IMG/VR virus record: IMGVR_UViG_3300025141_000137
Location: 1 to 52,742 of that record
Length of the DNA: 52,742 nucleotides
Source of the DNA: a virus
Strand: one strand, 5' to 3'
Within the stretch, counting starts at the first letter, position 1; each line of letters starts with the position of its first letter. The notes beneath the pieces are model-generated. The model was not told where the DNA came from, made no database searches, and was given only the letters and a program-made list of their open reading frames with translations. A program made the position numbers and the translations under genes. This document shows positions 1-52,742 of the stretch, piece by piece.

Positions 1-408
1 TCTGCAGACATCCTTGCTGTGGACATCCAGAACTTCCCTCAGCCACATGCCCGGACGTCGATCCAGACTGACTTTTTGGAGTGGGGCCCGCCTCAACCGT
101 GCTTCGATCTCGTGATCGGGAACCCCCCTTACAAGGGGGCCGAGACATTCGTTGACCTTTCGATGCAGTGGCTGCGCCCCTCGGGCAGCTTGGCCTTCCT
201 CCTACGGATGGGCTTTCTCGCCTCAGTAAAGCGGTATGACTTGCTGGAGCGTTGGAAGCCCTCGCACATCTACACCCTTGCGGGGCGTCCCTCCTTCTAC
301 GGGGAGAACAACGACCGTTATGACTACGCCTTCATCGTGTGGCCTCGGACGCGCCCCGCTCTGACAGTTTGGGATCATGTAAAGACCCCAAAGAAGCGTA
401 GGACCTGA
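1..408 (+). CDS. Adenine-specific DNA methyltransferase, C-terminal part (5' end outside window)
   Basis: The frame is open from the first base, so the gene begins left of the window; the GTG at 19 is unlikely to be the true start. The visible 135 residues contain the catalytic NPPY motif of amino-methyltransferases (N6-adenine type), followed by a typical hydrophobic strand and a late YDYAFIVWPR strand. The enzyme would transfer a methyl group from S-adenosylmethionine to adenine in phage DNA, possibly against host restriction. The protein ends abruptly with a basic KTPKKRRT tail. A different frame stays open directly after the stop (402-578), so a frameshift near the end is possible. The family call is fairly secure; the target site is unknown. 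Confidence 0.75.
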   Translation, partial: SADILAVDIQNFPQPHARTSIQTDFLEWGPPQPCFDLVIGNPPYKGAETFVDLSMQWLRPSGSLAFLLRMGFLASVKRYDLLERWKPSHIYTLAGRPSFYGENNDRYDYAFIVWPRTRPALTVWDHVKTPKKRRT

Positions 409-562
409 TTGAGAATGGGAGGCCCATATCTCCATGTCAGAAGTCTCGACCATTGGGGGGGCCTCTAGAGACATTGGCCCTGGTAGTTGAGCCGTCACGC
501 TCGCCGCTGTCGATAGGTCCCCTGCTTGAAGGGTGGCCACGCGAGCATCTTTTGGAGAAGTC

Positions 563-655
563 ATGGATCCCCAGGTAGTTGAAGCTCTACAAGAACTCCT
601 GGCCTGGGGAGTCAGCCTTCTCCTCCTTCTGCTCTACCTACTCGGAGAAGAATGA
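563..655 (+). CDS. Small single-pass membrane peptide (30 aa)
   Basis: ATG at 563 follows a strong ribosome site GGAGAAG at 554-560. The 30-residue product has a short acidic N-terminus and a hydrophobic stretch (LLAWGVSLLLLLLYLL, about residues 12-27) that can span a membrane once, then ends GEE. Its TGA overlaps the ATG of the next gene (ATGA), so the two are translationally coupled. The start signal and coupling argue that it is real despite its size. Function unknown; a small membrane effector or holin-like peptide are options. Confidence 0.55.
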   Translation: MDPQVVEALQELLAWGVSLLLLLLYLLGEE

Positions 656-1020
656 TGTGGATCGACACCATGCCCGCCATCCCGCTCGCCCGTGGGGTGC
701 CCGTTTTGTGGGACGGCGTCAGGGCCGTTTGCACGCATGGCTTCGGCAACGGCAGCGCCGAGATCGAGGTCCGACATCCCAACGGCACTCGCACGCAGCA
801 CGTGGTGGTGCCTCGGCAGGTGAGCGTCGATCTCGCTGACCCCCAGGGCTTCGGCTACGCGCTACGCTGGCTGCGCTACCGCAAGGGCACGGAGTACTTC
901 AGTAACATTGGCGGGCCTTGGTTGGTTGAGTCATGGCTTTCTGGTAAGACCACCGACACCGACCGCCTCGCGCTGGCACAGGCCATCGCTGAAGTGGTGG
1001 GAACCAATGGAGAAGAGTGA
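652..1020 (+). CDS. Hypothetical protein (122 aa)
   Basis: I do not recognise the family. ATG at 652 is preceded by GGAGAAG and overlaps the stop of the 30-aa peptide gene. The product is soluble looking, with a beta-rich middle and a helical end (about residues 100-118). The following gene overlaps its stop codon (TGATG). Both products begin with MMWI or MWI, which may only reflect similar start regions. It belongs to a short plus-strand cluster with the methyltransferase, facing the end of the late block. Confidence 0.6.
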   Translation: MMWIDTMPAIPLARGVPVLWDGVRAVCTHGFGNGSAEIEVRHPNGTRTQHVVVPRQVSVDLADPQGFGYALRWLRYRKGTEYFSNIGGPWLVESWLSGKTTDTDRLALAQAIAEVVGTNGEE

Positions 1021-1226
1021 TGTGGATCGTGTGCTGGAGGCTCGGAGACACAGTGGGCAAGGGTCACCCCGGGGACAGGGCAACTGCCGTCAGTTGGGCC
1101 AAGGATGGCAACAAGCGGTGGGGCGCAGGAACCCACTGGGTAGTTCAGATCATCGAGGGGGGCGCGAAGCCCCTAAAACAGCAGCAACCCAAAAATGATG
1201 AGGATGGCTGCAGCGAGAGTCACTGA
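1020..1226 (+). CDS. Hypothetical protein (68 aa)
   Basis: The likely start is ATG at 1020, overlapping the upstream TGA; a GTG at 1017 is in frame just before. The first 50 residues are tryptophan-rich (MWIVCWRLGDTVGKG near the start, THWVVQIIEGG later). The last 18 residues are hydrophilic and run over the end of the minus-strand gene at 1173-1286, giving a 54-base convergent overlap. Family and function are unknown. Confidence 0.5.
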   Translation: MWIVCWRLGDTVGKGHPGDRATAVSWAKDGNKRWGAGTHWVVQIIEGGAKPLKQQQPKNDEDGCSESH

Positions 1227-1286
1227 GGAGATGAACTCCAGGCTCTTCTCGTCATCCAGCCACTTCTTCAGCTTCTGCAGCAGCAT
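1173..1286 (-). CDS. Small membrane protein (37 aa), last gene of the late block
   Basis: Reading leftward from ATG at 1286, a GGGAG ribosome site sits about 6 bases upstream. The product has a charged amphipathic N-terminal half (LQKLKKWLDDEKSLEF) and one C-terminal transmembrane helix (VTLAAAILIIFGLLLF). It is separated from the holin-like gene by a stem-loop terminator-like element. Position behind the lysis genes suggests a lysis accessory or holin partner, which is inference. It overlaps the end of the plus-strand gene at 1020-1226. Confidence 0.5.
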   Translation of the reverse strand: MLLQKLKKWLDDEKSLEFISSVTLAAAILIIFGLLLF

Positions 1287-1302
1287 TGGCGACTCCCTAT
1301 AA

Positions 1303-1342
1303 AATAATAAAGGGTGACCCCTCGATATGAGAGATCACCCTT
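1303..1342 (-). terminator. Possible intrinsic terminator at the end of the lysis cassette
   Basis: Bases 1310-1317 (aagggtga) pair perfectly with 1335-1342 (tcaccctt). On the minus strand the stem is followed by TTATTATTTTA, a T-rich tract. This fits termination after the holin-like gene. The 37-aa membrane gene starts only about 15 bases further on, so the element may only partly terminate or may act as an attenuator. Confidence 0.5.
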
Positions 1343-1419
1343 AGACAGTAGAGCTTAACCTTGTTGCTACTTCAACGCATTACCCAAGTGCTATGCCCTA
1401 CTGATATTATGTTACTTAC

Positions 1420-1701
1420 TTATTCATCATCGGGCAAGAAGGGAATGTTATCCTCTGTCACTTCTTCCTTTATTTCTGTGGCAGCATTAGCGACTCCCTT
1501 GGCAGCTTCTCCGAGCTTGGCGCCAGCAGCCACGGTGGCAGCGGCATCCACAACGCCCTGGCCCACAACGTAGGCAGCCACGAGACCAAACAGGGCCTCG
1601 GCGTTCTCTGCGGGCAGTTCCACGCCCAGGAACGTGCTGATGGCGACGAGGGCCATCCCGATAACGGTCAGAATGAGCTTACGAGAGGCGAGCTTTTCCA
1701 T
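1420..1701 (-). CDS. Holin-like membrane protein (93 aa)
   Basis: Start ATG at 1701 directly abuts the TAG of the upstream gene; GGGG lies just before. The layout is a positively charged N-terminus (MEKLASRK), a first transmembrane helix (about 8-27), a short loop, a second hydrophobic segment (about 36-62, ALFGLVAAYVVGQGVV), then a hydrophilic acidic tail. Size and topology match many phage holins and small lysis membrane proteins that form inner-membrane lesions to release the endolysin. It lies three genes from the amidase on the same strand. The holin role is inferred from topology and position. Confidence 0.5.
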   Translation of the reverse strand: MEKLASRKLILTVIGMALVAISTFLGVELPAENAEALFGLVAAYVVGQGVVDAAATVAAGAKLGEAAKGVANAATEIKEEVTEDNIPFLPDDE

Positions 1702-2094
1702 CTAATCCCCCTGCCTTGCGGCTTTCCGGTCCTCCCTCTTATCCTGTCGAGTGAACCACCACACCTGAACTGCTGCCCTGCGCTTCTCCCGCCGGGCTTT
1801 GCGTTTTGCCCGCCGGTCTGGATCCATAGCAAGCCGGAGCACAAGTTCAGCCATCCAAGCAGCGATGTCGCCATCGTGCTCTTCCAGGAAAGGCCCAAGA
1901 GGGCCGAGTTCCAGGCTCTCGAAGTCGATCAGGACATCCACGACATTGCCAATGATCTCTGCAGCGGTACCCGTCTCGCCCGTGGCATCCAGGGCAGCGT
2001 CGGCCACAGCAAGTAGCCCGGACTCCTCAGCGATCTCTGCTCCAGCAGCAATGACATCCGTGGGCAGCTTGGAGAGGTCGAGGGTTTCCATCAT
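1702..2094 (-). CDS. Hypothetical protein with basic C-terminal tail (130 aa)
   Basis: The best start is ATG at 2094, which overlaps the amidase stop (TGATG) behind a CGGAG site; a longer start at 2124 lies inside the amidase gene. The first 95 residues are acidic and helical. The last 35 residues are strongly basic (KRKARREKRRAA, then a tryptophan pair, then KREDRKAARQ). It lies between endolysin and holin-like genes. The bipolar charge could suit nucleic acid or envelope contact, but no family is recognised. Confidence 0.55.
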   Translation of the reverse strand: MMETLDLSKLPTDVIAAGAEIAEESGLLAVADAALDATGETGTAAEIIGNVVDVLIDFESLELGPLGPFLEEHDGDIAAWMAELVLRLAMDPDRRAKRKARREKRRAAVQVWWFTRQDKREDRKAARQGD

Positions 2095-2708
2095 CAACTC
2101 CGATTCTTGATCCAGGCGAGGCAACCCTCGCCAAGGACTTCCCCAATCCGGGTCAGCCCGCCAGGGGTCAGTAGTGGCCGGTGCTCATCCGTATCCATGA
2201 AGCATGGCTCAAAGCACACGCCGGACAGATTTCCAGGGCCGGCATAAATCCCAGCGTAGGTGGAGAAGGCCCGGGTTCCTTGCCCAGCAGGGACAGCTTT
2301 CCCCTTGGACAGTTCCTCGAACTCCTCATCAAGCGTTCCAGCCAGGGTAACTGCCAATCCCCGCCCGCCACGGCTCCGGGGATCGTGCAGCACAGCCGCA
2401 TAGCGTCCCCCGCCTGCATTCAGGTGACAGCCGATATATGCGACCGGGGCACCATCTGCGGCACCAGCGATTGCTCCCGCGTAGGCATGGCGAGCCTTGT
2501 AGCTCCCCCACTTCAGGACCACGACTTCCACGCCCTGCGCTTCCAGGTAATCCCGAGCACTGGCAATGTAGAGGGGAGTCAGGTTCGCCTCGAACTCGTG
2601 AGCCTCAACAAAGCCATCTCCATCCAGGTCAGCGCGGGCACCCAGGTCACCGCGCCCCCCGGGCTTCCCGTGGTGCTGGCGATCCAAGATAACGATTGGC
2701 TGTCCCAT
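2094..2708 (-). CDS. Endolysin: N-acetylmuramoyl-L-alanine amidase (Amidase_3 type)
   Basis: The 204-residue protein has the hallmarks of zinc amidases that cut the bond between N-acetylmuramic acid and L-alanine in peptidoglycan. It opens VILDRQHHGKPGG (zinc His), continues with a Glu at the head of a helix leading to a GVEVVVLK strand (second ligand), then GCHLNAGGG (third ligand His), and has a late Glu near CFEPCFMD that fits the catalytic acid. An unusual feature is an EF-hand-like calcium loop (DLDGDGFVEAHE, about residues 28-39) just before the zinc Glu. There is no signal peptide, so export would need the holin-like protein. Confidence 0.8.
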   Translation of the reverse strand: MGQPIVILDRQHHGKPGGRGDLGARADLDGDGFVEAHEFEANLTPLYIASARDYLEAQGVEVVVLKWGSYKARHAYAGAIAGAADGAPVAYIGCHLNAGGGRYAAVLHDPRSRGGRGLAVTLAGTLDEEFEELSKGKAVPAGQGTRAFSTYAGIYAGPGNLSGVCFEPCFMDTDEHRPLLTPGGLTRIGEVLGEGCLAWIKNRS

Positions 2709-2715
2709 TTTTAGC

Positions 2716-2985
2716 TCACTTCACGGGCACTAAGAGTGGGCTGATCTCGCTGGTATCGGTTGGAGCCGCTTCGACATCGGCTGTTGCGGGCTCACAGATG
2801 TCTTCGGCGTACACCTCGTTCGCCTCGTAGGCTTCAATGAGCGCCATCAGTCCATCGACGTTGATTGCCTGGAGCACTTCTTGCTTGGCTTCCATCGTCT
2901 GAATGAGTGCCTGGGCTTCCTGCTCTGCGACGGGGGGCGCTGGATCTGCAGCGTGCAAGACGGATACGAACAGGATGGAAAGCAT
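2716..2985 (-). CDS. Secreted or membrane-anchored small protein (89 aa)
   Basis: ATG at 2985 is preferred over the GTG just before; both overlap or abut the upstream TGA behind GGAG. The N-terminus (MLSILFVSVLHAADPAPP) looks like a short signal peptide with an AHA/AAD-type cleavage region. The rest is acidic and helical with a coiled-coil-like stretch (about 20-60) and a low-complexity end. Its place before the endolysin suggests a spanin-like or periplasmic lysis factor. That is inference; no lipobox is present. Confidence 0.5.
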   Translation of the reverse strand: MLSILFVSVLHAADPAPPVAEQEAQALIQTMEAKQEVLQAINVDGLMALIEAYEANEVYAEDICEPATADVEAAPTDTSEISPLLVPVK

Positions 2986-2988
2986 CAC

Positions 2989-3318
2989 TCACTCCGTGGC
3001 TGTGCAAGACGACGGAGGATCGCCGCCTGACCGGGTAACCAGATCGCAGAGCATGGCATGGTCATCTTCGACCAGAGCTTGGAGCGCTTGGCCCTGCTGC
3101 TGCGTGAAAAAGGGGTAGGTCTTGTCATCGAGACCGAACTGGCGCAAGACTTCCATGCTTGCTGTAATAGCCACGAGGATGAGCGTGAGCCGTCCGATGG
3201 TCCCAGATACATCCCCAGCAACCAACTGGCGTAGCCCTCGCAATACGAGGTCTGCGCCTGTTTCTTTTTTGGGCTCTTCCCCGGAGACTTCCTGCTCGTT
3301 CGATTCGTCGGACATCAT
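2989..3318 (-). CDS. Predicted single-pass membrane protein in the lysis region (109 aa)
   Basis: The start is one of two adjacent ATG codons (3318 or 3315) behind AGGGG. The product has an acidic N-terminus (about 25 residues), an amphipathic helix, a hydrophobic segment around residues 42-62 (LTLILVAITASMEVL), then a soluble C-terminus with a glutamine-rich region. One transmembrane helix plus position next to the exported protein and amidase suggests a lysis or envelope role, for example a pinholin or regulator. I cannot name a family. Confidence 0.5.
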   Translation of the reverse strand: MMSDESNEQEVSGEEPKKETGADLVLRGLRQLVAGDVSGTIGRLTLILVAITASMEVLRQFGLDDKTYPFFTQQQGQALQALVEDDHAMLCDLVTRSGGDPPSSCTATE

Positions 3319-3333
3319 GTCCCCTCGTCAGCA

Positions 3334-3591
3334 TCAGTCTGAACAAGCCAGCAGCAGCGCAGCCTGTGCGGGAGTCAATCCCTCCGCTTCTAACACCTCC
3401 CCGAGGTTCCCCCCGAAGCGAGATTCCAGAGACCAACGCTCGATCAGCGCAGTAAGGCGCTCCTCTCCCTCCCATCCGACACCCTGCTCCTCTAGCAAGC
3501 GGGCCTCTTCGACGAGAGCCTGCATTGAGACGGTATCCGCCGCATCCTTGAGAGCAGCAGAAGCGCCACCATATCGGTCAAAGTCACTCAC
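3334..3591 (-). CDS. Hypothetical protein (85 aa)
   Basis: The preferred start is GTG at 3591, overlapping the TGA of the upstream structural gene (GTGA); the frame is open further but would intrude 60 bases into that gene. The product is helical and acidic (SDFDRYGG at the start, then repeated EEARLLEEQ-type segments) and ends with a predicted helix (TPAQAALLLA). It may be a chaperone or assembly factor for the preceding surface protein, by position only. Confidence 0.45.
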   Translation of the reverse strand: MSDFDRYGGASAALKDAADTVSMQALVEEARLLEEQGVGWEGEERLTALIERWSLESRFGGNLGEVLEAEGLTPAQAALLLACSD

Positions 3592-4649
3592 GAGGATGGT
3601 CCGTCGTATTGAGGCATGAACTTGTAGTAGACTTTCAGCGCCTGAGTCCAACCCGAGGCCATGCCTCCAGCGACGGAACCAATGCCGCAGAAGATCTGGG
3701 GTGAGGTCCCGAAGTCCTCATTCATGGAAGTTTGCACGGCACTGTCTGTGGTGACCCCGGCAGCCGATTGTGCATTAACGATCTGGATCGCCCAGACCGA
3801 GGATCCTTCAGGCTCCCACCGCAGCACTACGCCCTCGAATCGTTGCGGATCGTCTGAAGCGACGTTGCCGCTGACATTCCTTGACGAGCCTGCCTTACAG
3901 GAGACCGCTTTGATGACCCCGGTGCTCGTCCGGTCCACCCCACATGCGATCCCCTCGTTAGACCCGAAGGTATCGTTTTCAGTCAGGCCCGCGTAGACCC
4001 CGTTCTGGCTGGAATCCGCAGCGGCAATCTCATCAGCGTCGGTGACAAGGATGATGGAGTAGGCAGAGAACATCATGTCATCAAATGAAGCTGCCGAGCA
4101 GATGGGGCTGGTGAATCCCATGCAGAACCCGTCCGTTCCCGCTTGGTACATATTGCACTTCTGAGCGCCATCAATCGCCAACGTAGGGTTCGTGGGGGTA
4201 GAGAAGTCCTCGTTGGGTTCGTCCCGGGCGTCTACAGAGCCAACAGTTGTGGTGGCATAGGTCCTCGTAGTCCAATCGTGAAGGATGTGGCCGCTGTCGG
4301 TCCCGATCTGGATGACGTGCTTGACCGTGACGGTGCCATCAGTACAGGCAGCAACCCAGTTTCCGGCAAGCCACTTGTCGTCGTCCAGCCCGTTGTAGGG
4401 GGTCCAGGTGACTGAGGCAGTATCCTCAGCAGATAACCGGGAAGTCTGGCTAACTCCTGTCGGATCTGTGAGGGTCCAGGAATAAGACCCACCACCCCCC
4501 TCTACCGTGCTCGTGACTTGGGCCAGGGTGTCCTGCTGAACGACCAGCCCCCCGGCGATGGCGAGATTAGAACCACTCCCCCCGCCAGACCCATAAAGTC
4601 TCGTACCGTAGGGAGTCCCAACTGAGGAGAGAAAAGGGCCAGAAGCCAT
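3588..4649 (-). CDS. Virion surface protein, possible fibre or receptor-binding protein (353 aa)
   Basis: The product is glycine-, serine- and threonine-rich and beta-strand-rich throughout. A glycine-rich N-terminus (GSGGGSGSN) leads into an Ig/PKD-like section (about 40-110: STVEGGGGSYSWTLTDPTG, then SVTWTPYNG). The larger remainder resembles a carbohydrate-binding or jelly-roll-like domain (RFEGVVLRWEPEGSSVWAIQIV). Composition and position between other virion proteins and the lysis cassette fit an adhesin or decoration. No tail-fibre family is recognised, so the receptor-binding role is a guess. Confidence 0.5.
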   Translation of the reverse strand: MASGPFLSSVGTPYGTRLYGSGGGSGSNLAIAGGLVVQQDTLAQVTSTVEGGGGSYSWTLTDPTGVSQTSRLSAEDTASVTWTPYNGLDDDKWLAGNWVAACTDGTVTVKHVIQIGTDSGHILHDWTTRTYATTTVGSVDARDEPNEDFSTPTNPTLAIDGAQKCNMYQAGTDGFCMGFTSPICSAASFDDMMFSAYSIILVTDADEIAAADSSQNGVYAGLTENDTFGSNEGIACGVDRTSTGVIKAVSCKAGSSRNVSGNVASDDPQRFEGVVLRWEPEGSSVWAIQIVNAQSAAGVTTDSAVQTSMNEDFGTSPQIFCGIGSVAGGMASGWTQALKVYYKFMPQYDGPSS

Positions 4650-4652
4650 TAG

Positions 4653-5096
4653 TTACCCTCCGCGAGTTCTGGTCCAGTAGAGCCGAACTTCAGTCAGGTC
4701 GAGAGTTCCGGAATCAACCTTCGTCATCGCATACAGCTTCCCAGGCACAGAGCGATCTGTGATCTGGTAAGCCACATCGAGACCGACCGCAGTGGCTTTC
4801 AACGTGGCGTCTGTCAGCCCCGAGACGAGAGACAGAGCGGCAGACTGCCCACTGAAGGGGTAGTCCCCCAAGACATCGTGCATCAGGTAGAACGTCAGCG
4901 TTGTGGGCGAGCCCGAAGCGACATCTCCTTGAAACTCGATGTGGGACAGGTAGGCAGAACCGGGCAGCGCGGCTGCATTAGCGTCGAGCGTACCTGTCCC
5001 GTCCATCGTGACGATCTTGGCGAGCGCAAAGGACGTGCCCACCGCTGAGACGGCGGCATTCGTACAGATAAAGCCGCGAGAAGAGGCAACAGCCAT
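4653..5096 (-). CDS. Putative virion structural protein (147 aa)
   Basis: The gene lies 3 bases upstream of the 353-aa surface protein gene and 9 bases after the 260-aa protein. The product is alanine- and threonine-rich and almost entirely beta (repeated strands such as PTTLTFYLMHD and AYQITDRSVPG), as usual for small phage decoration or fibre subunits. No signal peptide or enzyme motif is seen. It is called structural from composition and context. Confidence 0.5.
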   Translation of the reverse strand: MAVASSRGFICTNAAVSAVGTSFALAKIVTMDGTGTLDANAAALPGSAYLSHIEFQGDVASGSPTTLTFYLMHDVLGDYPFSGQSAALSLVSGLTDATLKATAVGLDVAYQITDRSVPGKLYAMTKVDSGTLDLTEVRLYWTRTRGG

Positions 5097-5105
5097 GCGT
5101 CACTC

Positions 5106-5888
5106 CTACCCGTTGGTTCCGCCGTCATTGATGATCTGACGCCACACCAGCACACCAGCAACCTGCACCCCGATGTAGACTGAGGTATCCCCCGCATCGG
5201 CGGCGGTCCAAGTTGTGTGGGCACTCATGTTGAAGCCGTTGGTGACTGTCAGTGTGAGGGTTCCACCATCAACATCCAAAGAAACCGCAATCTGCTGACC
5301 AGCGAAGGTTGGGATGGGGAGTGTCCGTCCGTGCCCACCAGTCGTAGTGATCGCACAGGTTCCGGAGTGGGTGACCGGAATCACGCCGCCGTCGCCTCCA
5401 GGGTCCGCGATGGCAAGGCCGTAGCCCCCAGAGGAAGCGTCCGTCAGCCCAGGGGCCAAGAGGATGGCACCTGTCGTGGCGTGGTCTTCCAGGACCGTTC
5501 CGATTCGGATCTTGGTTGCATTAGTGCCAGCAGCGGCGGTGACTGGTGCAGTGAGTGACCAACCACCCGCCGTGCCCGAGAGGTAAACGGGAGCGCCCGC
5601 AGCGGAGGATGCGCTGGTATTGACGCCCGTGACGGTCTTCCAGGGAAGGGCAAAACCGTAGTCCCCGTTAGCAATGTCGTGGTTGGCCACGAACAGGTTG
5701 CCGATGGCCCGCAAGGGAATGTCAGCGTCTGCCAGAGAGACCTGGATGTGAGAACCAGAGCGGCCACTCACGTAGACGATGTCGTTCGCGGAGATTGCCA
5801 CTCCGCTGCTGTTTTGGACCTGGATTGCAGAGCCCCAAGGGACATCCAGGGAGGGACCGACGTGCTTCTGCTTGATTGGGCGTGCCAT
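5106..5888 (-). CDS. Putative decoration/surface virion protein (260 aa)
   Basis: The first 150 residues follow a pattern like that of the 173-aa decoration-like protein next to the capsid gene: an AxDIVYVSG strand, a VSLADAD stretch, a GDYGFALPWK segment, and IRIGTVLED then GAILLAPG. The rest is a glycine-rich beta domain (GHGRTLPIPTFAGQQIAV). This suggests two beta modules on the virion surface. The gene follows the giant ejection protein gene across an 88-base gap with a hairpin. The exact location in the particle is unknown. Confidence 0.5.
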   Translation of the reverse strand: MARPIKQKHVGPSLDVPWGSAIQVQNSSGVAISANDIVYVSGRSGSHIQVSLADADIPLRAIGNLFVANHDIANGDYGFALPWKTVTGVNTSASSAAGAPVYLSGTAGGWSLTAPVTAAAGTNATKIRIGTVLEDHATTGAILLAPGLTDASSGGYGLAIADPGGDGGVIPVTHSGTCAITTTGGHGRTLPIPTFAGQQIAVSLDVDGGTLTLTVTNGFNMSAHTTWTAADAGDTSVYIGVQVAGVLVWRQIINDGGTNG

Positions 5889-5940
5889 GATGACTCCTTC
5901 TTCAGGCAGTCCCCCCTCCGGCGCTACCGTCTGAGGGACC

Positions 5941-5960
5941 GCTCAGCTACCATGCTGAGC
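5941..5960. other. Stem-loop between ejection and surface protein genes
   Basis: A perfect 7-bp inverted repeat GCTCAGC/GCTGAGC has a 6-base loop. It lies in the 88-base gap after the 2035-aa gene. There is no T-run on either side, so it is not a classical terminator; an RNA processing or stability element is possible. Confidence 0.4.
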
Positions 5961-5976
5961 TCAGGACTACCCTACC

Positions 5977-8900
5977 TCACTTCACATCAGGAGGCAACGG
6001 GTAGCGTCTCTCTTCTGGGAGCCGAGTGTGCTCAGGAGCCAGTTCTTCTCGGTGGGGAGAGCGGGACATTTTCTCTGCGAGAGCCTTTAGCTCGTACTCA
6101 GCCTGCTTGGGCGCGTCGTAGTGGTACTCCGCCCCGAAGCGCGTGTAGTAGCGGAAAGCGTATTCCCAAGCTGCCCTATTCTTGGGGACATACGTCAGAG
6201 GATTCAACAGCGAACCGCCGGACTCCATGTAGGGGTTGGTAGCAACGCCCCCCGCCAAGTAGGGCGCCTGGGTTCCGAGGACCGGAACGGTCCTCATCAT
6301 CAGGTGTGCCCAGACCGGGATCTTCATCTTCCCGGTGTCCTCGTCGGGAATCATCAGCGCTCGGCTTTTCTCGAACCGGCCCAGGATGCGCTCTTCTGCG
6401 GGCGTGAGCGTCCGGTAGTCGCTCCGGTTGGAGTAGGAGAGCGCAAGGCCCATTCGGTCACCTACCCACCTGAATGCCATCTCAAGCGGTGGGAAAGTCA
6501 TCCCGAGGAGGGGCTCAAAAGCCATGGCATCCATCTCGTCCGGACGCTCGGAGGGGTCTCTCCAAGGCGCGGCCTTCTCATACGCCCAGGTCATCAACGT
6601 GAGCCCAGCGTTTGCCATGGCAAAGCTGTCGAGCATCGTGAAGGGCGGAAGGATGTAGGCAGTATGCGTGGCCTCTTTACCCAGGTTGTCCCTGAGCCAC
6701 TGGCGCTTGGCAGTGGAGGCCCCCGCTGCTCCAAGGATTGCCCGTGAGTCCATCCACCGTGGGTACATCCGCTTGTAAAGCTCGTCCATCTGCTCGGCGT
6801 GCCCGATGGCCTCGTCAGGGTCTCCCCCAAAGAACAAGTCGGGCAGTCCGCTGGTGATGGCAACCTGCTGTCGGGCACGGGCCAACCGGGTGCGTCCTGT
6901 CAGCGCCCGTGCCATGTACTCACCCGCAGGCCGAGTGAAGGGTTCAATGGCCGCGCCAGTTGCCTGCTTCATGGCCAGTCGCCAGAAGCGGTAGAAGGGG
7001 ATCATGCGGACGATCCAGAGGTCCATCTCCTTCCGAGCCAAGCCATGTTTCCAGTCGTACAGAGCGCTGAGGGTGCGCTTCTTGGCTTCTGCCCGGGTTG
7101 CTCCCCGCTGGATGAGGTCCAGGTAGAACGCCGAACGCTGACGTTGCTGCACGATGGAAGCCTGTTCACTCAGGCTTCGCTGCCAGCCCTTGGCCTTCTT
7201 GAAGGTTTCCATGAAGGGGCTGTTGACGAGCCTCGAACTTGTGAGGTACTTCAGGACCTCCTCATGCACAAAGGTGTCGAGGATCCCATCGTCAGTGAGC
7301 CACTTCCGCGCTTCAGAGAACTGCGTGACTCTGTTGCCCTTGCTGACAAAGAAGCCATCTTCTCCTCGGAAGAACCTACCCAGCGCTGGGTTGAAGAAAA
7401 CCTCCGTGACGGAGGGGAGCCCCGCTTTTCGCCCGGCTTTGTCGAGCCCCTCTGCCGCGTTGAGCAGAACCTCTTGGAAACGGCGGCCCGGAGCCCCAAA
7501 GTTCGTCAGGACGTTCTGGAAAGAGAGCAGGCCCGAGCGTGCAACCCCAACCTCTGCCCACATCTGAGAGAAGTCTCCAACAATGTTGTTGGTCCAATAG
7601 CGGACGTTGGGGACGGCTACCCCGGTGATGGTCGAGACCTTCCAGGCAGAGATGAGTTCGCTAGTGAAGTCGATACCCAAGACGGGCTGGTCAGTTGGGA
7701 GCCGAGCGAGAGCCGTCAAGTCCTTGACGTAGCCTCGATACGACTCCTCCACGGCATCCATGAGTGCCTTTGGGACGATGACGTTCTCTCCAATCTCAAC
7801 GAGCTTCCTCTGAATCTTTTGGCCATTCTGCACGATTCGATGCACGTCTTCCGTGAAGGGCAGCCCCATCTTGACGGAAGCTCTGGCAGCGGCCTCCAGC
7901 CCCTCCGAGCCCAGATGAGTCGTCTCTCCTGAGAGGACACGGTTCAACTGACGCCCCTCGTCCATGGTGATCAAACCACCCGCCATCTGCTTCACATGCG
8001 TGCCGAGCCGGTCGTGGGCTACGCCAGCAAGGACCGCCATGGCGCTCTTTCGGACCCCATCCTCGTCGCTCGCAACATCTCCGAAGACGGCCAGCGTCCT
8101 CTTCTTCATCTCCATCGTGAAGTCGTCAAACGTGCCCTCGCCCTTCTTGATGAGGTCTATGGCAAAGCTACGGAGGAGAGCCTCGCTTCTGGGGGCGGCC
8201 TTAGTTCCGGTAGCCACCCAGGCATACCCCAGGGTCTTGATCATCAAGTTGACTTCCCCAAGCCCACTCAGAGCGTGGACCAAGCCCTCATCTGTAAGGT
8301 CGCCAACCAGCTTCTCTATGGAGGCAATATCGACAAGCCCCTCCTCTGCCACGGCATTCTGGACTTGCTTCAGCGCACCCTCCCGCTTCGTGGTTGCTCG
8401 GAAGAGGAAATCTGCTACCTCCGCTGGATCTCGGTAGCTGGCAGAGGCGATCCCCCGCAGGCCCGCATCCCAGACGAGTTCCCCCTTGAGGAGAACCTGG
8501 AGGAGAGACTTCCCCTCCTTGAGTGAAATCTCGGTGAGGGGCTTGTCGATGTAGTCGCGGAGGACTTGGAGGGGGTTTTTTGCCCGGGAGGTCACCTCAA
8601 AGACTTCCTTCTGGGCCAAGTCGAGGGTGTTCTCGAAGAGCCGAAGCCCATCTGCCATACCCTCACCGACCGCTCCTACATTTGCCTCGACGTAGTCCGT
8701 CTTCCGACGGAGTTGTTTGATGTAAGCCCCAACCTTTTGGAGGCGGTCTCCACGGCTGGCAACTCCCAAGTCCTGCCAAGACCCCCAGATCATGGCTCCG
8801 ACGACCCGAGTGGCCTCGGTCGCCCGTTTTGTCTCGATCACCATCACGGTGTTGCTGATGATGTCCTGGATCTGTGCAGCTTGAGCCTTGGTCAGATCCT

Positions 8901-11900
8901 GTGCCCCCAGCCTGACCAGATCGCCCCAAACCTCCCCCGACACCTCGGCTGGCGCGTACTTTGGGTATGCCTTGATCAGAACGCTCTGTGCCTTCTGTGG
9001 ATCCCAGGTGAGAAGCTGCTCCTCACCCGGCCCCCAACGGCCAACGCGCTTGAATGAGGCAGCGATAGCCTTGCCCGCCACGATCTGAGCGCCTTTCTTG
9101 TAGACCGCCCCGATTGCATTGAGTTCATCCCAAGAGGTCGTGGCTCCTCTCCAGCCCCCGTACCGCTTCTTGATGTACTTGTTGTGCATGAGCATGGAGT
9201 CGATCACGGCCTGCATCGCAGCGACTGCCCGGGGCTTGAGCTCCTCGGCGTGCTTGATTTTCAGCCCGAGTCTGCCGACCTCTTTTATGCTCTTCTGAAG
9301 GTCAGCTATTGACTTGCTGGAGGCTCGCTCTGCCTTGGTAAGCCCCCTCTGGGCTTTGTTGTAGGCAGTCCTGGCCTTCCGGGCCTTCTTCTCAGCCGCA
9401 CGGGCTTCAACAAAGAACCCACGGATAAGGCCGCCCTTTTTGAGGTCCTCTTTTGCTGTTTCAAGCATGGCCCTTTGGAGCCCCAACTCCTCGATCTTCT
9501 TGCCGACCTCTAGGTCGAACCAATGCTCCGCGCTCTTCACACTACCGTGAGACGCAGTAATACGGGTCGTAAGCTCTGGGGAGACCCGCACCGCGCCTGT
9601 CTGTACTCTCCCGGCTACTCCTGCAACCTCAGCTTCCAGTTTGCCTACTTTCGTGCCTGCCTTAGCGATCTCCTTCCGTGCGTACAGGCTCGCCTGTAGC
9701 CGCAAGCTGCCACGGCTCGGGTCGAGGCCAGCCTCTTCGGCCCACTTAGGGAGGGGCCCCAAGTATTTGTCCACGATGCGTTGAGCATCCCCGATGAAGC
9801 CTGGACCATGGGGGGCGAACCCCGTCTCTCCGAACTTGAAGATGTTATTGACCCTGTCAAGACGCGCTTCGCCCCACCCGGCCGCCCGTGGGCCTGGAAT
9901 GTTGGGGTTGAAGCCGGCGGGATCTCTCTTGAGAGCCTTTATCTCTGCGCGAATCTCCGCCCGTAGGGCTTTCTGCTCAGCCTCGTAGCCCCGCCCTTGG
10001 GCTGGAGTCAGAGGGGCTTCGATTTCATCGGCCCTCGCCGCCCAGAGAGATTCTGTTTTCTTGGCTTCTTCGAGGGACTCTTCCAGGGCCTTGAGCCGCA
10101 GACCCACCGCCCCCTCCGGGGCTGCCTTGGGGGCCCCAATCTGCCTCAGGACGTTCGATGTCTCCCCCTCCGCTGTCAGGATGCGGACGATGACGTCCCC
10201 ATCCTCTCTGACCCGAGCCGCTGCAATGTGAGGGGCTCCCCCCACGGCTGGGATTTCCCCAGAGAGCTTGATCCCCCCCTGGACCATGGCTGCAATCTCA
10301 GGGATCTCCTCAAGAGCCTCAAAGTGTAGAGCGCGGGCCTTGTCGAGCGCGAGCTTGGCCTTCTGCCCCTTGATCTCCAACGCTATGATTTCCTGTTTGA
10401 TCCGCTTCAACTGCGCGTTGACCTTCCTCTGGGCCTTCTGCCCTGACGTGCCGATCTCTTCGAGGTCCTCGGCCTCTTTGAGGAACTCCAGCGCTTCATC
10501 GGCTTCGGACTTCCGAGCCAGGAGGGTCAGTTCCGCTTTCTCCAACTCCTTTGCGGCAACAGCTACATCATTCTCCCTCCGGAACTTATCCATCGTGGTG
10601 GCGTCTACCCCCTTGGGGTCGCCTCCCTTAGCCTCCGGGGCGTGCTTCCTGATGTAAGCCTCTTCCCTGGTCGCCCGGTCAAGTCTGAGAGCACCGAGTT
10701 CCTTGTTAGCGGCTTCGACCTTCCGCATGACTTCTGCAGAACGTGCTTCGATCTCTCCAGCAACCGCATGTTCAAAAGCCTGCCGAACCTCGGGGGCTTC
10801 TGAGTTACGCATCGTCCGCATGAACTCGCGCCCAGAGGCTTTGCCTGCCTCGTAGGCGTTGAGCCCTTCCTGCCCGATGGCCGCTTTCGCCCCCATGCGA
10901 GAAGTCTCGGCGTAGACCTTGCCGATCCGTGCGCCTGCACCAGCCACACCGAGGGAGAGGGAGATGGGGTCGGGCTCAATGAGGATGAGGGGAATGGCGA
11001 TGGATGCTCCAACCGACTTCCTCATCCAGAGCGGAGCCTTCCCATCCTCGTAGATGTAGTTGAGGTAGAGGTCTCCCAACTGGGGGAGTACCTGGAAGAT
11101 GTCTGCGCCCCGTCGGACCTCCTCGATTGTCCGCTCGTGCCCCCAACTCTCTCCCGTCCGGATCATTGCAGCGAGCCCGGTTGTGGGGGCAAGCCGCCCG
11201 AACTGCGACAGGGCACCCTCCATCTTGAGTTCGCCCGGGGTGAGAATCCCACCCTCAGTCCAGGTCACGGGTCGCATGACCGCAGCAAGAGGCCGAATCA
11301 CTGCCGGGAGCTCCATGATCTCAGCGGTAACGTCCGTACCGTAGGCGTCTACCCAGGGGACGCCCCGATAACGGTTCACAGCCTGGGCAAAAGCGGCGGT
11401 GGAAACGGACTCGGCCTCGGCTTCCAGCCAGCGCTTCTGGACGTCAGACGCTGTCCTCCACTCGATGCTGTGTACCCGAGCGAGATGCTGCACCGTCTCG
11501 CGGAAGAGCTTTTCCTTGTACCCCTTGTAGTCAATGCCCGTTCCGCCTCCGGCCAAGGCCACCAGGGGCAGCGCGGTGTCAACTCTCTTGATGACCGGGT
11601 GTGTGTAGGTCTGGTGCCAGATCCCCCTTTTCCTGGCTCCCTCGGCTGCAAGGACATGGCGGGCGGGCGTTGACGCCGCACGGACATACGTGCTCTCCCA
11701 GACCCTTCGGACGGCTTCCTCGTCGTCAATCTCCTCGGGCTTCAGGTAGCCCTGCCGGACAAGATCCTGCCGCCTCTCCTTGGAGGGCATCTCAAACTCA
11801 GCCGAGTAGAATGCCCGGATGTTTGCCCGCTGTGAGGGTTGTCGGAGAGCAAGACTGGCCTCCTGTGCCGCGCTCATCGGAGGCTCATGGGGCGAGACCT

Positions 11901-12084
11901 GTGCTCTCATAATCGGCGGTTCATAGAGGGGCTCAGCAGGCTCTGGCCTCGCCTTTGGAGTCTTGTATACGCGGTTGGGATCAGGCTCCCAGTTGAGGAA
12001 CTCCTCTGGGGACATGGCATAGGGAGTCCGTGACTCCTTGCGCTCAGGGGTTCCCTCTTCAGGGGTATCGACAGGCTCTGCCAC
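5977..12084 (-). CDS. Giant internal virion (DNA ejection) protein, T7 gp16-position (2035 aa)
   Basis: This is the largest gene in the window and the last of three consecutive genes in the T7 gp14-gp15-gp16 order. The N-terminus is proline- and glutamate-rich. Hydrophobic stretches appear near residues 170-185 and 350-385 (GASIAIPLILIEPDP). Very long coiled-coil regions follow (about 430-620 and 850-960, rich in A, E, K, L, R). The C-terminal third is globular and tryptophan-rich (VAVPNVRYWTNNIVGDF, later LWIVRMIPFYRFWRLAMK). I see no clear transglycosylase, protease or polymerase motif. Such proteins are packed in the capsid and extend the tail across the envelope during DNA entry. The role rests mainly on gene order and size; T7 gp16 has about 1300 residues. 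Confidence 0.6.
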   Translation of the reverse strand: MAEPVDTPEEGTPERKESRTPYAMSPEEFLNWEPDPNRVYKTPKARPEPAEPLYEPPIMRAQVSPHEPPMSAAQEASLALRQPSQRANIRAFYSAEFEMPSKERRQDLVRQGYLKPEEIDDEEAVRRVWESTYVRAASTPARHVLAAEGARKRGIWHQTYTHPVIKRVDTALPLVALAGGGTGIDYKGYKEKLFRETVQHLARVHSIEWRTASDVQKRWLEAEAESVSTAAFAQAVNRYRGVPWVDAYGTDVTAEIMELPAVIRPLAAVMRPVTWTEGGILTPGELKMEGALSQFGRLAPTTGLAAMIRTGESWGHERTIEEVRRGADIFQVLPQLGDLYLNYIYEDGKAPLWMRKSVGASIAIPLILIEPDPISLSLGVAGAGARIGKVYAETSRMGAKAAIGQEGLNAYEAGKASGREFMRTMRNSEAPEVRQAFEHAVAGEIEARSAEVMRKVEAANKELGALRLDRATREEAYIRKHAPEAKGGDPKGVDATTMDKFRRENDVAVAAKELEKAELTLLARKSEADEALEFLKEAEDLEEIGTSGQKAQRKVNAQLKRIKQEIIALEIKGQKAKLALDKARALHFEALEEIPEIAAMVQGGIKLSGEIPAVGGAPHIAAARVREDGDVIVRILTAEGETSNVLRQIGAPKAAPEGAVGLRLKALEESLEEAKKTESLWAARADEIEAPLTPAQGRGYEAEQKALRAEIRAEIKALKRDPAGFNPNIPGPRAAGWGEARLDRVNNIFKFGETGFAPHGPGFIGDAQRIVDKYLGPLPKWAEEAGLDPSRGSLRLQASLYARKEIAKAGTKVGKLEAEVAGVAGRVQTGAVRVSPELTTRITASHGSVKSAEHWFDLEVGKKIEELGLQRAMLETAKEDLKKGGLIRGFFVEARAAEKKARKARTAYNKAQRGLTKAERASSKSIADLQKSIKEVGRLGLKIKHAEELKPRAVAAMQAVIDSMLMHNKYIKKRYGGWRGATTSWDELNAIGAVYKKGAQIVAGKAIAASFKRVGRWGPGEEQLLTWDPQKAQSVLIKAYPKYAPAEVSGEVWGDLVRLGAQDLTKAQAAQIQDIISNTVMVIETKRATEATRVVGAMIWGSWQDLGVASRGDRLQKVGAYIKQLRRKTDYVEANVGAVGEGMADGLRLFENTLDLAQKEVFEVTSRAKNPLQVLRDYIDKPLTEISLKEGKSLLQVLLKGELVWDAGLRGIASASYRDPAEVADFLFRATTKREGALKQVQNAVAEEGLVDIASIEKLVGDLTDEGLVHALSGLGEVNLMIKTLGYAWVATGTKAAPRSEALLRSFAIDLIKKGEGTFDDFTMEMKKRTLAVFGDVASDEDGVRKSAMAVLAGVAHDRLGTHVKQMAGGLITMDEGRQLNRVLSGETTHLGSEGLEAAARASVKMGLPFTEDVHRIVQNGQKIQRKLVEIGENVIVPKALMDAVEESYRGYVKDLTALARLPTDQPVLGIDFTSELISAWKVSTITGVAVPNVRYWTNNIVGDFSQMWAEVGVARSGLLSFQNVLTNFGAPGRRFQEVLLNAAEGLDKAGRKAGLPSVTEVFFNPALGRFFRGEDGFFVSKGNRVTQFSEARKWLTDDGILDTFVHEEVLKYLTSSRLVNSPFMETFKKAKGWQRSLSEQASIVQQRQRSAFYLDLIQRGATRAEAKKRTLSALYDWKHGLARKEMDLWIVRMIPFYRFWRLAMKQATGAAIEPFTRPAGEYMARALTGRTRLARARQQVAITSGLPDLFFGGDPDEAIGHAEQMDELYKRMYPRWMDSRAILGAAGASTAKRQWLRDNLGKEATHTAYILPPFTMLDSFAMANAGLTLMTWAYEKAAPWRDPSERPDEMDAMAFEPLLGMTFPPLEMAFRWVGDRMGLALSYSNRSDYRTLTPAEERILGRFEKSRALMIPDEDTGKMKIPVWAHLMMRTVPVLGTQAPYLAGGVATNPYMESGGSLLNPLTYVPKNRAAWEYAFRYYTRFGAEYHYDAPKQAEYELKALAEKMSRSPHREELAPEHTRLPEERRYPLPPDVK

Positions 12085-13689
12085 CTAAAACCTCCGCTTG
12101 CTCCTGGGCTTCGTCCGGCCCTCGCCCGCTGTGAGACTGTCGCTTGCGGCTTCCTCGGCTGCCTTGCGGGCAGCCGCTCTTTCGGCGTCTTCTGCGGCTA
12201 CCTCCGCCTTGCGCTTCTCCTCCCTCCTCACGCCTGCTCGCTCTTCAAGCTTTGCCGTCCTCGCCTTGCGCCGCTTGGTTCTCTCGGTCTCAACGGGGTC
12301 CAGAATCTCCGTTCTGCTTACCGGTGCTGGCTCTCTCATGCCTTCACGGAGGGCTTCGGCCCGCCGTACTTCCCAGACACTCCGGGTGGGGGCGTCCTTG
12401 AATATACTGCCCTCCCCCCAAGACCTTTTCAGGGCTTCGGCCCGCTCTTCTCGACTGGAGATCGCAGTCCCCGCAGCAAACTTGAGGGGCCCACCAGCCG
12501 TAGCCCCAGCGGCGACATTGACGAGGTGCTGCCTACGGGTCCTTGCCCCACTCCTTCGGGCAGACGTCTTCGCCTCCTTGAGCCAGACCTTGAAGGCTTG
12601 CTCTGGATTGCTGTACCCCTGTGCGTCCATCCACGCGATGAAGCGGGGGTCCTTGAAGATCGCTTCCCGAAGCTCACGAGACTCCGGAGTCCCCTTCTCC
12701 AAGTAGTCCAGCGTATCCATCAACTCGTCGTGGATCCGCTGCTCCTCTGCGGTCATGTCTCGGGGTTCGGCGTACTTCCCTGGGCCAATACCAAGGATTG
12801 ACTCAAGACGCTTGAGTTCTGCGGGGTCGCCCTCCCCTCTCAGGATCTTGTTGTACGCGCCATAGACCTGTTTTGAGAGCGCTGCGGCCTCGGGGCTAAC
12901 CCTGACCCAAGTAGCGTTGATCTCGGCCTGGAGCCTGACGATGTCTTCCTTCGCATCCACGGCCTCCCGCTCATGGATCTCCCCAACCTTGAGCCCATCC
13001 GTTATCGCCCGGTTGATTTCCTGGACCTTTTCGGGCTTGGTCTTGATTTCCCTAAGCGTTGCTTGAAGGTGCTCCCTGGACAGTCCGCTCCGATCCTCTA
13101 TTGCCCGCAGGAAAGCGTTGGTGCGAGTAGCCCCCACTGCGGGGTCCATCAAAGCATCGTATAGCGGATCGAGGAGGGCCCCATCAGTGTCGGCATTCGC
13201 CCCCCAAGCCTCTACGACGTCGTCTACTAACGTGCTGAACTTCGCCGCAGAGGCAGAGCCCCCACCGACGTAGGCTTCGTAGTCCTCTTCACTTATATAC
13301 GTTGAGCCAACAAGCTGCTTTTCCAAGCGGGCCTTATCTGCGGCGAGGCTCTTGAGCTTCTCCGTCTGAAGCCCCCCTTTGGCGGTGATTAGTGCCCGCT
13401 CCAGACCCTGAACATTGTCAAGGAGGGCAATGTTCTTGGCGCCGCCCTCGGTGAAGCCTCGGGTCCGAAGGCTCTCAAGCTCCTTGAGTGACTTCAGGGT
13501 CTCCGTCTTCATCTCAGCGCGGTCTGCCGGAGAGAGATCCCGGGTCCGCTCAGCGACTATCTTCATAATGTTCGGGTCTCCGCTCCGACCCGCCATTGCG
13601 CGGCTGAACCCCCGACGGAGTTCCAGATTACGGCGCGTCTGGTAGTCCTTGAAGAGCCCTTCGAGAGATTTGTCTGGTGCTTCAGCCAT
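12085..13689 (-). CDS. Putative internal virion protein, T7 gp15-position (534 aa)
   Basis: The gene directly abuts the 2035-aa gene and follows the 167-aa gene after 9 bases. It is almost entirely helical and charged. A coiled-coil-rich first half (LRRGFSRAMAGR, then RLQAEINATW) is followed by a highly basic/acidic alanine-rich end (about 460-534, EERAGVRREEKRKAEVAAED) that closes with RTKPRSKRRF. The middle protein of podoviral ejection triads is of this type. It could contact packaged DNA through its basic end. Sequence identity to a named family cannot be claimed. Confidence 0.5.
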   Translation of the reverse strand: MAEAPDKSLEGLFKDYQTRRNLELRRGFSRAMAGRSGDPNIMKIVAERTRDLSPADRAEMKTETLKSLKELESLRTRGFTEGGAKNIALLDNVQGLERALITAKGGLQTEKLKSLAADKARLEKQLVGSTYISEEDYEAYVGGGSASAAKFSTLVDDVVEAWGANADTDGALLDPLYDALMDPAVGATRTNAFLRAIEDRSGLSREHLQATLREIKTKPEKVQEINRAITDGLKVGEIHEREAVDAKEDIVRLQAEINATWVRVSPEAAALSKQVYGAYNKILRGEGDPAELKRLESILGIGPGKYAEPRDMTAEEQRIHDELMDTLDYLEKGTPESRELREAIFKDPRFIAWMDAQGYSNPEQAFKVWLKEAKTSARRSGARTRRQHLVNVAAGATAGGPLKFAAGTAISSREERAEALKRSWGEGSIFKDAPTRSVWEVRRAEALREGMREPAPVSRTEILDPVETERTKRRKARTAKLEERAGVRREEKRKAEVAAEDAERAAARKAAEEAASDSLTAGEGRTKPRSKRRF

Positions 13690-13698
13690 TGGGAGCCC

Positions 13699-14202
13699 CT
13701 ACAGAGTCATCATGGAAAAGATGCTTGCGATATTCTCTGCCCGTTTGTTGTGCGACTCGTTCATATAGCGCCGACGATCAATGTTGATGTCCTGCTGCCG
13801 CTCCAGTCTCTGGAGAATCTCCGACCTCCGAGCCTCGGCCTGCTCACGAGAGACCCGGTCTGCTTCAGACCGTGCTGCGGCTCCCGCCTCACCAGCCTCC
13901 GCTCCGAGTTCCCGAGCAGTCTCAGCATAGCGCCCTGAGTAGCCGCCTCCCGAGGCCATCTGCTGTCGGTTTAGCTCCTCCTGCTGAGCCTGAGCCTGCT
14001 GAGCAGCAGCCGCCTGCTGAGCCTGGGCCATCTGATCCTTCTCGGCCTCCGACAGGCCAAGATCGCCCTCCTTCAGAGCTTGAACGTCTTGGTAGAGGAG
14101 CTTGTTGGCTTCGACCCCCGCAAAAGATCCCGTGCCCTGGGAGGCACCGCTCCCCAAGAGGGCATCTCGCACGGGCTTTTCGCCGCCGCCTATAGTCGCC
14201 AT
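13699..14202 (-). CDS. Putative internal virion protein, T7 gp14-position (167 aa)
   Basis: The small helical protein begins MATIGGGEKPVRD and contains a long glutamine/alanine run (AQAQQAAAAQQAQAQQEE, about 60-80). A coiled-coil tail (about 95-150, EADRVSREQAEARRSEI) ends with a hydrophobic patch IASIFSMMTL. Length (T7 gp14 has 196 residues), Gln/Ala-rich composition and place as first of three consecutive ejection-type genes fit the distal ejection protein. This is inferred from architecture. Confidence 0.5.
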   Translation of the reverse strand: MATIGGGEKPVRDALLGSGASQGTGSFAGVEANKLLYQDVQALKEGDLGLSEAEKDQMAQAQQAAAAQQAQAQQEELNRQQMASGGGYSGRYAETARELGAEAGEAGAAARSEADRVSREQAEARRSEILQRLERQQDINIDRRRYMNESHNKRAENIASIFSMMTL

Positions 14203-14211
14203 GGAAGATCC

Positions 14212-14946
14212 CTACTTGAAGTAGACGAAGTCGATGCCCTTGCAGTGGGCCCGAGCAATAGAGGTCGTGGTCGCAATCCGGAGGCTTAGTCTATGCCATC
14301 CCTTGGTCATGTTGGTACCGTCATCCCAAAAGTGCCCTGCCCAGGTGCGATCCCAGGCTTTTCCATTGCGGTCTCCTCCAGAGCCCGAGGCGACGGAGGG
14401 GCCGGCTGGGGAGAGGGTTCGGACTTGGTTAGCTGCTGCAACCCCATCCCGGTAGAGCTTCAAGACAGTGTAGTCCTTGGAACCATGCGTGATGACGCCT
14501 GTGTGTGAGACGAAGATTCGCCACGTAGCAATGAACACCTCAGGCGTGTAGGGCAGGTAGAAGGCAATCGAAGCCCCCGGGATTGCCCGGTAGAACTGCG
14601 TCTTATCTGCAGCCCCGGTGTTGTCCCAGTCTCCATGGGAGAAGCCCTCAGAACTGGTGGTCTCCACATCCTGGCTACCAAAGTAGTCCAGGGACAGTGT
14701 TGACCCGACAGCCTTCCCCCCAGAGAGAGCCCCATGGCCCCCCTGGTGTGGTTGCACCATGGTCCGGTTGATTGTCCAGACCGCAGATGTGTCTCGGTTG
14801 GCGTGCTGAAGCTGCCCGTTGATGACCTCTAGAGAGTCCGGCGTCGTGTTGGGGCTGTAGAAGTTCTCAGCAATGTTCTCGCCCGAGACCGTGTTGGTGT
14901 CCTGGACCGTGGTTGCTGCTCGGTGTGGGAGAGTGATGGTTGGCAT
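14212..14946 (-). CDS. Putative virion fibre/surface protein (244 aa)
   Basis: This is the third of three adjacent proteins of 223-244 aa with similar design: a short N-terminal arm, then a beta-rich jelly-roll-like domain. Visible strands include DTSAVWTINRTMVQPHQGG, EVFIATWRIFVSH and WHRLSLRIATTTS. The end DFVYFK resembles the hydrophobic strand endings of its two neighbours. Position between nozzle-like and ejection genes suggests tail fibres or appendages. No enzyme motif is seen. Confidence 0.45.
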   Translation of the reverse strand: MPTITLPHRAATTVQDTNTVSGENIAENFYSPNTTPDSLEVINGQLQHANRDTSAVWTINRTMVQPHQGGHGALSGGKAVGSTLSLDYFGSQDVETTSSEGFSHGDWDNTGAADKTQFYRAIPGASIAFYLPYTPEVFIATWRIFVSHTGVITHGSKDYTVLKLYRDGVAAANQVRTLSPAGPSVASGSGGDRNGKAWDRTWAGHFWDDGTNMTKGWHRLSLRIATTTSIARAHCKGIDFVYFK

Positions 14947-14954
14947 GGGGCCTC

Positions 14955-15668
14955 CTACGACTTCTCAGAGCGAAGGACAAGGGCGGTGATGTGGCACTGG
15001 TAGAGTGTCGCTGTGACATTTGTGACCAGTGCGCCACCCGTATCCTCTCGCGCAATCGCCTGAACTCGCACCTTTGTGACCGGGTGGCTCGTTGCGACGT
15101 CAGCCTTGGTGATCAACGTCCAGAGATTGACATTGATGAACTGGTTTTTGAGGTTCACCCCATCCGAGCCCAAGGCTCGTGCGTTGACGGTCCGGATCGT
15201 CCGGTCCACTGTTACCCAGGACGAGTTGTACTCAATCTGAATCCGAAAGTCTGCTACAGCGTCGTCTGCTCCGGTGTGGGTTGCAGCCGCTCCCGAGATC
15301 CGCTGTAGATTGATGTCTACGAGGACGAGGATCCCACCGATTGGCCCTGCATTTGCGAGCGTGTGCCCAGCACTGAAATCCAAAGAGAGGTCTTCTGCTG
15401 GACTCCCCAAACCCCCAGTGTCTCCATTGTTATCAATCGTAGTCCAACCCGAGGCTTCCTGGTAGGAATGGGTCGGAGCTCCCGTAATCCATCGGTGGAG
15501 GTGCTGAACGACCATCGACGGCAGATGGTTCTCGTTGAAACACATCTGCTGTACGGACTCGGCCATGAGCGCGTTTACGGCTGCAGTGACTCCCGTAAAG
15601 CGGTCATTTACTGAGGCAGCGTCGAGGGCTGTGGTCTCAGTCAGCGGGTCATAGGTGACGTCAGCCAT
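14955..15668 (-). CDS. Putative virion fibre/surface protein (237 aa)
   Basis: The N-terminal 45 residues are a helical arm of the type found in phage fibres (TALDAASVNDRFTGVTAAVNAL). The remaining domain is a beta sandwich (GGILVLVDINLQRI, then FRIQIEYNSSWVTVDR) ending ITALVLRSEKS. It lies 3 bases after the 223-aa neighbour and 9 before the 244-aa one. The shared layout suggests all three came from one ancestor, which an alignment would have to show. Confidence 0.45.
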   Translation of the reverse strand: MADVTYDPLTETTALDAASVNDRFTGVTAAVNALMAESVQQMCFNENHLPSMVVQHLHRWITGAPTHSYQEASGWTTIDNNGDTGGLGSPAEDLSLDFSAGHTLANAGPIGGILVLVDINLQRISGAAATHTGADDAVADFRIQIEYNSSWVTVDRTIRTVNARALGSDGVNLKNQFINVNLWTLITKADVATSHPVTKVRVQAIAREDTGGALVTNVTATLYQCHITALVLRSEKS

Positions 15669-15670
15669 GG

Positions 15671-16342
15671 CTACCTCCGCATCTCTAAACAGACGATTTC
15701 ACGAGACCCAATATAGGCACTGGCTGTATCGTGCTTGACGGCTGTACGTGTCACCAACTCGACAGTCTGCTCTCCCGCAGGGGCTGCGATGACGATAGAC
15801 GTGGCCTGTGGCCAAACGCCATAGCCCAGCCCGGGTGTGGCGTAGTTTCCAGACTCCCCGCACCCAAGCATTGACTCTTCAAGGATCGAGCCGTTGATCC
15901 TCAGGGCAAAGAATGGGAGAGCATTGCTATTTACTTCGGGGGGAGACCCGGAAGTTTTCTGGTCTTCCGGTCGAAGCTGCCACGAGGCAAGGATCCAAAG
16001 AAGTCCTCCTCCAGAGGAGAAGGTCATGGACGCCCCCGTCACCTTGCGCCATTGAGGGTCGGGGACGATCTCAAACCAGTTACCGGTATCATTAGGTAGG
16101 TGCCCGGTGCTGTGGCCGTCCGTATTCGAGTCCACCGCCTGAGTGACTGAGGCGCTGTGCCAGACGAAGATGTCGTCAGCCATGTGACTGATGGTCAGCC
16201 CGTTGGAGGCGGATTCGTCCCAGTTGTGCTCGTTGAGGCGCCCGCCCACCTCCTCCACGTACTCGTAGAAGTTCCTGTTCAGGTCGTCAATGTCGGGGGT
16301 CCGCGTGACGAGCAGCGGGTATTTGGGAAAGCGCCAAGCCAT
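15671..16342 (-). CDS. Putative virion fibre/surface protein (223 aa)
   Basis: The N-terminal arm contains DIDDLNRNFYEYVEEVGGRL, the kind of helical segment used to attach fibres. It is followed by a beta-rich domain (VTGASMTFSSGGGLLWILAS, then QTVELVTRTAVKHDT) and the end REIVCLEMRR. The gene begins one base after the nozzle-like gene ends. A trimeric appendage is plausible, and the call is structural only. Confidence 0.45.
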   Translation of the reverse strand: MAWRFPKYPLLVTRTPDIDDLNRNFYEYVEEVGGRLNEHNWDESASNGLTISHMADDIFVWHSASVTQAVDSNTDGHSTGHLPNDTGNWFEIVPDPQWRKVTGASMTFSSGGGLLWILASWQLRPEDQKTSGSPPEVNSNALPFFALRINGSILEESMLGCGESGNYATPGLGYGVWPQATSIVIAAPAGEQTVELVTRTAVKHDTASAYIGSREIVCLEMRR

Positions 16343-18577
16343 TTACTTCTCGATCCTCATGGTATCTCCCCGAGGAACCTCCTCGAAGGAGAGCCCGATG
16401 AACTCCCAGGCTCCGTTGTGGATGATCCGGAGCTTGAAGACCTCAGCGGAGGGTACAAAGATGCTACCCCGAATCCAATAAGGCCGCCGCCTGGGCCAGT
16501 TTACCCCAGTAGTCCCGTAGGTTGTGGTCCCAAAGAAGGGGGGGATGTCGTTGGTGGGGTGAAGTTGCACGGTCATGGTCTGAGGAGATGCGCTGATACG
16601 CCAGTCTCTGTGGACTTCTACCGAGAAGACTCCCGCCTCAGTTTCTCGCATCCAGAAGAAGACCTCCATGGGAGACCCTCGCTGCTTGGACCGCGCCGTC
16701 CGGAACCAAGACGTCTCGATGACGGCATTCCTGGCAGCGGGAGTCCAGGTGTGGACGCGGTGGTCGAGGAGCCACACGCTCTCGATGGTGGAATCGCTTC
16801 CAGCCCCCGTTGTTCTGCCCGTGGCCCGACCTCCTATGACAACGTAGCGTCGGTGATCGTCTGTGACACAGGCCCCCGCCACATCAGTCATGTCCTCTCT
16901 CTGTCGCCAACCAACGCCAGCCTCGTACTCCCAGCAGATGTCGTTTCTGGTAGCCCCCTTCCAAGCTACCCAGCAGAGGTAGTTCTGAGTTTTGGGGTCT
17001 ACGACAGCCGCTGCTTGCAACAGCCGGGCTTGGTTGAAGTCCCGGACGTAGCGGCTGATCTCCTCGGAGATCACTGAAATCTCTCCATTCTTGTAGGAGC
17101 AGAAGCCCTCCCGAGAGAGCCAGACAGTCTCGCCCGTGGTGAGCGTCTTGATGGAACTGGGCGCGGCACAGCCCAGAGTGGCGTGCAGCGTTGAGGTCCG
17201 GAATGCAGCCTGCTCGATGTCCTTCTGCTCCAGAATAAAAGTGCTGGAGGCCGTAAAGACGAGGAGGCCCCCAACAACTGGGTGCATCCCTGTAATCTCG
17301 GCGCCCTGCGGATCGGGGTACGCAAAGTCATCGGCTCGAAAGGTGCCCCAAAATCCTGGGATCGTCCACCGGACCAGCCCGGGGTCATCGTGGTAGTTGG
17401 CAGCGAAGCCGTGCCCGAAGGCAGTCTTGTAGAGCTTGAAGGGCGCCACCGGGATGATGTCCTGCCCTTCCTTGAGAAGCCAGGAGTCAGGCACATTATC
17501 TGGGAAGAAATCCGTGTCGTTATCTGGCAGGCTTGCAAAGGCGAGGGAGCCCCCCATAGCGTTGGGCGGGATCTCAAAGAGAGCCTCCGTCCCCGCATGG
17601 AGTTGATCCTTGGTCCTCAGTAGGATCCGGCCAACAGTCCCGTCCGGCCCAGGCTCAATCCCAGTCCACGCTACCTCTTTGAGAAGCTCCTCCACCCCCA
17701 CGATCTGCGTGGCCGATGTGACATCGGTGACCCGAAGTTTCTCCTGGAGAAACATGACGCTATTCGAGCGTCCTGAGGGCGGAGAGAGATTTCCCCAACG
17801 GTCAATCCACTGCACCGCTGCTTGGTAGCGCCCCCGCATGAGCGTACCTATGACTTCTGGGGGGGTGGAACCCGATGTCTGGTTGGCAGTGAGGCCCTCT
17901 GTGGTCACACTCCCGAGGCGCCCTCTTCCAAAGTCCCCCCAGATACAGGCGCCATCGTGGTGGTAGCCATCACTGTTGACATCCCCAGTTCGGGTGGTCT
18001 CCGGCCCCCAGCCTACGGGGGCTGAGGGAGAGCGGTCGTAGCCCAGAGGGAGGGCAACGACCCCGTCGTAAAAGTAGGGACGACTGTTGGCCCCTCTGGG
18101 AATGATGACGATGCCAGCCGGAGTTTTCTCAAACTGGGCAGGAAAGCGGGGTCGAGAGTCTGCCTCGAAGTTTGCTGGGACCTGAATCGCTGAGCCCCCT
18201 GTGGTAGATGTGCGGCCAATGATGGGCTCCCACACGTCCTCAGCAGTCCCCGTTGGAGTAGTTGCTGGGGTGAGACCGGCCTTCCAACCCCGAAACACTC
18301 GGATGTTGTTGCCCCACTGAGTGATGAGCACCTCCTTCCCATTCCCGAAAGTGAAGTGCCCGATGCCATGGAGCTTCGCTGCAGAGGCGTCGAAAGGGTA
18401 GCCATCCCCAAAATCTGGGACGTAGGGGCACGGCCCCCAGACAGACCGGAGAGTCCCCTCCTCTGTTGGGTGGAGGTTGCTTAGCTCTGCCCCCAGATCG
18501 CTGGGCATGAAGAGCTTGCCGGATTCAGCCCGGATGTACGCGGGGCCATGGAGGGTACGATACTTAGTATCCGCCAT
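16343..18577 (-). CDS. Tail nozzle-like protein (T7 gp12-like), 744 aa
   Basis: Length (T7 gp12: 794 aa), place directly after the adaptor region, and a beta-rich, tryptophan/glycine-rich sequence fit the nozzle that forms the tail tip of podoviruses. Repeating short strands such as HGIGHFTFGNGKEVLITQWG, then NNIRVFRGW, then SSTFILEQKDIEQA look like beta-propeller blades. The end (IRIEK) is hydrophilic. It would form a ring below the adaptor and guide DNA. The call rests on order and strand pattern; a hub or fibre-bearing protein is the alternative. Confidence 0.55.
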   Translation of the reverse strand: MADTKYRTLHGPAYIRAESGKLFMPSDLGAELSNLHPTEEGTLRSVWGPCPYVPDFGDGYPFDASAAKLHGIGHFTFGNGKEVLITQWGNNIRVFRGWKAGLTPATTPTGTAEDVWEPIIGRTSTTGGSAIQVPANFEADSRPRFPAQFEKTPAGIVIIPRGANSRPYFYDGVVALPLGYDRSPSAPVGWGPETTRTGDVNSDGYHHDGACIWGDFGRGRLGSVTTEGLTANQTSGSTPPEVIGTLMRGRYQAAVQWIDRWGNLSPPSGRSNSVMFLQEKLRVTDVTSATQIVGVEELLKEVAWTGIEPGPDGTVGRILLRTKDQLHAGTEALFEIPPNAMGGSLAFASLPDNDTDFFPDNVPDSWLLKEGQDIIPVAPFKLYKTAFGHGFAANYHDDPGLVRWTIPGFWGTFRADDFAYPDPQGAEITGMHPVVGGLLVFTASSTFILEQKDIEQAAFRTSTLHATLGCAAPSSIKTLTTGETVWLSREGFCSYKNGEISVISEEISRYVRDFNQARLLQAAAVVDPKTQNYLCWVAWKGATRNDICWEYEAGVGWRQREDMTDVAGACVTDDHRRYVVIGGRATGRTTGAGSDSTIESVWLLDHRVHTWTPAARNAVIETSWFRTARSKQRGSPMEVFFWMRETEAGVFSVEVHRDWRISASPQTMTVQLHPTNDIPPFFGTTTYGTTGVNWPRRRPYWIRGSIFVPSAEVFKLRIIHNGAWEFIGLSFEEVPRGDTMRIEK

Positions 18578-18585
18578 CTCTCACC

Positions 18586-18903
18586 TCAAACGCGGCGAGA
18601 GGCCCTCGTGGTCCGCTTCTTGGGTTCAGCCTTCCCCTTGGGGACAGCTTGAAGGACCTTCAGAGCCGCCTGGATTTCCCGTGGGTTGTAGACGAGTTCC
18701 CAAGAGGCAAGCTGCTCGCCGCCCTCCGTGAAGATTTCATCGGCGTACCCGAATCGCTTGAAGATGCCTCGACGGATGCCGTGGTCGTCAACGGCAGCTA
18801 CACAGGTAGCCTCTTCAGTGACTTCCTCGTAGCGCTTCCTACGATACACAGCCCCGACAACGATGGGGGCAAAAGGAGTGGCAGTATCAGGGGGGATCGG
18901 CAT
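18586..18903 (-). CDS. Hypothetical protein between adaptor and nozzle genes (105 aa)
   Basis: ATG at 18903 sits behind GGAGAA. The first part is beta-rich (IVVGAVYRRKRYEEV, then CVAAVDDHGIRRGIFKRFG). A helix follows (PREIQAALKVLQA), with a very basic tail (GKAEPKKRTTRASRRV). Position suggests a connector or small virion component; the basic tail could touch DNA. No family is recognised. Confidence 0.5.
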   Translation of the reverse strand: MPIPPDTATPFAPIVVGAVYRRKRYEEVTEEATCVAAVDDHGIRRGIFKRFGYADEIFTEGGEQLASWELVYNPREIQAALKVLQAVPKGKAEPKKRTTRASRRV

Positions 18904-18944
18904 GAAGTTCTCCGGCGCTATGGCAGCGTATCACGGGCTCTCAA

Positions 18945-20483
18945 TCAAGGCAGGTTGTACCATCTCCGCCAGGGGCGACGGGTCTCAACAATCTGCTGAG
19001 CTCGCCCGGGGCGTTTGAGCATTGGCTCCTCTGGGTAGCGCAGATCCCCGTAGCGATCTGTGGCCTTTTTCAGGTGCTGAAGGTAGTAGTTGCTGGCCCG
19101 GTCAGCCATGTCTGCGTTGCCCATGCTCTCATAGAGCAGAACGAGCGTCCTCCAGAGGAGAATCTCAGTGGCGTCCAGGTGGACTCGGGGCGTGTCCTCG
19201 GGGTCTACCAGCACAGCCGGACGGCGGAGACAACGGATGTCCACTTCGTACCGATCATCCGGACGGGGGTAGAACGCCAGAGTCTGATATCCGTGGGTCT
19301 CTCGGAGGGGCCGCAAGTAGTCCGGAATGATTGTCCCATCGTCATCGAAGATCGTGTCATTTCCATCCTGGTCTGCCAACAAGAAATACTTATCGGGAGT
19401 CTCGATTGCCGCACCGAAGGTATCCGTCGTGGTCAGAGGCCCAACGGTGTAGTTCGCGGTGTCTACCGTGTGGCGACGGCGATAGATCCGCTTCCGGATT
19501 CCAGTCCTGTTCAGTCGATCTCGACCTGATGCGTTGAAGCCCAACATCTGATCAATGTTGGGGGTGTTGACCCGAATCCTCGTGGAGTTATTGGCTGTCG
19601 TGATCGAAGCTGAGACGGGGCTTGGAGCACTTTCCCACAGGGGCTCTCTCCGGGCTGCTGTAGATGACAGAATCGTGCCCCCTGGCCCATAGTTCTGGAT
19701 TTCCGTGTCCCTGATCCCCCAGTAATAGGTGAAGCAGTAGGAGAACTCTCCAGCAGGATCTGGTCCTGCCCAGTTGGTCTGGGCAACAGAACTCACCGTA
19801 GGTGTTTGAGTCGGGTCGGGCACCATCTTCCGATGCTCACGACGCCAAGCGACCCGAGGGAGTCCTGCTGAGACAGTCCCCGGAGCATCGTCCAAGCTGA
19901 GCTTCTCAGCCTCAAGCTCTCCAATGATATCGAGCGGCCAGTTCTGGTTGCTTTTGGCAAGCCGGAGGCTGTTGATCTCAATGACGTCGTCCGGCACGGA
20001 GTATTCATCCGTATGGATCCGGTAGTCCATCGCGGAGTCGGTGGTGTTGTGCCAGGGGCGGTAGAGAGTGACGGCCTGGAAGTTGTCGTTTCCAATCGCA
20101 AGCTGGAAGACTTGTCGGATTCGGTGCCTGTGGACACGACCATTCGGGTCGGTGACCTCAATCATCCGGCCGCCCCAGAGGCCAGTTTGGTCCCAGGACA
20201 CGTACCCCGCCAAAGTGATGTCGATGGAGCGAGCAAGAACCCAGGGATCTGCAGGACGGACAGCAACGGTATCCGTGGGAGCAGTGTACTCCGCCTGGGG
20301 AACTACATCTGCCTGGGTGGCCAGGAGAAGCTGGTCCTGGAAGAACAGGAACGGCGCGTCAATCGCCAACTGGTAGTAGGCCCGGTTGATGAAAGCATCC
20401 ACCCGGGCGATAGCATCTACTGACTGAGTAGGAGCCCAATCAACCTGGGAGAAAACGCGGTCTCGGATGTCAGAGAGATTCAA
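18945..20483 (-). CDS. Head-tail adaptor (T7 gp11 / tail tubular A-like), 512 aa
   Basis: The N-terminus (VDAFINRAYYQLAIDAPFLF, about 29-48) and the C-terminal helix bundle (EILLWRTLVLLYESMGNADM, then ASNYYLQHLKKATDRYGD) match the helical core of podoviral adaptor proteins that sit under the portal. Between them is a long beta-rich insertion (about 60-400), including strands such as RYEVDIRCLRRPAVLV, which makes it much longer than T7 gp11 (196 aa). The insertion may carry binding sites for fibres. The gene lies between the capsid genes and the nozzle-like gene, as expected. Confidence 0.6.
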   Translation of the reverse strand: MNLSDIRDRVFSQVDWAPTQSVDAIARVDAFINRAYYQLAIDAPFLFFQDQLLLATQADVVPQAEYTAPTDTVAVRPADPWVLARSIDITLAGYVSWDQTGLWGGRMIEVTDPNGRVHRHRIRQVFQLAIGNDNFQAVTLYRPWHNTTDSAMDYRIHTDEYSVPDDVIEINSLRLAKSNQNWPLDIIGELEAEKLSLDDAPGTVSAGLPRVAWRREHRKMVPDPTQTPTVSSVAQTNWAGPDPAGEFSYCFTYYWGIRDTEIQNYGPGGTILSSTAARREPLWESAPSPVSASITTANNSTRIRVNTPNIDQMLGFNASGRDRLNRTGIRKRIYRRRHTVDTANYTVGPLTTTDTFGAAIETPDKYFLLADQDGNDTIFDDDGTIIPDYLRPLRETHGYQTLAFYPRPDDRYEVDIRCLRRPAVLVDPEDTPRVHLDATEILLWRTLVLLYESMGNADMADRASNYYLQHLKKATDRYGDLRYPEEPMLKRPGRAQQIVETRRPWRRWYNLP

Positions 20484-20519
20484 GCCTCACCTCCCAGGAG
20501 AACTTTATCAGAAACAGGC

Positions 20520-20559
20520 GAACCCCGCCTCCCCAACGGAGCGAGGGAAGACGGGGTTC
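20520..20559 (-). terminator. Stem-loop after the capsid/decoration genes, possible partial terminator
   Basis: GAACCCCG at 20520-20527 pairs with CGGGGTTC at 20552-20559, with further weak pairing of purine and pyrimidine tracts inside. It lies in the 112-base gap between the 173-aa gene and the adaptor gene. On the minus strand it is followed by GCCTGTTTCTG, only weakly T-rich. A partial terminator or processing hairpin would help set capsid to adaptor ratios; this is inference. Confidence 0.4.
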
Positions 20560-20595
20560 AAGGCAGACCCGAAGGTCCGATTCGCGCTGTAGGAC

Positions 20596-21117
20596 TCAGC
20601 CTGGGCAGTTGATCATTGCCGCGCCAGTAGCCGTGGCTGCTGTAGTGGCCAAAGCAACCCCGAAACAATGCGTGGTGACTGCACCTCGGTTGTCAGCACG
20701 ACCGGTAACAACATTGCCCTGCACGAGGCCGTTGTCTGCTGTGAAACCACCGGTATCAGCGAGGACCAAGCCTCGGCCCTTCCGAAGAATAAAGCCGAAG
20801 GAGCCAGCCGCGATTGTGTGCTGCGAGACTCCGACCACCCGAGCAGTTTCTGTATCAAGAGCCGCGATCTGGCAGTCGTAGTCGAGGGCACCGAGCTCTC
20901 GCATGACGATGGTTCCAGCAACCCACTGGGCTCCCGTAGCGTTGCGGACGTAGATCCACTCCTGATCACCGGCATTGGCAGTGGACACGCCATCATTGAT
21001 GGCACTTGGAACGGTCAAGATGAAACCCAGAGGTGCCTGAGCACCGAGGCCATCAACAACCGTAGTCGCAGCAGTGGTCACCAAATCAAAAGAGACGCCA
21101 GCAGTAGTGCGGGCCAT
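20596..21117 (-). CDS. Putative capsid decoration/stabilisation protein (173 aa)
   Basis: The gene is directly downstream of the major capsid gene with GGAG before ATG. It is small, beta-rich and alanine/glycine-rich, and contains VVGVSQHTIAAGSFGFILRK, a pattern seen in small decoration-type proteins coded beside capsid genes. The C-terminus (AMINCPG) is hydrophobic. It probably binds the outer capsid surface. Its strand pattern resembles the first half of the 260-aa protein at 5106-5888. Confidence 0.55.
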   Translation of the reverse strand: MARTTAGVSFDLVTTAATTVVDGLGAQAPLGFILTVPSAINDGVSTANAGDQEWIYVRNATGAQWVAGTIVMRELGALDYDCQIAALDTETARVVGVSQHTIAAGSFGFILRKGRGLVLADTGGFTADNGLVQGNVVTGRADNRGAVTTHCFGVALATTAATATGAAMINCPG

Positions 21118-21126
21118 AAAAGACTC

Positions 21127-22206
21127 CTACGGGGTGTTGGCGCCGGTCACGGCACCGTTGCAACGAAGCTGATCGCAGTACAGTCCCATGTTCAGGACGT
21201 ACTCGTAACGCCACATGTCCTGCTCAGGGATCCGGATGGGACCACGGATTGAGAAATCACCCGCAGTTTCCATCGCGGCATCACCGCCCAACGTGTAGAG
21301 ATGCCACGAGGCACTGTGGATGAAGTAGATGACGCCATCCTGAGCCGCTGCGGCACCGAAACCTGCCGGGTTGATGGAGCGCTCCATGAAGAAGTCGGCT
21401 TCCAGGAAAGCAACGCCCTTCCGGATCATCGGAGGAGCCTTGTCGCCCTCAACCTTGACCACGCGAACCTGCTGGTCCAGATCGTCCAGGTAGTTCAGGT
21501 ACGAGGTCTGGTCACCGAGGAGCAAGTCCACGGGGCCCATGGTCTTGGCGCCTTCAGATGAGGCCAAGTAGTAAACCTGCTGCATACGCTGGCGGCCATT
21601 GGCAGCAAACGATGTGATGTCCGCGTACTGGTTTGACCAGCCGGCCAGACCGCCCGCAGCAGCGGGCTTGCCCAAGCCAAACACTGTGGTGTTCTGGGCT
21701 GCGGGAGCGGCAAACTCCATCACGCCCTGGCGGGCAGCACCCTGCGGGTTGTAGGTAGTGTCACCGTTCAGAGTGACGAAACCACCGACGCCCGCTCCAT
21801 TGCCCATGGCCATCTGAGTAGCAATGCGCTCATGGAAGTCGCTCAGTGCGAGCTCTGGGTATGCCTTGATGATCTTGGCCAGATCGTTCTCGCCATTTGC
21901 CTCAGCAAGATCCTTTCCAGGAACGTCGAATGCGTAGATGAGGCGGGGCGCGTAGGCATCGCCTCGGGAAGCATTCTGCCGACGTCCACCAGCGATAACC
22001 TCGGAGCCCGTGAGGACCTGAGTCACCTGCCCGGGACCATCCGTGACGACCACGAACTCGCGGTAGGGGCCCTTGAGGGAGCCTCGGTCAATGTTGCCCT
22101 TGGTGACAATCCGCTCAAGGATTGGGTGCCAGAGGGTAAACAGTTCGGAATAGCCCGGCGCCAAGTCTTGGAGCGCGGTAGCAACAACATCTGGAGAGAT
22201 GGGCAT
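21127..22206 (-). CDS. Major capsid protein (359 aa)
   Basis: The gene lies directly after the scaffold gene and before a decoration-like gene, with AAAAGGA upstream of the ATG. The mixed alpha/beta sequence has the feel of an HK97-fold coat protein: an N-terminal helical arm, a long extended loop (GPYREFVVVTDGPGQVTQVL), a spine-like helix (DFHERIATQMAMGNGAG) and a C-terminal part (IPEQDMWRYEYVLNMGL). It has no N-terminal protease-cleavage domain, so a separate scaffold is used. Fold assignment is inferred from context and length. Confidence 0.75.
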   Translation of the reverse strand: MPISPDVVATALQDLAPGYSELFTLWHPILERIVTKGNIDRGSLKGPYREFVVVTDGPGQVTQVLTGSEVIAGGRRQNASRGDAYAPRLIYAFDVPGKDLAEANGENDLAKIIKAYPELALSDFHERIATQMAMGNGAGVGGFVTLNGDTTYNPQGAARQGVMEFAAPAAQNTTVFGLGKPAAAGGLAGWSNQYADITSFAANGRQRMQQVYYLASSEGAKTMGPVDLLLGDQTSYLNYLDDLDQQVRVVKVEGDKAPPMIRKGVAFLEADFFMERSINPAGFGAAAAQDGVIYFIHSASWHLYTLGGDAAMETAGDFSIRGPIRIPEQDMWRYEYVLNMGLYCDQLRCNGAVTGANTP

Positions 22207-22229
22207 TGTCAGGTCCTTTTAGGGGGGGT

Positions 22230-22259
22230 CGCTCCGTTTCTACTTACTACCGCTCCGTT
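22230..22259 (-). repeat. Direct repeat upstream of the major capsid gene
   Basis: The 9-mer AACGGAGCG (minus strand) occurs twice, at 22251-22259 and 22230-22238, 21 bp apart, in the 68-base gap before the capsid gene. Two helical turns of spacing would suit a protein binding the same face. No clear promoter hexamers are visible beside it. Confidence 0.35.
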
Positions 22260-22274
22260 GAGGAGAAGTCTACT

Positions 22275-23207
22275 CTACCTCCCACCTTTATGCACGCGAA
22301 GTGCACGTCGGGAGGCTAAAGCTCGCATTTCGTCCAGGCTTTTGGCGTCAGAAACTGTGGGAGAACGCACCTCTGGACGGGTATCCGTGGTGGCTCCATT
22401 GGTAAGTCGAGCAGCCGGCCGTGGCTGAGATGCGGCCTTCCTGGCGGTATCTGTGGCAGTCTTGACTTGTTCCTTCTCGTAGAGATCCCGGATCTTGTCG
22501 CGCTCATCCAGCTTTGACTGGAGATCCCGCTCTTTCGCGTCAGCCTGGGCAATGCGGAGCGCGTACTTATCGGACACGCCGTCTTTCTTGGCCGCAACTG
22601 CCAGCTTGAGCGTTTCTTCTGAGAGATCGAGTAGCTGGACTGCAACCTCTGCGTCCCAACTCCCCAGATCGCCTTCGGGGTCCAGGAGGTTCTTGAATCT
22701 CTCGCGCTTCTCGGGGTCTTCCTTGATGTCCCCGTGTCGGTCCCAGAAGTTGTCAGCGTACTCCCGGGCCATCAGTCCCTGGAAGTTGTTGTACTCCTCC
22801 TGCAAGGATTTCAGGTCCTCCCCAGCTTTTCCGTACTGAGCCTTGTACGCGTCGAACTCCCTGCGGAGCGTGTCCCGTTCACTGCTCAGGGAGCGGACCC
22901 GAGGATCCTCCTGCTCACGGATAATGGCGCTGTAGACATCCTGGAGATCCTTGAACTCCGCAGCCCGAGCCTCAAAGTCCTTGTTCAGGTGCGAGTGGAT
23001 CTTCCCACCGGATTCCTGGAGGTGGTCGGGGAGAGCGTCTACTTCGCCGCTCCAATCGTCCCAACCATCCCAAGAGGTGGAGGAGTCGGCAGCAGCTACA
23101 CCGGACGGGGATGCAGAGGCCGAAGCCTCGGGCACACCGCTGCTTTCTCCTCCAGAAACGGGGGCAGAGGCTTCTGCTGAGGGAGCTACAGGCGTTCCGT
23201 CATCCAC
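22275..23207 (-). CDS. Scaffolding protein (310 aa)
   Basis: The gene is immediately upstream of the capsid gene. The N-terminal 60 residues are Ser/Ala/Pro-rich and disordered, and the middle is charged and coiled-coil (about 75-260, DTLRREFDAYKAQYGKAGED). The tail is basic (SLDEMRALASRRALRVHKGG). This is the standard design of phage scaffolds, whose basic C-terminal helix binds the coat. The last 17 residues match those of the next upstream gene's product (8 identities without gaps) and contain the MRxxAAxRAL-type motif found in several neighbours. Confidence 0.75.
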   Translation of the reverse strand: MDDGTPVAPSAEASAPVSGGESSGVPEASASASPSGVAAADSSTSWDGWDDWSGEVDALPDHLQESGGKIHSHLNKDFEARAAEFKDLQDVYSAIIREQEDPRVRSLSSERDTLRREFDAYKAQYGKAGEDLKSLQEEYNNFQGLMAREYADNFWDRHGDIKEDPEKRERFKNLLDPEGDLGSWDAEVAVQLLDLSEETLKLAVAAKKDGVSDKYALRIAQADAKERDLQSKLDERDKIRDLYEKEQVKTATDTARKAASQPRPAARLTNGATTDTRPEVRSPTVSDAKSLDEMRALASRRALRVHKGGR

Positions 23208-23638
23208 TATTTGCCCCCGTAGTGCTTGGAGAATGCCCGCTTTGCTGCGCTATTACGCATCGTGTGAGGGTCGAAACCGAATGCCTCGGCGCCACCCATG
23301 GGCTCTTCTTCCCCTTCTTCCTCAGGTGCCTCTTCTTCTGGGGCGCCCTCTGACTTGGTAAGCTCAAACCCGTATTCCTGGAGCCAGGAGACAAGCTGTC
23401 CTGCATCGCCAGGGCCGTGCTCCTTGATCGCTGCTTCCAGAGCAGCCTCCGGAGTGTCGTAGCTTTCCTTGGCAGGAGCCTCCTCTTCTGGGGCTTCCTC
23501 TTCTTCCTGCTCAGCCTCTTCCATGGGAGCCTCTTCTGCCATCTCGGGCATTTCGCCCTCGTGCATCTCTTCCATGGAATCCTTCTCCTTCTCAGACTTC
23601 TTGCCGCGCTTGGGCGCAGCGGAAGCAATGATCAACAT
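23207..23638 (-). CDS. Acidic protein with scaffold-like C-terminus (143 aa)
   Basis: ATG at 23638 follows GGGAG; the stop shares a base with the scaffold start. The sequence is dominated by Glu-rich low complexity (EEAEQEEEEAPEEEAPA, about 35-55, and a second block near 100-112) around a small folded part (TPEAALEAAIKEHGPGDAGQ). It ends MRNSAAKRAFSKHYGGK, which lines up with the scaffold tail. It may be an auxiliary scaffold or internal protein using the same coat-binding site. The acidity resembles capsid-maturation or DNA-mimicking proteins, but function is unknown. Confidence 0.55.
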   Translation of the reverse strand: MLIIASAAPKRGKKSEKEKDSMEEMHEGEMPEMAEEAPMEEAEQEEEEAPEEEAPAKESYDTPEAALEAAIKEHGPGDAGQLVSWLQEYGFELTKSEGAPEEEAPEEEGEEEPMGGAEAFGFDPHTMRNSAAKRAFSKHYGGK

Positions 23639-23660
23639 GGGGGCTCCCTACAGAGAGTTT

Positions 23661-24089
23661 CTACCGGACCACCTTTGGGGTGTCAAGACCAGCTTTCAAT
23701 ACGTGCTCACGATTTTTCTCGCGCTTCCTCGCCTGTTGCTTGTGCCTCACATCACGGTAGCCCTCACTTCGAGCCGCCGCATCGCAGGAGTTTCGGACGT
23801 CGTCGTAATGGTCCGTCCATTCACGGTCGCTCTTGTCCACCACCTCGCGCCCCGGGTGCTTTGCAAAGTACCGGCGCATCTCTGAGTTGGACGTGAACTC
23901 CTTCCCAAGCTGGTTCATGGAGACGGGCCGGGTAGACGTGGCACCAACTGTCCTGATGGGGTGGAGGATCGTCCGAGCTCCTCCCCCACAGGTGGGACAA
24001 GTCAGCCCGTGGTTTTCGTACTCCCGGAGGCTCACGATGTCCTCGAATCGCCCGCAGTCCAACTCCACGCACTCGCCTTCATAGAGCAT
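23661..24089 (-). CDS. Zinc-ribbon protein (142 aa)
   Basis: Two cysteine pairs, CVELDC at residues 7-12 and CPTC at 31-34, form a zinc-ribbon-like N-terminus of the FmdB-like kind often found in phage structural operons. It is followed by RTILHPIRTVG. The rest is charged and helical with a basic end (QQARKREKNREHVLKAG). ATG at 24089 overlaps the stop region of the 51-aa gene. A regulatory or assembly role is possible. Confidence 0.55.
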   Translation of the reverse strand: MLYEGECVELDCGRFEDIVSLREYENHGLTCPTCGGGARTILHPIRTVGATSTRPVSMNQLGKEFTSNSEMRRYFAKHPGREVVDKSDREWTDHYDDVRNSCDAAARSEGYRDVRHKQQARKREKNREHVLKAGLDTPKVVR

Positions 24090-24245
24090 CTACTTCTTCC
24101 CCTTGGGCTTCTTGAGCTTCCAACCCCTGTTGTGCAGAGCCAGGACCTCAGCGAGGATCTCGTCCATGGTGAGGGGGCCGCTCTTCTTGGCCGGAGCCTT
24201 CTTTGCGGGGGCTTTCTTTGCTGTCGTCTTCTTCTCGGTAGCCAT
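24090..24245 (-). CDS. Lysine/alanine-rich histone-H1-like small protein (51 aa)
   Basis: The start ATG at 24245 is behind AGGA; longer in-frame starts lie inside the upstream gene. Residues 2-22 are a run of AKKAPAKKAPAKK repeats like the tails of histone H1 or bacterial HU-type proteins. A short helix follows (TMDEILAEVLALHNRGW), with a basic end. It probably binds DNA electrostatically, perhaps inside the capsid. The role is inferred from composition. Confidence 0.55.
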   Translation of the reverse strand: MATEKKTTAKKAPAKKAPAKKSGPLTMDEILAEVLALHNRGWKLKKPKGKK

Positions 24246-24253
24246 GATCAGTC

Positions 24254-25726
24254 CTATAGTGGGCGGTGTCGAGGTTTGGCGAGGGCGCGGATTTGTTCCT
24301 TGGTCGGCCACTGTTCGGCAGCCTCGTAGGTTGCTTCTGCTTTCTGTCGAGCCGCCAGAGCACCTCGCTCAGTCATCAGAGCAGAGTGGAGAGGTTGGCT
24401 CAAGACGCCTTCCCGCAAGAGTTGGTTGGCCTGAGGGGGGTGTGCTCTCAGCCACTCAAGCCCATGCGGGGAGAGGTCCCCAGCCTCCAACGGGCGCGGC
24501 TTTTCAAGGCCATGGAGGGCGAAAAATCGAATCTGCTCGGTCGGGTCCGTGATCTTCGTGTAGTTGTAGGCTGCCAGCATGGGAATCGCCAGACCAGCCT
24601 CTATAGCCTCCGCCATCACCAACCAGGGCCCCACATAGGCCGTCTTCATGGCAACCTTGCCGATCTTCTTGAGTTGCGCCATCTTGGTATCAGCAGACTT
24701 GGCCATGTCATATCCATCAAAGGCAGCATCAAGCGCCTCATCCATGACCCCGACACCCTGAACGGCCGGGTCATTGCCAGTCGGATACCAACCCAGTGTC
24801 CGACTCTGATGCAGGTCCCCGTATAAGCCTTGTGCTGACACTTGTGAGGGGGCCCGAGCCTGATCATACGCATTCGCAGCCCGATCAAACTCATCAGTTG
24901 CCTTCTGGAGGTCCTCCATGATCGATGGCATGGCTCCCCACTGGGCGCTCAGACGCGCTGGTGCCGTGCGCTCCAGTGGACCCAGAGGTGGCCCAAACCT
25001 GCGGGCTGCTTGTCTATATCCGTGTTCGGCCCGCTGAAGCTTCTGTGCCGCTTCCCTCAGCTCAGCATCAGAAGCCAGCCGAGTGAGACCAGGATCTGGC
25101 CCGAACTGGTGAGCTTTCTTGCTGTGCCTCATCTCTTCGGGAAGCTTAGCGAGCGACTCCTCCCGGAGGAGAGCCGCATCTGCCATATAGTCCGTACCCC
25201 CCGGAATCTCTGAAATATCAGGGATGACATCCAGATCTGCCAGGGCATCGCGCATGACCCGCTCCCCAAACTCCCTCTCAATGTAAGCGTCTTGAGCCCC
25301 TTTCCAGGCTTGACCTCGTCGATGAGCCAAGTCGAGATCAGAGACCATCTTGGCCTCTCCCGCCATCCGAGCTTTCCTCGCTGATTGCTCCTTGGGGGCA
25401 CGGACCGCGGCCCCTAAAACCTCTGCGGGAGCGTCGATTCCAGCAATCTGCGCCATCCCGGCCGCCGCAGGAAGCCCCCATGACGCCGTGTACAGGCCCA
25501 GGGCTGCCTCACCTGACCCCTTTTCTGTGACTGGAATGGGAGCGACACCCCCGAGGGCTGTCTTGAAATGCTCCCAAGGACGAGCAGCCAAGGTAGCGGC
25601 AAGGCGCTCTTCCTGAGTTTGATTCCGCTGTTCCTGCTCCTTTGCGAGAGCCGTAGCGGCTGCTTCCTCCCGCATCTTCCGCATACTCTCCGAAGGATCT
25701 AAATCTACCCGTTCATCCCAAGCCAT
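24254..25726 (-). CDS. Putative internal or head-associated protein (490 aa)
   Basis: The large alanine-rich helical protein lies among small head genes. The N-terminus has the MREEAAATAL motif (residues 18-27) shared with neighbours. A coiled-coil-like helix (about 20-45), a glycine/alanine-rich middle and long helices near 225-300 (QKLQRAEHGYRQAARRFG) follow. A possible membrane-active segment appears at about 370-400 (VGPWLVMAEAIEAGLAIPML). It ends basic (AKPRHRPL). It could be packed inside the capsid and take part in DNA entry. No family is recognised. Confidence 0.5.
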   Translation of the reverse strand: MAWDERVDLDPSESMRKMREEAAATALAKEQEQRNQTQEERLAATLAARPWEHFKTALGGVAPIPVTEKGSGEAALGLYTASWGLPAAAGMAQIAGIDAPAEVLGAAVRAPKEQSARKARMAGEAKMVSDLDLAHRRGQAWKGAQDAYIEREFGERVMRDALADLDVIPDISEIPGGTDYMADAALLREESLAKLPEEMRHSKKAHQFGPDPGLTRLASDAELREAAQKLQRAEHGYRQAARRFGPPLGPLERTAPARLSAQWGAMPSIMEDLQKATDEFDRAANAYDQARAPSQVSAQGLYGDLHQSRTLGWYPTGNDPAVQGVGVMDEALDAAFDGYDMAKSADTKMAQLKKIGKVAMKTAYVGPWLVMAEAIEAGLAIPMLAAYNYTKITDPTEQIRFFALHGLEKPRPLEAGDLSPHGLEWLRAHPPQANQLLREGVLSQPLHSALMTERGALAARQKAEATYEAAEQWPTKEQIRALAKPRHRPL

Positions 25727-25735
25727 GATCAGTCC

Positions 25736-26032
25736 TTACTTGTTGTACTTCTTGCGGTTCTTTGTGCGAGATGTGGCCCGGAGATTCCCGGTTGCATTCC
25801 CACCGCCCTTTGAGAGGGGCGTCTTGTGGTCAACTTCGTTCTCGTCCCCAGGCTTCAGGTCCAGCTTACGACGGGCCTTGTTCCGAGTGCTGCGATTCTT
25901 TCGCTGCTCGGGCTTGGCATGGTACTCGTCGTACTCCTTGCGGTAGTTGCGCTTGCCCTTTTTCTTGCCCGAGGATGCGAGCGCTGAGCGGGCCGCACCG
26001 TTCCGCATCTCCGCCATGGTCTTGTACGCCAT
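25736..26032 (-). CDS. HNH endonuclease-like protein (98 aa)
   Basis: The start ATG at 26032 follows the TAG of the previous gene by two bases; a longer frame runs into that gene. After an N-terminal MRNGAARSAL motif the sequence is very basic (KKKGKRNYRKEYDEYHAKPE) and ends in a compact HNH-type core: EVDHKTPLSKGGGNATGNLR, then a basic NRKKYNK. Such small HNH proteins are common near phage terminase/portal genes and can assist DNA cleavage in packaging. The metal-binding histidine of DHK and the later Asn of GNL are visible. Confidence 0.65.
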   Translation of the reverse strand: MAYKTMAEMRNGAARSALASSGKKKGKRNYRKEYDEYHAKPEQRKNRSTRNKARRKLDLKPGDENEVDHKTPLSKGGGNATGNLRATSRTKNRKKYNK

Positions 26033-26034
26033 AG

Positions 26035-26217
26035 CTACTTCACGCTGTACTTGGGCTTCTGCTCTCGGCTCGCCTTCTCGGCTCGCTTCTTCTGCTCTCC
26101 CCACATCTCACTGAGCCTATCTTTGTGCCCCTGCTCAGAAGAAGCAGCGGGCTGCCCAAGGTCCTGCAGCAAGGTCTGCTTCTTTCGGTCGTCCATCGTT
26201 TGGAGGTCATTGGGCAT
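26035..26217 (-). CDS. Hypothetical charged protein (60 aa)
   Basis: ATG at 26217 is preferred (GGAG five bases upstream); an ATG at 26232 lies inside the previous gene. The protein is short, helical and highly charged (DDRKKQTLLQDLGQ, then RLSEMWGEQKKRAEKASREQ). Tightly packed between two small head-region genes. Function unknown. Confidence 0.5.
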   Translation of the reverse strand: MPNDLQTMDDRKKQTLLQDLGQPAASSEQGHKDRLSEMWGEQKKRAEKASREQKPKYSVK

Positions 26218-26219
26218 GA

Positions 26220-26516
26220 CTACTCCATCCAACCGACGTTGGGTTCGAGTTCGAGTTCCTCGGGGGGTGTGTGGGTGGGTGTCAGCGCTCTCTGAGCAGC
26301 ATTGTTCCGCATTTCTTCGAGAGACTGCGGGGCTTTGAAAGCTGGCGCTCGATCCTGAGCGGCCTGGGTCTCAAGCTCGTCCCCAGTGATGTGCTTCAGC
26401 GCAATGGCGCGGTCTGCCATGTTGGCAGCTTCAGCCCAGGCTTGGCTCGGGTCCATGCCATTCTGAATAGCGCGGGTTGCGTAGTCGTTGATGAACTGCT
26501 GACGGTCCTTGGCCAT
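26220..26516 (-). CDS. Small head-region protein carrying the shared MRNNAAQRAL motif (98 aa)
   Basis: The first 60 residues are helical (QFINDYATRAIQNGMDPSQA). Residues 65-78 read SLEEMRNNAAQRAL, nearly the same as the scaffold's SLDEMRALASRRAL. The tail is proline- and glutamate-rich. The gene follows the portal gene by three bases. The shared segment suggests a common binding partner, most simply the coat protein. No named family is recognised. Confidence 0.5.
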   Translation of the reverse strand: MAKDRQQFINDYATRAIQNGMDPSQAWAEAANMADRAIALKHITGDELETQAAQDRAPAFKAPQSLEEMRNNAAQRALTPTHTPPEELELEPNVGWME

Positions 26517-26519
26517 GGA

Positions 26520-28400
26520 TCATCCTTCGGGCTTTACGCCTGGGGGAAGAGGGAAGGGTGCTCCGCCAAACCCAGGTAGGGGGGCTGGGTGGCCTGCACC
26601 ACCCATTTCTGAGGGGATCTCCTGAGACTGGTCTCCTGTGGGGAGGGCCCCAGCCGCCGTCGTGTCCTCTCCGGGAGGGGGCGGAGGCCCACCCGGACCA
26701 GGAGGAGCCTGAATCGGTGCGGCTCCCTGAGCCATCTGGGCCTGAAGTTGCTCGGGGGGAACCAGGAGGTTCTCCATCTGGAGCAGTTCAAGCAGCTTCT
26801 TCATCAGCTTGACCTTGTCAACTGACGGGCTCTGGATCAGGACAGGCAGGAAGTTGGAGAGGTTCCGGAGTTGCGTGAGCCGGTTGTTCTCAGCCGGGCT
26901 GTACGCGCTGACCTTGTAGTCAAACTGGAGGGGGTCCTCTCCCAACTCGTTGAGCAGATCCCGAGCCGCCATGGACGCCCGGGTGACCTCGACAACCTCT
27001 GGCGTGGCATCTGTCAGCCGGATGGGGAGCATTGCATCGTCTGGGAGGAACTCCTCGTAGAGCCCTACGATGCTCTGAGCCATCCACTTCACGAGGTCAT
27101 TCACAGCAGTCTGGCGACGACCGTTCCGCGTGCGGGTAGCGGTGTCCGCAAGAGCAACCTCGGTGGCAACGTCCGTGACGCCCACCACACCTCGACTGTA
27201 CTGTGGGATGCCCAGGACAAACTCGATGACTTGGTTGAGCTTATCTCTCTGCTGCGCGAACTCGGGAGTCAACGACGGGCTCTTCGTGTAGCCCACGATG
27301 TCGTTGATGCTCGCGTTTGCCTTGCCCTTGATGGAGACGACCGAGCCCGGAGCTCCTCCGTCTCGAATCTGAGCCTTTGCTGCAGCAGGGTTATCGCAGA
27401 GCCCCTCGTTGATCAGCATCATTGGAATGGACGTCTGGGCGTGCCAGAGCATCAGGGTGTCAAGCTCGTTCAGCCGGGACAGCGCATTCCAGATGAGCTT
27501 GACGTCTGAGACTCCTCCGATGTCGTTGAGGTTGTCGTTGAACGTCAGCAGGTAGAAGGGGTTGCGGACGAACCGGTAGGGGAGTTCCCCCTTGAACAAT
27601 GGCGCCTCAGCATCTTCCAGGAAGTGGTAATACTGCCCTTCTCCTGAGAAATCGTAGACCTCGTAGACAGTGACCCATTCGAGAATGTCCCGAGCGGTCT
27701 CATTCATCAGTGAGCGATCCCGAGTAGAATCCCGGAGCCACTGAGGGTACGAGGCAAACCGTGCTGACGAGGCAACCTTCTCGTCGTAGATCGCCTCCTC
27801 AGGGAGGTAGGGGTACGGGTCCGCGTCCTCTGGCTTGGCGGGCTTTTCAGTCGCCCCTTTTGCCCGGCGGTTGAACTCGTCCTTGGTCAGAACGGTCACC
27901 TCGATAAGGTACCGAAGGTCAGACCAACGGCCTGCGCTCTGGTCGAACCAGACATACCGAGGATCTCTCGTGATGAAATCTGGAGAGTTCCGTCGGAAGT
28001 TCCAGACCGCCTTTATGAAACACCGGGGGTAGACACAGCTAAGGGTGGCCGCCCGCCAGAGAATCGTGTGCGCCTTGATGCGGTCGAGAGTGTCGTTGAC
28101 CAGGGCCTCTCGATACCGAGCCGCGTTGGCCATCGCCGGACGACGAGCCAGGACATTGACCTCAGGATTGGTCGGGCAGATATTGGCGACCGCCGTGTCC
28201 GCGAAGGCATAGGCGAAGTTCGTCTCCATGGAGAGTTCTTCCCCGGCGCCCCCTCCTCCGCTGCCCTGGGGTTGATCACCCTCCGGGCCATAGAAGTCGC
28301 CCATGTACGCGCCACGGTACCGATCCCAGCGGGCGGTCTCCCCCTGGGACTTGTTCTTGTGCGCCCCGATGAGTTCTCGGATCTGGGTAGGCTTCAGCAT
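26520..28400 (-). CDS. Portal protein (626 aa)
   Basis: Size, place after the terminase and before scaffold/capsid, and sequence features fit a podoviral portal. The N-terminus is helical (WDRYRGAYMGDFYGPEGD). The core contains FITRDPRYVWFDQSAGRWSD and DLRYLIEVTVLTKDEF, and a long helix has FVLGIPQYSRGVVGVTDVA. The C-terminus is proline/glycine-rich (GPGGPPPPPGED). Twelve copies would form the DNA channel at one capsid vertex. The start overlaps the stop of the upstream gene (ATGA). Confidence 0.75.
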   Translation of the reverse strand: MLKPTQIRELIGAHKNKSQGETARWDRYRGAYMGDFYGPEGDQPQGSGGGGAGEELSMETNFAYAFADTAVANICPTNPEVNVLARRPAMANAARYREALVNDTLDRIKAHTILWRAATLSCVYPRCFIKAVWNFRRNSPDFITRDPRYVWFDQSAGRWSDLRYLIEVTVLTKDEFNRRAKGATEKPAKPEDADPYPYLPEEAIYDEKVASSARFASYPQWLRDSTRDRSLMNETARDILEWVTVYEVYDFSGEGQYYHFLEDAEAPLFKGELPYRFVRNPFYLLTFNDNLNDIGGVSDVKLIWNALSRLNELDTLMLWHAQTSIPMMLINEGLCDNPAAAKAQIRDGGAPGSVVSIKGKANASINDIVGYTKSPSLTPEFAQQRDKLNQVIEFVLGIPQYSRGVVGVTDVATEVALADTATRTRNGRRQTAVNDLVKWMAQSIVGLYEEFLPDDAMLPIRLTDATPEVVEVTRASMAARDLLNELGEDPLQFDYKVSAYSPAENNRLTQLRNLSNFLPVLIQSPSVDKVKLMKKLLELLQMENLLVPPEQLQAQMAQGAAPIQAPPGPGGPPPPPGEDTTAAGALPTGDQSQEIPSEMGGAGHPAPLPGFGGAPFPLPPGVKPEG

Positions 28401-29188
28401 CAGCGCCCGCGGCCCCCACCACCATGGAACAAGCGCTTCCTCTCAGCTTCGGCCTCTGGAGGAGCCTGTGCTCCTGTCCCCCCGGCAGCCGGAGGTGCAG
28501 CCGCAACAGCCGCAGCTTTCTCCTTCCCACCCTCACGGGCGGCCTTCCGACGCTTGGAGATCTCAGCCGTGAGCCTTCCGAGCATGTCTTCCATGTCTTC
28601 CAGACTCGGCGTGCTTCCAGCAGACTCGGGAGGCGCCATTTCCGGGGTCTCGGGTAATAGCTCGACTGGGGGGTCAGCGGGAGGCATTTCACTGCTAATC
28701 CCCAAAGGCTGGGCTTGGTGCCCTCTTGGCGGCCCACCTGCGAGAGCCGGCTCCTCGGGGGGCTCCAAGTCTGGAGAGTCGATCTTTGGCTCTGCCTTGC
28801 CCGCCTCCGCAAGCTCCTTTCGGATTGCGGTGTAGGGGACGCTATCCATCGGAACGACGTACCCAGCAGGAACCCTCCCCTTGGGATCCACGAGGATGCT
28901 GATCTCCTCTGAGATGGGATCGAAGGCATAGGTGTAGCCTCCAAAACCCTCGTGCCGAATCGAAGTGGGAGAAGCTGCTGGCGCACCAACTGCAGGAGCA
29001 GCGGCCAACTCTGGCTCCGGAAGCCCCATGTCTGGGGGAGGGCCGGGCGCAGCCTCGGGCAAAGCCGCATCCATGCCTTCGGCCGTGGGCAGACTTGTGG
29101 GGTCTTGGCTCCATGCTCCAGCCACGGCACGCCGAGCCGCGTCCTGTCGAGCCTGAGCTTGGGGATCAAGGTCGTAATACTGAGGCAT
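28400..29188 (-). CDS. Putative disordered head/packaging-region protein (262 aa)
   Basis: The gene has AGGAGAG before ATG. The sequence is proline/alanine/glutamate-rich, with one small folded part near residues 75-120 (GGYTYAFDPISEEISILVD). The N-terminus has ARQDAARRAV (residues 13-22), like the shared motif of neighbours. The C-terminus is basic and glycine-rich (ERKRLFHGGGGRGR), recalling the HKGGR/HYGGK ends of the scaffold and the 143-aa protein. A virion-internal or assembly role is possible. Confidence 0.5.
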   Translation of the reverse strand: MPQYYDLDPQAQARQDAARRAVAGAWSQDPTSLPTAEGMDAALPEAAPGPPPDMGLPEPELAAAPAVGAPAASPTSIRHEGFGGYTYAFDPISEEISILVDPKGRVPAGYVVPMDSVPYTAIRKELAEAGKAEPKIDSPDLEPPEEPALAGGPPRGHQAQPLGISSEMPPADPPVELLPETPEMAPPESAGSTPSLEDMEDMLGRLTAEISKRRKAAREGGKEKAAAVAAAPPAAGGTGAQAPPEAEAERKRLFHGGGGRGR

Positions 29189-29211
29189 CGCTCACTCTCC
29201 TATCCAACAGT

Positions 29212-30132
29212 TTATCCTTGTGGAAACCAACCCTTCAGGGTGTCCATAAGAGACTTCTCGGGCGGGGGCGCTTCCACGTCTGTCGGCCAGGGGACGATCT
29301 CTGGTGGGGGGCCCACTCCAATAGACATCCAAGCATAGTGATCGAGCCAGCCGTTTCTCCAAGCCATCTCTCGATATTCTTTGTTGTGCTTGAGGATAGT
29401 AAGCCGGGCCTCGCCTCCGACGTCGGGCTCCTTGAGCTCCCACGCCTGAAGGGGCCTACCCTTTTCAGCCGCCTGCTCGTACAGGGGATCGCCCAAGCCT
29501 CCAACGATGGCGGGCCCCACACGTATGCCGTAGTCGAGCTTTGCCTTTTGCTTGTCGTCTAGAGCAGCAATCCGCGCAGAGAAGATCCCCTCCTCCTCTC
29601 TCTCTCCTCTCCACCGCGTTTTTTCCTCTTCTGGGCTAGGGCCTGCTTCTGTGGGGCGTAGAGGCTCGTAGCCCGCTATTTCAGCCTCTGCCTGCTGTGC
29701 GGCTCGATGGCCTTTCTTGGCCATTGCGATATCCTCGGGAATCTCAGGCCCGTACCACAGTTCTGGAGAGGCCGGGGGAAGCCCAGGGCCAATGGGTCCG
29801 GACCAATCCGGGCCGGGTTGCCCTTCCTTTCGGATCCACTCTCGCGGATAGAGTAGCTCATCAATAGCCGAGGAGGCGCCGGAAGTGGCCGGGGCGGCAG
29901 CCCGAGCAGACTCGGACGGGGAGCGCGTCTTCTTGGAAGCACCCTTCTTGGGAGCGGCCTTTCTCGTAGGCGCTGGGGCGGGAGCGGCTTCTGGGACGGC
30001 TGCTGGTTCCTCTGAGGCGAGGGCCTTCTTCGCAGCTTCCGCCCGATGCTCATGCCACGCCTTCCGGGCATCCTCACGCTCCGCCTGCTCTTCTTCTGGG
30101 GAGATGAATACCTCCCTTCTCCTGCGTCCCAT
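29212..30132 (-). CDS. Putative DNA-binding/head-region protein with H1-like segment (306 aa)
   Basis: The protein begins MGRRRREVF. It has RAEAAKKAL (about 30-38) matching the shared motif, then an Ala/Pro/Lys stretch like histone H1 (TRKAAPKKGASKKTRS, about 56-71). The second half looks folded, with tryptophan-rich parts (ELWYGPEIPEDIA, then WRNGWLDHYAWMSIGVG). It lies between the terminase and portal genes, so a part in packaging or an internal structural role is possible. Confidence 0.5.
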   Translation of the reverse strand: MGRRRREVFISPEEEQAEREDARKAWHEHRAEAAKKALASEEPAAVPEAAPAPAPTRKAAPKKGASKKTRSPSESARAAAPATSGASSAIDELLYPREWIRKEGQPGPDWSGPIGPGLPPASPELWYGPEIPEDIAMAKKGHRAAQQAEAEIAGYEPLRPTEAGPSPEEEKTRWRGEREEEGIFSARIAALDDKQKAKLDYGIRVGPAIVGGLGDPLYEQAAEKGRPLQAWELKEPDVGGEARLTILKHNKEYREMAWRNGWLDHYAWMSIGVGPPPEIVPWPTDVEAPPPEKSLMDTLKGWFPQG

Positions 30133-30152
30133 GTGGCCTCCTTCGAGGAAGT

Positions 30153-30407
30153 CTATCGTGAAGCGGGCGGAGTGGGCGAGGGGAAGTCTTGCGACTTCTG
30201 CATATCGTGAAGATCCGCCAGAGAAGGCCCCTCCCGAAAGACAATGGCCTTCTTGGGGTCGGCGTGGAATCGCTTCCAGTCTACTGTGAAGGGCCCGTAC
30301 TGAGCAGTCCAGAGGTTCGGGACCACGGCTGTCATCCCTTTATACGCGAGATGGTGGGCGTCCCTTTCTGGGAGGTAGACGATTTCAGCGTCTGCAGGTT
30401 GCTTCAT
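30153..30407 (-). CDS. Hypothetical protein (84 aa)
   Basis: ATG overlaps the terminase stop (ATGA). The protein is small and beta-rich at first (AEIVYLPERDAHHLAYKGMT, then VVPNLWTAQYGPFTVDWKRF) with a disordered proline-rich end. Its place directly after the large terminase is noted; a packaging accessory role cannot be shown. Confidence 0.5.
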   Translation of the reverse strand: MKQPADAEIVYLPERDAHHLAYKGMTAVVPNLWTAQYGPFTVDWKRFHADPKKAIVFREGPSLADLHDMQKSQDFPSPTPPASR

Positions 30408-32110
30408 TTCCGCCTCGTGGGGAGTCGATAGGTCAGCCGGGGAGCAGGCTTCTTGTCCCCCGCTATAGTAGCTCGATACTTCTGCTGCCGGTCATAGGGC
30501 ATTTCAGAAAAGAGCGCAGTCGAGTCAATAGGCGTGTGGGGAAAGGGGCGTTGGGGCAGCGCACGGGCTGCCTGGATTGCCATGAGGAGGGCCGAGACCT
30601 TGTCCCAGTGGTGCCGATCTCGACGGCGAGGGGATGGCCCTCCACGAACAAGCTCCAGACCAGCGCCCTCCTCGATCCGCTTGTCATTCTTGTAGGTCTG
30701 GAGTTGCTCCACCGTGTTCTTGTCATGGAGGATGAGATCGTCCAAGAGGGAGTCGATGAGGTGCCCGGTCATGCGATCCAGGCTCTTGGAGGTCGTGGTC
30801 AGCCCGGGTGTGAACTTCCTCTCGTAGAAGAGGTTGCCGTACTCAGCCTGATCGAGGAGAGACAGCACCGCCTGTCCAACACCATTGGACTCTACGGTGA
30901 CCAGTGCGCCGTTGTACCGCTCGGCTGCTCGTAGGATGTGCCGGTGGAAGGTCAACGGATCGACGTGGTCAGCAAAGCACGCCACCTGTTCCCAGTGCCT
31001 GTCGTAGACCTTGAGGACCTGGAACGAGGCGTGATCTCGTGCGGCATAGCCGGAGGGGTCAACACCAATCGCGTAGATAGCGTCCGACTTGGGAGCCTCG
31101 TACTCCATGTACGGCGCCTCCCAGGACACGAGCGGAGCGTCGATGTGCTTCTGGAGAGCCCGGGTTGGGATCGCAGCGTTGGTCGAGGAGATCCAACAAC
31201 CCACGTCATCAAAGGGGTACATGACGACAAAGCGCTCGGGATGCCTCCTGAGCTCAGCATCTTCCTGGAGAGCCAATCGTCGGAAGAAGAGATTGTCCCA
31301 GGTCAGCCCGTCCTTGTGGTACCGCTCGTACAGCCGGATCTCTTCCAGGTCCCAGACCGTGTCAGACGGGGGGACACGGGCATTCAGGAGCCCGTCCCAA
31401 AAAGGATAGAACCGAGCGAAGTGCCTCGCGTGGGGCTGAGACGTGGCCTCCTTCGCCATCAGGTAGTGCTCGTGCCAGGAACTGCCCCGCTCCCAGGGCG
31501 TTGCCTCAAACAGCACGAGCGCATTCTGCCGGTTTCGAAGGGATGGTGTAATGAGGAACATGGACCCTTCAAAGTCCGACCAGAGATGGCATTCCGAAGC
31601 GTGGAAGCTGTCCGGGCTCTGCCCAACACCCACAGCCCCAGACTCCGCAGAGAGCACGCGCATACGCCCACCGTGGAGAGGATCGAAGGACAACTGGCGG
31701 CTCTCTCGCTGAGAGACCGTGGGCGTGCGTAGCTGCTCAGGCCAGCGCAGATGCAAGTGGTGGATCCGCTTGTGCAGGTAGTCTGCCCGGTCCCGGGTAT
31801 CTGCGATGGTGACGTGGTCCCAGCCCGGGGTGTAGGCAGCCAACGGGTACGCTGCCATGTCAGCCGAAGTGGACTTGCCGACCTGACGAGATGCCAGGAT
31901 TGTGATCCACCGGGTATGCCCAGAGGGCGTCCGAGGGGGATTCGAGTAGTAGGCCAGGATGTCCTGCTGGAGCGTCCTGGTCAGATCCCCAGGGTTGTAC
32001 TTCTTGAAGCGTCCCGTGGCGAGATCGTGGACTTGCCCGTATGCCGGGAGAGAAGTGCTGGGTGTCTGGAGCGCCTTGAGAAGCCGCTGGGCCTGGAGAG
32101 GAGTCGTCAT
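30404..32110 (-). CDS. terL: Terminase large subunit (568 aa)
   Basis: The packaging motor ATPase/nuclease. A Walker A-type motif ASRQVGKST lies near residues 74-82, and a Walker B-type region near ASECHLWSDFEG. The RNase H-like nuclease domain shows AIGVDPSG (first Asp), VTVESNGVG (Glu) and HLIDSLLDDLIL (third Asp). It would cut concatemers and drive DNA into the head through the portal. The start overlaps the stop of the 78-aa gene (ATGA). No small subunit is recognised next to it. Confidence 0.85.
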   Translation of the reverse strand: MTTPLQAQRLLKALQTPSTSLPAYGQVHDLATGRFKKYNPGDLTRTLQQDILAYYSNPPRTPSGHTRWITILASRQVGKSTSADMAAYPLAAYTPGWDHVTIADTRDRADYLHKRIHHLHLRWPEQLRTPTVSQRESRQLSFDPLHGGRMRVLSAESGAVGVGQSPDSFHASECHLWSDFEGSMFLITPSLRNRQNALVLFEATPWERGSSWHEHYLMAKEATSQPHARHFARFYPFWDGLLNARVPPSDTVWDLEEIRLYERYHKDGLTWDNLFFRRLALQEDAELRRHPERFVVMYPFDDVGCWISSTNAAIPTRALQKHIDAPLVSWEAPYMEYEAPKSDAIYAIGVDPSGYAARDHASFQVLKVYDRHWEQVACFADHVDPLTFHRHILRAAERYNGALVTVESNGVGQAVLSLLDQAEYGNLFYERKFTPGLTTTSKSLDRMTGHLIDSLLDDLILHDKNTVEQLQTYKNDKRIEEGAGLELVRGGPSPRRRDRHHWDKVSALLMAIQAARALPQRPFPHTPIDSTALFSEMPYDRQQKYRATIAGDKKPAPRLTYRLPTRRK

Positions 32111-32343
32111 ACTGACCTGTGAGATGCCATGCCGCTCAACTGCTCAATGATTGTCTCAGCAGGCGGCTCGGTTGAAAACTGGAGAGCAATCATTCCATCC
32201 GCGAAGGGCCCCGCTTGGTAGTAGCTCGTAATGCCGAAGTCCGTCATCACGTAGATCCGCTCAACCGGCTGGAGTTCCCCGGTTTTCGGGTGCGGGAACA
32301 GCCCCCAAACCTGAAGATCAGCGACGATCAAGCTCTTGCTCAT
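32107..32343 (-). CDS. Hypothetical protein upstream of terminase (78 aa)
   Basis: First gene of the late block, coupled to terL by ATGA. A beta-rich N-terminus (SLIVADLQVWGLFPHP, then ERIYVMTDFGITSYYQAG) is followed by a helix (AETIIEQLSGMA). The ribosome site before ATG is weak. It does not look like a classical small terminase (no helix-turn-helix), though it occupies that position. Function unknown. Confidence 0.5.
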   Translation of the reverse strand: MSKSLIVADLQVWGLFPHPKTGELQPVERIYVMTDFGITSYYQAGPFADGMIALQFSTEPPAETIIEQLSGMASHRSV

Positions 32344-32382
32344 GGAAGCAGTTTAGCCCGGGGGTTGGAAAAGAGGGGATAT

Positions 32383-32403
32383 GGCGTTACTCTAAGTAAC
32401 GCC
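32383..32403. promoter_or_regulatory. Perfect palindrome in the divergent control region (candidate operator)
   Basis: GGCGTTACT-CTA-AGTAACGCC: two perfect 9-base arms around three bases, in the 82-base gap between the late and early blocks and 22 bases before the ribbon-helix-helix gene. It could be bound by that regulator as a dimer and control both directions. A role as a hairpin in RNA is also possible. The symmetry is seen directly; the binder is inferred. Confidence 0.5.
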
Positions 32404-32425
32404 CCTTCCTGCCCGGTGACTATAT

Positions 32426-32608
32426 ATGGCTTACATCCGAGGCGAACCCCGTAGGGAACTCAGGCCCGTTCTTGTACGTCTGACCATGGAGCTATTCCAG
32501 GAAGTAGACCAACTTGCACGGGATCTCGACGTCGGTTGGTCCACGGTCATCCGTCTCCTCGTGAAGGAAGCCCTGGCCGCCCGTGGAGTCGTCTGGGAAA
32601 ATGACTGA
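32426..32608 (+). CDS. Ribbon-helix-helix transcriptional regulator (60 aa)
   Basis: Size and pattern match Arc/MetJ/CopG-type regulators: a short strand (RPVLVRLT), then helix one (MELFQEVDQLARDL) and helix two (GWSTVIRLLVKEALAAR). These proteins bind operators as dimers through the paired strand. It is the first gene of the early block and sits just after a perfect palindrome, suggesting autoregulation and control of the divergent late block. The stop overlaps the next start (TGATG). Confidence 0.65.
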   Translation: MAYIRGEPRRELRPVLVRLTMELFQEVDQLARDLDVGWSTVIRLLVKEALAARGVVWEND

Positions 32609-33714
32609 TGGCCGGAACACCCTGGGCCCGATTGGTGGGCGACCCGAAGGGCAATCTCCTAAAAGGACTCCGGTGGCCTCTTTGTCTGCCCGACATTCTC
32701 CGCGTCCCGGGCAACTACCCCCCGATCTCCCTCCTTGCCCCGAAGCACCGATGGGGCGATGCCCTCTGTGGTGGCCTTCACCGGGAGGGCCGAGACCCCA
32801 GGAAAGACGGGCGCATCGAGCTCTGGGTGCGGGAGCGCGAGAAGCTGGAGCGCAAAGTCCGGGCCTGGGCTGGATACCGGGGCCTCCTGGAGTTCAACGC
32901 CGGGGTCGTCCGGGACGACTGGGGCGAAGTGGGAGAGGCTTGGCCCTGGGAGCCCTGGCCAAACATCCGGGCCGTCACCTACTACCTCTTACGAGAAGGC
33001 CGTGGTGCGAAGACCTCTCGGGGGGGTGCCCTGGACAACCTCCTCTGGTGGCTCGCCGGAGTCGGGGGCTCAGAGGACGGGGCCCGTGCGGGCATCCGCT
33101 GGTTGGTCAACAAGTCCAACAAGTTCGTCATCTGGGCTGTGGGGCCGGGTCTCCTGCCCGGAGTTCTGAGTTCTGGGGACGCAGCAGTCGTGCTGAAGAT
33201 ATGGCAGGGCGAAGGGGCCAAGGTCCATCCCAACGAGATCCGCAACATCTGCCGGTCCGCTTGGTACAAGGGCGTCGTCTCCGGGGCATTCGATGAGATC
33301 CCAGGGGCACAAGCCGGGGCTTGGCACCGGACCTGGGCGCTGTGGGACAGCCTTGAAGAGAAAAGCTGGTGGCTCTGTGGAGGCCCCTGGAACAGCGAGT
33401 TCCTTGCAGAACGAGAGCGTTGGGAGAAACGACATGGTAGGTTGCAGACATGGGACGCGCTGACCGATACGCCCTTACCGGGCCAGATGGGGAACTGGTG
33501 GAGAGCCCTGAACGAGAGACCAGAGGGGAGTTCAACGGGGTCTCCACCACTCTGGCTCCGAGAACGCCAGCTCTCGCCGAGACGCTCTCCCCCGAATCCC
33601 TTGAAGAACTCATTCAAGAAGCGCAAATCAAAGGCGAAGGGCTCCTCGGAGAGTTCCTCGTCCGCAGGGGCGGAATCAACTCCCCAGCAGGCATCACGGA
33701 AGTCGCGTTCGTAG
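32608..33714 (+). CDS. Hypothetical tryptophan-rich protein (368 aa)
   Basis: The start is coupled to the regulator gene. Residues 1-300 look folded and tryptophan-rich (EAWPWEPWPNIRAVTYYLL, then DNLLWWLAGVGGSEDGARAG). The last 65 residues are Ser/Lys/Arg-rich (KKRKSKAKGSSESSSSAG) and are read in a different frame from the overlapping 144-aa gene at 33450-33884. Either the tail is genuine dual coding or this gene simply lacks a nearer stop. No family is recognised. Confidence 0.5.
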   Translation: MAGTPWARLVGDPKGNLLKGLRWPLCLPDILRVPGNYPPISLLAPKHRWGDALCGGLHREGRDPRKDGRIELWVREREKLERKVRAWAGYRGLLEFNAGVVRDDWGEVGEAWPWEPWPNIRAVTYYLLREGRGAKTSRGGALDNLLWWLAGVGGSEDGARAGIRWLVNKSNKFVIWAVGPGLLPGVLSSGDAAVVLKIWQGEGAKVHPNEIRNICRSAWYKGVVSGAFDEIPGAQAGAWHRTWALWDSLEEKSWWLCGGPWNSEFLAERERWEKRHGRLQTWDALTDTPLPGQMGNWWRALNERPEGSSTGSPPLWLRERQLSPRRSPPNPLKNSFKKRKSKAKGSSESSSSAGAESTPQQASRKSRS

Positions 33715-33884
33715 CAGCGCTCTCCGTCGCTCGTGGGGACCTCACCACAGGGCGTAGTTCTGAGATCCGAAAGTGGATGGAGCTTGCCCACGCCACGATG
33801 GTGGCCTCCTCGATGGGGGGGAACACCGTCAACTACATCACGCAGCTTCAGGTCCTCGCGGGCCAAGCCGGCGAAGCCAAATAG
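33450..33884 (+). CDS. Hypothetical helical protein (144 aa)
   Basis: The gene starts within the 368-aa gene and overlaps it by 265 bases in another frame. The ribosome site is weak (TAGG eleven bases upstream). The product looks protein-like: an N-terminal arm (ADRYALTGPDGELVESP), then acidic helices (SPESLEELIQEAQIKGEG), and a C-terminal helical region (EIRKWMELAHATMVASSMGG). It could be a small DNA-binding or packaging protein, but this is not shown. Confidence 0.5.
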   Translation: MGRADRYALTGPDGELVESPERETRGEFNGVSTTLAPRTPALAETLSPESLEELIQEAQIKGEGLLGEFLVRRGGINSPAGITEVAFVAALSVARGDLTTGRSSEIRKWMELAHATMVASSMGGNTVNYITQLQVLAGQAGEAK

Positions 33885-33920
33885 TCTGAGCCCTTCGGAG
33901 TCCCACTCCTCTCCATGAAA

Positions 33921-33965
33921 GGGGGGTGGTCATTTAGGAAGCGGCTCGTTCCTATCGAACCCCCC
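33921..33965 (+). other. Nested stem-loop before the 86-aa gene
   Basis: GGGGGGT pairs with ACCCCCC, and inside it AGGAA pairs with TTCCT around an 8-base loop. It sits in the 143-base gap before the gene at 34028. There is no T-run, so it is not a classical terminator. It belongs to a series of such structures in the early block. Confidence 0.5.
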
Positions 33966-34027
33966 GCCCCCCCGTCTGCCCGGGGAGGGCAAAACAACGA
34001 CGGCCCCTTGTGGGCCTGGAGGTGTCC

Positions 34028-34288
34028 ATGTTGCTCCTTCTCCTCTCCTCCCTCGCCCTGGGTGGCGACTTCAACTGCCTCCTATCCGTCTGGTGGGAGA
34101 AATCCTACGACGCCCCGGGCCGGGATCTCACCTGGACGGTGGCTGAGCGGACCGTCTACGACCTCTGGGACGCGGACGCTCGGTGGCGCCTGGAGGGCGG
34201 CCCCGTCCTCGAAACCCCAGACGCCCGTGCTTGGCGCCTGGAAGCCCAAGCCTGCGGGTACCCCGTAACATATGCTGACAACAGGTGA
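34028..34288 (+). CDS. Small exported protein with signal peptide (86 aa)
   Basis: ATG at 34028 follows a perfect GGAGGTG site; an earlier in-frame ATG (34010) has none. The N-terminus MLLLLLSSLALGGDFN is a signal peptide with likely cleavage around residue 13. The mature part is tryptophan-rich (CLLSVWWEKSYDAPG, then DLWDADARWRLEGG) with two cysteines. It is probably secreted or periplasmic; function unknown (superinfection exclusion or envelope effects are speculation). Confidence 0.6.
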   Translation: MLLLLLSSLALGGDFNCLLSVWWEKSYDAPGRDLTWTVAERTVYDLWDADARWRLEGGPVLETPDARAWRLEAQACGYPVTYADNR

Positions 34289-34396
34289 TAACACAGGGGT
34301 AAGAGAGTGCGTGAGGGGAGTCCCAAACTGGAATGATAGACCCCCCCTCCTTCCGGGGATGCCCCGCGCGAGGACCCCCCGACCAGCAGGTAATCG

Positions 34397-34450
34397 ACCG
34401 AACGGTAGATTAGCTGGCCGGATACCTACCGAACGGTAGATAACCTGGCC
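34397..34450 (+). repeat. Tandem operator-like repeat pair 1 (ACCGAACGGTAGAT)
   Basis: Two copies of ACCGAACGGTAGAT, at 34397-34410 and 34428-34441, 31 bp apart; each is followed at a fixed distance by TGGCC. The core ACCG-AA-CGGT is an inverted repeat. They lie upstream of two SOS-box-like sites and the 205-aa gene. Likely binding sites for a dimeric regulator. Confidence 0.55.
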
Positions 34451-34452
34451 CA

Positions 34453-34505
34453 ACCTGAACGCCTGTTCAGGTACCCCCCTACCTGAACGCCTGTTCAGTA
34501 TAAAT
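34453..34505 (+). promoter_or_regulatory. Tandem SOS-box-like operators and -10 element
   Basis: Two copies of ACCTGAACGCCTGTTCAG (34453-34470 and 34481-34498), 28 bp apart. The core CTGAAC-GCCT-GTTCAG is a perfect 6-base inverted repeat of the GAAC-N4-GTTC type known for LexA of Gram-positive bacteria, and also fits the myxobacterial LexA consensus as I recall it (CTRHAMRYBYGTTCAGS). The second copy abuts TATAAAT (34499-34505), a good -10; no good -35 is visible. Repression of the gene at 34634 by LexA or a phage repressor is likely. Confidence 0.6.
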
Positions 34506-34633
34506 CGACAGGGCGCCTCAGATATCGATATCATTCTCCCATCACCTGATGGTAAGATCGGACATCAGCCGCAGGGCCGCCTGGACATTCCGTCCGGGTC
34601 GTCGCTAAACATGGCTGATTCACAGGAGCATTC

Positions 34634-35251
34634 ATGTCCATCAAACTGAAAAAAGCCGAAATTCTCGACAGAGCCGCCAAAGTTAAGGGCGCGAGCGTCG
34701 GTCCCTGCTCGATGCGAGGCGCCAAGGGGCGCACCGTTTCTGACGGTCCCAACAAGGGAGACACCGTACTGCCCAAGGGTTGGGAGACGGGTAGCGCTGG
34801 CTTCCACGGAACTGAGGTCACGGTAGCCGGTGTGTCTAAGCAGACGATCGACGGAACGGTCTACTACTACGCGAACCGTGCCATCAAGGCCGGAGAGATC
34901 ATCAGCGCTCGCTCCTTGTACGGCGCTCCGGGTCTCGGCCCTGCTGGACGCATCCGGTCCAAACTCATGAGCGCGACCCCTGCGGAGGGTGGTTTCAAGG
35001 GCATGGGCGTCGTGACCAACGAAACCAAGGCCGTGACCAGCGGAGCGGCAGCGGCAGCGGCAGAGGCATCGCTCCAGAAGAGCGTAAAGGCTGCCTACGA
35101 CCTCTGCGACGGCGACGTGGAAGCGGCTACCGCCTGTCTCGTGTCCGGCGGAATGTCATCCCCCATGGCTGCGTTCTTCCTCGATGCGCACGTCAAGAGC
35201 CTGCCGGTGGAGGAGGAGGAAGTCGCGGAGGACGGAGAAGCGGCTGCATGA
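34634..35251 (+). CDS. Hypothetical early protein under tandem-operator control (205 aa)
   Basis: Start ATG at 34634 behind AGGAG. A long regulatory leader (345 bases) with four operator-like repeats precedes it, so its expression is tightly controlled. The protein has a basic N-terminus (SIKLKKAEILDRAAKVKG), a beta-rich middle (DGTVYYYANRAIKAGEIISA), an alanine-rich linker, and an acidic C-terminus (VEEEEVAEDGEAAA). No enzyme motif or family recognised. Confidence 0.6.
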   Translation: MSIKLKKAEILDRAAKVKGASVGPCSMRGAKGRTVSDGPNKGDTVLPKGWETGSAGFHGTEVTVAGVSKQTIDGTVYYYANRAIKAGEIISARSLYGAPGLGPAGRIRSKLMSATPAEGGFKGMGVVTNETKAVTSGAAAAAAEASLQKSVKAAYDLCDGDVEAATACLVSGGMSSPMAAFFLDAHVKSLPVEEEEVAEDGEAAA

Positions 35252-35331
35252 GGTACCACCCAGGGACCTTTTACTTTCTCCTGGGCTTGTCCTTCCTAAT
35301 CTTCTGATCTGAAAGGACGCGCTTCCCCTTC

Positions 35332-35355
35332 CCCCGACCCTTCACAGGGTCGGGG
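35332..35355 (+). other. Strong stem-loop before the 107-aa gene
   Basis: CCCCGACCC pairs perfectly with GGGTCGGGG around the loop TTCACA; a further CCTT/AAGG pair flanks it after one mismatch. It lies in the 164-base gap after the 205-aa gene. No T-run follows. It could cut transcription or be a processing site between the two genes. Confidence 0.55.
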
Positions 35356-35415
35356 CAAGGGATAGCGAACCGCAACCCTCCACCGTCCCTATGGGACATC
35401 ACAAGCGAGACACCG

Positions 35416-35739
35416 ATGCGAACCGACCTCCGAAACCGACTCCAGTCCCTACTTGCAGAACTACACACGGACGACACCACTACCCTCTCCGTCTGGAAAG
35501 CCTGGAATGATGGAGAGATCACTTTGGAGAAGGGTGGCGCCGTGTACGGCTGCCGGAACCTCCATACGATGGAGCCATCCCTCGTGTGGCTCCGTCGTCT
35601 GGACGACGACGGAGGGTGGGAACCACTGCCGGTCTTGCCCCGATACAACGCGGATAGCGGCTACAGTTACGCCATTGTGGCGACAAAGCGCGATGCCTAC
35701 CGGGTACGCTCCGCCATCCGGGAGATCCTGCGGGGCTAA
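35416..35739 (+). CDS. Hypothetical protein (107 aa)
   Basis: ATG at 35416 behind a GCGAGAC site. An N-terminal helix (RTDLRNRLQSLLAELHTDD) leads into a beta-rich part (YGCRNLHTMEPSLVWLRRLD) and a C-terminal helix (KRDAYRVRSAIREILRG). Soluble, without catalytic motifs. First of a run of small unknown early genes, each preceded by a stem-loop. Confidence 0.55.
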   Translation: MRTDLRNRLQSLLAELHTDDTTTLSVWKAWNDGEITLEKGGAVYGCRNLHTMEPSLVWLRRLDDDGGWEPLPVLPRYNADSGYSYAIVATKRDAYRVRSAIREILRG

Positions 35740-35759
35740 CCCCACAACAGGCTCCCTAA

Positions 35760-35787
35760 GCCCTGCCTGGTGCAAACCAGGCAGGGC
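35760..35787 (+). other. 12-bp stem with GCAA (GNRA) tetraloop
   Basis: GCCCTGCCTGGT pairs perfectly with ACCAGGCAGGGC around GCAA, a very stable GNRA loop. It follows the 107-aa gene by about 20 bases. There is no T-run, so classical termination is unlikely; RNA stability or RNase III processing is more plausible. Confidence 0.6.
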
Positions 35788-35842
35788 CATGCTGCGCCTG
35801 GCCCCAACAGCTTTTCTGAGGTTCTCTCTCTATCACTTTTTC

Positions 35843-35903
35843 CTGAGAGAGCGAGTTGTCGCTACCCGCTCTTTCAGAAAACGGCACAGCTTAGGTTGTG
35901 CCG
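35843..35903 (+). other. Two further stem-loops before the 191-aa gene
   Basis: CTGAGAGAGCG (35843-35853) pairs with CGCTCTTTCAG (35867-35877, one G-T pair) around a loop containing GTTGTCGCTAC. CGGCACA (35882-35888) pairs with TGTGCCG (35897-35903). Both lie in the leader of the gene at 35934. Confidence 0.5.
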
Positions 35904-35933
35904 CCCATCATTCAAATAGCCAGGAGACACCCG

Positions 35934-36509
35934 ATGAAACCAGCCCTTGAAAATCCTATGTGGCTAAGCCACGACGAGGAGCCGCTGGTGGCTAAGCTGA
36001 AGCAGAGCGCCCTGAAGCGTCACGGTTTCGGTCCCGCCCTGGCAGCGGGTCATCACCTGAGGTTCCACGAGCCGCCCGCCGATCTGCTTGCGGGTCTGGT
36101 AGAGACTGCTCTCGTGAGTGGCACCGGACCACGCGTTGCAGTAGCCAGGGACTGGCTAAACGCTCAAAGTCCAGCCCGGATCGAGGGCTGGATAACCAGC
36201 GCAACCGGCCTCGCTGTCCGTGCCATGGATGACCTGGAGTCTCTCCAGGAATGGCCCGTGCGTGGTTGGCGCAGGGCCCTGCAACGTCTCCTGGTACACC
36301 GGGACGATCTGGAGTCTCTCCAGCAGATCCTGTGTCTTAGCCAGGACACTGCTGTTGTGGATGAGGCTCTTGCCGCCCTGGACTGTATGCTGCGCCACTT
36401 CCTGGACAGCCTACCCGTGGTGCCTCGCTTGAATAGCGAGCAACTCATGCTCGCCTCGCTACGAGACCGCAACGCGTGGTGGGTTGGACGTGAGTATTAC
36501 GTCGGGTAG
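35934..36509 (+). CDS. Hypothetical helical protein with internal repeat (191 aa)
   Basis: ATG at 35934 has the CAGGAGAC ribosome site typical of this block. The protein is helical, with two related segments, MDDLESLQEWPVRGW and RDDLESLQQILCL (about residues 99-135). Both are coded by the same 15-base palindromic word CTGGAGTCTCTCCAG (36234-36248 and 36309-36323). It ends with NAWWVGREYYVG. Function unknown. Confidence 0.55.
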   Translation: MKPALENPMWLSHDEEPLVAKLKQSALKRHGFGPALAAGHHLRFHEPPADLLAGLVETALVSGTGPRVAVARDWLNAQSPARIEGWITSATGLAVRAMDDLESLQEWPVRGWRRALQRLLVHRDDLESLQQILCLSQDTAVVDEALAALDCMLRHFLDSLPVVPRLNSEQLMLASLRDRNAWWVGREYYVG

Positions 36510-36522
36510 CGAGGAGCATGGA

Positions 36523-36573
36523 CGAGGAGACACGTCACCCGGACGTGTCTACCTCGCCTGTGATTCTCACAGG
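36523..36573 (+). other. Two adjacent stem-loops before the 106-aa gene
   Basis: CGAGGAGACACGT (36523-36535) pairs with ACGTGTCTACCTCG (36543-36556, one bulged base). CCTGTGA (36557-36563) pairs with TCACAGG (36567-36573) around TTC. The GGAGAC ribosome site of the next gene follows within 15 bases. Confidence 0.55.
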
Positions 36574-36592
36574 ATCCCCCAGGAGACTACCG

Positions 36593-36913
36593 ATGACACT
36601 TGGACACCTTGCGCCTCTTAGGCGTGACACCGCTGAGACAGCCGCTGAGGATCTGACGATCCGAGGCCCACAACCTTGCAGGCTTCAGCCCCAACAGACG
36701 ACCCTACGCCAGTCTCAACTGGAGTCTATTGAGAAGGTCGAGGAGATCCTGTGGGCTATTTTCCACTACGACCGTAGCCCGTCAGAACACGTCCTTACAG
36801 CGTGGCGTGCCGTCAATGCGGCCCGTGTCCAGGACATGGCTGAGATGATCGACGGTGCTGAGCGTCGTCCTGAGACGGTTTGCAATAGGCAGGACTGTCG
36901 ATGCCAGACCTGA
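36593..36913 (+). CDS. Hypothetical protein (106 aa)
   Basis: ATG at 36593 behind CAGGAGAC; an upstream in-frame ATG lies inside the hairpin region and has no such site. The first 50 residues are polar. A helical part (QLESIEKVEEILWAIFHYD) and a second helix (EHVLTAWRAVNAARVQDMAE) follow. The end has three cysteines (CNRQDCRCQT). The last 13 bases overlap the 45-aa gene. Function unknown. Confidence 0.5.
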   Translation: MTLGHLAPLRRDTAETAAEDLTIRGPQPCRLQPQQTTLRQSQLESIEKVEEILWAIFHYDRSPSEHVLTAWRAVNAARVQDMAEMIDGAERRPETVCNRQDCRCQT

Positions 36914-37038
36914 GAACTGCTGGGCTGATCGCTACGATGGTAGTCCTACTGTGGGCGTGCTCCTGTCTTGGGCACCTTTCCCACGGGCCAGGCTCTACCA
37001 GGATCGGCCGAGCGCTCTCCTCCTTAGAGGAGCGCTAA
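36901..37038 (+). CDS. Small exported or membrane peptide (45 aa)
   Basis: ATG at 36901 follows AGGA and overlaps the end of the 106-aa gene. Residues 8-24 (GLIATMVVLLWACSCLG) form a signal-peptide-like hydrophobic stretch with a possible lipobox (LWAC). The remainder is short and polar (STRIGRALSSLEER). A phage-encoded small lipoprotein is one reading; it could also be a plain membrane peptide. Coupling to the upstream gene supports its reality. Confidence 0.4.
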   Translation: MPDLRTAGLIATMVVLLWACSCLGHLSHGPGSTRIGRALSSLEER

Positions 37039-37051
37039 GCTCTCCCCTGCC

Positions 37052-37123
37052 ATACGGCAGCAGCCCGCCCTGGGATTTTCCTGGGGTGGGCCTTTGCCGT
37101 ATCCTGTCGCTCCATCCGACAGG
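37052..37123 (+). other. Nested stem-loops before the 101-aa gene
   Basis: ATACGGCA (37052-37059) pairs with TGCCGTAT (37095-37102), enclosing a GCCC/GGGC stem. Directly after, CCTGTCG (37103-37109) pairs with CGACAGG (37117-37123). The leader then contains GTTGTCGCTAC and the GGAGAC site. This gap could also encode a structured small RNA. Confidence 0.5.
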
Positions 37124-37180
37124 TCCTTTGACCATTCTGACAGCCCTCGATGGAGACGGGTTGTCGCTACAGGAGACAAT

Positions 37181-37486
37181 ATGAGCGTTACGCTCACTGG
37201 CTGGGTCGACGCTGAAGAGCGTGGCCCTGAGCCGGGCTCACGAGAATGTGAAGTAGAAGTCGAGTGGCCTGAGATTTTCGAGGCACTCAGGAACTGCCCG
37301 GATGATGTCATCCAGCAGGATGAGAGCGGAGACATCTCCCACTTCATCATCAGGGCCAGCCCTGACCCCTTGATTGCACTGCGAAACCTGCTGAACAGCA
37401 GTCTCACAGGAGCCGAGAGGCTCACTCTCCTCGATGACATCGAGGCCCTGGTACAGGCGTGGACGCTCCACACTGAGGAGGCATAG
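37181..37486 (+). CDS. Hypothetical acidic protein (101 aa)
   Basis: ATG at 37181 behind CAGGAGAC; a longer frame from 37094 lies across the hairpins. Acidic product: strand-rich first half (SVTLTGWVDAEERG, then ECEVEVEWPEIFEAL) and helices at the end (ERLTLLDDIEALVQAWTL). It ends HTEEA; the following junction (GAGGAGGCATAGGAAATGG) is nearly repeated after the next two genes. Function unknown. Confidence 0.55.
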   Translation: MSVTLTGWVDAEERGPEPGSRECEVEVEWPEIFEALRNCPDDVIQQDESGDISHFIIRASPDPLIALRNLLNSSLTGAERLTLLDDIEALVQAWTLHTEEA

Positions 37487-37489
37487 GAA

Positions 37490-37879
37490 ATGGCCTGTTT
37501 CACCATAATGGTAGAGAACCTCGACCATACCTATTCTCACTCGTATGTGGAGAAGGACGGCTCAGTCTCAAGAACACTGGTCAAGCCCCACCACTCCCAC
37601 CCCTACTCCCACGCTGTTCTCGTGGACTTTCATACTGCCAGTGAGGGGCAGAAGATCAACGCTCTCCTCCTGGCTCGTGAGTTTCCTGAGATCAGCTTTG
37701 AGACAAGCCCACTTGTCCTCTCCAAGGACGATCTGGAGACCCTGCTTGGGGCTCTCGATATGGCAGAGGATCACTACAACGAGCCCCAGCTCAGGGCTAA
37801 CAACCGATCACTGTTGCGTAGCATCGCCCACGTTCGGCAGGTGCTGGAGAAGAGACAACCTAACACTGAGGAGGATTAG
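37490..37879 (+). CDS. Hypothetical protein (129 aa)
   Basis: Starts 3 bases after the previous stop, with GAGGAGG before the stop serving as ribosome site. The N-terminal part is histidine-rich and beta-like (LDHTYSHSYVEKDGSVSRT, then HHSHPYSHAVLVDF). The C-terminal half is helical (SKDDLETLLGALDMAEDHY, then SLLRSIAHVRQVLEKRQ). It ends NTEED. Function unknown. Confidence 0.55.
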   Translation: MACFTIMVENLDHTYSHSYVEKDGSVSRTLVKPHHSHPYSHAVLVDFHTASEGQKINALLLAREFPEISFETSPLVLSKDDLETLLGALDMAEDHYNEPQLRANNRSLLRSIAHVRQVLEKRQPNTEED

Positions 37880-37882
37880 GAA

Positions 37883-38146
37883 ATGGATAGCAGACTGAAA
37901 CTCTTTACCGCAAGAGTAATCGCCAGGGAAACGGGTTGTCCGTTGTGGGCCTCGGCGGTGGACTTCAGGAGAACTCTGAGCCACATCGCCTTTATCCCAA
38001 GCAAGGGAGTCCCCACAGTTGCCCTTAGTGAGAGACCCTGGTGCTATTACAACCCGGATTTCGCCGCCTCGGCAACCATTAGAGAACTCGTTGGGCTCCT
38101 AACCCATGAGGCCCTGCACATTGTAGCGGCTCGCAAGGAGGATTAG
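37883..38146 (+). CDS. Stand-alone metallopeptidase-like domain with HEALH motif (87 aa)
   Basis: The end contains LLTHEALHIVAARKED, a canonical HExxH zinc motif. The order RxxxxxxxP, then WCYYNPDF, then IRELVGLLTHE parallels the N-terminal part of the 478-aa VWA protein at 41035 (WRVYYDPECW, then AAMLAHEVYGH). It looks like a separate copy of the metallopeptidase-like domain of DUF2201-type proteins, without the von Willebrand part. It may bind or replace that domain in the MoxR-linked complex. The similarity is read by eye. Confidence 0.5.
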   Translation: MDSRLKLFTARVIARETGCPLWASAVDFRRTLSHIAFIPSKGVPTVALSERPWCYYNPDFAASATIRELVGLLTHEALHIVAARKED

Positions 38147-38149
38147 GAA

Positions 38150-38380
38150 ATGGCACAGCACAAGCGGAAAGGCCCCAAGTCCACGAGAGATGGCTGTCTC
38201 CTTTGCAAGCCCCACAAGCGGCAAGGAGTAGACAGCCCCAAGCGACAGGAGATCCGGGCTCGGATCTCTGAGAGAGAGCAGCGTCAACGTGCGGCGAGGC
38301 TCTACCTCGGAGCACTTGGGGCTCAGGAAATAGGCTGGAACTCTTACTACCTGAAGTCTGAGGAGGACGAGGGAGAATAG
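38150..38380 (+). CDS. Hypothetical protein with CLLCKPHK motif (76 aa)
   Basis: The gene follows the same GAGGATTAGGAAATGG-type junction. The N-terminus is basic with a CxxC-type element (DGCLLCKPHKRQG), as in a family of small bacterial and phage proteins of unknown role. A charged helix (QEIRARISEREQRQRAARLY) and an acidic end follow. Possible zinc or nucleic acid binding. Confidence 0.5.
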   Translation: MAQHKRKGPKSTRDGCLLCKPHKRQGVDSPKRQEIRARISEREQRQRAARLYLGALGAQEIGWNSYYLKSEEDEGE

Positions 38381-38398
38381 CTGCCAGTGGCAGACGGT

Positions 38399-38446
38399 GG
38401 GAGACAGGGCCCTGGCCAGGATCGGCCAGGATTTACCCTGTCTCCT
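38399..38446 (+). other. Long nested stem-loop before the 105-aa gene
   Basis: GGAGACAGGG (38400-38409) pairs with CCCTGTCTCC (38436-38445), and inside it CCTGGCC (38411-38417) pairs with GGCCAGG (38424-38430). A second short GTACC/GGTAC pair follows before the ribosome site. No T-run is present. Confidence 0.6.
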
Positions 38447-38486
38447 CCCCGTGTACCACTGTTCGGTACTTTTCAAGGAGACTGAC

Positions 38487-38804
38487 ATGACGAATCGAGA
38501 ACTTGTGAGGGCCTGGGCTGAGGGCCGTGTAAACATGAACGGAGGAAACCTCTCTGTAGATGGAGAGGGTAGCCTGTGGTCCTACGATCTGGAGATCGGA
38601 CGGCGACAGGGCCAGAAGCTCATCGTGTATGACTACCGTGCGCCGATGACCGTCTCTCATACTACAACCTGTCATGTTGGACTGGCGGTCACTGCCGCTG
38701 TCCTCGCACACGAGGCACACGGTATCAGCTACGCTGTAGAGCACCCCTCGTTTGACGAGGTAGCCCTGGCACGGGCCTACTTTGTAGGCGGAGGGCGAGG
38801 ATAG
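38487..38804 (+). CDS. Hypothetical protein with SHTTTCH motif (105 aa)
   Basis: ATG at 38487 behind AAGGAGACTGAC, a leader repeated exactly before the gene at 40250. Beta-rich core: GNLSVDGEGSLWSYDLEIG, then KLIVYDYRAPMTVSH and TTTCHVGLAV. Many small phage proteins of unknown role share a similar L-S-Y plus TTxxH pattern. The HEAHG further on does not fit HExxH. Function unknown. Confidence 0.55.
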   Translation: MTNRELVRAWAEGRVNMNGGNLSVDGEGSLWSYDLEIGRRQGQKLIVYDYRAPMTVSHTTTCHVGLAVTAAVLAHEAHGISYAVEHPSFDEVALARAYFVGGGRG

Positions 38805-38857
38805 CACCGAGACTTCAGCCCCTCGCCCCTGTGGCTTGGGGTTGTGGCCTCAGTGCT
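38803..38857 (+). other. Stem-loop before the MoxR gene
   Basis: AGCAC-c-GAG (38803-38811) pairs with CTC-a-GTGCT (38849-38857), enclosing a CCCC/GGGG stem. It starts at the stop codon of the previous gene and lies 37 bases before the MoxR start. Confidence 0.5.
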
Positions 38858-38893
38858 GTTCCAGTCCTGAGGATTCCCCAACGGAGACAACCA

Positions 38894-40168
38894 ATGACTA
38901 CGTCCACCCTTCCTATGGCTACTCTCTCTGAGAGTGGTCCCATTGAGAGTAATCTCACCGCTCAAGAGCTTGCCGTAGCCACTGCGCTAATGGCAAACCT
39001 CCCTCCCCTGCTTGTGGGGCGTCCTGGTACCGGGAAGTCTACCTTTATGGCGGCCCTTGTCCAGGCTCTCCAGTACAGGGGACACACCTGGATTCTGACG
39101 CAGATGGACCCCACTGTAATCGGTGGGCTCCCCTACAAGACGACTGTGGAGATGTTCGGGCAGATGCGAGAGGTCGTCAAGCGAGCGCCCCATATCTCCT
39201 TTGTGGCGACGGCCCTGGACACGGAGAATACCTACGTCCATGGCTTTGATGAGTTCAGCAACGCTACCCCTGCTCAGCGGTCAGCATTCCTGGACCTCGT
39301 GACTCGGCGCTACGCTGGGGACTTGCCCCTGCCTGAGAGCACACGATTCTGGGCAGGGATGAACCCTGCTAACTGCGCTGTTGTGTACCATCCTCTCCAG
39401 TGTCCTACCGCTACACGGTGGGTCTGGATTGACTGGGAGCCTGCCTACAATCGGGAAAGCTGGCGGCGTGGAATGCTGGAGGGCTGGCCTGAGCCCAAGG
39501 TGCCGCGTCTCTCTGAGAACTGGCAGGATCTCATTCCCATGTCACGCGCTATGCTCGTGGGCTTTGAGAAGCGAGACCCTACCGTGTTCCACGAGGGGTT
39601 TGTGCTGACAGAGGACGGACTCCACTGCCCTGAGCCTGCAAAGCTGGTGGACTGTCCTACCAGCAACGGGCGTACCCTGGAGATGGCGGCTGTGGCATAT
39701 GCTGCAACGCTGGGGCTGGCAGGGAGTGGCCTGGCCGAGGCTGACATTGAGGCTGTCCGGTCCCTGCTAATCAAGGGCATTCTGGGAGAGGCGACAGGCC
39801 GTGCGCTCGTGGAATACTTTGATGTGGCGAATGAGATCCCCTCTCCTGAGGAGATTCTCGCTGACCCCACTGGCTACGATGTCCAGGGCCTCCGTCCTGA
39901 CCTCCAGTTCTTGATGATCTCCTCCGTCGGTGCCTATGTCCGTGGTCTCGTGGTCAACAAGCGAGACTCCAGCGCTGACGCCTGGGCACGGGCTCTCCGG
40001 TTCGTGCAGCACGTTGATTCTCAGGGTGCTGGGGATCTCGCTATGGTGTGTGCCAGCCTGTTCATAGCTAAAGCGGTCGGTATTCCGACAGGAGCTAAGG
40101 CTCCCAAGGGTACGCTGGCTGTACTGCTGCCCGTCTTGAATGAACTAAAGAGTATCGCTGCTAAGTAG
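38894..40168 (+). CDS. MoxR-type AAA+ ATPase (424 aa)
   Basis: ATG at 38894 behind ACGGAGAC. A Walker A motif GRPGTGKST (about residues 42-50), Walker B-type HGFDEFSNATPAQRSAFLDL and a sensor-type FWAGMNP are all in the expected order for MoxR/AAA_5 ATPases. These act as chaperones together with a von Willebrand A protein, here encoded two genes downstream. The helical C-terminal half is typical for the lid and extension. The pair could remodel a host or phage complex during infection. Confidence 0.75.
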   Translation: MTTSTLPMATLSESGPIESNLTAQELAVATALMANLPPLLVGRPGTGKSTFMAALVQALQYRGHTWILTQMDPTVIGGLPYKTTVEMFGQMREVVKRAPHISFVATALDTENTYVHGFDEFSNATPAQRSAFLDLVTRRYAGDLPLPESTRFWAGMNPANCAVVYHPLQCPTATRWVWIDWEPAYNRESWRRGMLEGWPEPKVPRLSENWQDLIPMSRAMLVGFEKRDPTVFHEGFVLTEDGLHCPEPAKLVDCPTSNGRTLEMAAVAYAATLGLAGSGLAEADIEAVRSLLIKGILGEATGRALVEYFDVANEIPSPEEILADPTGYDVQGLRPDLQFLMISSVGAYVRGLVVNKRDSSADAWARALRFVQHVDSQGAGDLAMVCASLFIAKAVGIPTGAKAPKGTLAVLLPVLNELKSIAAK

Positions 40169-40179
40169 GAGTCCGGTCA

Positions 40180-40221
40180 GACACTGAGACGTCTCACCCA
40201 GGTGTGGGACGTCTCCGTGTC
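40180..40221 (+). other. Nested stem-loop before the 260-aa gene
   Basis: GACAC-t-GAGACGTC (40180-40193) pairs with GACGTCTC-c-GTGTC (40208-40221), with inner CACC/GGTG pairing. The GGAGAC ribosome site and ATG at 40250 follow. The 19 bases TTTCAAGGAGACTGACATG match the leader at 38487. Confidence 0.6.
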
Positions 40222-40249
40222 CGATTCCGGGCATTTCAAGGAGACTGAC

Positions 40250-41032
40250 ATGGGACAGAAGGAGACTGCTGCGTTCTTCCTCTCTGTGAGGGTGCAATGC
40301 GGTGGAGCACTACACAAAATAGGAATCACAACCAAGGGACATTTCGTCATGTGTGAGCATGACATGGAGGAGTTCAAGGTCATGGCGGAGTTCCTCGGAG
40401 ACGGGGACCGCCAGTACAAGGGCGGTAAGAAGGGCGGTGTCCGAGACATCCGTTGCTTCTACGTCCTGGCCCAGTGGAGAGAGTTCTTCAACAGGCGCCA
40501 TGCCTACGAAAAGACTCATTTCCACCAGACCCCGGCTGATCTGCGACCTTTTATGAAGATCGCTGTGGATATCGGCAGTAGGCGTAGGAGGGCTAACAAC
40601 GCCCGCTACGGGGAGGGCCCACAGTGGAAACAGGCCATTACGAGCACGCACATCAAGGCGCATGATCGCCTCACGGATATCCGAAAGCGCAGCCCTATCG
40701 TCAATGAGAGCGGCTACGTTCTCTCCAGCAGGATGACATCGTGCGAGCACCTCCATGGTACGTGGATACGTGCCTCCTTCCGTAGACGGAAGGGTGTGGG
40801 GTACCTCACATACGACCCTGACTTTACCCCCCACGAGGGTCTCCTCACCGGGTACAGGGTCTCCGTCACTGACACCTCCCCCATTGGACGTATCTGTACC
40901 AAGGAAGGGAGGCTGGCTCACCCAGGATTTTCCTGGGATCCGCCCCCTGCGCTGGGCTTTCGCAACGTGTCGGCTATGCGGCACAACTCACCCTGGGCTC
41001 TCGCTGAGAGACCCCTCACCCCTGGAGAATAG
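40250..41032 (+). CDS. Hypothetical protein between MoxR and VWA genes (260 aa)
   Basis: ATG at 40250 behind AAGGAGAC. The N-terminal part is beta-rich (AAFFLSVRVQCGGALHKIGI, then GHFVMCEHDMEEFKVMAE), followed by a basic helical part (KIAVDIGSRRRRANNARYG) and a proline-rich end. It lies between the two halves of the MoxR-VWA pair, so it may be a third component or a target. No family recognised. Confidence 0.5.
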   Translation: MGQKETAAFFLSVRVQCGGALHKIGITTKGHFVMCEHDMEEFKVMAEFLGDGDRQYKGGKKGGVRDIRCFYVLAQWREFFNRRHAYEKTHFHQTPADLRPFMKIAVDIGSRRRRANNARYGEGPQWKQAITSTHIKAHDRLTDIRKRSPIVNESGYVLSSRMTSCEHLHGTWIRASFRRRKGVGYLTYDPDFTPHEGLLTGYRVSVTDTSPIGRICTKEGRLAHPGFSWDPPPALGFRNVSAMRHNSPWALAERPLTPGE

Positions 41033-41034
41033 CC

Positions 41035-42471
41035 ATGTTTGTAGCACCCAACTCTGGGCCAGCCCGCCCTGGCGAGAGCGCCGTCCAGAAAGACCTCCGA
41101 GAACTGCAGGAGCAGATCATGCTGCTGCTGACAAGCGAGGAGTGGGAAGAGGAGGGCCGGCGTAACTTCATGTTTGCCAGGGCCTTCCTTATGAGGAAGT
41201 TCCCATTCACGGGGCGTGCCCTCTCCGCCGTGACTCCTGTGCAGGCCAAGGGCCTGCTGGCTCTGGGAGGCATGGCCTGTGACAAGAACTGGCGTGTGTA
41301 CTACGACCCTGAGTGCTGGCTGAAATACACCAAGATTGAGTGTGCAGCGATGCTTGCTCACGAGGTCTACGGACACCTCCTCGGACGGCACTTCCAACGT
41401 GCCCAGGCTCACCTGGGGTACATGCCTGAGGCTGGAGAACCCCTGCCGCCTCACCTCAAGAAGCAGGCTGAGAAGATCAACCGCGCTCAGGACCTCGCAA
41501 TCCACGGGCTTGAGAGTTGGATACGGGACAACATTCCCAAGGACTCCCTGTTTCCTGAGAAGTATGGGCTCCCCCTGGGGAAGGCCTGGGAGTGGTACTA
41601 CGCCAACCTGCCTGACGATGAGGAGGGCGGCTCTGGTAAGGATCCCGGTGAGGATCCCGGTAAGAATCTGGGCGGTCAGCCTGGAGCCCCGAGCAAGGGA
41701 GGGCCGGGCAAGGAGCGCTGCTGTGGCGGTGGCTCTGGTGCTGGTAATCCTCGGCCCTGGGAGCTCCCTGAGCCTGGGAAGGGCCAGGGTAAGCACGATG
41801 TCCCTGGATTGAACGAGCAACAGGGAGAGCAGGTCCGTCAGGGTACTGCCCAGGATATCAAGGAAGCTCAGAAGGGCGGCAGGCTGCGAGGCTCAGGCTA
41901 CGGAGGCTGGATTGCATGGGCTGACAAGCAGTTGGCTCCTGCTCAGACCCCCTGGCAGACCCTTGCTGCTACCGTCATTCGTCAGCAGCGGATCAAGATC
42001 GGTGCTGATGACTACTCCTGGCAACGTCCCTCTCCTCTCTCCTGGAGCCTGGACGGCATCATCCTCCCCTCTCTCGTCTCGTTTGAATGGACGGCTTCTG
42101 TCGTCCTGGACCAGTCAGGGTCTATGACTGACGATGACGTGGTAGAGAGCCTCTCTGAGGTAGAGGGTCTCGTCCGACAGTGTGGCGCCAAGTGCAATGT
42201 CTACGTCGCCACTGACGGAGTGAATGAGGCTCACCGAGACCTGTCCTCTATGCGGACGCTGCTGGGTAAGCGCCACGGTGGCGGGACGGATCTCCGGCCT
42301 GCCATTGAGGCTGCTGCAAAGGATGACTGTGATCTGCTCGTGGTATGCACGGATGGCTACACGCCATGGCCTGACAAGGCCCCCACTGTGCCCGTGGTTG
42401 TGCTGCTCTTTGGCAATAACTGTGGCAAGGGCCGAGTGCCCTCCTGGGCTACCACGCTGATCTGTGACTGA
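41035..42471 (+). CDS. Metallopeptidase-like/VWA protein, MoxR partner (DUF2201-like), 478 aa
   Basis: The N-terminal domain has the expected helix MLAHEVYGHLLGRH at about residues 106-119, but the spacing is HExxxH (HEVYGH) rather than HExxH. A Gly/Pro-rich linker spans about 190-260. The C-terminal von Willebrand A domain shows the metal-site residues VVLDQSGSM, then GGGTDL and VVCTDGYTPW. Such proteins work with MoxR ATPases as substrate adaptors. The second, canonical HEALH protein at 37883 may supply peptidase activity if this copy is inactive. Confidence 0.7.
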   Translation: MFVAPNSGPARPGESAVQKDLRELQEQIMLLLTSEEWEEEGRRNFMFARAFLMRKFPFTGRALSAVTPVQAKGLLALGGMACDKNWRVYYDPECWLKYTKIECAAMLAHEVYGHLLGRHFQRAQAHLGYMPEAGEPLPPHLKKQAEKINRAQDLAIHGLESWIRDNIPKDSLFPEKYGLPLGKAWEWYYANLPDDEEGGSGKDPGEDPGKNLGGQPGAPSKGGPGKERCCGGGSGAGNPRPWELPEPGKGQGKHDVPGLNEQQGEQVRQGTAQDIKEAQKGGRLRGSGYGGWIAWADKQLAPAQTPWQTLAATVIRQQRIKIGADDYSWQRPSPLSWSLDGIILPSLVSFEWTASVVLDQSGSMTDDDVVESLSEVEGLVRQCGAKCNVYVATDGVNEAHRDLSSMRTLLGKRHGGGTDLRPAIEAAAKDDCDLLVVCTDGYTPWPDKAPTVPVVVLLFGNNCGKGRVPSWATTLICD

Positions 42472-42482
42472 TTAGCGCCGTC

Positions 42483-42590
42483 TCTCCTCCGATTCCCCCT
42501 GGTTGGTTGTCTCCTGGCCAGGGTTGTGAGGAGGGGCGGTGCTCTCGCTTCAAAGGTTGACGTAGGCTCTCCCCCTCTCGGGGAGAGCCT
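42483..42590 (+). other. Stem-loops before the 276-aa gene
   Basis: In the 154-base gap, a looser CCTCC/GGAGG structure is followed by a perfect 11-bp stem AGGCTCTCCCC (42564-42574) / GGGGAGAGCCT (42580-42590) around CTCTC. A CTGTC/GACAG pair follows just before the start region. Confidence 0.55.
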
Positions 42591-42625
42591 CAGTCTGTCA
42601 TTGAAGACAGAACTGGAGAGCCAAA

Positions 42626-43456
42626 ATGAATCTTGAAAAGAACACGCTCCGTGTCAACGGTGTCGTGACCTACTGGTCCCTGTCTGAGGGGCTGTCCCTG
42701 GACTCGCTGCGGGACAACTGTCCTGACTGGTTCAATAAAATGCTGCCTGAGGAGACGGCTCCGCTGGGAGCCCTCAAGCGTGTGCTGACACGGCGCATTC
42801 AGGGCAAGGCGGGTCTCTACCTGCGCCCTGTGGCCCGGGATGGCTATGCCATCATGCAAGAGCACGAGGCTGCTGGGAAAAAGGCTGCGACCGAGCGTGG
42901 TCGTATGCTGCTGCTCCCGCTCCCTGACGGAGGTGTGGGCCTTGCCATGACTCCCTTCCACGAGGGAGTCTTTGCTGATCTCGTGAAGCAGTGGCAGCAG
43001 GAGCGTCGGCGTATCACCGCCAGCGCTCTCGGCACCGCGCTCTCTCGCGCTGTCTTATCTGCCCGGGTGAAGGGCGTGTCCCTACGTCCGTCGGGAGGTA
43101 TCTACTGGGTGAGCGACAATAGCTGTCCCGAGTGGGAGGCCCTCGCTACTGGCATCGAGACCTCTGGCCCTGCGTCTGTCTACCGTATGGGCGTGGCCCA
43201 TGACGCTGAGAGCGTGCGAGCCATCTGCGATAATCTCACGGCTCACGTCGAGAAGGAGATGGAGCAGGTGAATGAGGCTCTCACTGGAGGAGACCTGGGT
43301 AAGCGTGGCCAGAAGACACAGAAGCGTCGGGCCCGCTCCCTGGAGGAGTTGGTCTCTCACGTCGAGGAGACGCTGGAGATCACGCTGCTGGGCCTGCGCC
43401 AGAAGACCACCGAGATTGCCGATGTGGCTGTCCTGGAGACTTTCCTGGAGGGGTGA
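42626..43456 (+). CDS. Hypothetical protein (276 aa), linked to the MoxR module
   Basis: ATG at 42626 behind GGAGAGCC. Mixed alpha/beta N-terminal half (NGVVTYWSLSEGLSLDSLR, then AGLYLRPVARDGYAIM) and a helical, basic C-terminus (GKRGQKTQKRRARSLEELV, then VEETLEITLLGLRQK). It resembles by feel a group of uncharacterised phage proteins (possibly DUF6744-like), but I am not sure. The stop overlaps the next start. Confidence 0.5.
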   Translation: MNLEKNTLRVNGVVTYWSLSEGLSLDSLRDNCPDWFNKMLPEETAPLGALKRVLTRRIQGKAGLYLRPVARDGYAIMQEHEAAGKKAATERGRMLLLPLPDGGVGLAMTPFHEGVFADLVKQWQQERRRITASALGTALSRAVLSARVKGVSLRPSGGIYWVSDNSCPEWEALATGIETSGPASVYRMGVAHDAESVRAICDNLTAHVEKEMEQVNEALTGGDLGKRGQKTQKRRARSLEELVSHVEETLEITLLGLRQKTTEIADVAVLETFLEG

Positions 43457-43725
43457 TGCCCTGCCTCTATGTCTACCCCCTCTCTACGCTCCCTCACCAA
43501 CGAGGGAAGTATCGGTGCCATGTCCCGGGCCGCTGGTTGAAGGACCTGTGGGTCGGGACTGACTACAGCATGTCTGTTACCTGGGCCCGGGATGGGGGGC
43601 CTTTTCGGGGGCATACCCTGAAGCTGACGCCCAGGCTGCTGCCTATGACGTGGAGGGGTGGGGAGCCCCCAGGAGAGGCCATCTCCCATAAGGACTTCTA
43701 TGCGCTGTGCCTCCTGCAGCAGTGA
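43456..43725 (+). CDS. Hypothetical protein (89 aa)
   Basis: ATG at 43456 overlaps the previous TGA, behind GGAGGGG. The product is basic and tryptophan-containing (PHQRGKYRCHVPGRWLKDLW, then TWARDGGPFRGHTL) with a short hydrophobic end. Function unknown. It closes this gene run, as a strong hairpin and a 395-base non-coding gap follow. Confidence 0.5.
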   Translation: MPCLYVYPLSTLPHQRGKYRCHVPGRWLKDLWVGTDYSMSVTWARDGGPFRGHTLKLTPRLLPMTWRGGEPPGEAISHKDFYALCLLQQ

Positions 43726-43731
43726 ATCTCT

Positions 43732-43766
43732 GAGAGCCCCGCCTTTCTCAGAAGGGCGGGGTTCTC
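43732..43766 (+). terminator. Terminator-like stem-loop after the MoxR module
   Basis: GAGAGCCCCGCC pairs with GGCGGGGTTCTC (one G-T pair) over 12 bp around TTTCTCAGAA, directly after the 89-aa gene. The following GAGCGCTTTCTCTATC is only moderately T-rich. It probably ends or processes the MoxR-module transcript. Confidence 0.5.
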
Positions 43767-43854
43767 TGAGCGCTTTCTCTATCACGATCTCTCTTGGAGC
43801 AGCCCCCACAGGGTTTGCCTGTCCACCGAGGGAGTCCGGAGGGAGGCGCAGAAA

Positions 43855-43894
43855 GATTGAATCGTGCAAGCCCGGCCAGGCGCGGGCTTCAATC
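43855..43894 (+). other. Nested stem-loop in the 395-base gap
   Basis: AAGCCCG (43868-43874) pairs with CGGGCTT (43883-43889), flanked by GATTG (43855-43859) / CAATC (43890-43894). It lies between the terminator-like hairpin and the candidate promoter/origin region. Confidence 0.5.
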
Positions 43895-43927
43895 AGTTAC
43901 TCGGAAGTTGGGGGTATAGGAAGCGGG

Positions 43928-43956
43928 TTGTCGCTACCGATACATTAGGGTATAGC
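43928..43956 (+). promoter_or_regulatory. Candidate sigma-70-type promoter TTGTCG-N17-TATAGC
   Basis: TTGTCG at 43928-43933 and TATAGC at 43951-43956 are spaced by exactly 17 bases. The -35 hexamer is part of the recurrent word GTTGTCGCTAC. The whole lies inside a TATAGGAAG (43915-43923) / CTTCCTATA (43964-43972) inverted repeat. It could drive the helix-turn-helix, primase and helicase genes. Confidence 0.4.
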
Positions 43957-43972
43957 CGGCACCCTTCCTATA

Positions 43973-44100
43973 TTGTTCTTCAACTACCCCTTGGAAGAGT
44001 ATCAGATAGATAGGTATTACTTATGCATCTGTTCTATTTTATATACTATATAATAGTAGAAACAGAAAGAAGGCTCATGCCCCCTTCCCCCCTTCCTATT
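43973..44100. other. AT-rich island, candidate replication origin
   Basis: Bases about 43995-44072 are strikingly AT-rich in an otherwise GC-rich genome (TATATACTATATAATAG near 44040). They include an imperfect CTGTTCTA/TAGAAACAG inverted repeat with an inner TATATA-c-TATATA. No gene is seen here. It directly precedes the helix-turn-helix and primase-helicase genes, a common place for a phage origin. It could also just be a promoter region. Confidence 0.4.
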
Positions 44101-44120
44101 CCCTATACAAAGGACCTCTC

Positions 44121-44486
44121 GTGAATACTGATCGTGCAATCGTGAAGCTCGCTATCTCCCGCCTCGCTGAGCGGACCGGCCTGGATGATGGCGCCTACCT
44201 CACTGACCTCATTCTGCGTGAGGCTGAGCGAAAGCTCCCAGACTGGTGGATCATCAAGGTAGGGCTCTCGGCTGAAGCCATCGAGACCGCTGCCTACCAG
44301 ATGGCTCGCGGTGAGAATGCCGTAGGGTTTACCCTCGATGAACTTATCGACTACCTCGGCCTGGAAGCCATCTCCTCCCCTACCCGCAAGGGTCACATCG
44401 CTCAGGTGCTACGAGACGTTGGCCTTGAGCACCGGCTGCGGACTGTCGCTACCGGTCGCAAGGCGTGGCTCTGGGTTGTGAAATAG
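44121..44486 (+). CDS. Winged-helix-like DNA-binding protein (121 aa)
   Basis: GTG at 44121 behind AAAGGA. The second half (FTLDELIDYLGLEAISSPTR, then KGHIAQVLRDVGLEHRLRTV and TGRKAWLW) has the pattern of the winged-helix domain often found at the end of D5-type primase-helicases. The first half is helical (ISRLAERTGLDDGAYLTDL). It lies between the AT-rich island and the primase-helicase gene, so origin binding or helicase loading is a reasonable guess. Confidence 0.5.
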   Translation: MNTDRAIVKLAISRLAERTGLDDGAYLTDLILREAERKLPDWWIIKVGLSAEAIETAAYQMARGENAVGFTLDELIDYLGLEAISSPTRKGHIAQVLRDVGLEHRLRTVATGRKAWLWVVK

Positions 44487-44527
44487 CGCCCTCGCCCTTT
44501 CCTCTACCCCCCACCTACGCTACGATC

Positions 44528-44566
44528 AGCGAACCCCCCTCCCGTACACTCGGAAGGGGGGTTGCT
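44528..44566 (+). other. Strong nested stem-loop before the primase-helicase gene
   Basis: AACCCCCCT (44532-44540) pairs with AGGGGGGTT (44555-44563), with inner CCG/CGG and outer AGC/GCT pairs, ending in a 6-base loop TACACT. It is followed by the GGAGACAC ribosome site. No T-run is present. Confidence 0.6.
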
Positions 44567-44597
44567 GGCTGACTGCTGTTCTTTCTGGAGACACATA

Positions 44598-46739
44598 ATG
44601 GGTTGCTGTTACCCATGGACCCTGTCGCTCTACTCTCAGGGCATCACCAGCGTACTGCCTCATGCAGTGCAAGTCAAGAATGACGCCGATGTCGTTCGCC
44701 TCTTCACCGTGCCGCTGCAGCCTGGGCCCAACGCTGACAAGCGACGGACTCCCTGTTGGTCCCCTGCGATCTATACCGCTGGAGCCCGCCGGAAGAACGA
44801 GAACGTCAACCTCATCACGGCTCTCGTCTACGACTTTGATGACACCTCCGTCTCTCCCAAGGAGGTCCACACGGCCTTGAAGGGAAAGCTGGCTCACGTC
44901 ATCCACACAAGCTGGTCCCACACGGACGATGCCCCGCGCTTCCGGCTCATCCTCCCACTGACTGAGGCCCTGTCCCCAGCCCGTTTTGTCCGTGCTTGGA
45001 CAGCTTGTCTGGCGTGGTTGGGCTACACTGAGGATGCTGACCCCCAGTGTAAGGATCTCGCTCGCCTCTATCTTCTGCCGGCGTCGAGACCTGACAGAAG
45101 CTACGAGGCGTACATGGACCTCACCTCGCCCCCTTTAGATGCGGCTACGCTACCGGCGGCTCCTCCCAAGCCCAAGCCAATCAACTCCCTCCTCTCTCGG
45201 GGGACGGCTCTCGCCCTGTCGAACGGGGTCAACGTCACCGTGGGAGACCTCGTTGCTCAGGGAGAGGGGAAGTATCGCTGCGCCTGCCCGTTTGAGCCGC
45301 AAGCCTCACAGGGTAGCGCCTTCTTCCGCATCCTCCAGGACGGGCGTGCCTTCCTGCAATGCACCTCAGACCGGCACGTCCACCCGGGGCGGAAGTTCTG
45401 GTTGTCGCTACCATCGACGGATCCTCTCTCTGAGGTCCCCTCTGAGCTACGCAGCTACGTGAACAACACCCTTGCCTACTCCGCCCCTCAAGGCGTCTTC
45501 TACCACAGCAAGGATGGGCGCTGGGCCATCGACATGCCCTGGCGCACTGACGCCCTGCACCGGCATCTCATCGGGAAGCTCCCGGAGAAGTGTGGAGCCA
45601 AGCACGCCCGTGCCCTGACGGAGACCGTGCTGCGTCGTCAGGTCTATGGGTTCGGCTACTCCTCCACTGCAAGCTCCATCATTGATGGAGACGAGCCCCT
45701 CCTGAATCTCTACGCCCCGCCCGACGTGGAGCCCACACCAGGACAGTACCCTCGGATCCTGGAGATCCTTGAGGTTCTGACAGACGGAGACCGCAAGGCC
45801 ATGAAGTGGCTCGTCCACTGGAGCGCAGCCCTCGCTCAACGGCCTGAGCGTAGGGGCATGGTCTCTACCCTGGTGATCTCACCGCAGCAGGGCATCGGCA
45901 AGTCCATGTATGGCAACGTCCTTGCCACCATCATCGGACGTGCCAACTCCACGGTTGTCTCTACGAGAGCTCTAAGGGACAGCTTCAACGCCTCGTTCGT
46001 GGCCAAGCTGCTCGTGCTCGCTGACGAGGTAGGCATTCGCTCCTCTCACAAGGACGTGGTCGCAGACCTCAAGGCGTACATCACAGACGAGAGGGTGCAT
46101 TGTGCTGCGCCCTATGCCCCACGTCTTGAGGTAGAGAACCGCATGACGTGGTGGATGACCTCGAATGAGCCACACCCCCTGGTGATCGAGGAGGATGACC
46201 GGAGGTTCACCGTCTTCCTCTGTGGCCACGCGGACCCGCACTACCGAGACATGCTGAGAGGCTGCTTCTCTGCAAGGACAGGGACGTACTCCGACTCCTT
46301 CCTCGCGGAGATTTCCGGCTTCTCCCACGCCCTGCACAAGGTCCGCATCGACTACAGCCTCATCTCCCGACCGCTCTCCTCTCACGCCAAGCGAGAACTG
46401 CAGGGCGTCTCCCTCGGCTCTACCATCGGGTACGTGCGAGAGATGCAGAAGGCAGGGGCGATGGCGATGCTGTCTGGCTACCCACCAGCAGACCCTGCTG
46501 TCTACCGCATCCAACCCACTGACAACTGCGTGCCCTGCGCTGCGCTGTACCACTCCTACCGGACGTGGTGCGACCAGCATGGGCGCAGAGATGTCGCCGC
46601 TGAAGGCCCCTTCAGGCTCAGCGTTGCCCGTACCCCTGATGTCTCTGTCCGCACCGTGACGACAAACGGTCAGCGGATCCGCGTCTACAGCGGTCTGCCC
46701 AAGACAGACGACTCTTCAAATCTCATCGCCATCTCTTGA
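44598..46739 (+). CDS. Primase-helicase, D5/SF3 type with primase-like N-terminus (713 aa)
   Basis: ATG at 44598 behind TGGAGACAC; a longer frame from 44562 starts inside the hairpin. The N-terminal domain shows ALVYDFDD, then VIHTSWSHTDDAPRFRLILP, resembling archaeo-eukaryotic primase-like folds. A CACPF...CTSDRH zinc-binding-like part follows at about 233-273. The C-terminal helicase has Walker A SPQQGIGKSMYG, Walker B-type LVLADEVG and the sensor MTSNEP. It would unwind and prime phage DNA. Confidence 0.75.
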   Translation: MGCCYPWTLSLYSQGITSVLPHAVQVKNDADVVRLFTVPLQPGPNADKRRTPCWSPAIYTAGARRKNENVNLITALVYDFDDTSVSPKEVHTALKGKLAHVIHTSWSHTDDAPRFRLILPLTEALSPARFVRAWTACLAWLGYTEDADPQCKDLARLYLLPASRPDRSYEAYMDLTSPPLDAATLPAAPPKPKPINSLLSRGTALALSNGVNVTVGDLVAQGEGKYRCACPFEPQASQGSAFFRILQDGRAFLQCTSDRHVHPGRKFWLSLPSTDPLSEVPSELRSYVNNTLAYSAPQGVFYHSKDGRWAIDMPWRTDALHRHLIGKLPEKCGAKHARALTETVLRRQVYGFGYSSTASSIIDGDEPLLNLYAPPDVEPTPGQYPRILEILEVLTDGDRKAMKWLVHWSAALAQRPERRGMVSTLVISPQQGIGKSMYGNVLATIIGRANSTVVSTRALRDSFNASFVAKLLVLADEVGIRSSHKDVVADLKAYITDERVHCAAPYAPRLEVENRMTWWMTSNEPHPLVIEEDDRRFTVFLCGHADPHYRDMLRGCFSARTGTYSDSFLAEISGFSHALHKVRIDYSLISRPLSSHAKRELQGVSLGSTIGYVREMQKAGAMAMLSGYPPADPAVYRIQPTDNCVPCAALYHSYRTWCDQHGRRDVAAEGPFRLSVARTPDVSVRTVTTNGQRIRVYSGLPKTDDSSNLIAIS

Positions 46740-46763
46740 TGCGCGACACCACAACGGAGCCCC

Positions 46764-48383
46764 GTGGTGAATCTCTACACAACCATGCCCGACTTGCCCT
46801 CGGAACTCGACGGCGTTCCAGGGACCAAGACCTTCAATGACGGACGCTCCTGGCGCGTCCCCAACAACACCTTGCCGCTGCTCGGAGGAGTCTCGCCACG
46901 GCTGACTGTTCAAGCTGCCCGGGACGCTGTCGCTGAACTGCCTCTACTCTCTCCAGACGCTCGAAACAGAATGACCCCGCACCAGTTGATGCTCATAGGT
47001 GGGGCCCTTCGAGCAGTGGCTCATCACTTCTGGGCTCCGGCTGGGTCTGGGAAGACCCTCGCTGCCCTCGCTGCCAACGCGCAACACGCTTCGCAAGGCC
47101 CGCTCGTCGTGGTCTGCCCGGCTGGGGTCGTGCCCGGTTGGGAGCGTCAGATCCTCCGGTGGACCCTGATGGACCCTCGCCCGTTGTCAGGGCAGACACC
47201 CCACCCCCTCTCTCGGGAGAAGGGGGCCGTCTACATTGTCGGCTGGGAGGTCCTGAAGTTCTGGGCCAGGGAGATAATCAAGCTCCGCCCCGTGGCTCTC
47301 CTGCTGGACGAGACCCACATGCTACGCAGGCCCAAGCACGTCCGTGCCATCCAGCAGCGAGACGGGACCGTCAAGTTCGAGTCCCTGGAGAACACCCTCG
47401 CTGCTGCCATCGCCGTGTCCAACAAGGCACAGCGGCGCTACTCCCTCACAGCCTCGCCCATCCCTGGACGGGTCGCTGACCTCTGGGTGCAGCTAAACCT
47501 CGTTGAGCCCTGGCAGTGGGGTTCCTTCTTCACGTTCGCTCAGCGCTACGCAGGGGCCACACACAATGGCTACGGCTGGGAGTACAAGGGTGTCTCGTGT
47601 GCCGAGGAACTCAGGGCACGGCTCGCTGCTGTGCGGACGTACATCTCCCTCAGTGAGACCCACAAGCACCTCCCCCCAAAGCGGAGGGAGGTTGTCCGTC
47701 TGCCCCTGAACCAGCAGGACAAGCCCATGGGGATGAAGCGTGAGTTGAGGAGTGCTGCCCGGAGTGGCGACCCCCTCACGTTCCTGGAGGCTCTGCTGAT
47801 GGAGGCTGCCTCCCGCAAGGAGACGGCCACCAAGAAGCGAGTTGTCGCTGCGATGCTCTCTGGGCAGAAGGTTGTCGTCTTCACTGCCCGAAGGAAGCAC
47901 TGTGAGCATCTTGCAGAGACCATAAAGAAAGCCCTGGGGAGGCACTGCCCGCGTGCTGATGTCTTCTGGGGACACGGTGAGCAGGAGGTCTCAGCCCGAG
48001 AGAAGACCCGCCAGGAGTACATGGCCCACCCAGGACCATGCGTTCTCGTGGGGACAGGGGACGCCTGGGGCGTCGGCATCGACCTCCAGGACACAGACCT
48101 CTGCCTCATGGTCATGCTCCCCTGGACGCCCGACAAGGTCATCCAGTGGGAGGGGAGGTTCCACCGTCTGGGTCAGACCCGTCCTGTCCTCATCTCCTAC
48201 ATCATCTGCGACGGCACAGCAGACGAGCAGGTAGCTGACACTGTCGTTGAGAAGCTGGAGGACATCGTTGAGGTTCAGGAGGAGGCAGAGCTTTCCCACG
48301 TACAGGATGCCCTGACAGGTATCGACACCTCCCCTGAGGGGCGCATCGCCCTTCTCCAACGCATCTCTCAGAGGCAGCTATGA
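46764..48383 (+). CDS. SNF2-family DNA helicase/translocase (539 aa)
   Basis: GTG at 46764 behind CGGAGCCCC. Motif I PAGSGKT (92-98), motif II LLLDETHML (DETH at 182-185), motif III LTASPIPG, and in the second lobe GVGIDLQDTDLCLM and QWEGRFHRLGQT (motif VI) are all present in order. These enzymes use ATP to move along double-stranded DNA; in phages they may serve replication, recombination or repair. It lies directly after the primase-helicase gene. Confidence 0.8.
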   Translation: MVNLYTTMPDLPSELDGVPGTKTFNDGRSWRVPNNTLPLLGGVSPRLTVQAARDAVAELPLLSPDARNRMTPHQLMLIGGALRAVAHHFWAPAGSGKTLAALAANAQHASQGPLVVVCPAGVVPGWERQILRWTLMDPRPLSGQTPHPLSREKGAVYIVGWEVLKFWAREIIKLRPVALLLDETHMLRRPKHVRAIQQRDGTVKFESLENTLAAAIAVSNKAQRRYSLTASPIPGRVADLWVQLNLVEPWQWGSFFTFAQRYAGATHNGYGWEYKGVSCAEELRARLAAVRTYISLSETHKHLPPKRREVVRLPLNQQDKPMGMKRELRSAARSGDPLTFLEALLMEAASRKETATKKRVVAAMLSGQKVVVFTARRKHCEHLAETIKKALGRHCPRADVFWGHGEQEVSAREKTRQEYMAHPGPCVLVGTGDAWGVGIDLQDTDLCLMVMLPWTPDKVIQWEGRFHRLGQTRPVLISYIICDGTADEQVADTVVEKLEDIVEVQEEAELSHVQDALTGIDTSPEGRIALLQRISQRQL

Positions 48384-48649
48384 TCAGTCTCATCCAGGAC
48401 ATAGACGGGGTCTACCAACTCGCCCCGCTCCACAAGAAGATCATCTCTGCCACGCAGGCCAAGCCCGGCTGGTGGAATGCGATTCGATTCGTGGGCCGGA
48501 CCAAATACCACCGGCACTCTGTCTACCGTGCCGTCATGGAGTTGCGTCTCTGGGGTTACCTCAAAGCCTATGAGCCTGGAGGGGACAACCCCGGACGTTG
48601 GTTCCCCGGCCCGAGGGTTCTCCGGGACCGGACAGAAAATGGTCGTTGA
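48380..48649 (+). CDS. Winged-helix-like small protein (89 aa)
   Basis: ATG overlaps the SNF2 stop (ATGA). A helix-turn-helix-like middle (WWNAIRFVGRTKYHRHSVYR, then AVMELRLWGYLKAY) suggests a winged helix. The end is basic (PGPRVLRDRTENGR). It may be a DNA-binding partner of the helicase. No named family recognised. Confidence 0.5.
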   Translation: MISLIQDIDGVYQLAPLHKKIISATQAKPGWWNAIRFVGRTKYHRHSVYRAVMELRLWGYLKAYEPGGDNPGRWFPGPRVLRDRTENGR

Positions 48650-48678
48650 CCCGAATACTCTTCCAAGCCCGAAAGGGG

Positions 48679-48707
48679 TTGACTCCCCGATCCGGATCGA
48701 CTAAGGT
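48679..48707 (+). promoter_or_regulatory. Candidate promoter TTGACT-N17-TAAGGT
   Basis: TTGACT at 48679-48684 and TAAGGT at 48702-48707, spaced by 17 bases, fit a sigma-70-type promoter in the 66-base gap. The GTG start of the nuclease gene lies only 9 bases after the -10, so the message would be nearly leaderless if this start is right. Confidence 0.35.
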
Positions 48708-48715
48708 AGCCTGTA

Positions 48716-49576
48716 GTGACCCCGACCCCATCCAATAGTCAACCGCTCCCCGAGCAAACACTCGGCCCGAAGCTCATCTTTGCCGGCCCTTCTGAGAGGG
48801 GCTGGCATCGTGTGGCTTCTCTGCTGCGGTGTCCCCGCCTCGCACGGCTGGAAGAGAAGGGTGCTCTGCCCCCGGCTGAGTCTGTGTATCTGGTACGTGG
48901 CTCTCTCCTCCATGTGGGCCTCGCCCACCACTACCAGCAACTCAAGGAGCGCCTGACAGGGGGAGACCCTGCCCAGTGGTTCGACCCTGAGGCTGCCGTC
49001 CACGCTCTCGCTGAGCAAGAGGGAGCCCAGTGGTTGCCCGAGATTGACCTCGTGAACGAGGCTCTGCGTAAGTACCTCACGCACTGGAGTCAGGAAGGGT
49101 GGAAACCATTGGAAGTCGAGTTCGAGCTTCGAGCCCAGTTGCCTCACCCAACCAAGTCTGGTGAGAGGTTTCTCTTCACGCAGCGTGCAGACCTCATCGT
49201 TGAGGGTGAGGAGAAGAAGGTCTGGATTGTGGACCACAAGACAGCCTCTCGGATCAACCACTCCTCTCTCGACCAGTACGTCCTGAGCGGACAGATGGTG
49301 GGCTACCACCACTTTGGCCGTGCCCTGTACGGTGACCGTTTCGGTGGCGTGCTGCTGAACCGGATCAAGATTTATGACCCACAGGAGTTCGACCGGCGCC
49401 CCGTGCCGACCGCTCCCTGGGCCACAGCCAACTTCGTGAAGACACTCCAGTGGGCTGAGTACGTCGATACCATGATGCCCTCAGACCCGGACCTCGTGCC
49501 AATGGCCACAAACGCCAGCGCTTGCTACGGCAGGTATGGAAAGTGTGCGGCTTTCGACCTATGTAGGTTTGGATGA
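48716..49576 (+). CDS. Cas4/RecB-like PD-(D/E)XK nuclease with Fe-S-type cysteines (286 aa)
   Basis: GTG at 48716; only a weak AAGG site upstream. Motifs of RecB-family nucleases are visible: RGSLLHVGLAHHY (His), RADLIVE (Asp) and VWIVDHKTAS (catalytic DxK). One N-terminal cysteine (C39, LLRCPR) and three C-terminal ones (C270, C277, C283) match the iron-sulfur arrangement of Cas4 and AddB. It would trim DNA ends for recombination or replication. No Cas1/Cas2 or repeats are nearby, so it is a phage recombination nuclease, not a CRISPR component. Confidence 0.75.
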   Translation: MTPTPSNSQPLPEQTLGPKLIFAGPSERGWHRVASLLRCPRLARLEEKGALPPAESVYLVRGSLLHVGLAHHYQQLKERLTGGDPAQWFDPEAAVHALAEQEGAQWLPEIDLVNEALRKYLTHWSQEGWKPLEVEFELRAQLPHPTKSGERFLFTQRADLIVEGEEKKVWIVDHKTASRINHSSLDQYVLSGQMVGYHHFGRALYGDRFGGVLLNRIKIYDPQEFDRRPVPTAPWATANFVKTLQWAEYVDTMMPSDPDLVPMATNASACYGRYGKCAAFDLCRFG

Positions 49577-50829
49577 TTGTTCTCTCCCTCTTTGACTACA
49601 GCGGTGTCTGGGCCCGCCCCTGGGTGGAGGCCGGGTACGAGGTGGTTCAGGTCGACTCGGCCATCCAGGACAAGCGGCACAAGAACCACCTCCGAGCCAG
49701 CATCGACCTCTCCACAACAGGTGCCGTCCAGGAAGTGATGGCCCTCCTGGGGACGGACGAGGTTTTTGGTGTCCTCTCTGCCCCGCCCTGTGACTGCTTC
49801 ACCCGAGCGTCTGCCTGGAAGTGGAGAGAGTGGGACTCGAACGGACGGACAGAGAGAGCCCTACGGATGGTCGACAACACCCTGGCCCTGATCGATCTGT
49901 TGGATCCACAGTGGTGGGTTCTGGAGAACCCCCCGGGTAGGCTCTGGAAGCACCGAGGGAAGGGCCTCCGTCAGAAGGAGTTGGGCCCGCTCACCCTGAA
50001 GTTCCACCCGTGGGAGTACGGGGCCCTCGCTCCTAACGATCCAGTCTCTCGTAGGGTAAAGAAGACCTTTCTCTGGGGGGACTTCAAGCTCCCTGCGCGT
50101 GCCCCCCACCCAGCCATGTCTCAGGGGAGTAAGACTCCCCAGCCCGCAAACAGCGGATCAGCCTTTGCCAAGTTGAGCAGCCGGTCCAAGCGAGAGCGAG
50201 CACAGACCCCCATGGGCTTTGCCAAAGCCTTCTACCTTGCCAACCAAAACGGAGCCCCCATGTCCAAGAGCATCGAAGTCGTGCCCGCACCAGTTGTGGT
50301 CACGTCCAATGGTGATCCACGAAAGGCGGAGTTGACAGCGCAGGCTGCTGTGCTGCCCATCGCTGCTTCCCCTGAAGCCCTGAAGCTCGCGCTCTCCTCC
50401 TACCAACAGGTACAGGAGACGCTCGATGCTGCCATGCCCGGATCGTTGATCACGATCTCAGGGCGCAAGCATCGCAAGAAGTCCTACTGGAGGGCTGTCG
50501 CTACAGCCTTCAATCTCACCGTCACTTGTACAGAGGAGAAGCACATTCAGTCCGAGAGCGGAGACTGGGGTTGGCTCTGCACGTACCGTGCGACTGCCCC
50601 AAACAGCCGAGCCTCCGATGGAGACGGCTCGTGCTTTGCCTCGGAGAAGAAGGGCGCAGGACAGAAGACTGTCCACAACGTTCGGTCGCACGCTCATACC
50701 CGTGCCTACAACCGAGCCGTGTCCAACCTCGTTGGCTTTGGGGAGGTCTCTGCAGAAGAGATGACCGCTGAAGCCACGCCCGTGCCCGCTCCTGCCCCCG
50801 CCGATGAGAGCGGGTGGCTCGATATCTAA
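49573..50829 (+). CDS. Cytosine-C5 DNA methyltransferase in frame with a putative recombination protein (418 aa)
   Basis: Residues 1-229 form a short C5-cytosine methyltransferase: LSLFDYSG (SAM site), GVLSAPPCDCFTRAS (catalytic PPC at 71-73), VLENPPGRLW and the closing TPMGFAKAFYLANQ. Without a stop the frame continues into residues 230-418, which start MSKSIEVVPAP and contain GRKHRKKSYWRAVATAF and HTRAYNRAVSNLVGFGEVSA, a pattern I associate with single-strand annealing/recombination-type proteins. The second part has its own GGAG and ATG at 50260. Either a true fusion, an alternative start, or both. The start overlaps the nuclease stop (ATGA). Confidence 0.65.
   Translation: MIVLSLFDYSGVWARPWVEAGYEVVQVDSAIQDKRHKNHLRASIDLSTTGAVQEVMALLGTDEVFGVLSAPPCDCFTRASAWKWREWDSNGRTERALRMVDNTLALIDLLDPQWWVLENPPGRLWKHRGKGLRQKELGPLTLKFHPWEYGALAPNDPVSRRVKKTFLWGDFKLPARAPHPAMSQGSKTPQPANSGSAFAKLSSRSKRERAQTPMGFAKAFYLANQNGAPMSKSIEVVPAPVVVTSNGDPRKAELTAQAAVLPIAASPEALKLALSSYQQVQETLDAAMPGSLITISGRKHRKKSYWRAVATAFNLTVTCTEEKHIQSESGDWGWLCTYRATAPNSRASDGDGSCFASEKKGAGQKTVHNVRSHAHTRAYNRAVSNLVGFGEVSAEEMTAEATPVPAPAPADESGWLDI
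50260..50829 (+). CDS. Putative recombination protein from an internal in-frame start (189 aa)
   Basis: ATG at 50260 is preceded by AACGGAGCCCCC, the same type of ribosome site as other genes of this cluster (46764, 51555), so independent translation is likely. The protein has an N-terminal helix (SPEALKLALSSYQQVQETL), the KHRKKSYWRAVATAFNLTV part, a conserved-looking HTRAYNRAVSNLVGFGEVSA helix and an acidic tail. Such sequences sit near nucleases and ssDNA-binding proteins in phages. It may anneal single strands, which is inference. It overlaps completely with the 418-aa frame. Confidence 0.5.
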   Translation: MSKSIEVVPAPVVVTSNGDPRKAELTAQAAVLPIAASPEALKLALSSYQQVQETLDAAMPGSLITISGRKHRKKSYWRAVATAFNLTVTCTEEKHIQSESGDWGWLCTYRATAPNSRASDGDGSCFASEKKGAGQKTVHNVRSHAHTRAYNRAVSNLVGFGEVSAEEMTAEATPVPAPAPADESGWLDI

Positions 50830-50895
50830 GTTTCTATCGGCGTCCGTCGGCCGTTGACAGGCGGAACTGACTGCACAACACAAGGAGCCACAATC

Positions 50896-51456
50896 GTGGA
50901 ACCTCTCGTTCTTTCTCTCGACTTCTCTGAAGTCAATCCTGCTGGATCAACCGTCCGGGGTTACCCCCAGAACGGTCTCAACAAGGCCACCATCCGGTCG
51001 TACATGAAGTACGACAACGATGATGGCTCTTTCACCCTGTACTGCAACATGACCACGGGGAACATCGACCACCGTGAGCGTTGGGGATCAGCCAAGGGTA
51101 TGCCCTTTCTGATGTCTCACCTCATCTCGGCTGGTGTGCCCGAGGACGCGCTGCGTCAGGGTCCTCAGAAGGTCCCTCTCCACAAGCTCGCAGGGAAGAC
51201 GGTGTACTTCAACTTCGTCCGTCCCAACCTGCTGCCTGATGGCACTGCTATGGAAGGGAGCTACCCCAAGTACCGCTGGATGTCGGAAGACGCCTTTGAC
51301 AAGGCCAGCGCTGCTGCCGGAAACACCCAGGCCGCGACCAAGAAGGCCGTTGAGTCGGGTGACTTCCAGGTAGAGACCCCTGAGAATGGTGCCGGACCGA
51401 AGCCCACGGCTGACGCTGGCAACATCGACTGGATTCTCGGCGACTCTGCCAAGTAG
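50896..51456 (+). CDS. Putative ssDNA-binding protein (DUF669-like), 186 aa
   Basis: GTG at 50896 behind AAGGAGCC. A beta-rich core (VRGYPQNGLNKATIRSY, then YDNDDGSFTLYCNMTTGN, GKTVYFNFVRP) and an alanine-rich linker end in an acidic tail (NIDWILGDSAK). This layout and the place between a putative recombination protein and a repair/polymerase gene suggest a DUF669-like single-strand-binding protein. The acidic tail could recruit partners as in other SSBs. The family call is tentative. Confidence 0.45.
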   Translation: MEPLVLSLDFSEVNPAGSTVRGYPQNGLNKATIRSYMKYDNDDGSFTLYCNMTTGNIDHRERWGSAKGMPFLMSHLISAGVPEDALRQGPQKVPLHKLAGKTVYFNFVRPNLLPDGTAMEGSYPKYRWMSEDAFDKASAAAGNTQAATKKAVESGDFQVETPENGAGPKPTADAGNIDWILGDSAK

Positions 51457-51474
51457 AACCAGTCTCGTCCCGTT

Positions 51475-51525
51475 CCCCGTCTCTGCTGGCCCGGCAGGCC
51501 CTCTTATGAGGAGGTAGAGACGGGG
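51475..51525 (+). other. Nested stem-loop before the UDG-exonuclease gene
   Basis: CCCCGTCTCT (51475-51484) pairs with AGAGACGGGG (51516-51525), with a small CCTC/GAGG hairpin inside. The ribosome site ACGGAGCC follows before GTG at 51555. It matches the other intergenic structures of this block. Confidence 0.6.
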
Positions 51526-51554
51526 GACACCCCCGAGAGAAAACGGAGCCTCTC

Positions 51555-52742
51555 GTGCCCTCTTTTTGCCCGGATTGCCCGCTAATCAAGCTGGGCATCA
51601 CAGATAAGACTGCTTGTGGCCCCGAGACCGGGCCCAAGTCTGAGTATCTCCTCGTTGGGGAGGCCCCTGGCGTCAGTGAGACGCGGGAAGGCCGCCCCTT
51701 TGTCGGCCCGAGTGGCCAGCTACTCCAGAAAGCACTCGACTCCGTCGGAATACGTCGGGATACGTGCCACATCACCAATGTCATCCAGTGTCGCCCGCCT
51801 CAGAACAACATGGAGGCCGCGAACATCGCAGTTCGGCGTCACAACCGCAAGATTGACAAGGACAAGGCCCCTCTTGAGGTCCCAAAGGCAGCATGTCGTG
51901 GACGTTTCTACTCTGAGTGTGCCCACGCTGGGCTCACCAAGGTAATCTGCCTGGGGAAGGAGGCTGCCCAGGGCATTCGAGGCGGCACGTTCTCTATTCT
52001 GGGTATGCGAGGCGCCTGTGAGGAAATACCTGCTCCCTGGGATCCCACACAGACGCTCAAGGTCGCCTACCTCCTGCACCCGGCCTTTGTCCTGAGGGCT
52101 CCTCAATGGGAGGAGGTCTTTCTCAGAGACATGGACCGAGCCTTCCGTTTCTTTGAGGACAAGCTGACCTGGGAGGAGCCTGAGATCATTATCTCAAACG
52201 ACTACAAGGTCCAGGTTGCGACCCTGACACGTATCGCCAAGGCAGAGAAGCCCGCAGCATACGATGTCGAGACTGAGTTGAAAGGTCCCATCGACTCTCG
52301 CACTCGCTGCATTGCCGTCGCAAACGATGAGCTCGCACTCGTTGTCCCTACGAGGTCTGTGACGGGAGCGCCTCTCGCTGGGAGTCTCGCCCAACTACAG
52401 CCCGTGCTGGACTTCCTCCGGACCCCTCCAGTTCCGCTGGTCGGGCACAATGCCGGTCAGTTTGACCGGACCCACATGCTCGCAGCCTGGGGGGTAGACG
52501 CCAAGGTTTCAGCAGACACGATGGTCCTCCACCTACTGACAAACAACGAGCTACCCCACAACCTGGGCTTTGTGGGCTCACACCACACCGACTTCACAGA
52601 GGCGTGGAAGGCAGACCACACAGCGACCGAGGCTCAGGATGACCTGGAGTTGCACACCTACTGTGCCAAGGACTCGGTTGTCACTGCCAGAGTCGTCGGC
52701 CCGCTCGTCAAGTGTGTGCGAGAACGGGAGCAACTGCACCTC
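51555..52742 (+). CDS. Uracil-DNA glycosylase domain fused to DEDDy 3'-5' exonuclease; probable family A DNA polymerase (partial)
   Basis: GTG at 51555 behind ACGGAGCC; open through the right edge (396 residues visible). Residues 1-205 are a family-4-like uracil-DNA glycosylase: CPDC (C5, C8) and later cysteines for an Fe-S cluster, VGEAPGVSETREGRPFVGPS, NVIQCRPPQNN and LLHPAF. Residues about 235-390 are a proofreading exonuclease: YDVETE (D237, E239), GHNAGQFD (D304) and YCAKDS (Y369, D373). The same order occurs in SPO1-type phage polymerases, so a polymerase domain probably follows outside the window. Confidence 0.7.
   Translation, partial: MPSFCPDCPLIKLGITDKTACGPETGPKSEYLLVGEAPGVSETREGRPFVGPSGQLLQKALDSVGIRRDTCHITNVIQCRPPQNNMEAANIAVRRHNRKIDKDKAPLEVPKAACRGRFYSECAHAGLTKVICLGKEAAQGIRGGTFSILGMRGACEEIPAPWDPTQTLKVAYLLHPAFVLRAPQWEEVFLRDMDRAFRFFEDKLTWEEPEIIISNDYKVQVATLTRIAKAEKPAAYDVETELKGPIDSRTRCIAVANDELALVVPTRSVTGAPLAGSLAQLQPVLDFLRTPPVPLVGHNAGQFDRTHMLAAWGVDAKVSADTMVLHLLTNNELPHNLGFVGSHHTDFTEAWKADHTATEAQDDLELHTYCAKDSVVTARVVGPLVKCVREREQLHL

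Follow-up and report, generated by a model that had tools for sequence, protein, structure and literature searches.

Head genes of the window and the motif that several of them share

The window, by which we mean the whole 52.7-kb stretch of DNA analyzed here (record G000), belongs to an uncultured phage whose late genes lie on the minus strand in the order terminase, accessory genes, portal, accessory genes, zinc-ribbon protein, acidic protein, scaffold, capsid and tail-side genes (Table 1). Relatives were identified at 18 loci by a search with the capsid protein, one of them 100% identical to the window, and a profile search added 64 loci with 57–71% identity; since a third scan returned almost nothing new, the lineage comprises roughly 100 records in IMG/VR. 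No close cultured relative was found when the capsid, the portal and a distant capsid were compared with named phages by tblastn (no match), and the terminase gave only matches of 21–27%. A scan of genome contigs identified no host, and the sole MAG contig matched is probably phage.

Table 1. Genes and tags of the head region (window positions; bit scores refer to the 15-column profile)
Feature	Positions	Strand	Evidence and remarks
Major capsid protein, predicted HK97 fold	21127..22206	-	phrog_9953 major head protein 2.8e-6, full length
Scaffold protein (inferred), 310 aa from GTG (286 aa from later start), immediately upstream of capsid gene	22275..23207	-	Position, acidic N-terminus, AF2, Foldseek
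Tag MRALASRRAL, scaffold C-terminus	22299..22328	-	Pattern and profile; R and last A invariant in 51 aligned scaffolds
Acidic protein, 143 aa, C-terminal tag, directly upstream of scaffold	23207..23638	-	Acidic protein with C-terminal tag in same pre-scaffold slot of distant relatives
Tag MRNSAAKRAF, acidic protein	23231..23260	-	32.5 bits
490-aa accessory protein, N-terminal tag	24254..25726	-	27.8 bits; no Pfam family found
Tag MREEAAATAL, 490-aa protein	25646..25675	-	Pattern and profile match
HNH endonuclease, 97 aa from ATG, N-terminal tag	25736..26029	-	Pfam HNH 3.4e-4; phrog_4590 2.6e-15; phrog_1035 endonuclease VII 2.3e-6
Tag MRNGAARSAL, HNH protein	25979..26008	-	28.7 bits
98-aa accessory protein, C-proximal tag	26220..26516	-	33.8 bits
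Tag MRNNAAQRAL, 98-aa protein	26283..26312	-	Pattern and both profiles
Portal protein, untagged reference	26520..28400	-	phrog_156 9e-11; 0/66 homologues tagged
262-aa protein, marginal tag ARQDAARRAV at 29123–29152	28400..29188	-	Loose pattern matched; profile <11 bits
306-aa accessory protein, N-proximal tag HRAEAAKKAL at 30019–30048	29212..30132	-	25.9 bits
Terminase large subunit, untagged reference	30404..32110	-	phrog_2 6e-12; 0/46 homologues tagged

The identity of the scaffold is inferred from its position and predicted structure, without a family match; Foldseek matches it weakly to proteins annotated as scaffolding protein. The AF2 model, based on 51 sequences (mean pLDDT 88), predicts long helices, a disordered linker (residues 243–252, pLDDT <50) and a separate C-terminal helix (residues 267–283, pLDDT ~88) that covers the motif and is placed on a tether apart from the coiled-coil body. 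The scaffold alignment has only 12 invariant positions, including R271 and A278 of the motif. The HK97 fold of the capsid protein is likewise a model prediction: we analyzed the capsid of a relative (L012, pLDDT 61) using Foldseek, which matched it to HK97-fold phage capsids in the PDB and to encapsulins. This model was obtained as a fusion of scaffold tail and capsid, in frame through the intergenic stretch, and was used for the capsid fold only, as its confidence was too low for a usable interface and it provides no contact data. At the coat N-terminus, D6 is invariant and E21 nearly invariant.

A first-pass annotation, made from sequence alone, had proposed that at least seven neighboring head-region proteins share one short helix-like word, and that the word may target them to the capsid. 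All seven words are in place, all on the minus strand, and a six-frame scan of the whole window found the patterns in the seven head-region ORFs and nowhere else. The loose pattern [MAHL]R..A[AS]..A[LFV] occurs in 7 of the 61 called proteins, against a mean of 0.108 in shuffled sequences (maximum 2 in 2000 rounds), and the strict pattern MR..AA..A[LF] in four proteins against 0.0045. The motif common to these neighbors is thus confirmed; the count of seven holds only in part, as the profile described below supports six carriers with 26–34 bits (scaffold, acidic, 490-aa, HNH, 98-aa and 306-aa proteins). The 306-aa protein, which the annotation had listed as a looser form, scores well. We did not retain the 262-aa protein as a firm carrier, given its low profile score despite the match to the loose pattern. 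The last 17 residues of the scaffold and the acidic protein align without gaps, as had been claimed, with 8 of 17 identical. The codons of the tag differ among the carriers of the window, and the tag is therefore not a recent DNA duplication.

Distribution of the tag across the lineage

Whole contigs of 13 relatives were fetched, their genes were called with a simple purpose-made caller, and a 15-column profile was built from this first set. The consensus is [ST]-[LMF]-x-[DE]-[ML]-R-x-x-A-A-[KR]-[KRN]-A-[LFM], and the tag is predicted to form an amphipathic basic helix of roughly 15 residues. At a threshold of 20 bits or more, the profile gives 62 matches in the first set, compared with 0.1 in shuffled and none in reversed proteins. 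Even when the profile is built on scaffold tails alone, it detects non-scaffold proteins of the head region, the best of them being the 98-aa protein of the window (30.9 bits). Applied unchanged to the 64 new loci in six frames (16 bits or more), the first-set profile returned 96 matches, all in sense orientation and upstream of the capsid gene; the antisense strand and the 388 kb that follow the capsid gene gave no match. In 45 of these 64 loci the scaffold tail is matched; these scaffold matches are orthologues of the training sequences, which the other matches largely are not. Where tails were read directly, the ORF preceding the capsid gene carries the C-terminal motif in 80 of 80 loci.

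The tag is present on the scaffold and on part of the accessory proteins, and is absent from the core head proteins. At 12 bits, 73 of 73 scaffolds and 128 of 408 accessory genes upstream of the capsid gene (~31%) are tagged, leaving roughly 69% of the latter untagged, compared with 0 of 339 genes in the core head classes (zinc-ribbon protein 0/70, portal 0/66, terminase 0/46, capsid 0/72 and post-capsid protein 0/85) and 2 of 358 other genes downstream of the capsid gene. On whole contigs, tags occur in 49 of 138 upstream genes, in 1 of 139 genes of the tail region and in 12 of 103 genes at the end of the late operon; the carriers there are mostly small and basic and have offsets of +17 to +25 kb relative to the capsid gene. 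Early and antisense genes on the same contigs give a single, weak match (1/144). According to the first-pass annotation, the proposal would be refuted if the motif were equally frequent in early proteins or in shuffled sequences; this comparison was made, and it did not refute the proposal.

The position of the tag is terminal: 79 tags are C-terminal, 58 N-terminal and 14 internal, and of the 60 tags in carriers of at least 150 aa, 45 are no more than 30 aa away from an end, where 12.1 would be expected. Many finish 0–2 residues short of the C-terminus, and several proteins are tagged at both ends, for example in L008, in L078 and in the 792-aa protein of G009/L012.

The tag is spread over unrelated proteins. 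With the tag masked, the carriers fall into 52 BLAST groups, of which one is the scaffold and 49 are non-scaffold groups encoded upstream of the capsid gene and without detectable similarity to each other. Because BLAST grouping can separate relatives that have diverged strongly, the number of independent families is at most 49. The acidic proteins encoded in front of the scaffold, for example, are divided among several BLAST groups, yet look orthologous; separately, some carriers within one genome are visibly related to each other.

Most carriers have no known family, and an NCBIfam search of the carriers gave only weak and implausible matches. Two relatives (L054 and L058) encode N-terminally tagged ART-PolyVal ADP-ribosyltransferases (PF18760; E 1.1e-16 and 1.1e-15), a family not found in the window itself. 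A carrier in L052 matches part of phrog_7348, and a protein of G012 judged HNH-like from its sequence (no Pfam match) has a weaker C-terminal tag. In L094, both an ART-PolyVal protein and an HNH-like protein are untagged, and therefore count against the tag as a universal rule.

A proposed role in procapsid loading

The results suggest a role in capsid loading because (i) the scaffold tail is always tagged, (ii) shell, portal and terminase never are, and (iii) non-homologous accessory proteins, some of injected kinds, carry the tag at their termini. We propose that the word is a transferable procapsid-loading tag, which we consider likely. The capsid-targeting role put forward by the first-pass annotation is thereby supported by the pattern of carriers; coat contact, the presence of carriers in procapsids or virions, and injection remain inferred, without physical data.

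In the proposed mechanism, which is drawn by analogy with the C-terminal helices of the P22 scaffold, the terminal helix beyond the flexible linker would anchor the scaffold to the inner face of the growing shell, the major capsid protein being the presumed receptor (inferred; there are no binding data). Other proteins with the same helix at either end would compete for or share the scaffold's sites, and would thereby be enclosed together with the scaffold. After exit of the scaffold, the tagged proteins would stay in the head or be injected with the DNA. In P22, two scaffold C-terminal helices are anchored on the inside of the procapsid, with R293 and K296 facing acidic residues of the coat N-arm (PMC9965877). 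The ART-PolyVal domain belongs to polyvalent proteins, for which injection along with the phage DNA is predicted; one ADP-ribosyltransferase that T4 packages and injects is Alt (PMC5512222). Co-variation of scaffold and cargo tags within genomes was not significant overall, as 890 of 5000 permutations reached the observed value; of the 15 columns tested, individual signals come only from columns 4 and 6 (p ~0.006 and ~0.02, respectively). As the overall result was not significant, co-evolution was not used as evidence for a common receptor.

The arrangement resembles several known systems, each with a difference. In T4, the capsid targeting sequence (CTS) is shared by the divergent internal proteins IPI, IPII and IPIII and by Alt, and loads them into the prohead (PMC9026906, PMC3012670). 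As here, it is a short terminal sequence on otherwise divergent, fast-changing proteins, and an ADP-ribosyltransferase as well as proteins that counter host defence are among its cargo (PMC9026906, PMC3012670); a sequence shared by divergent proteins of packaged kind is likewise seen in the 49 families that are unrelated once masked. The T4 CTS, however, is an N-terminal propeptide, is cleaved by gp21 and is described as core-targeting, whereas the present tag is the scaffold's own C-terminal helix and occurs at the N- or C-terminus, so that restriction to the N-terminus is not met. Nor was a prohead protease recognised here: PF04586 is absent from the 13 genomes, and the search for PF03420 lacked a working control. 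We claim no homology between the tag and the T4 CTS.

Two features expected of a P22-type system are met, namely a scaffold gene directly upstream of the gene for a (predicted) HK97-fold coat and a terminal basic helix on a flexible linker. The likeness to P22 gp8 comprises the long helical scaffold, encoded directly upstream of the coat gene, with its basic C-terminal helix beyond a flexible part. The difference is that the P22 ejection proteins are recruited through the scaffold (PMC8402733); to our knowledge, they have not been reported to share the scaffold tail. In the SaPI system, CpmB and the 80alpha scaffold share a RIIK motif, and a second protein thus reuses a conserved scaffold motif for capsid entry (PMC12409344). 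CpmB, however, is one satellite protein that alters capsid size by competition, whereas here about 49 families of the phage's own proteins are involved. Encapsulin cargo-loading peptides are short terminal peptides on unrelated cargo of an HK97-fold shell. The likeness extends to the capsid model, with its encapsulin matches; encapsulins, in contrast, are non-viral and lack a scaffold, and their peptide is not a scaffold tail. Finally, the tagged ART-PolyVal carriers of L054 and L058 lie in virion gene neighborhoods, as polyvalent proteins do, but packaging of the latter was inferred from gene neighborhood and domain fusions, and no loading tag is described in the relevant passages (PMC5512222).

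A capsid-targeting sequence shared by variable internal proteins is therefore already known (T4; PMC9026906, PMC3012670), as is one other protein reusing a scaffold motif (SaPI CpmB; PMC12409344). In the open-access literature that we searched, with subscription papers mostly outside its scope, we found no phage in which dozens of proteins are tagged, at one terminus or the other, with the scaffold tail itself.

Alternative explanations and wider implications

The alternative that survives best, although we consider it unlikely, is that the tag does serve procapsid loading, but that its receptor is the scaffold, the portal or some other part of the core instead of the coat protein. The T4 targeting sequence works via the core (PMC9026906), P22 ejection proteins require the scaffold for entry (PMC8402733), and a tagged scaffold might self-associate through its own tag; the present data do not separate the receptors. 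Against this, the corresponding helices of the P22 scaffold bind coat (PMC9965877), and the model places the tag on a tether distant from the coiled-coil body.

A second alternative, which we regard as very unlikely, is that the helix binds DNA, RNA or membrane, for use after injection or in genome condensation, and that the scaffold has it by functional coincidence. The motif is basic and amphipathic, and the small, basic nature of most late-operon-end carriers would fit. This reading is opposed by the tagging of the scaffold in every genome, with R and A among its few invariant residues, given that P22-type phages eject the scaffold before infection. Moreover, a strongly acidic protein is also tagged, and early DNA-acting proteins are untagged.

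The two remaining alternatives are all but excluded. In T4-type phages, prohead proteases cleave the scaffold and the internal proteins at short motifs that these have in common, and the word could accordingly be a maturation-protease site, but the PF04586 protease was absent from the 13 genomes searched, with a working control, and cleavage at tags 0–2 residues from the C-terminus would free almost nothing; PF03420 also gave no match, but without a working control this family is not excluded. Shared ancestry or composition, that is, duplicated modules or chance-alike Ala/Arg-rich helices, could draw on the visible relatedness of some same-genome carriers and on the frequency of Ala-rich helices in phage head regions, but is contradicted by the near absence of matches in shuffled and reversed proteins, by the per-class counts, which are zero for the core head proteins encoded in that operon, by the differing tag codons and by tag-masked bodies that share nothing. 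Past transfer of the tag by recombination remains possible, and is compatible with a loading tag.

Returning to the loading tag, a bolder reading is that this phage lineage uses the coat-binding tail of its scaffold as an open address code, by which every protein would turn into head cargo once its gene acquires the helix at either end. Among viruses, such a code would be the natural equivalent of the cargo-loading peptides of encapsulins, and injected effectors and nucleases would be predictable by sequence alone; we lean slightly towards this extension. Phage proteins that enter the head and are injected are usually identified only by mass spectrometry. If the tag acts in loading as proposed, the roughly 100 uncultured genomes yield dozens of so far uncharacterized proteins as predicted virion cargo, candidate enzymes of host takeover among them, and the tag could be used directly as a loading peptide in engineered shells. 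It also hints that proteins may newly become injected by a simple evolutionary step, the borrowing of the scaffold tail. In one relative (L075), five adjacent genes with unlike bodies carry nearly identical N-terminal tag sequences.

Zinc-ribbon and 2035-aa proteins

In almost every relative, the conserved zinc-ribbon protein has the accessory genes on one side and the acidic protein on the other; it carries no tag in either the window or the relatives. No Pfam family was found for the window's 2035-aa late-operon protein.

Coordinates of features (G, fetched whole contigs; L, relatives' loci around the capsid gene)
Feature	Position	Strand	Remarks
Zinc-ribbon protein	window 23661-24089	-	Zn_ribbon_8-like, weak
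2035-aa protein	window 5977-12084	-	in late operon
Accessory genes with near-identical N-termini	L075:887-6600		
Second tagged-protein cluster	+17 to +25 kb from capsid gene		G009/L028-L030, G010, G012, G003, G004

Large carriers and an N-terminal module

The large tag-bearing proteins of L005, L007, L008, L009 and L012 (759-1131 aa) have Gly/Ala-rich segments close to the C-terminus and a domain in common, containing the words [FY][VI]HW[TSM] and EGD/EGE; this domain has no match in Pfam and appears to be an uncharacterised effector-type domain. In L075, five accessory genes with differing bodies begin near-identically (MAD-L[LM]-x-x-x-R), which suggests that an N-terminal tag module spread recently.

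Second tagged cluster

A second group of tagged proteins lies where the late operon ends. Most of its members are small, with a basic net charge (+2 to +25), and the group may consist of packaged DNA-binding proteins.

Follow-up and report, generated by a model that had tools for sequence, protein, structure and literature searches.

Would any peptidase activity of this phage locus reside in a VWA protein with an altered zinc-binding motif, or in an 87-aa protein that keeps the canonical one? The locus lies in a 52,742-nucleotide stretch of viral DNA, here called the window, and a MoxR-like ATPase is encoded alongside. The initial annotation had proposed split roles, with an inactive domain in the VWA adaptor and an active small partner. 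The ATPase and VWA protein are encoded as follows:

38894..40168, plus strand: MoxR-like AAA+ ATPase (N4 gp24 type), assigned by phrog_1297 and invariant columns
41035..42471, plus strand: DUF2201_N plus VWA protein (N4 gp25 type), 478 aa, assigned by PF13203, PF09967 and its VWA fold
42109..42123, plus strand: MIDAS DQSGS (D359-S363) of the VWA domain, located by alignment

Profile searches identified a MoxR-VWA pair of the N4 gp24/gp25 type at 38894-40168 and 41035-42471, in agreement with the pairing already annotated. The ATPase ORF spans 38831-40168, with a likely ATG start at 38894 as indicated by the ribosome-site context. Its product matched phrog_1297 'ATPase' (E 9.4e-25), and none of the Pfam AAA models scored over its own cut-off. 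The protein has a Walker A motif (GRPGTGKS), a Walker B motif (FDEF), a sensor-1 Asn and two conserved Arg; P44, G47, K48, S49, D119, E120, N157, R175 and R260 were invariant among eight aligned sequences. The VWA protein exceeded the gathering scores of PF13203 (E 1.9e-16, 60.9 bits against 23.2) and PF09967 (E 1.8e-13, 51.2 bits against 26.4) and matched phrog_1314 (E 4.1e-32). Its MIDAS, DxSxS...T...D, is present with D359, S361, S363, T418 and D440 conserved. The structure model displayed a VWA fold (Z up to 14.6), with the VIA rows spanning only the C-terminal half, which is the VWA part; in Foldseek, the top rows were VWA domains and NorQD occurred at rank 6 (E 2.2e-3). The two-protein machine is of a type already known, but in its second protein one extra amino acid has altered the usual zinc-binding motif. 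Two features of this protein are relevant to the metal site:

41359..41376, plus strand: HEVYGH codons (HExxxH), with the inserted residue at Tyr112/Gly113 according to the alignments
41491..41493, plus strand: Asp153, a candidate for the third metal ligand, without exception among the viral and phage sequences sampled

Reading of the ORF confirmed that the zinc-helix motif is LAHEVYGHLLGRHFQRA, that is, HEVYGH, as previously noted. The nearest actinobacterial homologues have HEVAHLLRDHHGRA or HEVSHLLRGHFERA where the window's protein has HEVYGHLLGRHFQRA, a one-codon insertion that, in the alignment, displaces neither Asp153 nor either of the two later histidines. Among 186 unique VWA proteins, that of the window alone had HExxxH; 182 had HExxH and three HxxxH lacking the Glu. 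HExxxH is therefore not the normal form of the family. The spacing agrees with an insertion: counted from the first His, the conserved Arg stands at +12 in 173 of 185 homologues and at +13 in the window's protein. The register is not fully forced: the Arg is at +13 in the other 12 homologues too, and a MAFFT pair alignment with the related L012 protein placed the gap after His119. According to the alignment, His109, Glu110, His114, His119 and Asp153 are kept, and Asn157 and Trp148 are changed. Asp153 was present in 91 of 91 sequences of a sample in whose selection this motif had a part (WNxAxD helped to define the main viral sample), and its conservation marks it as a candidate third ligand. 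In the structure model, a predicted helix (residues 100-115, local pLDDT about 90) covers HEVYGH.

That the domain is inactive, as had been claimed, does not follow from this motif. In the available sections of PMC5810440, the HExxxH of TldD binds metal and is catalytic on a distorted helix, and dipeptidyl peptidase III is named as having an identical motif. The accessible text of PMC5512222 further describes HExxxH in one set of phage and plasmid polyvalent metallopeptidases. It is possible, though we consider it unlikely, that the VWA protein is a pure adaptor that has lost peptidase activity and that the 87-aa gene, a relic, plays no part in it. Three homologues (L017, L039 and L164) lack the catalytic Glu and retain the other residues, so the family tolerates loss of catalysis, and the changes of Asn157 and Trp148 point in the same direction; a dead site, however, would be expected to lose freely such residues as the two histidines and Glu of the motif, His119 and Asp153, all of which are kept. 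With His114, His119 and Asp153 in place, a metal site on a distorted helix, by analogy with TldD, appears likelier than a dead one.

The small gene is located at the upstream end of the cluster:

37883..38146, plus strand: 87-aa gene with a truncated DUF2201_N-like domain, identified as an ORF with a phrog_1314 match and a strong ribosome site

This ORF contains THEALHIVAARKED followed by the stop codon, and residues 75-79 (codons 38105-38119, plus strand) read HEALH, a canonical HExxH. The claimed resemblance to the N-terminal domain of the VWA protein was recovered, if weakly: residues 28-81 aligned with positions 31-83 of phrog_1314 (E 9e-6), and a gp25 profile built for this analysis detected the protein among 7,238 ORFs (E 8.8e-6). 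In the PF13203 (DUF2201) comparison, which the VWA domain passed, the 87-aa protein remained under the cut-off (E 3.8e-4, 20.6 bits, gathering score 23.2), and BLASTP against the window's VWA protein was marginal, at 28% over a 50-residue stretch with E 0.003 for a single comparison. The profile matches nevertheless argue for a real, weak DUF2201_N homologue, beyond chance. By sequence profile, the M48 structure 3c37 (E 6.3e-4) and the minigluzincin MJ1213 (E 8.6e-4) aligned over the strand and HExxH region.

M48 peptidases and MJ1213 have the full domain, whereas the 87-aa protein stops short of the region that comes after the motif in them. Only 8 residues follow HEALH, so that the later conserved His is missing, as is the Asp invariant in WNxAxD; in the solved MJ1213 (110 residues), the matched stretch ends at residue 76 and about 34 residues follow the motif. 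Profiles run on all frames of 37300-41030 recovered no remnant or frameshifted rest of the domain, with only the 87-aa ORF scoring well, and the genome bin that includes L099, the closest sibling phage contig, contained no stand-alone match to it. Lacking the remaining conserved residues, the protein probably does not act as a peptidase on its own. It is therefore highly improbable, in our view, that a catalytically dead VWA domain is served by peptidase activity of the 87-aa protein, even though the latter keeps HExxH, is a real family homologue and lies in the same gene string: it has no equivalent of the second His or of Asp153, its domain is cut short, the sibling contig's genome bin provides no stand-alone match, and HExxxH is active elsewhere in the cited sources. 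The proposed division of roles is, for the most part, unsupported. The strong ribosome site indicates that the 87-aa gene is probably translated; it may also be under selection, which would speak for a function rather than a relic.

The borders of the 87-aa gene coincide with a repeated sequence:

37475..37493, plus strand: junction repeat copy 1, start of a 129-aa gene (repeat search)
37868..37886, plus strand: junction repeat copy 2, end of the 129-aa gene and start of the 87-aa gene (repeat search)
38135..38153, plus strand: junction repeat copy 3, start of the 76-aa gene (repeat search, ORF frame)

This 19-nt junction, comprising stop, ribosome site and start, had three matches compared to 0.01 expected. 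In the frame set by the ORF coordinates, the last residues of the 87-aa protein, KED, and its stop codon are encoded by copy 3. Ending on a thrice-repeated junction, the gene would appear to be a truncated stump rather than an autonomous peptidase.

The cluster contains three further genes, and a fourth lies just outside 37883-42471, adjoining the VWA gene:

38150..38380, plus strand: 76-aa gene, an ORF with no significant Pfam/PHROG match
38487..38804, plus strand: 105-aa gene, an ORF with no Pfam/PHROG match
40250..41032, plus strand: 260-aa protein with an N-terminal C-x-G-x-x-H...H...C pattern and homologues beside other MoxR-VWA pairs
42626..43456, plus strand: 276-aa DUF6744-like protein, recurrent third partner in partner scans

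The suggestion that the three genes within the cluster are further parts or targets gained support for the 260-aa protein, homologues of which occur beside other pairs (L151, E 7.7e-7; L183, E 6.6e-7); the stronger partner is the DUF6744-like protein. Six of seven loci retrieved by a scan for DUF6744 alone also have MoxR and VWA genes; judged by this synteny, DUF6744 repeatedly accompanies phage MoxR-VWA pairs as a third partner. In the genome_contigs collection, the pattern search yielded one unconfirmed match, and a separate scan did find DUF6744 in L099 there. The DUF6744 model (pLDDT 85) had no convincing PDB match, none being under E 0.05, and our literature search found no publication on it. 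Among 20 proteins scanned as neighbours in nine DUF6744 loci, the 18 outside L099 included one clamp loader, one methyltransferase, one endonuclease-like protein and two integrase/invertase-like proteins, with no clear structural protein. The endonuclease-like neighbour also gave one weak head-closure match.

The window's module runs in the same direction as primase and helicase and is separated from the genes for portal, terminase and capsid, which occupy the opposite strand. Replication genes likewise adjoin the module in L099, L012 and several annotated Schitoviridae. Virion assembly, proposed for the MoxR-vWA pair of group 2.2 jumbo phages in the available part of PMC7824862, was for this reason not preferred as the role of the window's module; given the make-up of the scanned loci, the argument from replication neighbours is weak outside close relatives.

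L099 carries the module with canonical HETWH, its VWA gene lying at 5983-7428 of that contig. The window's VWA protein grouped with a bacterial-type clade in the tree; a single-protein search found no close relatives of it in the viral collection, where 13 pattern matches to the 87-aa protein were also obtained, none of them confirmed. In INPHARED, tblastn with the VWA protein gave no match at 1e-5 and 68 records at E 10, those among the 40 listed being mostly partial; the 87-aa protein gave five records at E 1, all partial. Close homologues of the VWA protein are bacterial MoxR-DUF2201 pairs, mostly from Actinomycetota (of the 80 genome loci retained, 78 had a MoxR match), and phmmer put the 87-aa protein closer to domains from other phages (L098, E 5.5e-8) than to the window's VWA protein. 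Both observations would suit a decoy directed against the host or a rival, by which the 87-aa protein, as a free N-terminal domain, would take up the site of the client or of the ring in the MoxR-DUF2201 complex of the host or of a competing phage. The tree gave the 87-aa domain no firm place, on a long end branch (2.13, from 74 columns, with 15 of the 79 bacterial rows L100-L178 sampled), and we regard such a decoy as rather improbable. Slightly more doubtful still is a two-part zincin, in which the VWA site would have been remodelled by the insertion in convergence with TldD, and the 87-aa half-domain, freed by recombination at the repeated junction, would act in trans as a competitor or regulatory subunit on the phage's own, the host's or a rival phage's MoxR-DUF2201 complex.

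We favor, with a probability of about 0.55, an N4-type remodelling module with a one-codon HExxH to HExxxH insertion and an 87-aa gene that is a cut-off, diverged copy of the domain. By analogy with NorQD, the ATPase ring would probably grip the VWA domain and turn it, and the zincin-like domain at the N-terminus would hold, or trim, a client; DUF6744, and probably the 260-aa protein, may be specific partners or clients. In the zinc helix, one codon was inserted after the Glu and ahead of the second His. The 87-aa gene would be a second copy of the front of the domain, cut within the zinc helix at the repeated junction, and its product, if expressed and retained, would more likely be a binding decoy or modulator than an enzyme. 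In this reading the family assignments, the insertion and how rare it is, the truncation, the repeated junction and the synteny of the partners are demonstrated by the data, whereas metal binding, the mechanism and what the 87-aa protein does are inferred.

Phages widely carry modules of the N4 gp24/gp25 type, both genes of which are listed as N4-like core genes in the accessible part of PMC4193335; we found no function for them in the literature, consulted in part. The one-residue insertion, together with siblings lacking it, constitutes a natural test of the importance of the metallopeptidase site. The recurrent DUF6744 neighbour is a concrete partner or client candidate, and the junction repeat illustrates, on a small scale, a way in which phages may generate free-standing pieces of domains.

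Among known systems, N4 gp24/gp25 of the Schitoviridae (phrog_1297/phrog_1314) likewise comprise neighbouring genes for a MoxR-like ATPase and a DUF2201_N-VWA protein, often adjoining helicase and DNA polymerase. The N4-type members fetched have HExxH, in contrast to the HExxxH of the window's bacterial-type protein, and the window adds DUF6744 and the 87-aa gene. The group 2.2 jumbo phages share the architecture of MoxR with a vWA co-chaperone that bears a fused metallopeptidase domain at its N-terminus, and the available text of PMC7824862 makes no mention of an insertion in that domain; the proposed assembly role contrasts with the position of the window's module beside primase and helicase. 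NorQ-NorD is a likely mechanical analogue, with an AAA+ ring, a VWA partner with MIDAS and a separate N-terminal domain, and its remodelling mechanism involves a finger of the VWA protein in the pore of the ATPase and twisting driven by ATP; it differs in that the client of NorD is a membrane enzyme and that the passages of PMC13036017 consulted describe no zincin domain. TldD of TldD/E, compared by motif only, shares HExxxH with the VWA protein; according to the excerpted PMC5810440, both of its His bind metal and its third ligand is a Cys, whereas that of the VWA protein would probably be Asp153 or His119.

The window is a viral record of 52,742 bases. Its main features are as follows.

Features of the record, with coordinates where the text draws on them
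minus strand, portal gene (phrog_156, E 9e-11)
minus strand, terminase gene (phrog_2, E 6e-12)
minus strand, capsid gene (phrog_9953, E 3e-6)
plus strand, cluster in the order: 129-aa protein
37883-38146, plus strand, 87-aa protein (HEALH)
plus strand, 76-aa protein
plus strand, 105-aa protein
38894-40168, plus strand, MoxR-like ATPase
40250-41032, plus strand, 260-aa protein
41035-42471, plus strand, VWA protein (HEVYGH)
42626-43456, plus strand, 276-aa protein
beyond 44.5 kb, plus strand, primase, helicase, exonuclease and methyltransferase genes

Profile searches matched the ATPase to phrog_1297 (E 9.4e-25) and the VWA protein to phrog_1314 (E 4.1e-32), PF13203 DUF2201_N (E 1.9e-16) and PF09967 VWA (E 1.8e-13), bearing out the MoxR-VWA pair named in the initial annotation. 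Because annotated relatives including LUZ7 ('N4 gp24-like', 'N4 gp25-like'), Presley, nACB1 and N4 also carry the pair, we assign it to the N4 gp24/gp25-type module. This module type is already known: in the core-gene table of N4-like phages in PMC4193335, gene 24 is given as unknown and gene 25 as having a vWFA domain, and PMC7824862 describes the pair in group 2.2 jumbo phages, where the vWA protein bears a metallopeptidase at its N-terminus and a role in virion assembly was proposed. The name 'HNH endonuclease', widespread on DUF2201-VWA proteins (phrog_1314 and RefSeq phage records, e.g. N4 gp25), looks wrong for them and like a propagated misannotation. Vibrio phage phi50-12 is stated in PMC9525291 to be without N4 gp24/gp25, and the paper calls gp24/gp25 rIIA/rIIB-like; the phage's record has adjoining ATPase-like and metallopeptidase-VWA genes that both align with the family.

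The zinc helix was compared in an alignment of 91 VWA sequences, made up of the window's own, 10 from phage records and 80 from viral contigs; retrieval via the pattern WNxAxD had confirmed 177 such contigs, of which the 80 best were used. His109, His114, Asn149, Ala151 and Asp153 are invariant, the conservation of WNxAxD being partly built in by selection, for which the HExxH helix was not a criterion. Of the 91 sequences, 89 retain Glu110 and 90 retain His119, and an extra column, Gly113, is occupied in the window only. Trp148 and Asn157 are likewise conserved in 90/91; the window has Ile and His there. A genome_contigs scan with two sequences (A7) and patterns outside the zinc helix gave 201 confirmed loci; the 80 kept are mostly from Actinomycetota, typically show the motif HEVAHLLRDHHGRA and, in 78 cases, also contain a MoxR match. 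An additional viral scan gave 11 loci, and the pooled, deduplicated sample comprised 186 VWA proteins. HExxHx4[H/D] occurs in 182 (including 10 in which over-long ORFs put the motif past residue 260 and checking confirmed it), HxxxH without Glu in three, and HExxxH in the window alone. The reported motif is thus confirmed, and HExxxH is not the normal form throughout the family. In the three Glu-less proteins (loci L017, L039 and L164: HSVMH, HVTMH and HNLNH) the catalytic Glu is replaced and the His spacing kept, making them natural candidates for inactive members.

Counted from the first His, a conserved Arg lies at +12 in 173 of the 185 homologues and at +13 in the window, a spacing that is supportive of an insertion but not absolute, since the remaining 12 also have +13. 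In the pair alignment with the L012 homologue, the aligner set the gap later than Glu110-His114. A single inserted codon between Glu110 and His114 would explain all these features in one event, and we conclude that the window carries a rare variant of the zinc helix with an insertion. An AlphaFold model, with a mean pLDDT of 75.7 and values mostly of 84-94 in the blocks of the zinc domain, has helix 100-115 spanning the motif and Asp153 within helix 139-159. A VWA protein from a phage contig (L092:9845-12796) carries two intein-like insertions, one within WNxAxD (Pfam Hint E 3.3e-5 and Intein_splicing E 2.3e-4, neither of which reaches its cut-off).

The initial annotation read HExxxH as suggesting an inactive domain, which is not borne out. 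According to PMC5810440, TldD binds metal via His262 and His267 of HExxxH, a helix distortion absorbing the extra residue, and is catalytic together with TldE; dipeptidyl peptidase III has the identical motif. PMC5512222 also reports HExxxH for one set of metallopeptidases in the polyvalent proteins of phages and plasmids. By analogy with these enzymes, HExxxH need not imply inactivity of the VWA protein's domain. The domain may nevertheless have lost its function, given the Ile and His replacements in the window and the homologues without the catalytic Glu.

Profile searches identified the 87-aa protein, proposed earlier as an active small partner, as a diverged DUF2201_N homologue. Its best phmmer match among DUF6744-containing loci was the L098 VWA protein (E 5.5e-8), its direct match to the window's own VWA protein was marginal, and a tree of 124 rows gave it no resolved placement. 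The gene is probably translated, since the ribosome-site context at its start is also seen at the neighbouring genes. The protein ends 8 residues past HEALH; in the solved MJ1213 (110 residues) the profile match covers residues 32-76 and about 34 further residues follow. Three copies of a 19-nt element (0.01 expected by shuffling) are present, at 37475, 37868 and 38135, where the 129-, 87- and 76-aa genes, respectively, begin; each copy also contains the stop codon that closes the frame before it. The final codons of the 87-aa gene, AAG GAG GAT TAG, fall within this element, and we infer from the sequence that the gene was cut short, or grafted, at the junction. A search of the surroundings turned up no remnant of the missing part. 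Among the loci covered by the gp25 profiles, the only other short stand-alone homologue was L188, a VWA fragment of 193 aa located at the end of its contig; for the 80 bacterial loci, the search used the full-length profile only. The homology thus stands, while the protein is more probably a domain stump than an active partner. Within 37475-38153, the stop/ribosome-site/start junction thus appears in three near-identical copies, one after another along a row of small genes. A different start context, repeated at 38462-38489 and 40225-40252 (28 nt at 86% identity), stands ahead of the 105-aa and 260-aa genes.

The 276-aa protein encoded directly after the VWA gene is DUF6744-like: PF20529 was matched by 6/8 members of its alignment (best E 1e-10), the window's own copy not passing 0.01. 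A scan using this protein aligned with the L012 homologue yielded seven viral loci. MoxR and VWA genes accompany it in six of these, and the remaining one, L096, terminates just past the DUF6744-like gene. Across all loci the protein occurs in 12 distinct records besides the window. DUF6744 is a recurrent partner of the module, left out of the initial annotation. A PDB fold search with its model (pLDDT 85) gave no convincing match. The 260-aa protein matches proteins adjoining the VWA gene in loci L151 and L183 (E about 1e-6). The nearest relative, L099, a 57-kb contig within a Proteobacteria MAG, matches the window's order (MoxR, 83 aa, 297 aa, VWA, DUF6744, 173 aa, primase, helicase), with identities of 31% for VWA (motif HETWH), 34% for DUF6744, 42% for primase and 34% for helicase. 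Its 297-aa protein is similar-looking and at the place of the 260-aa protein, from which phmmer did not detect it. No stand-alone match to the 87-aa query was found in its genome bin, both matches lying inside full-length VWA proteins.

In both the window and L099 the module has primase and helicase genes next to it, and in L012 its neighbour is a primase-like gene; by this position a role in replication or takeover appears favoured over virion assembly. The other DUF6744 loci showed no clear gene-neighbourhood pattern. In NorQD, as described in PMC13036017, a VWA finger inserts into the pore of the ATPase, and the VWA domain is twisted relative to the N-terminal domain as ATP is turned over. 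By analogy, the phage ATPase would most likely shift the VWA domain relative to the zincin-like one, and a client might thereby be remodelled or trimmed.
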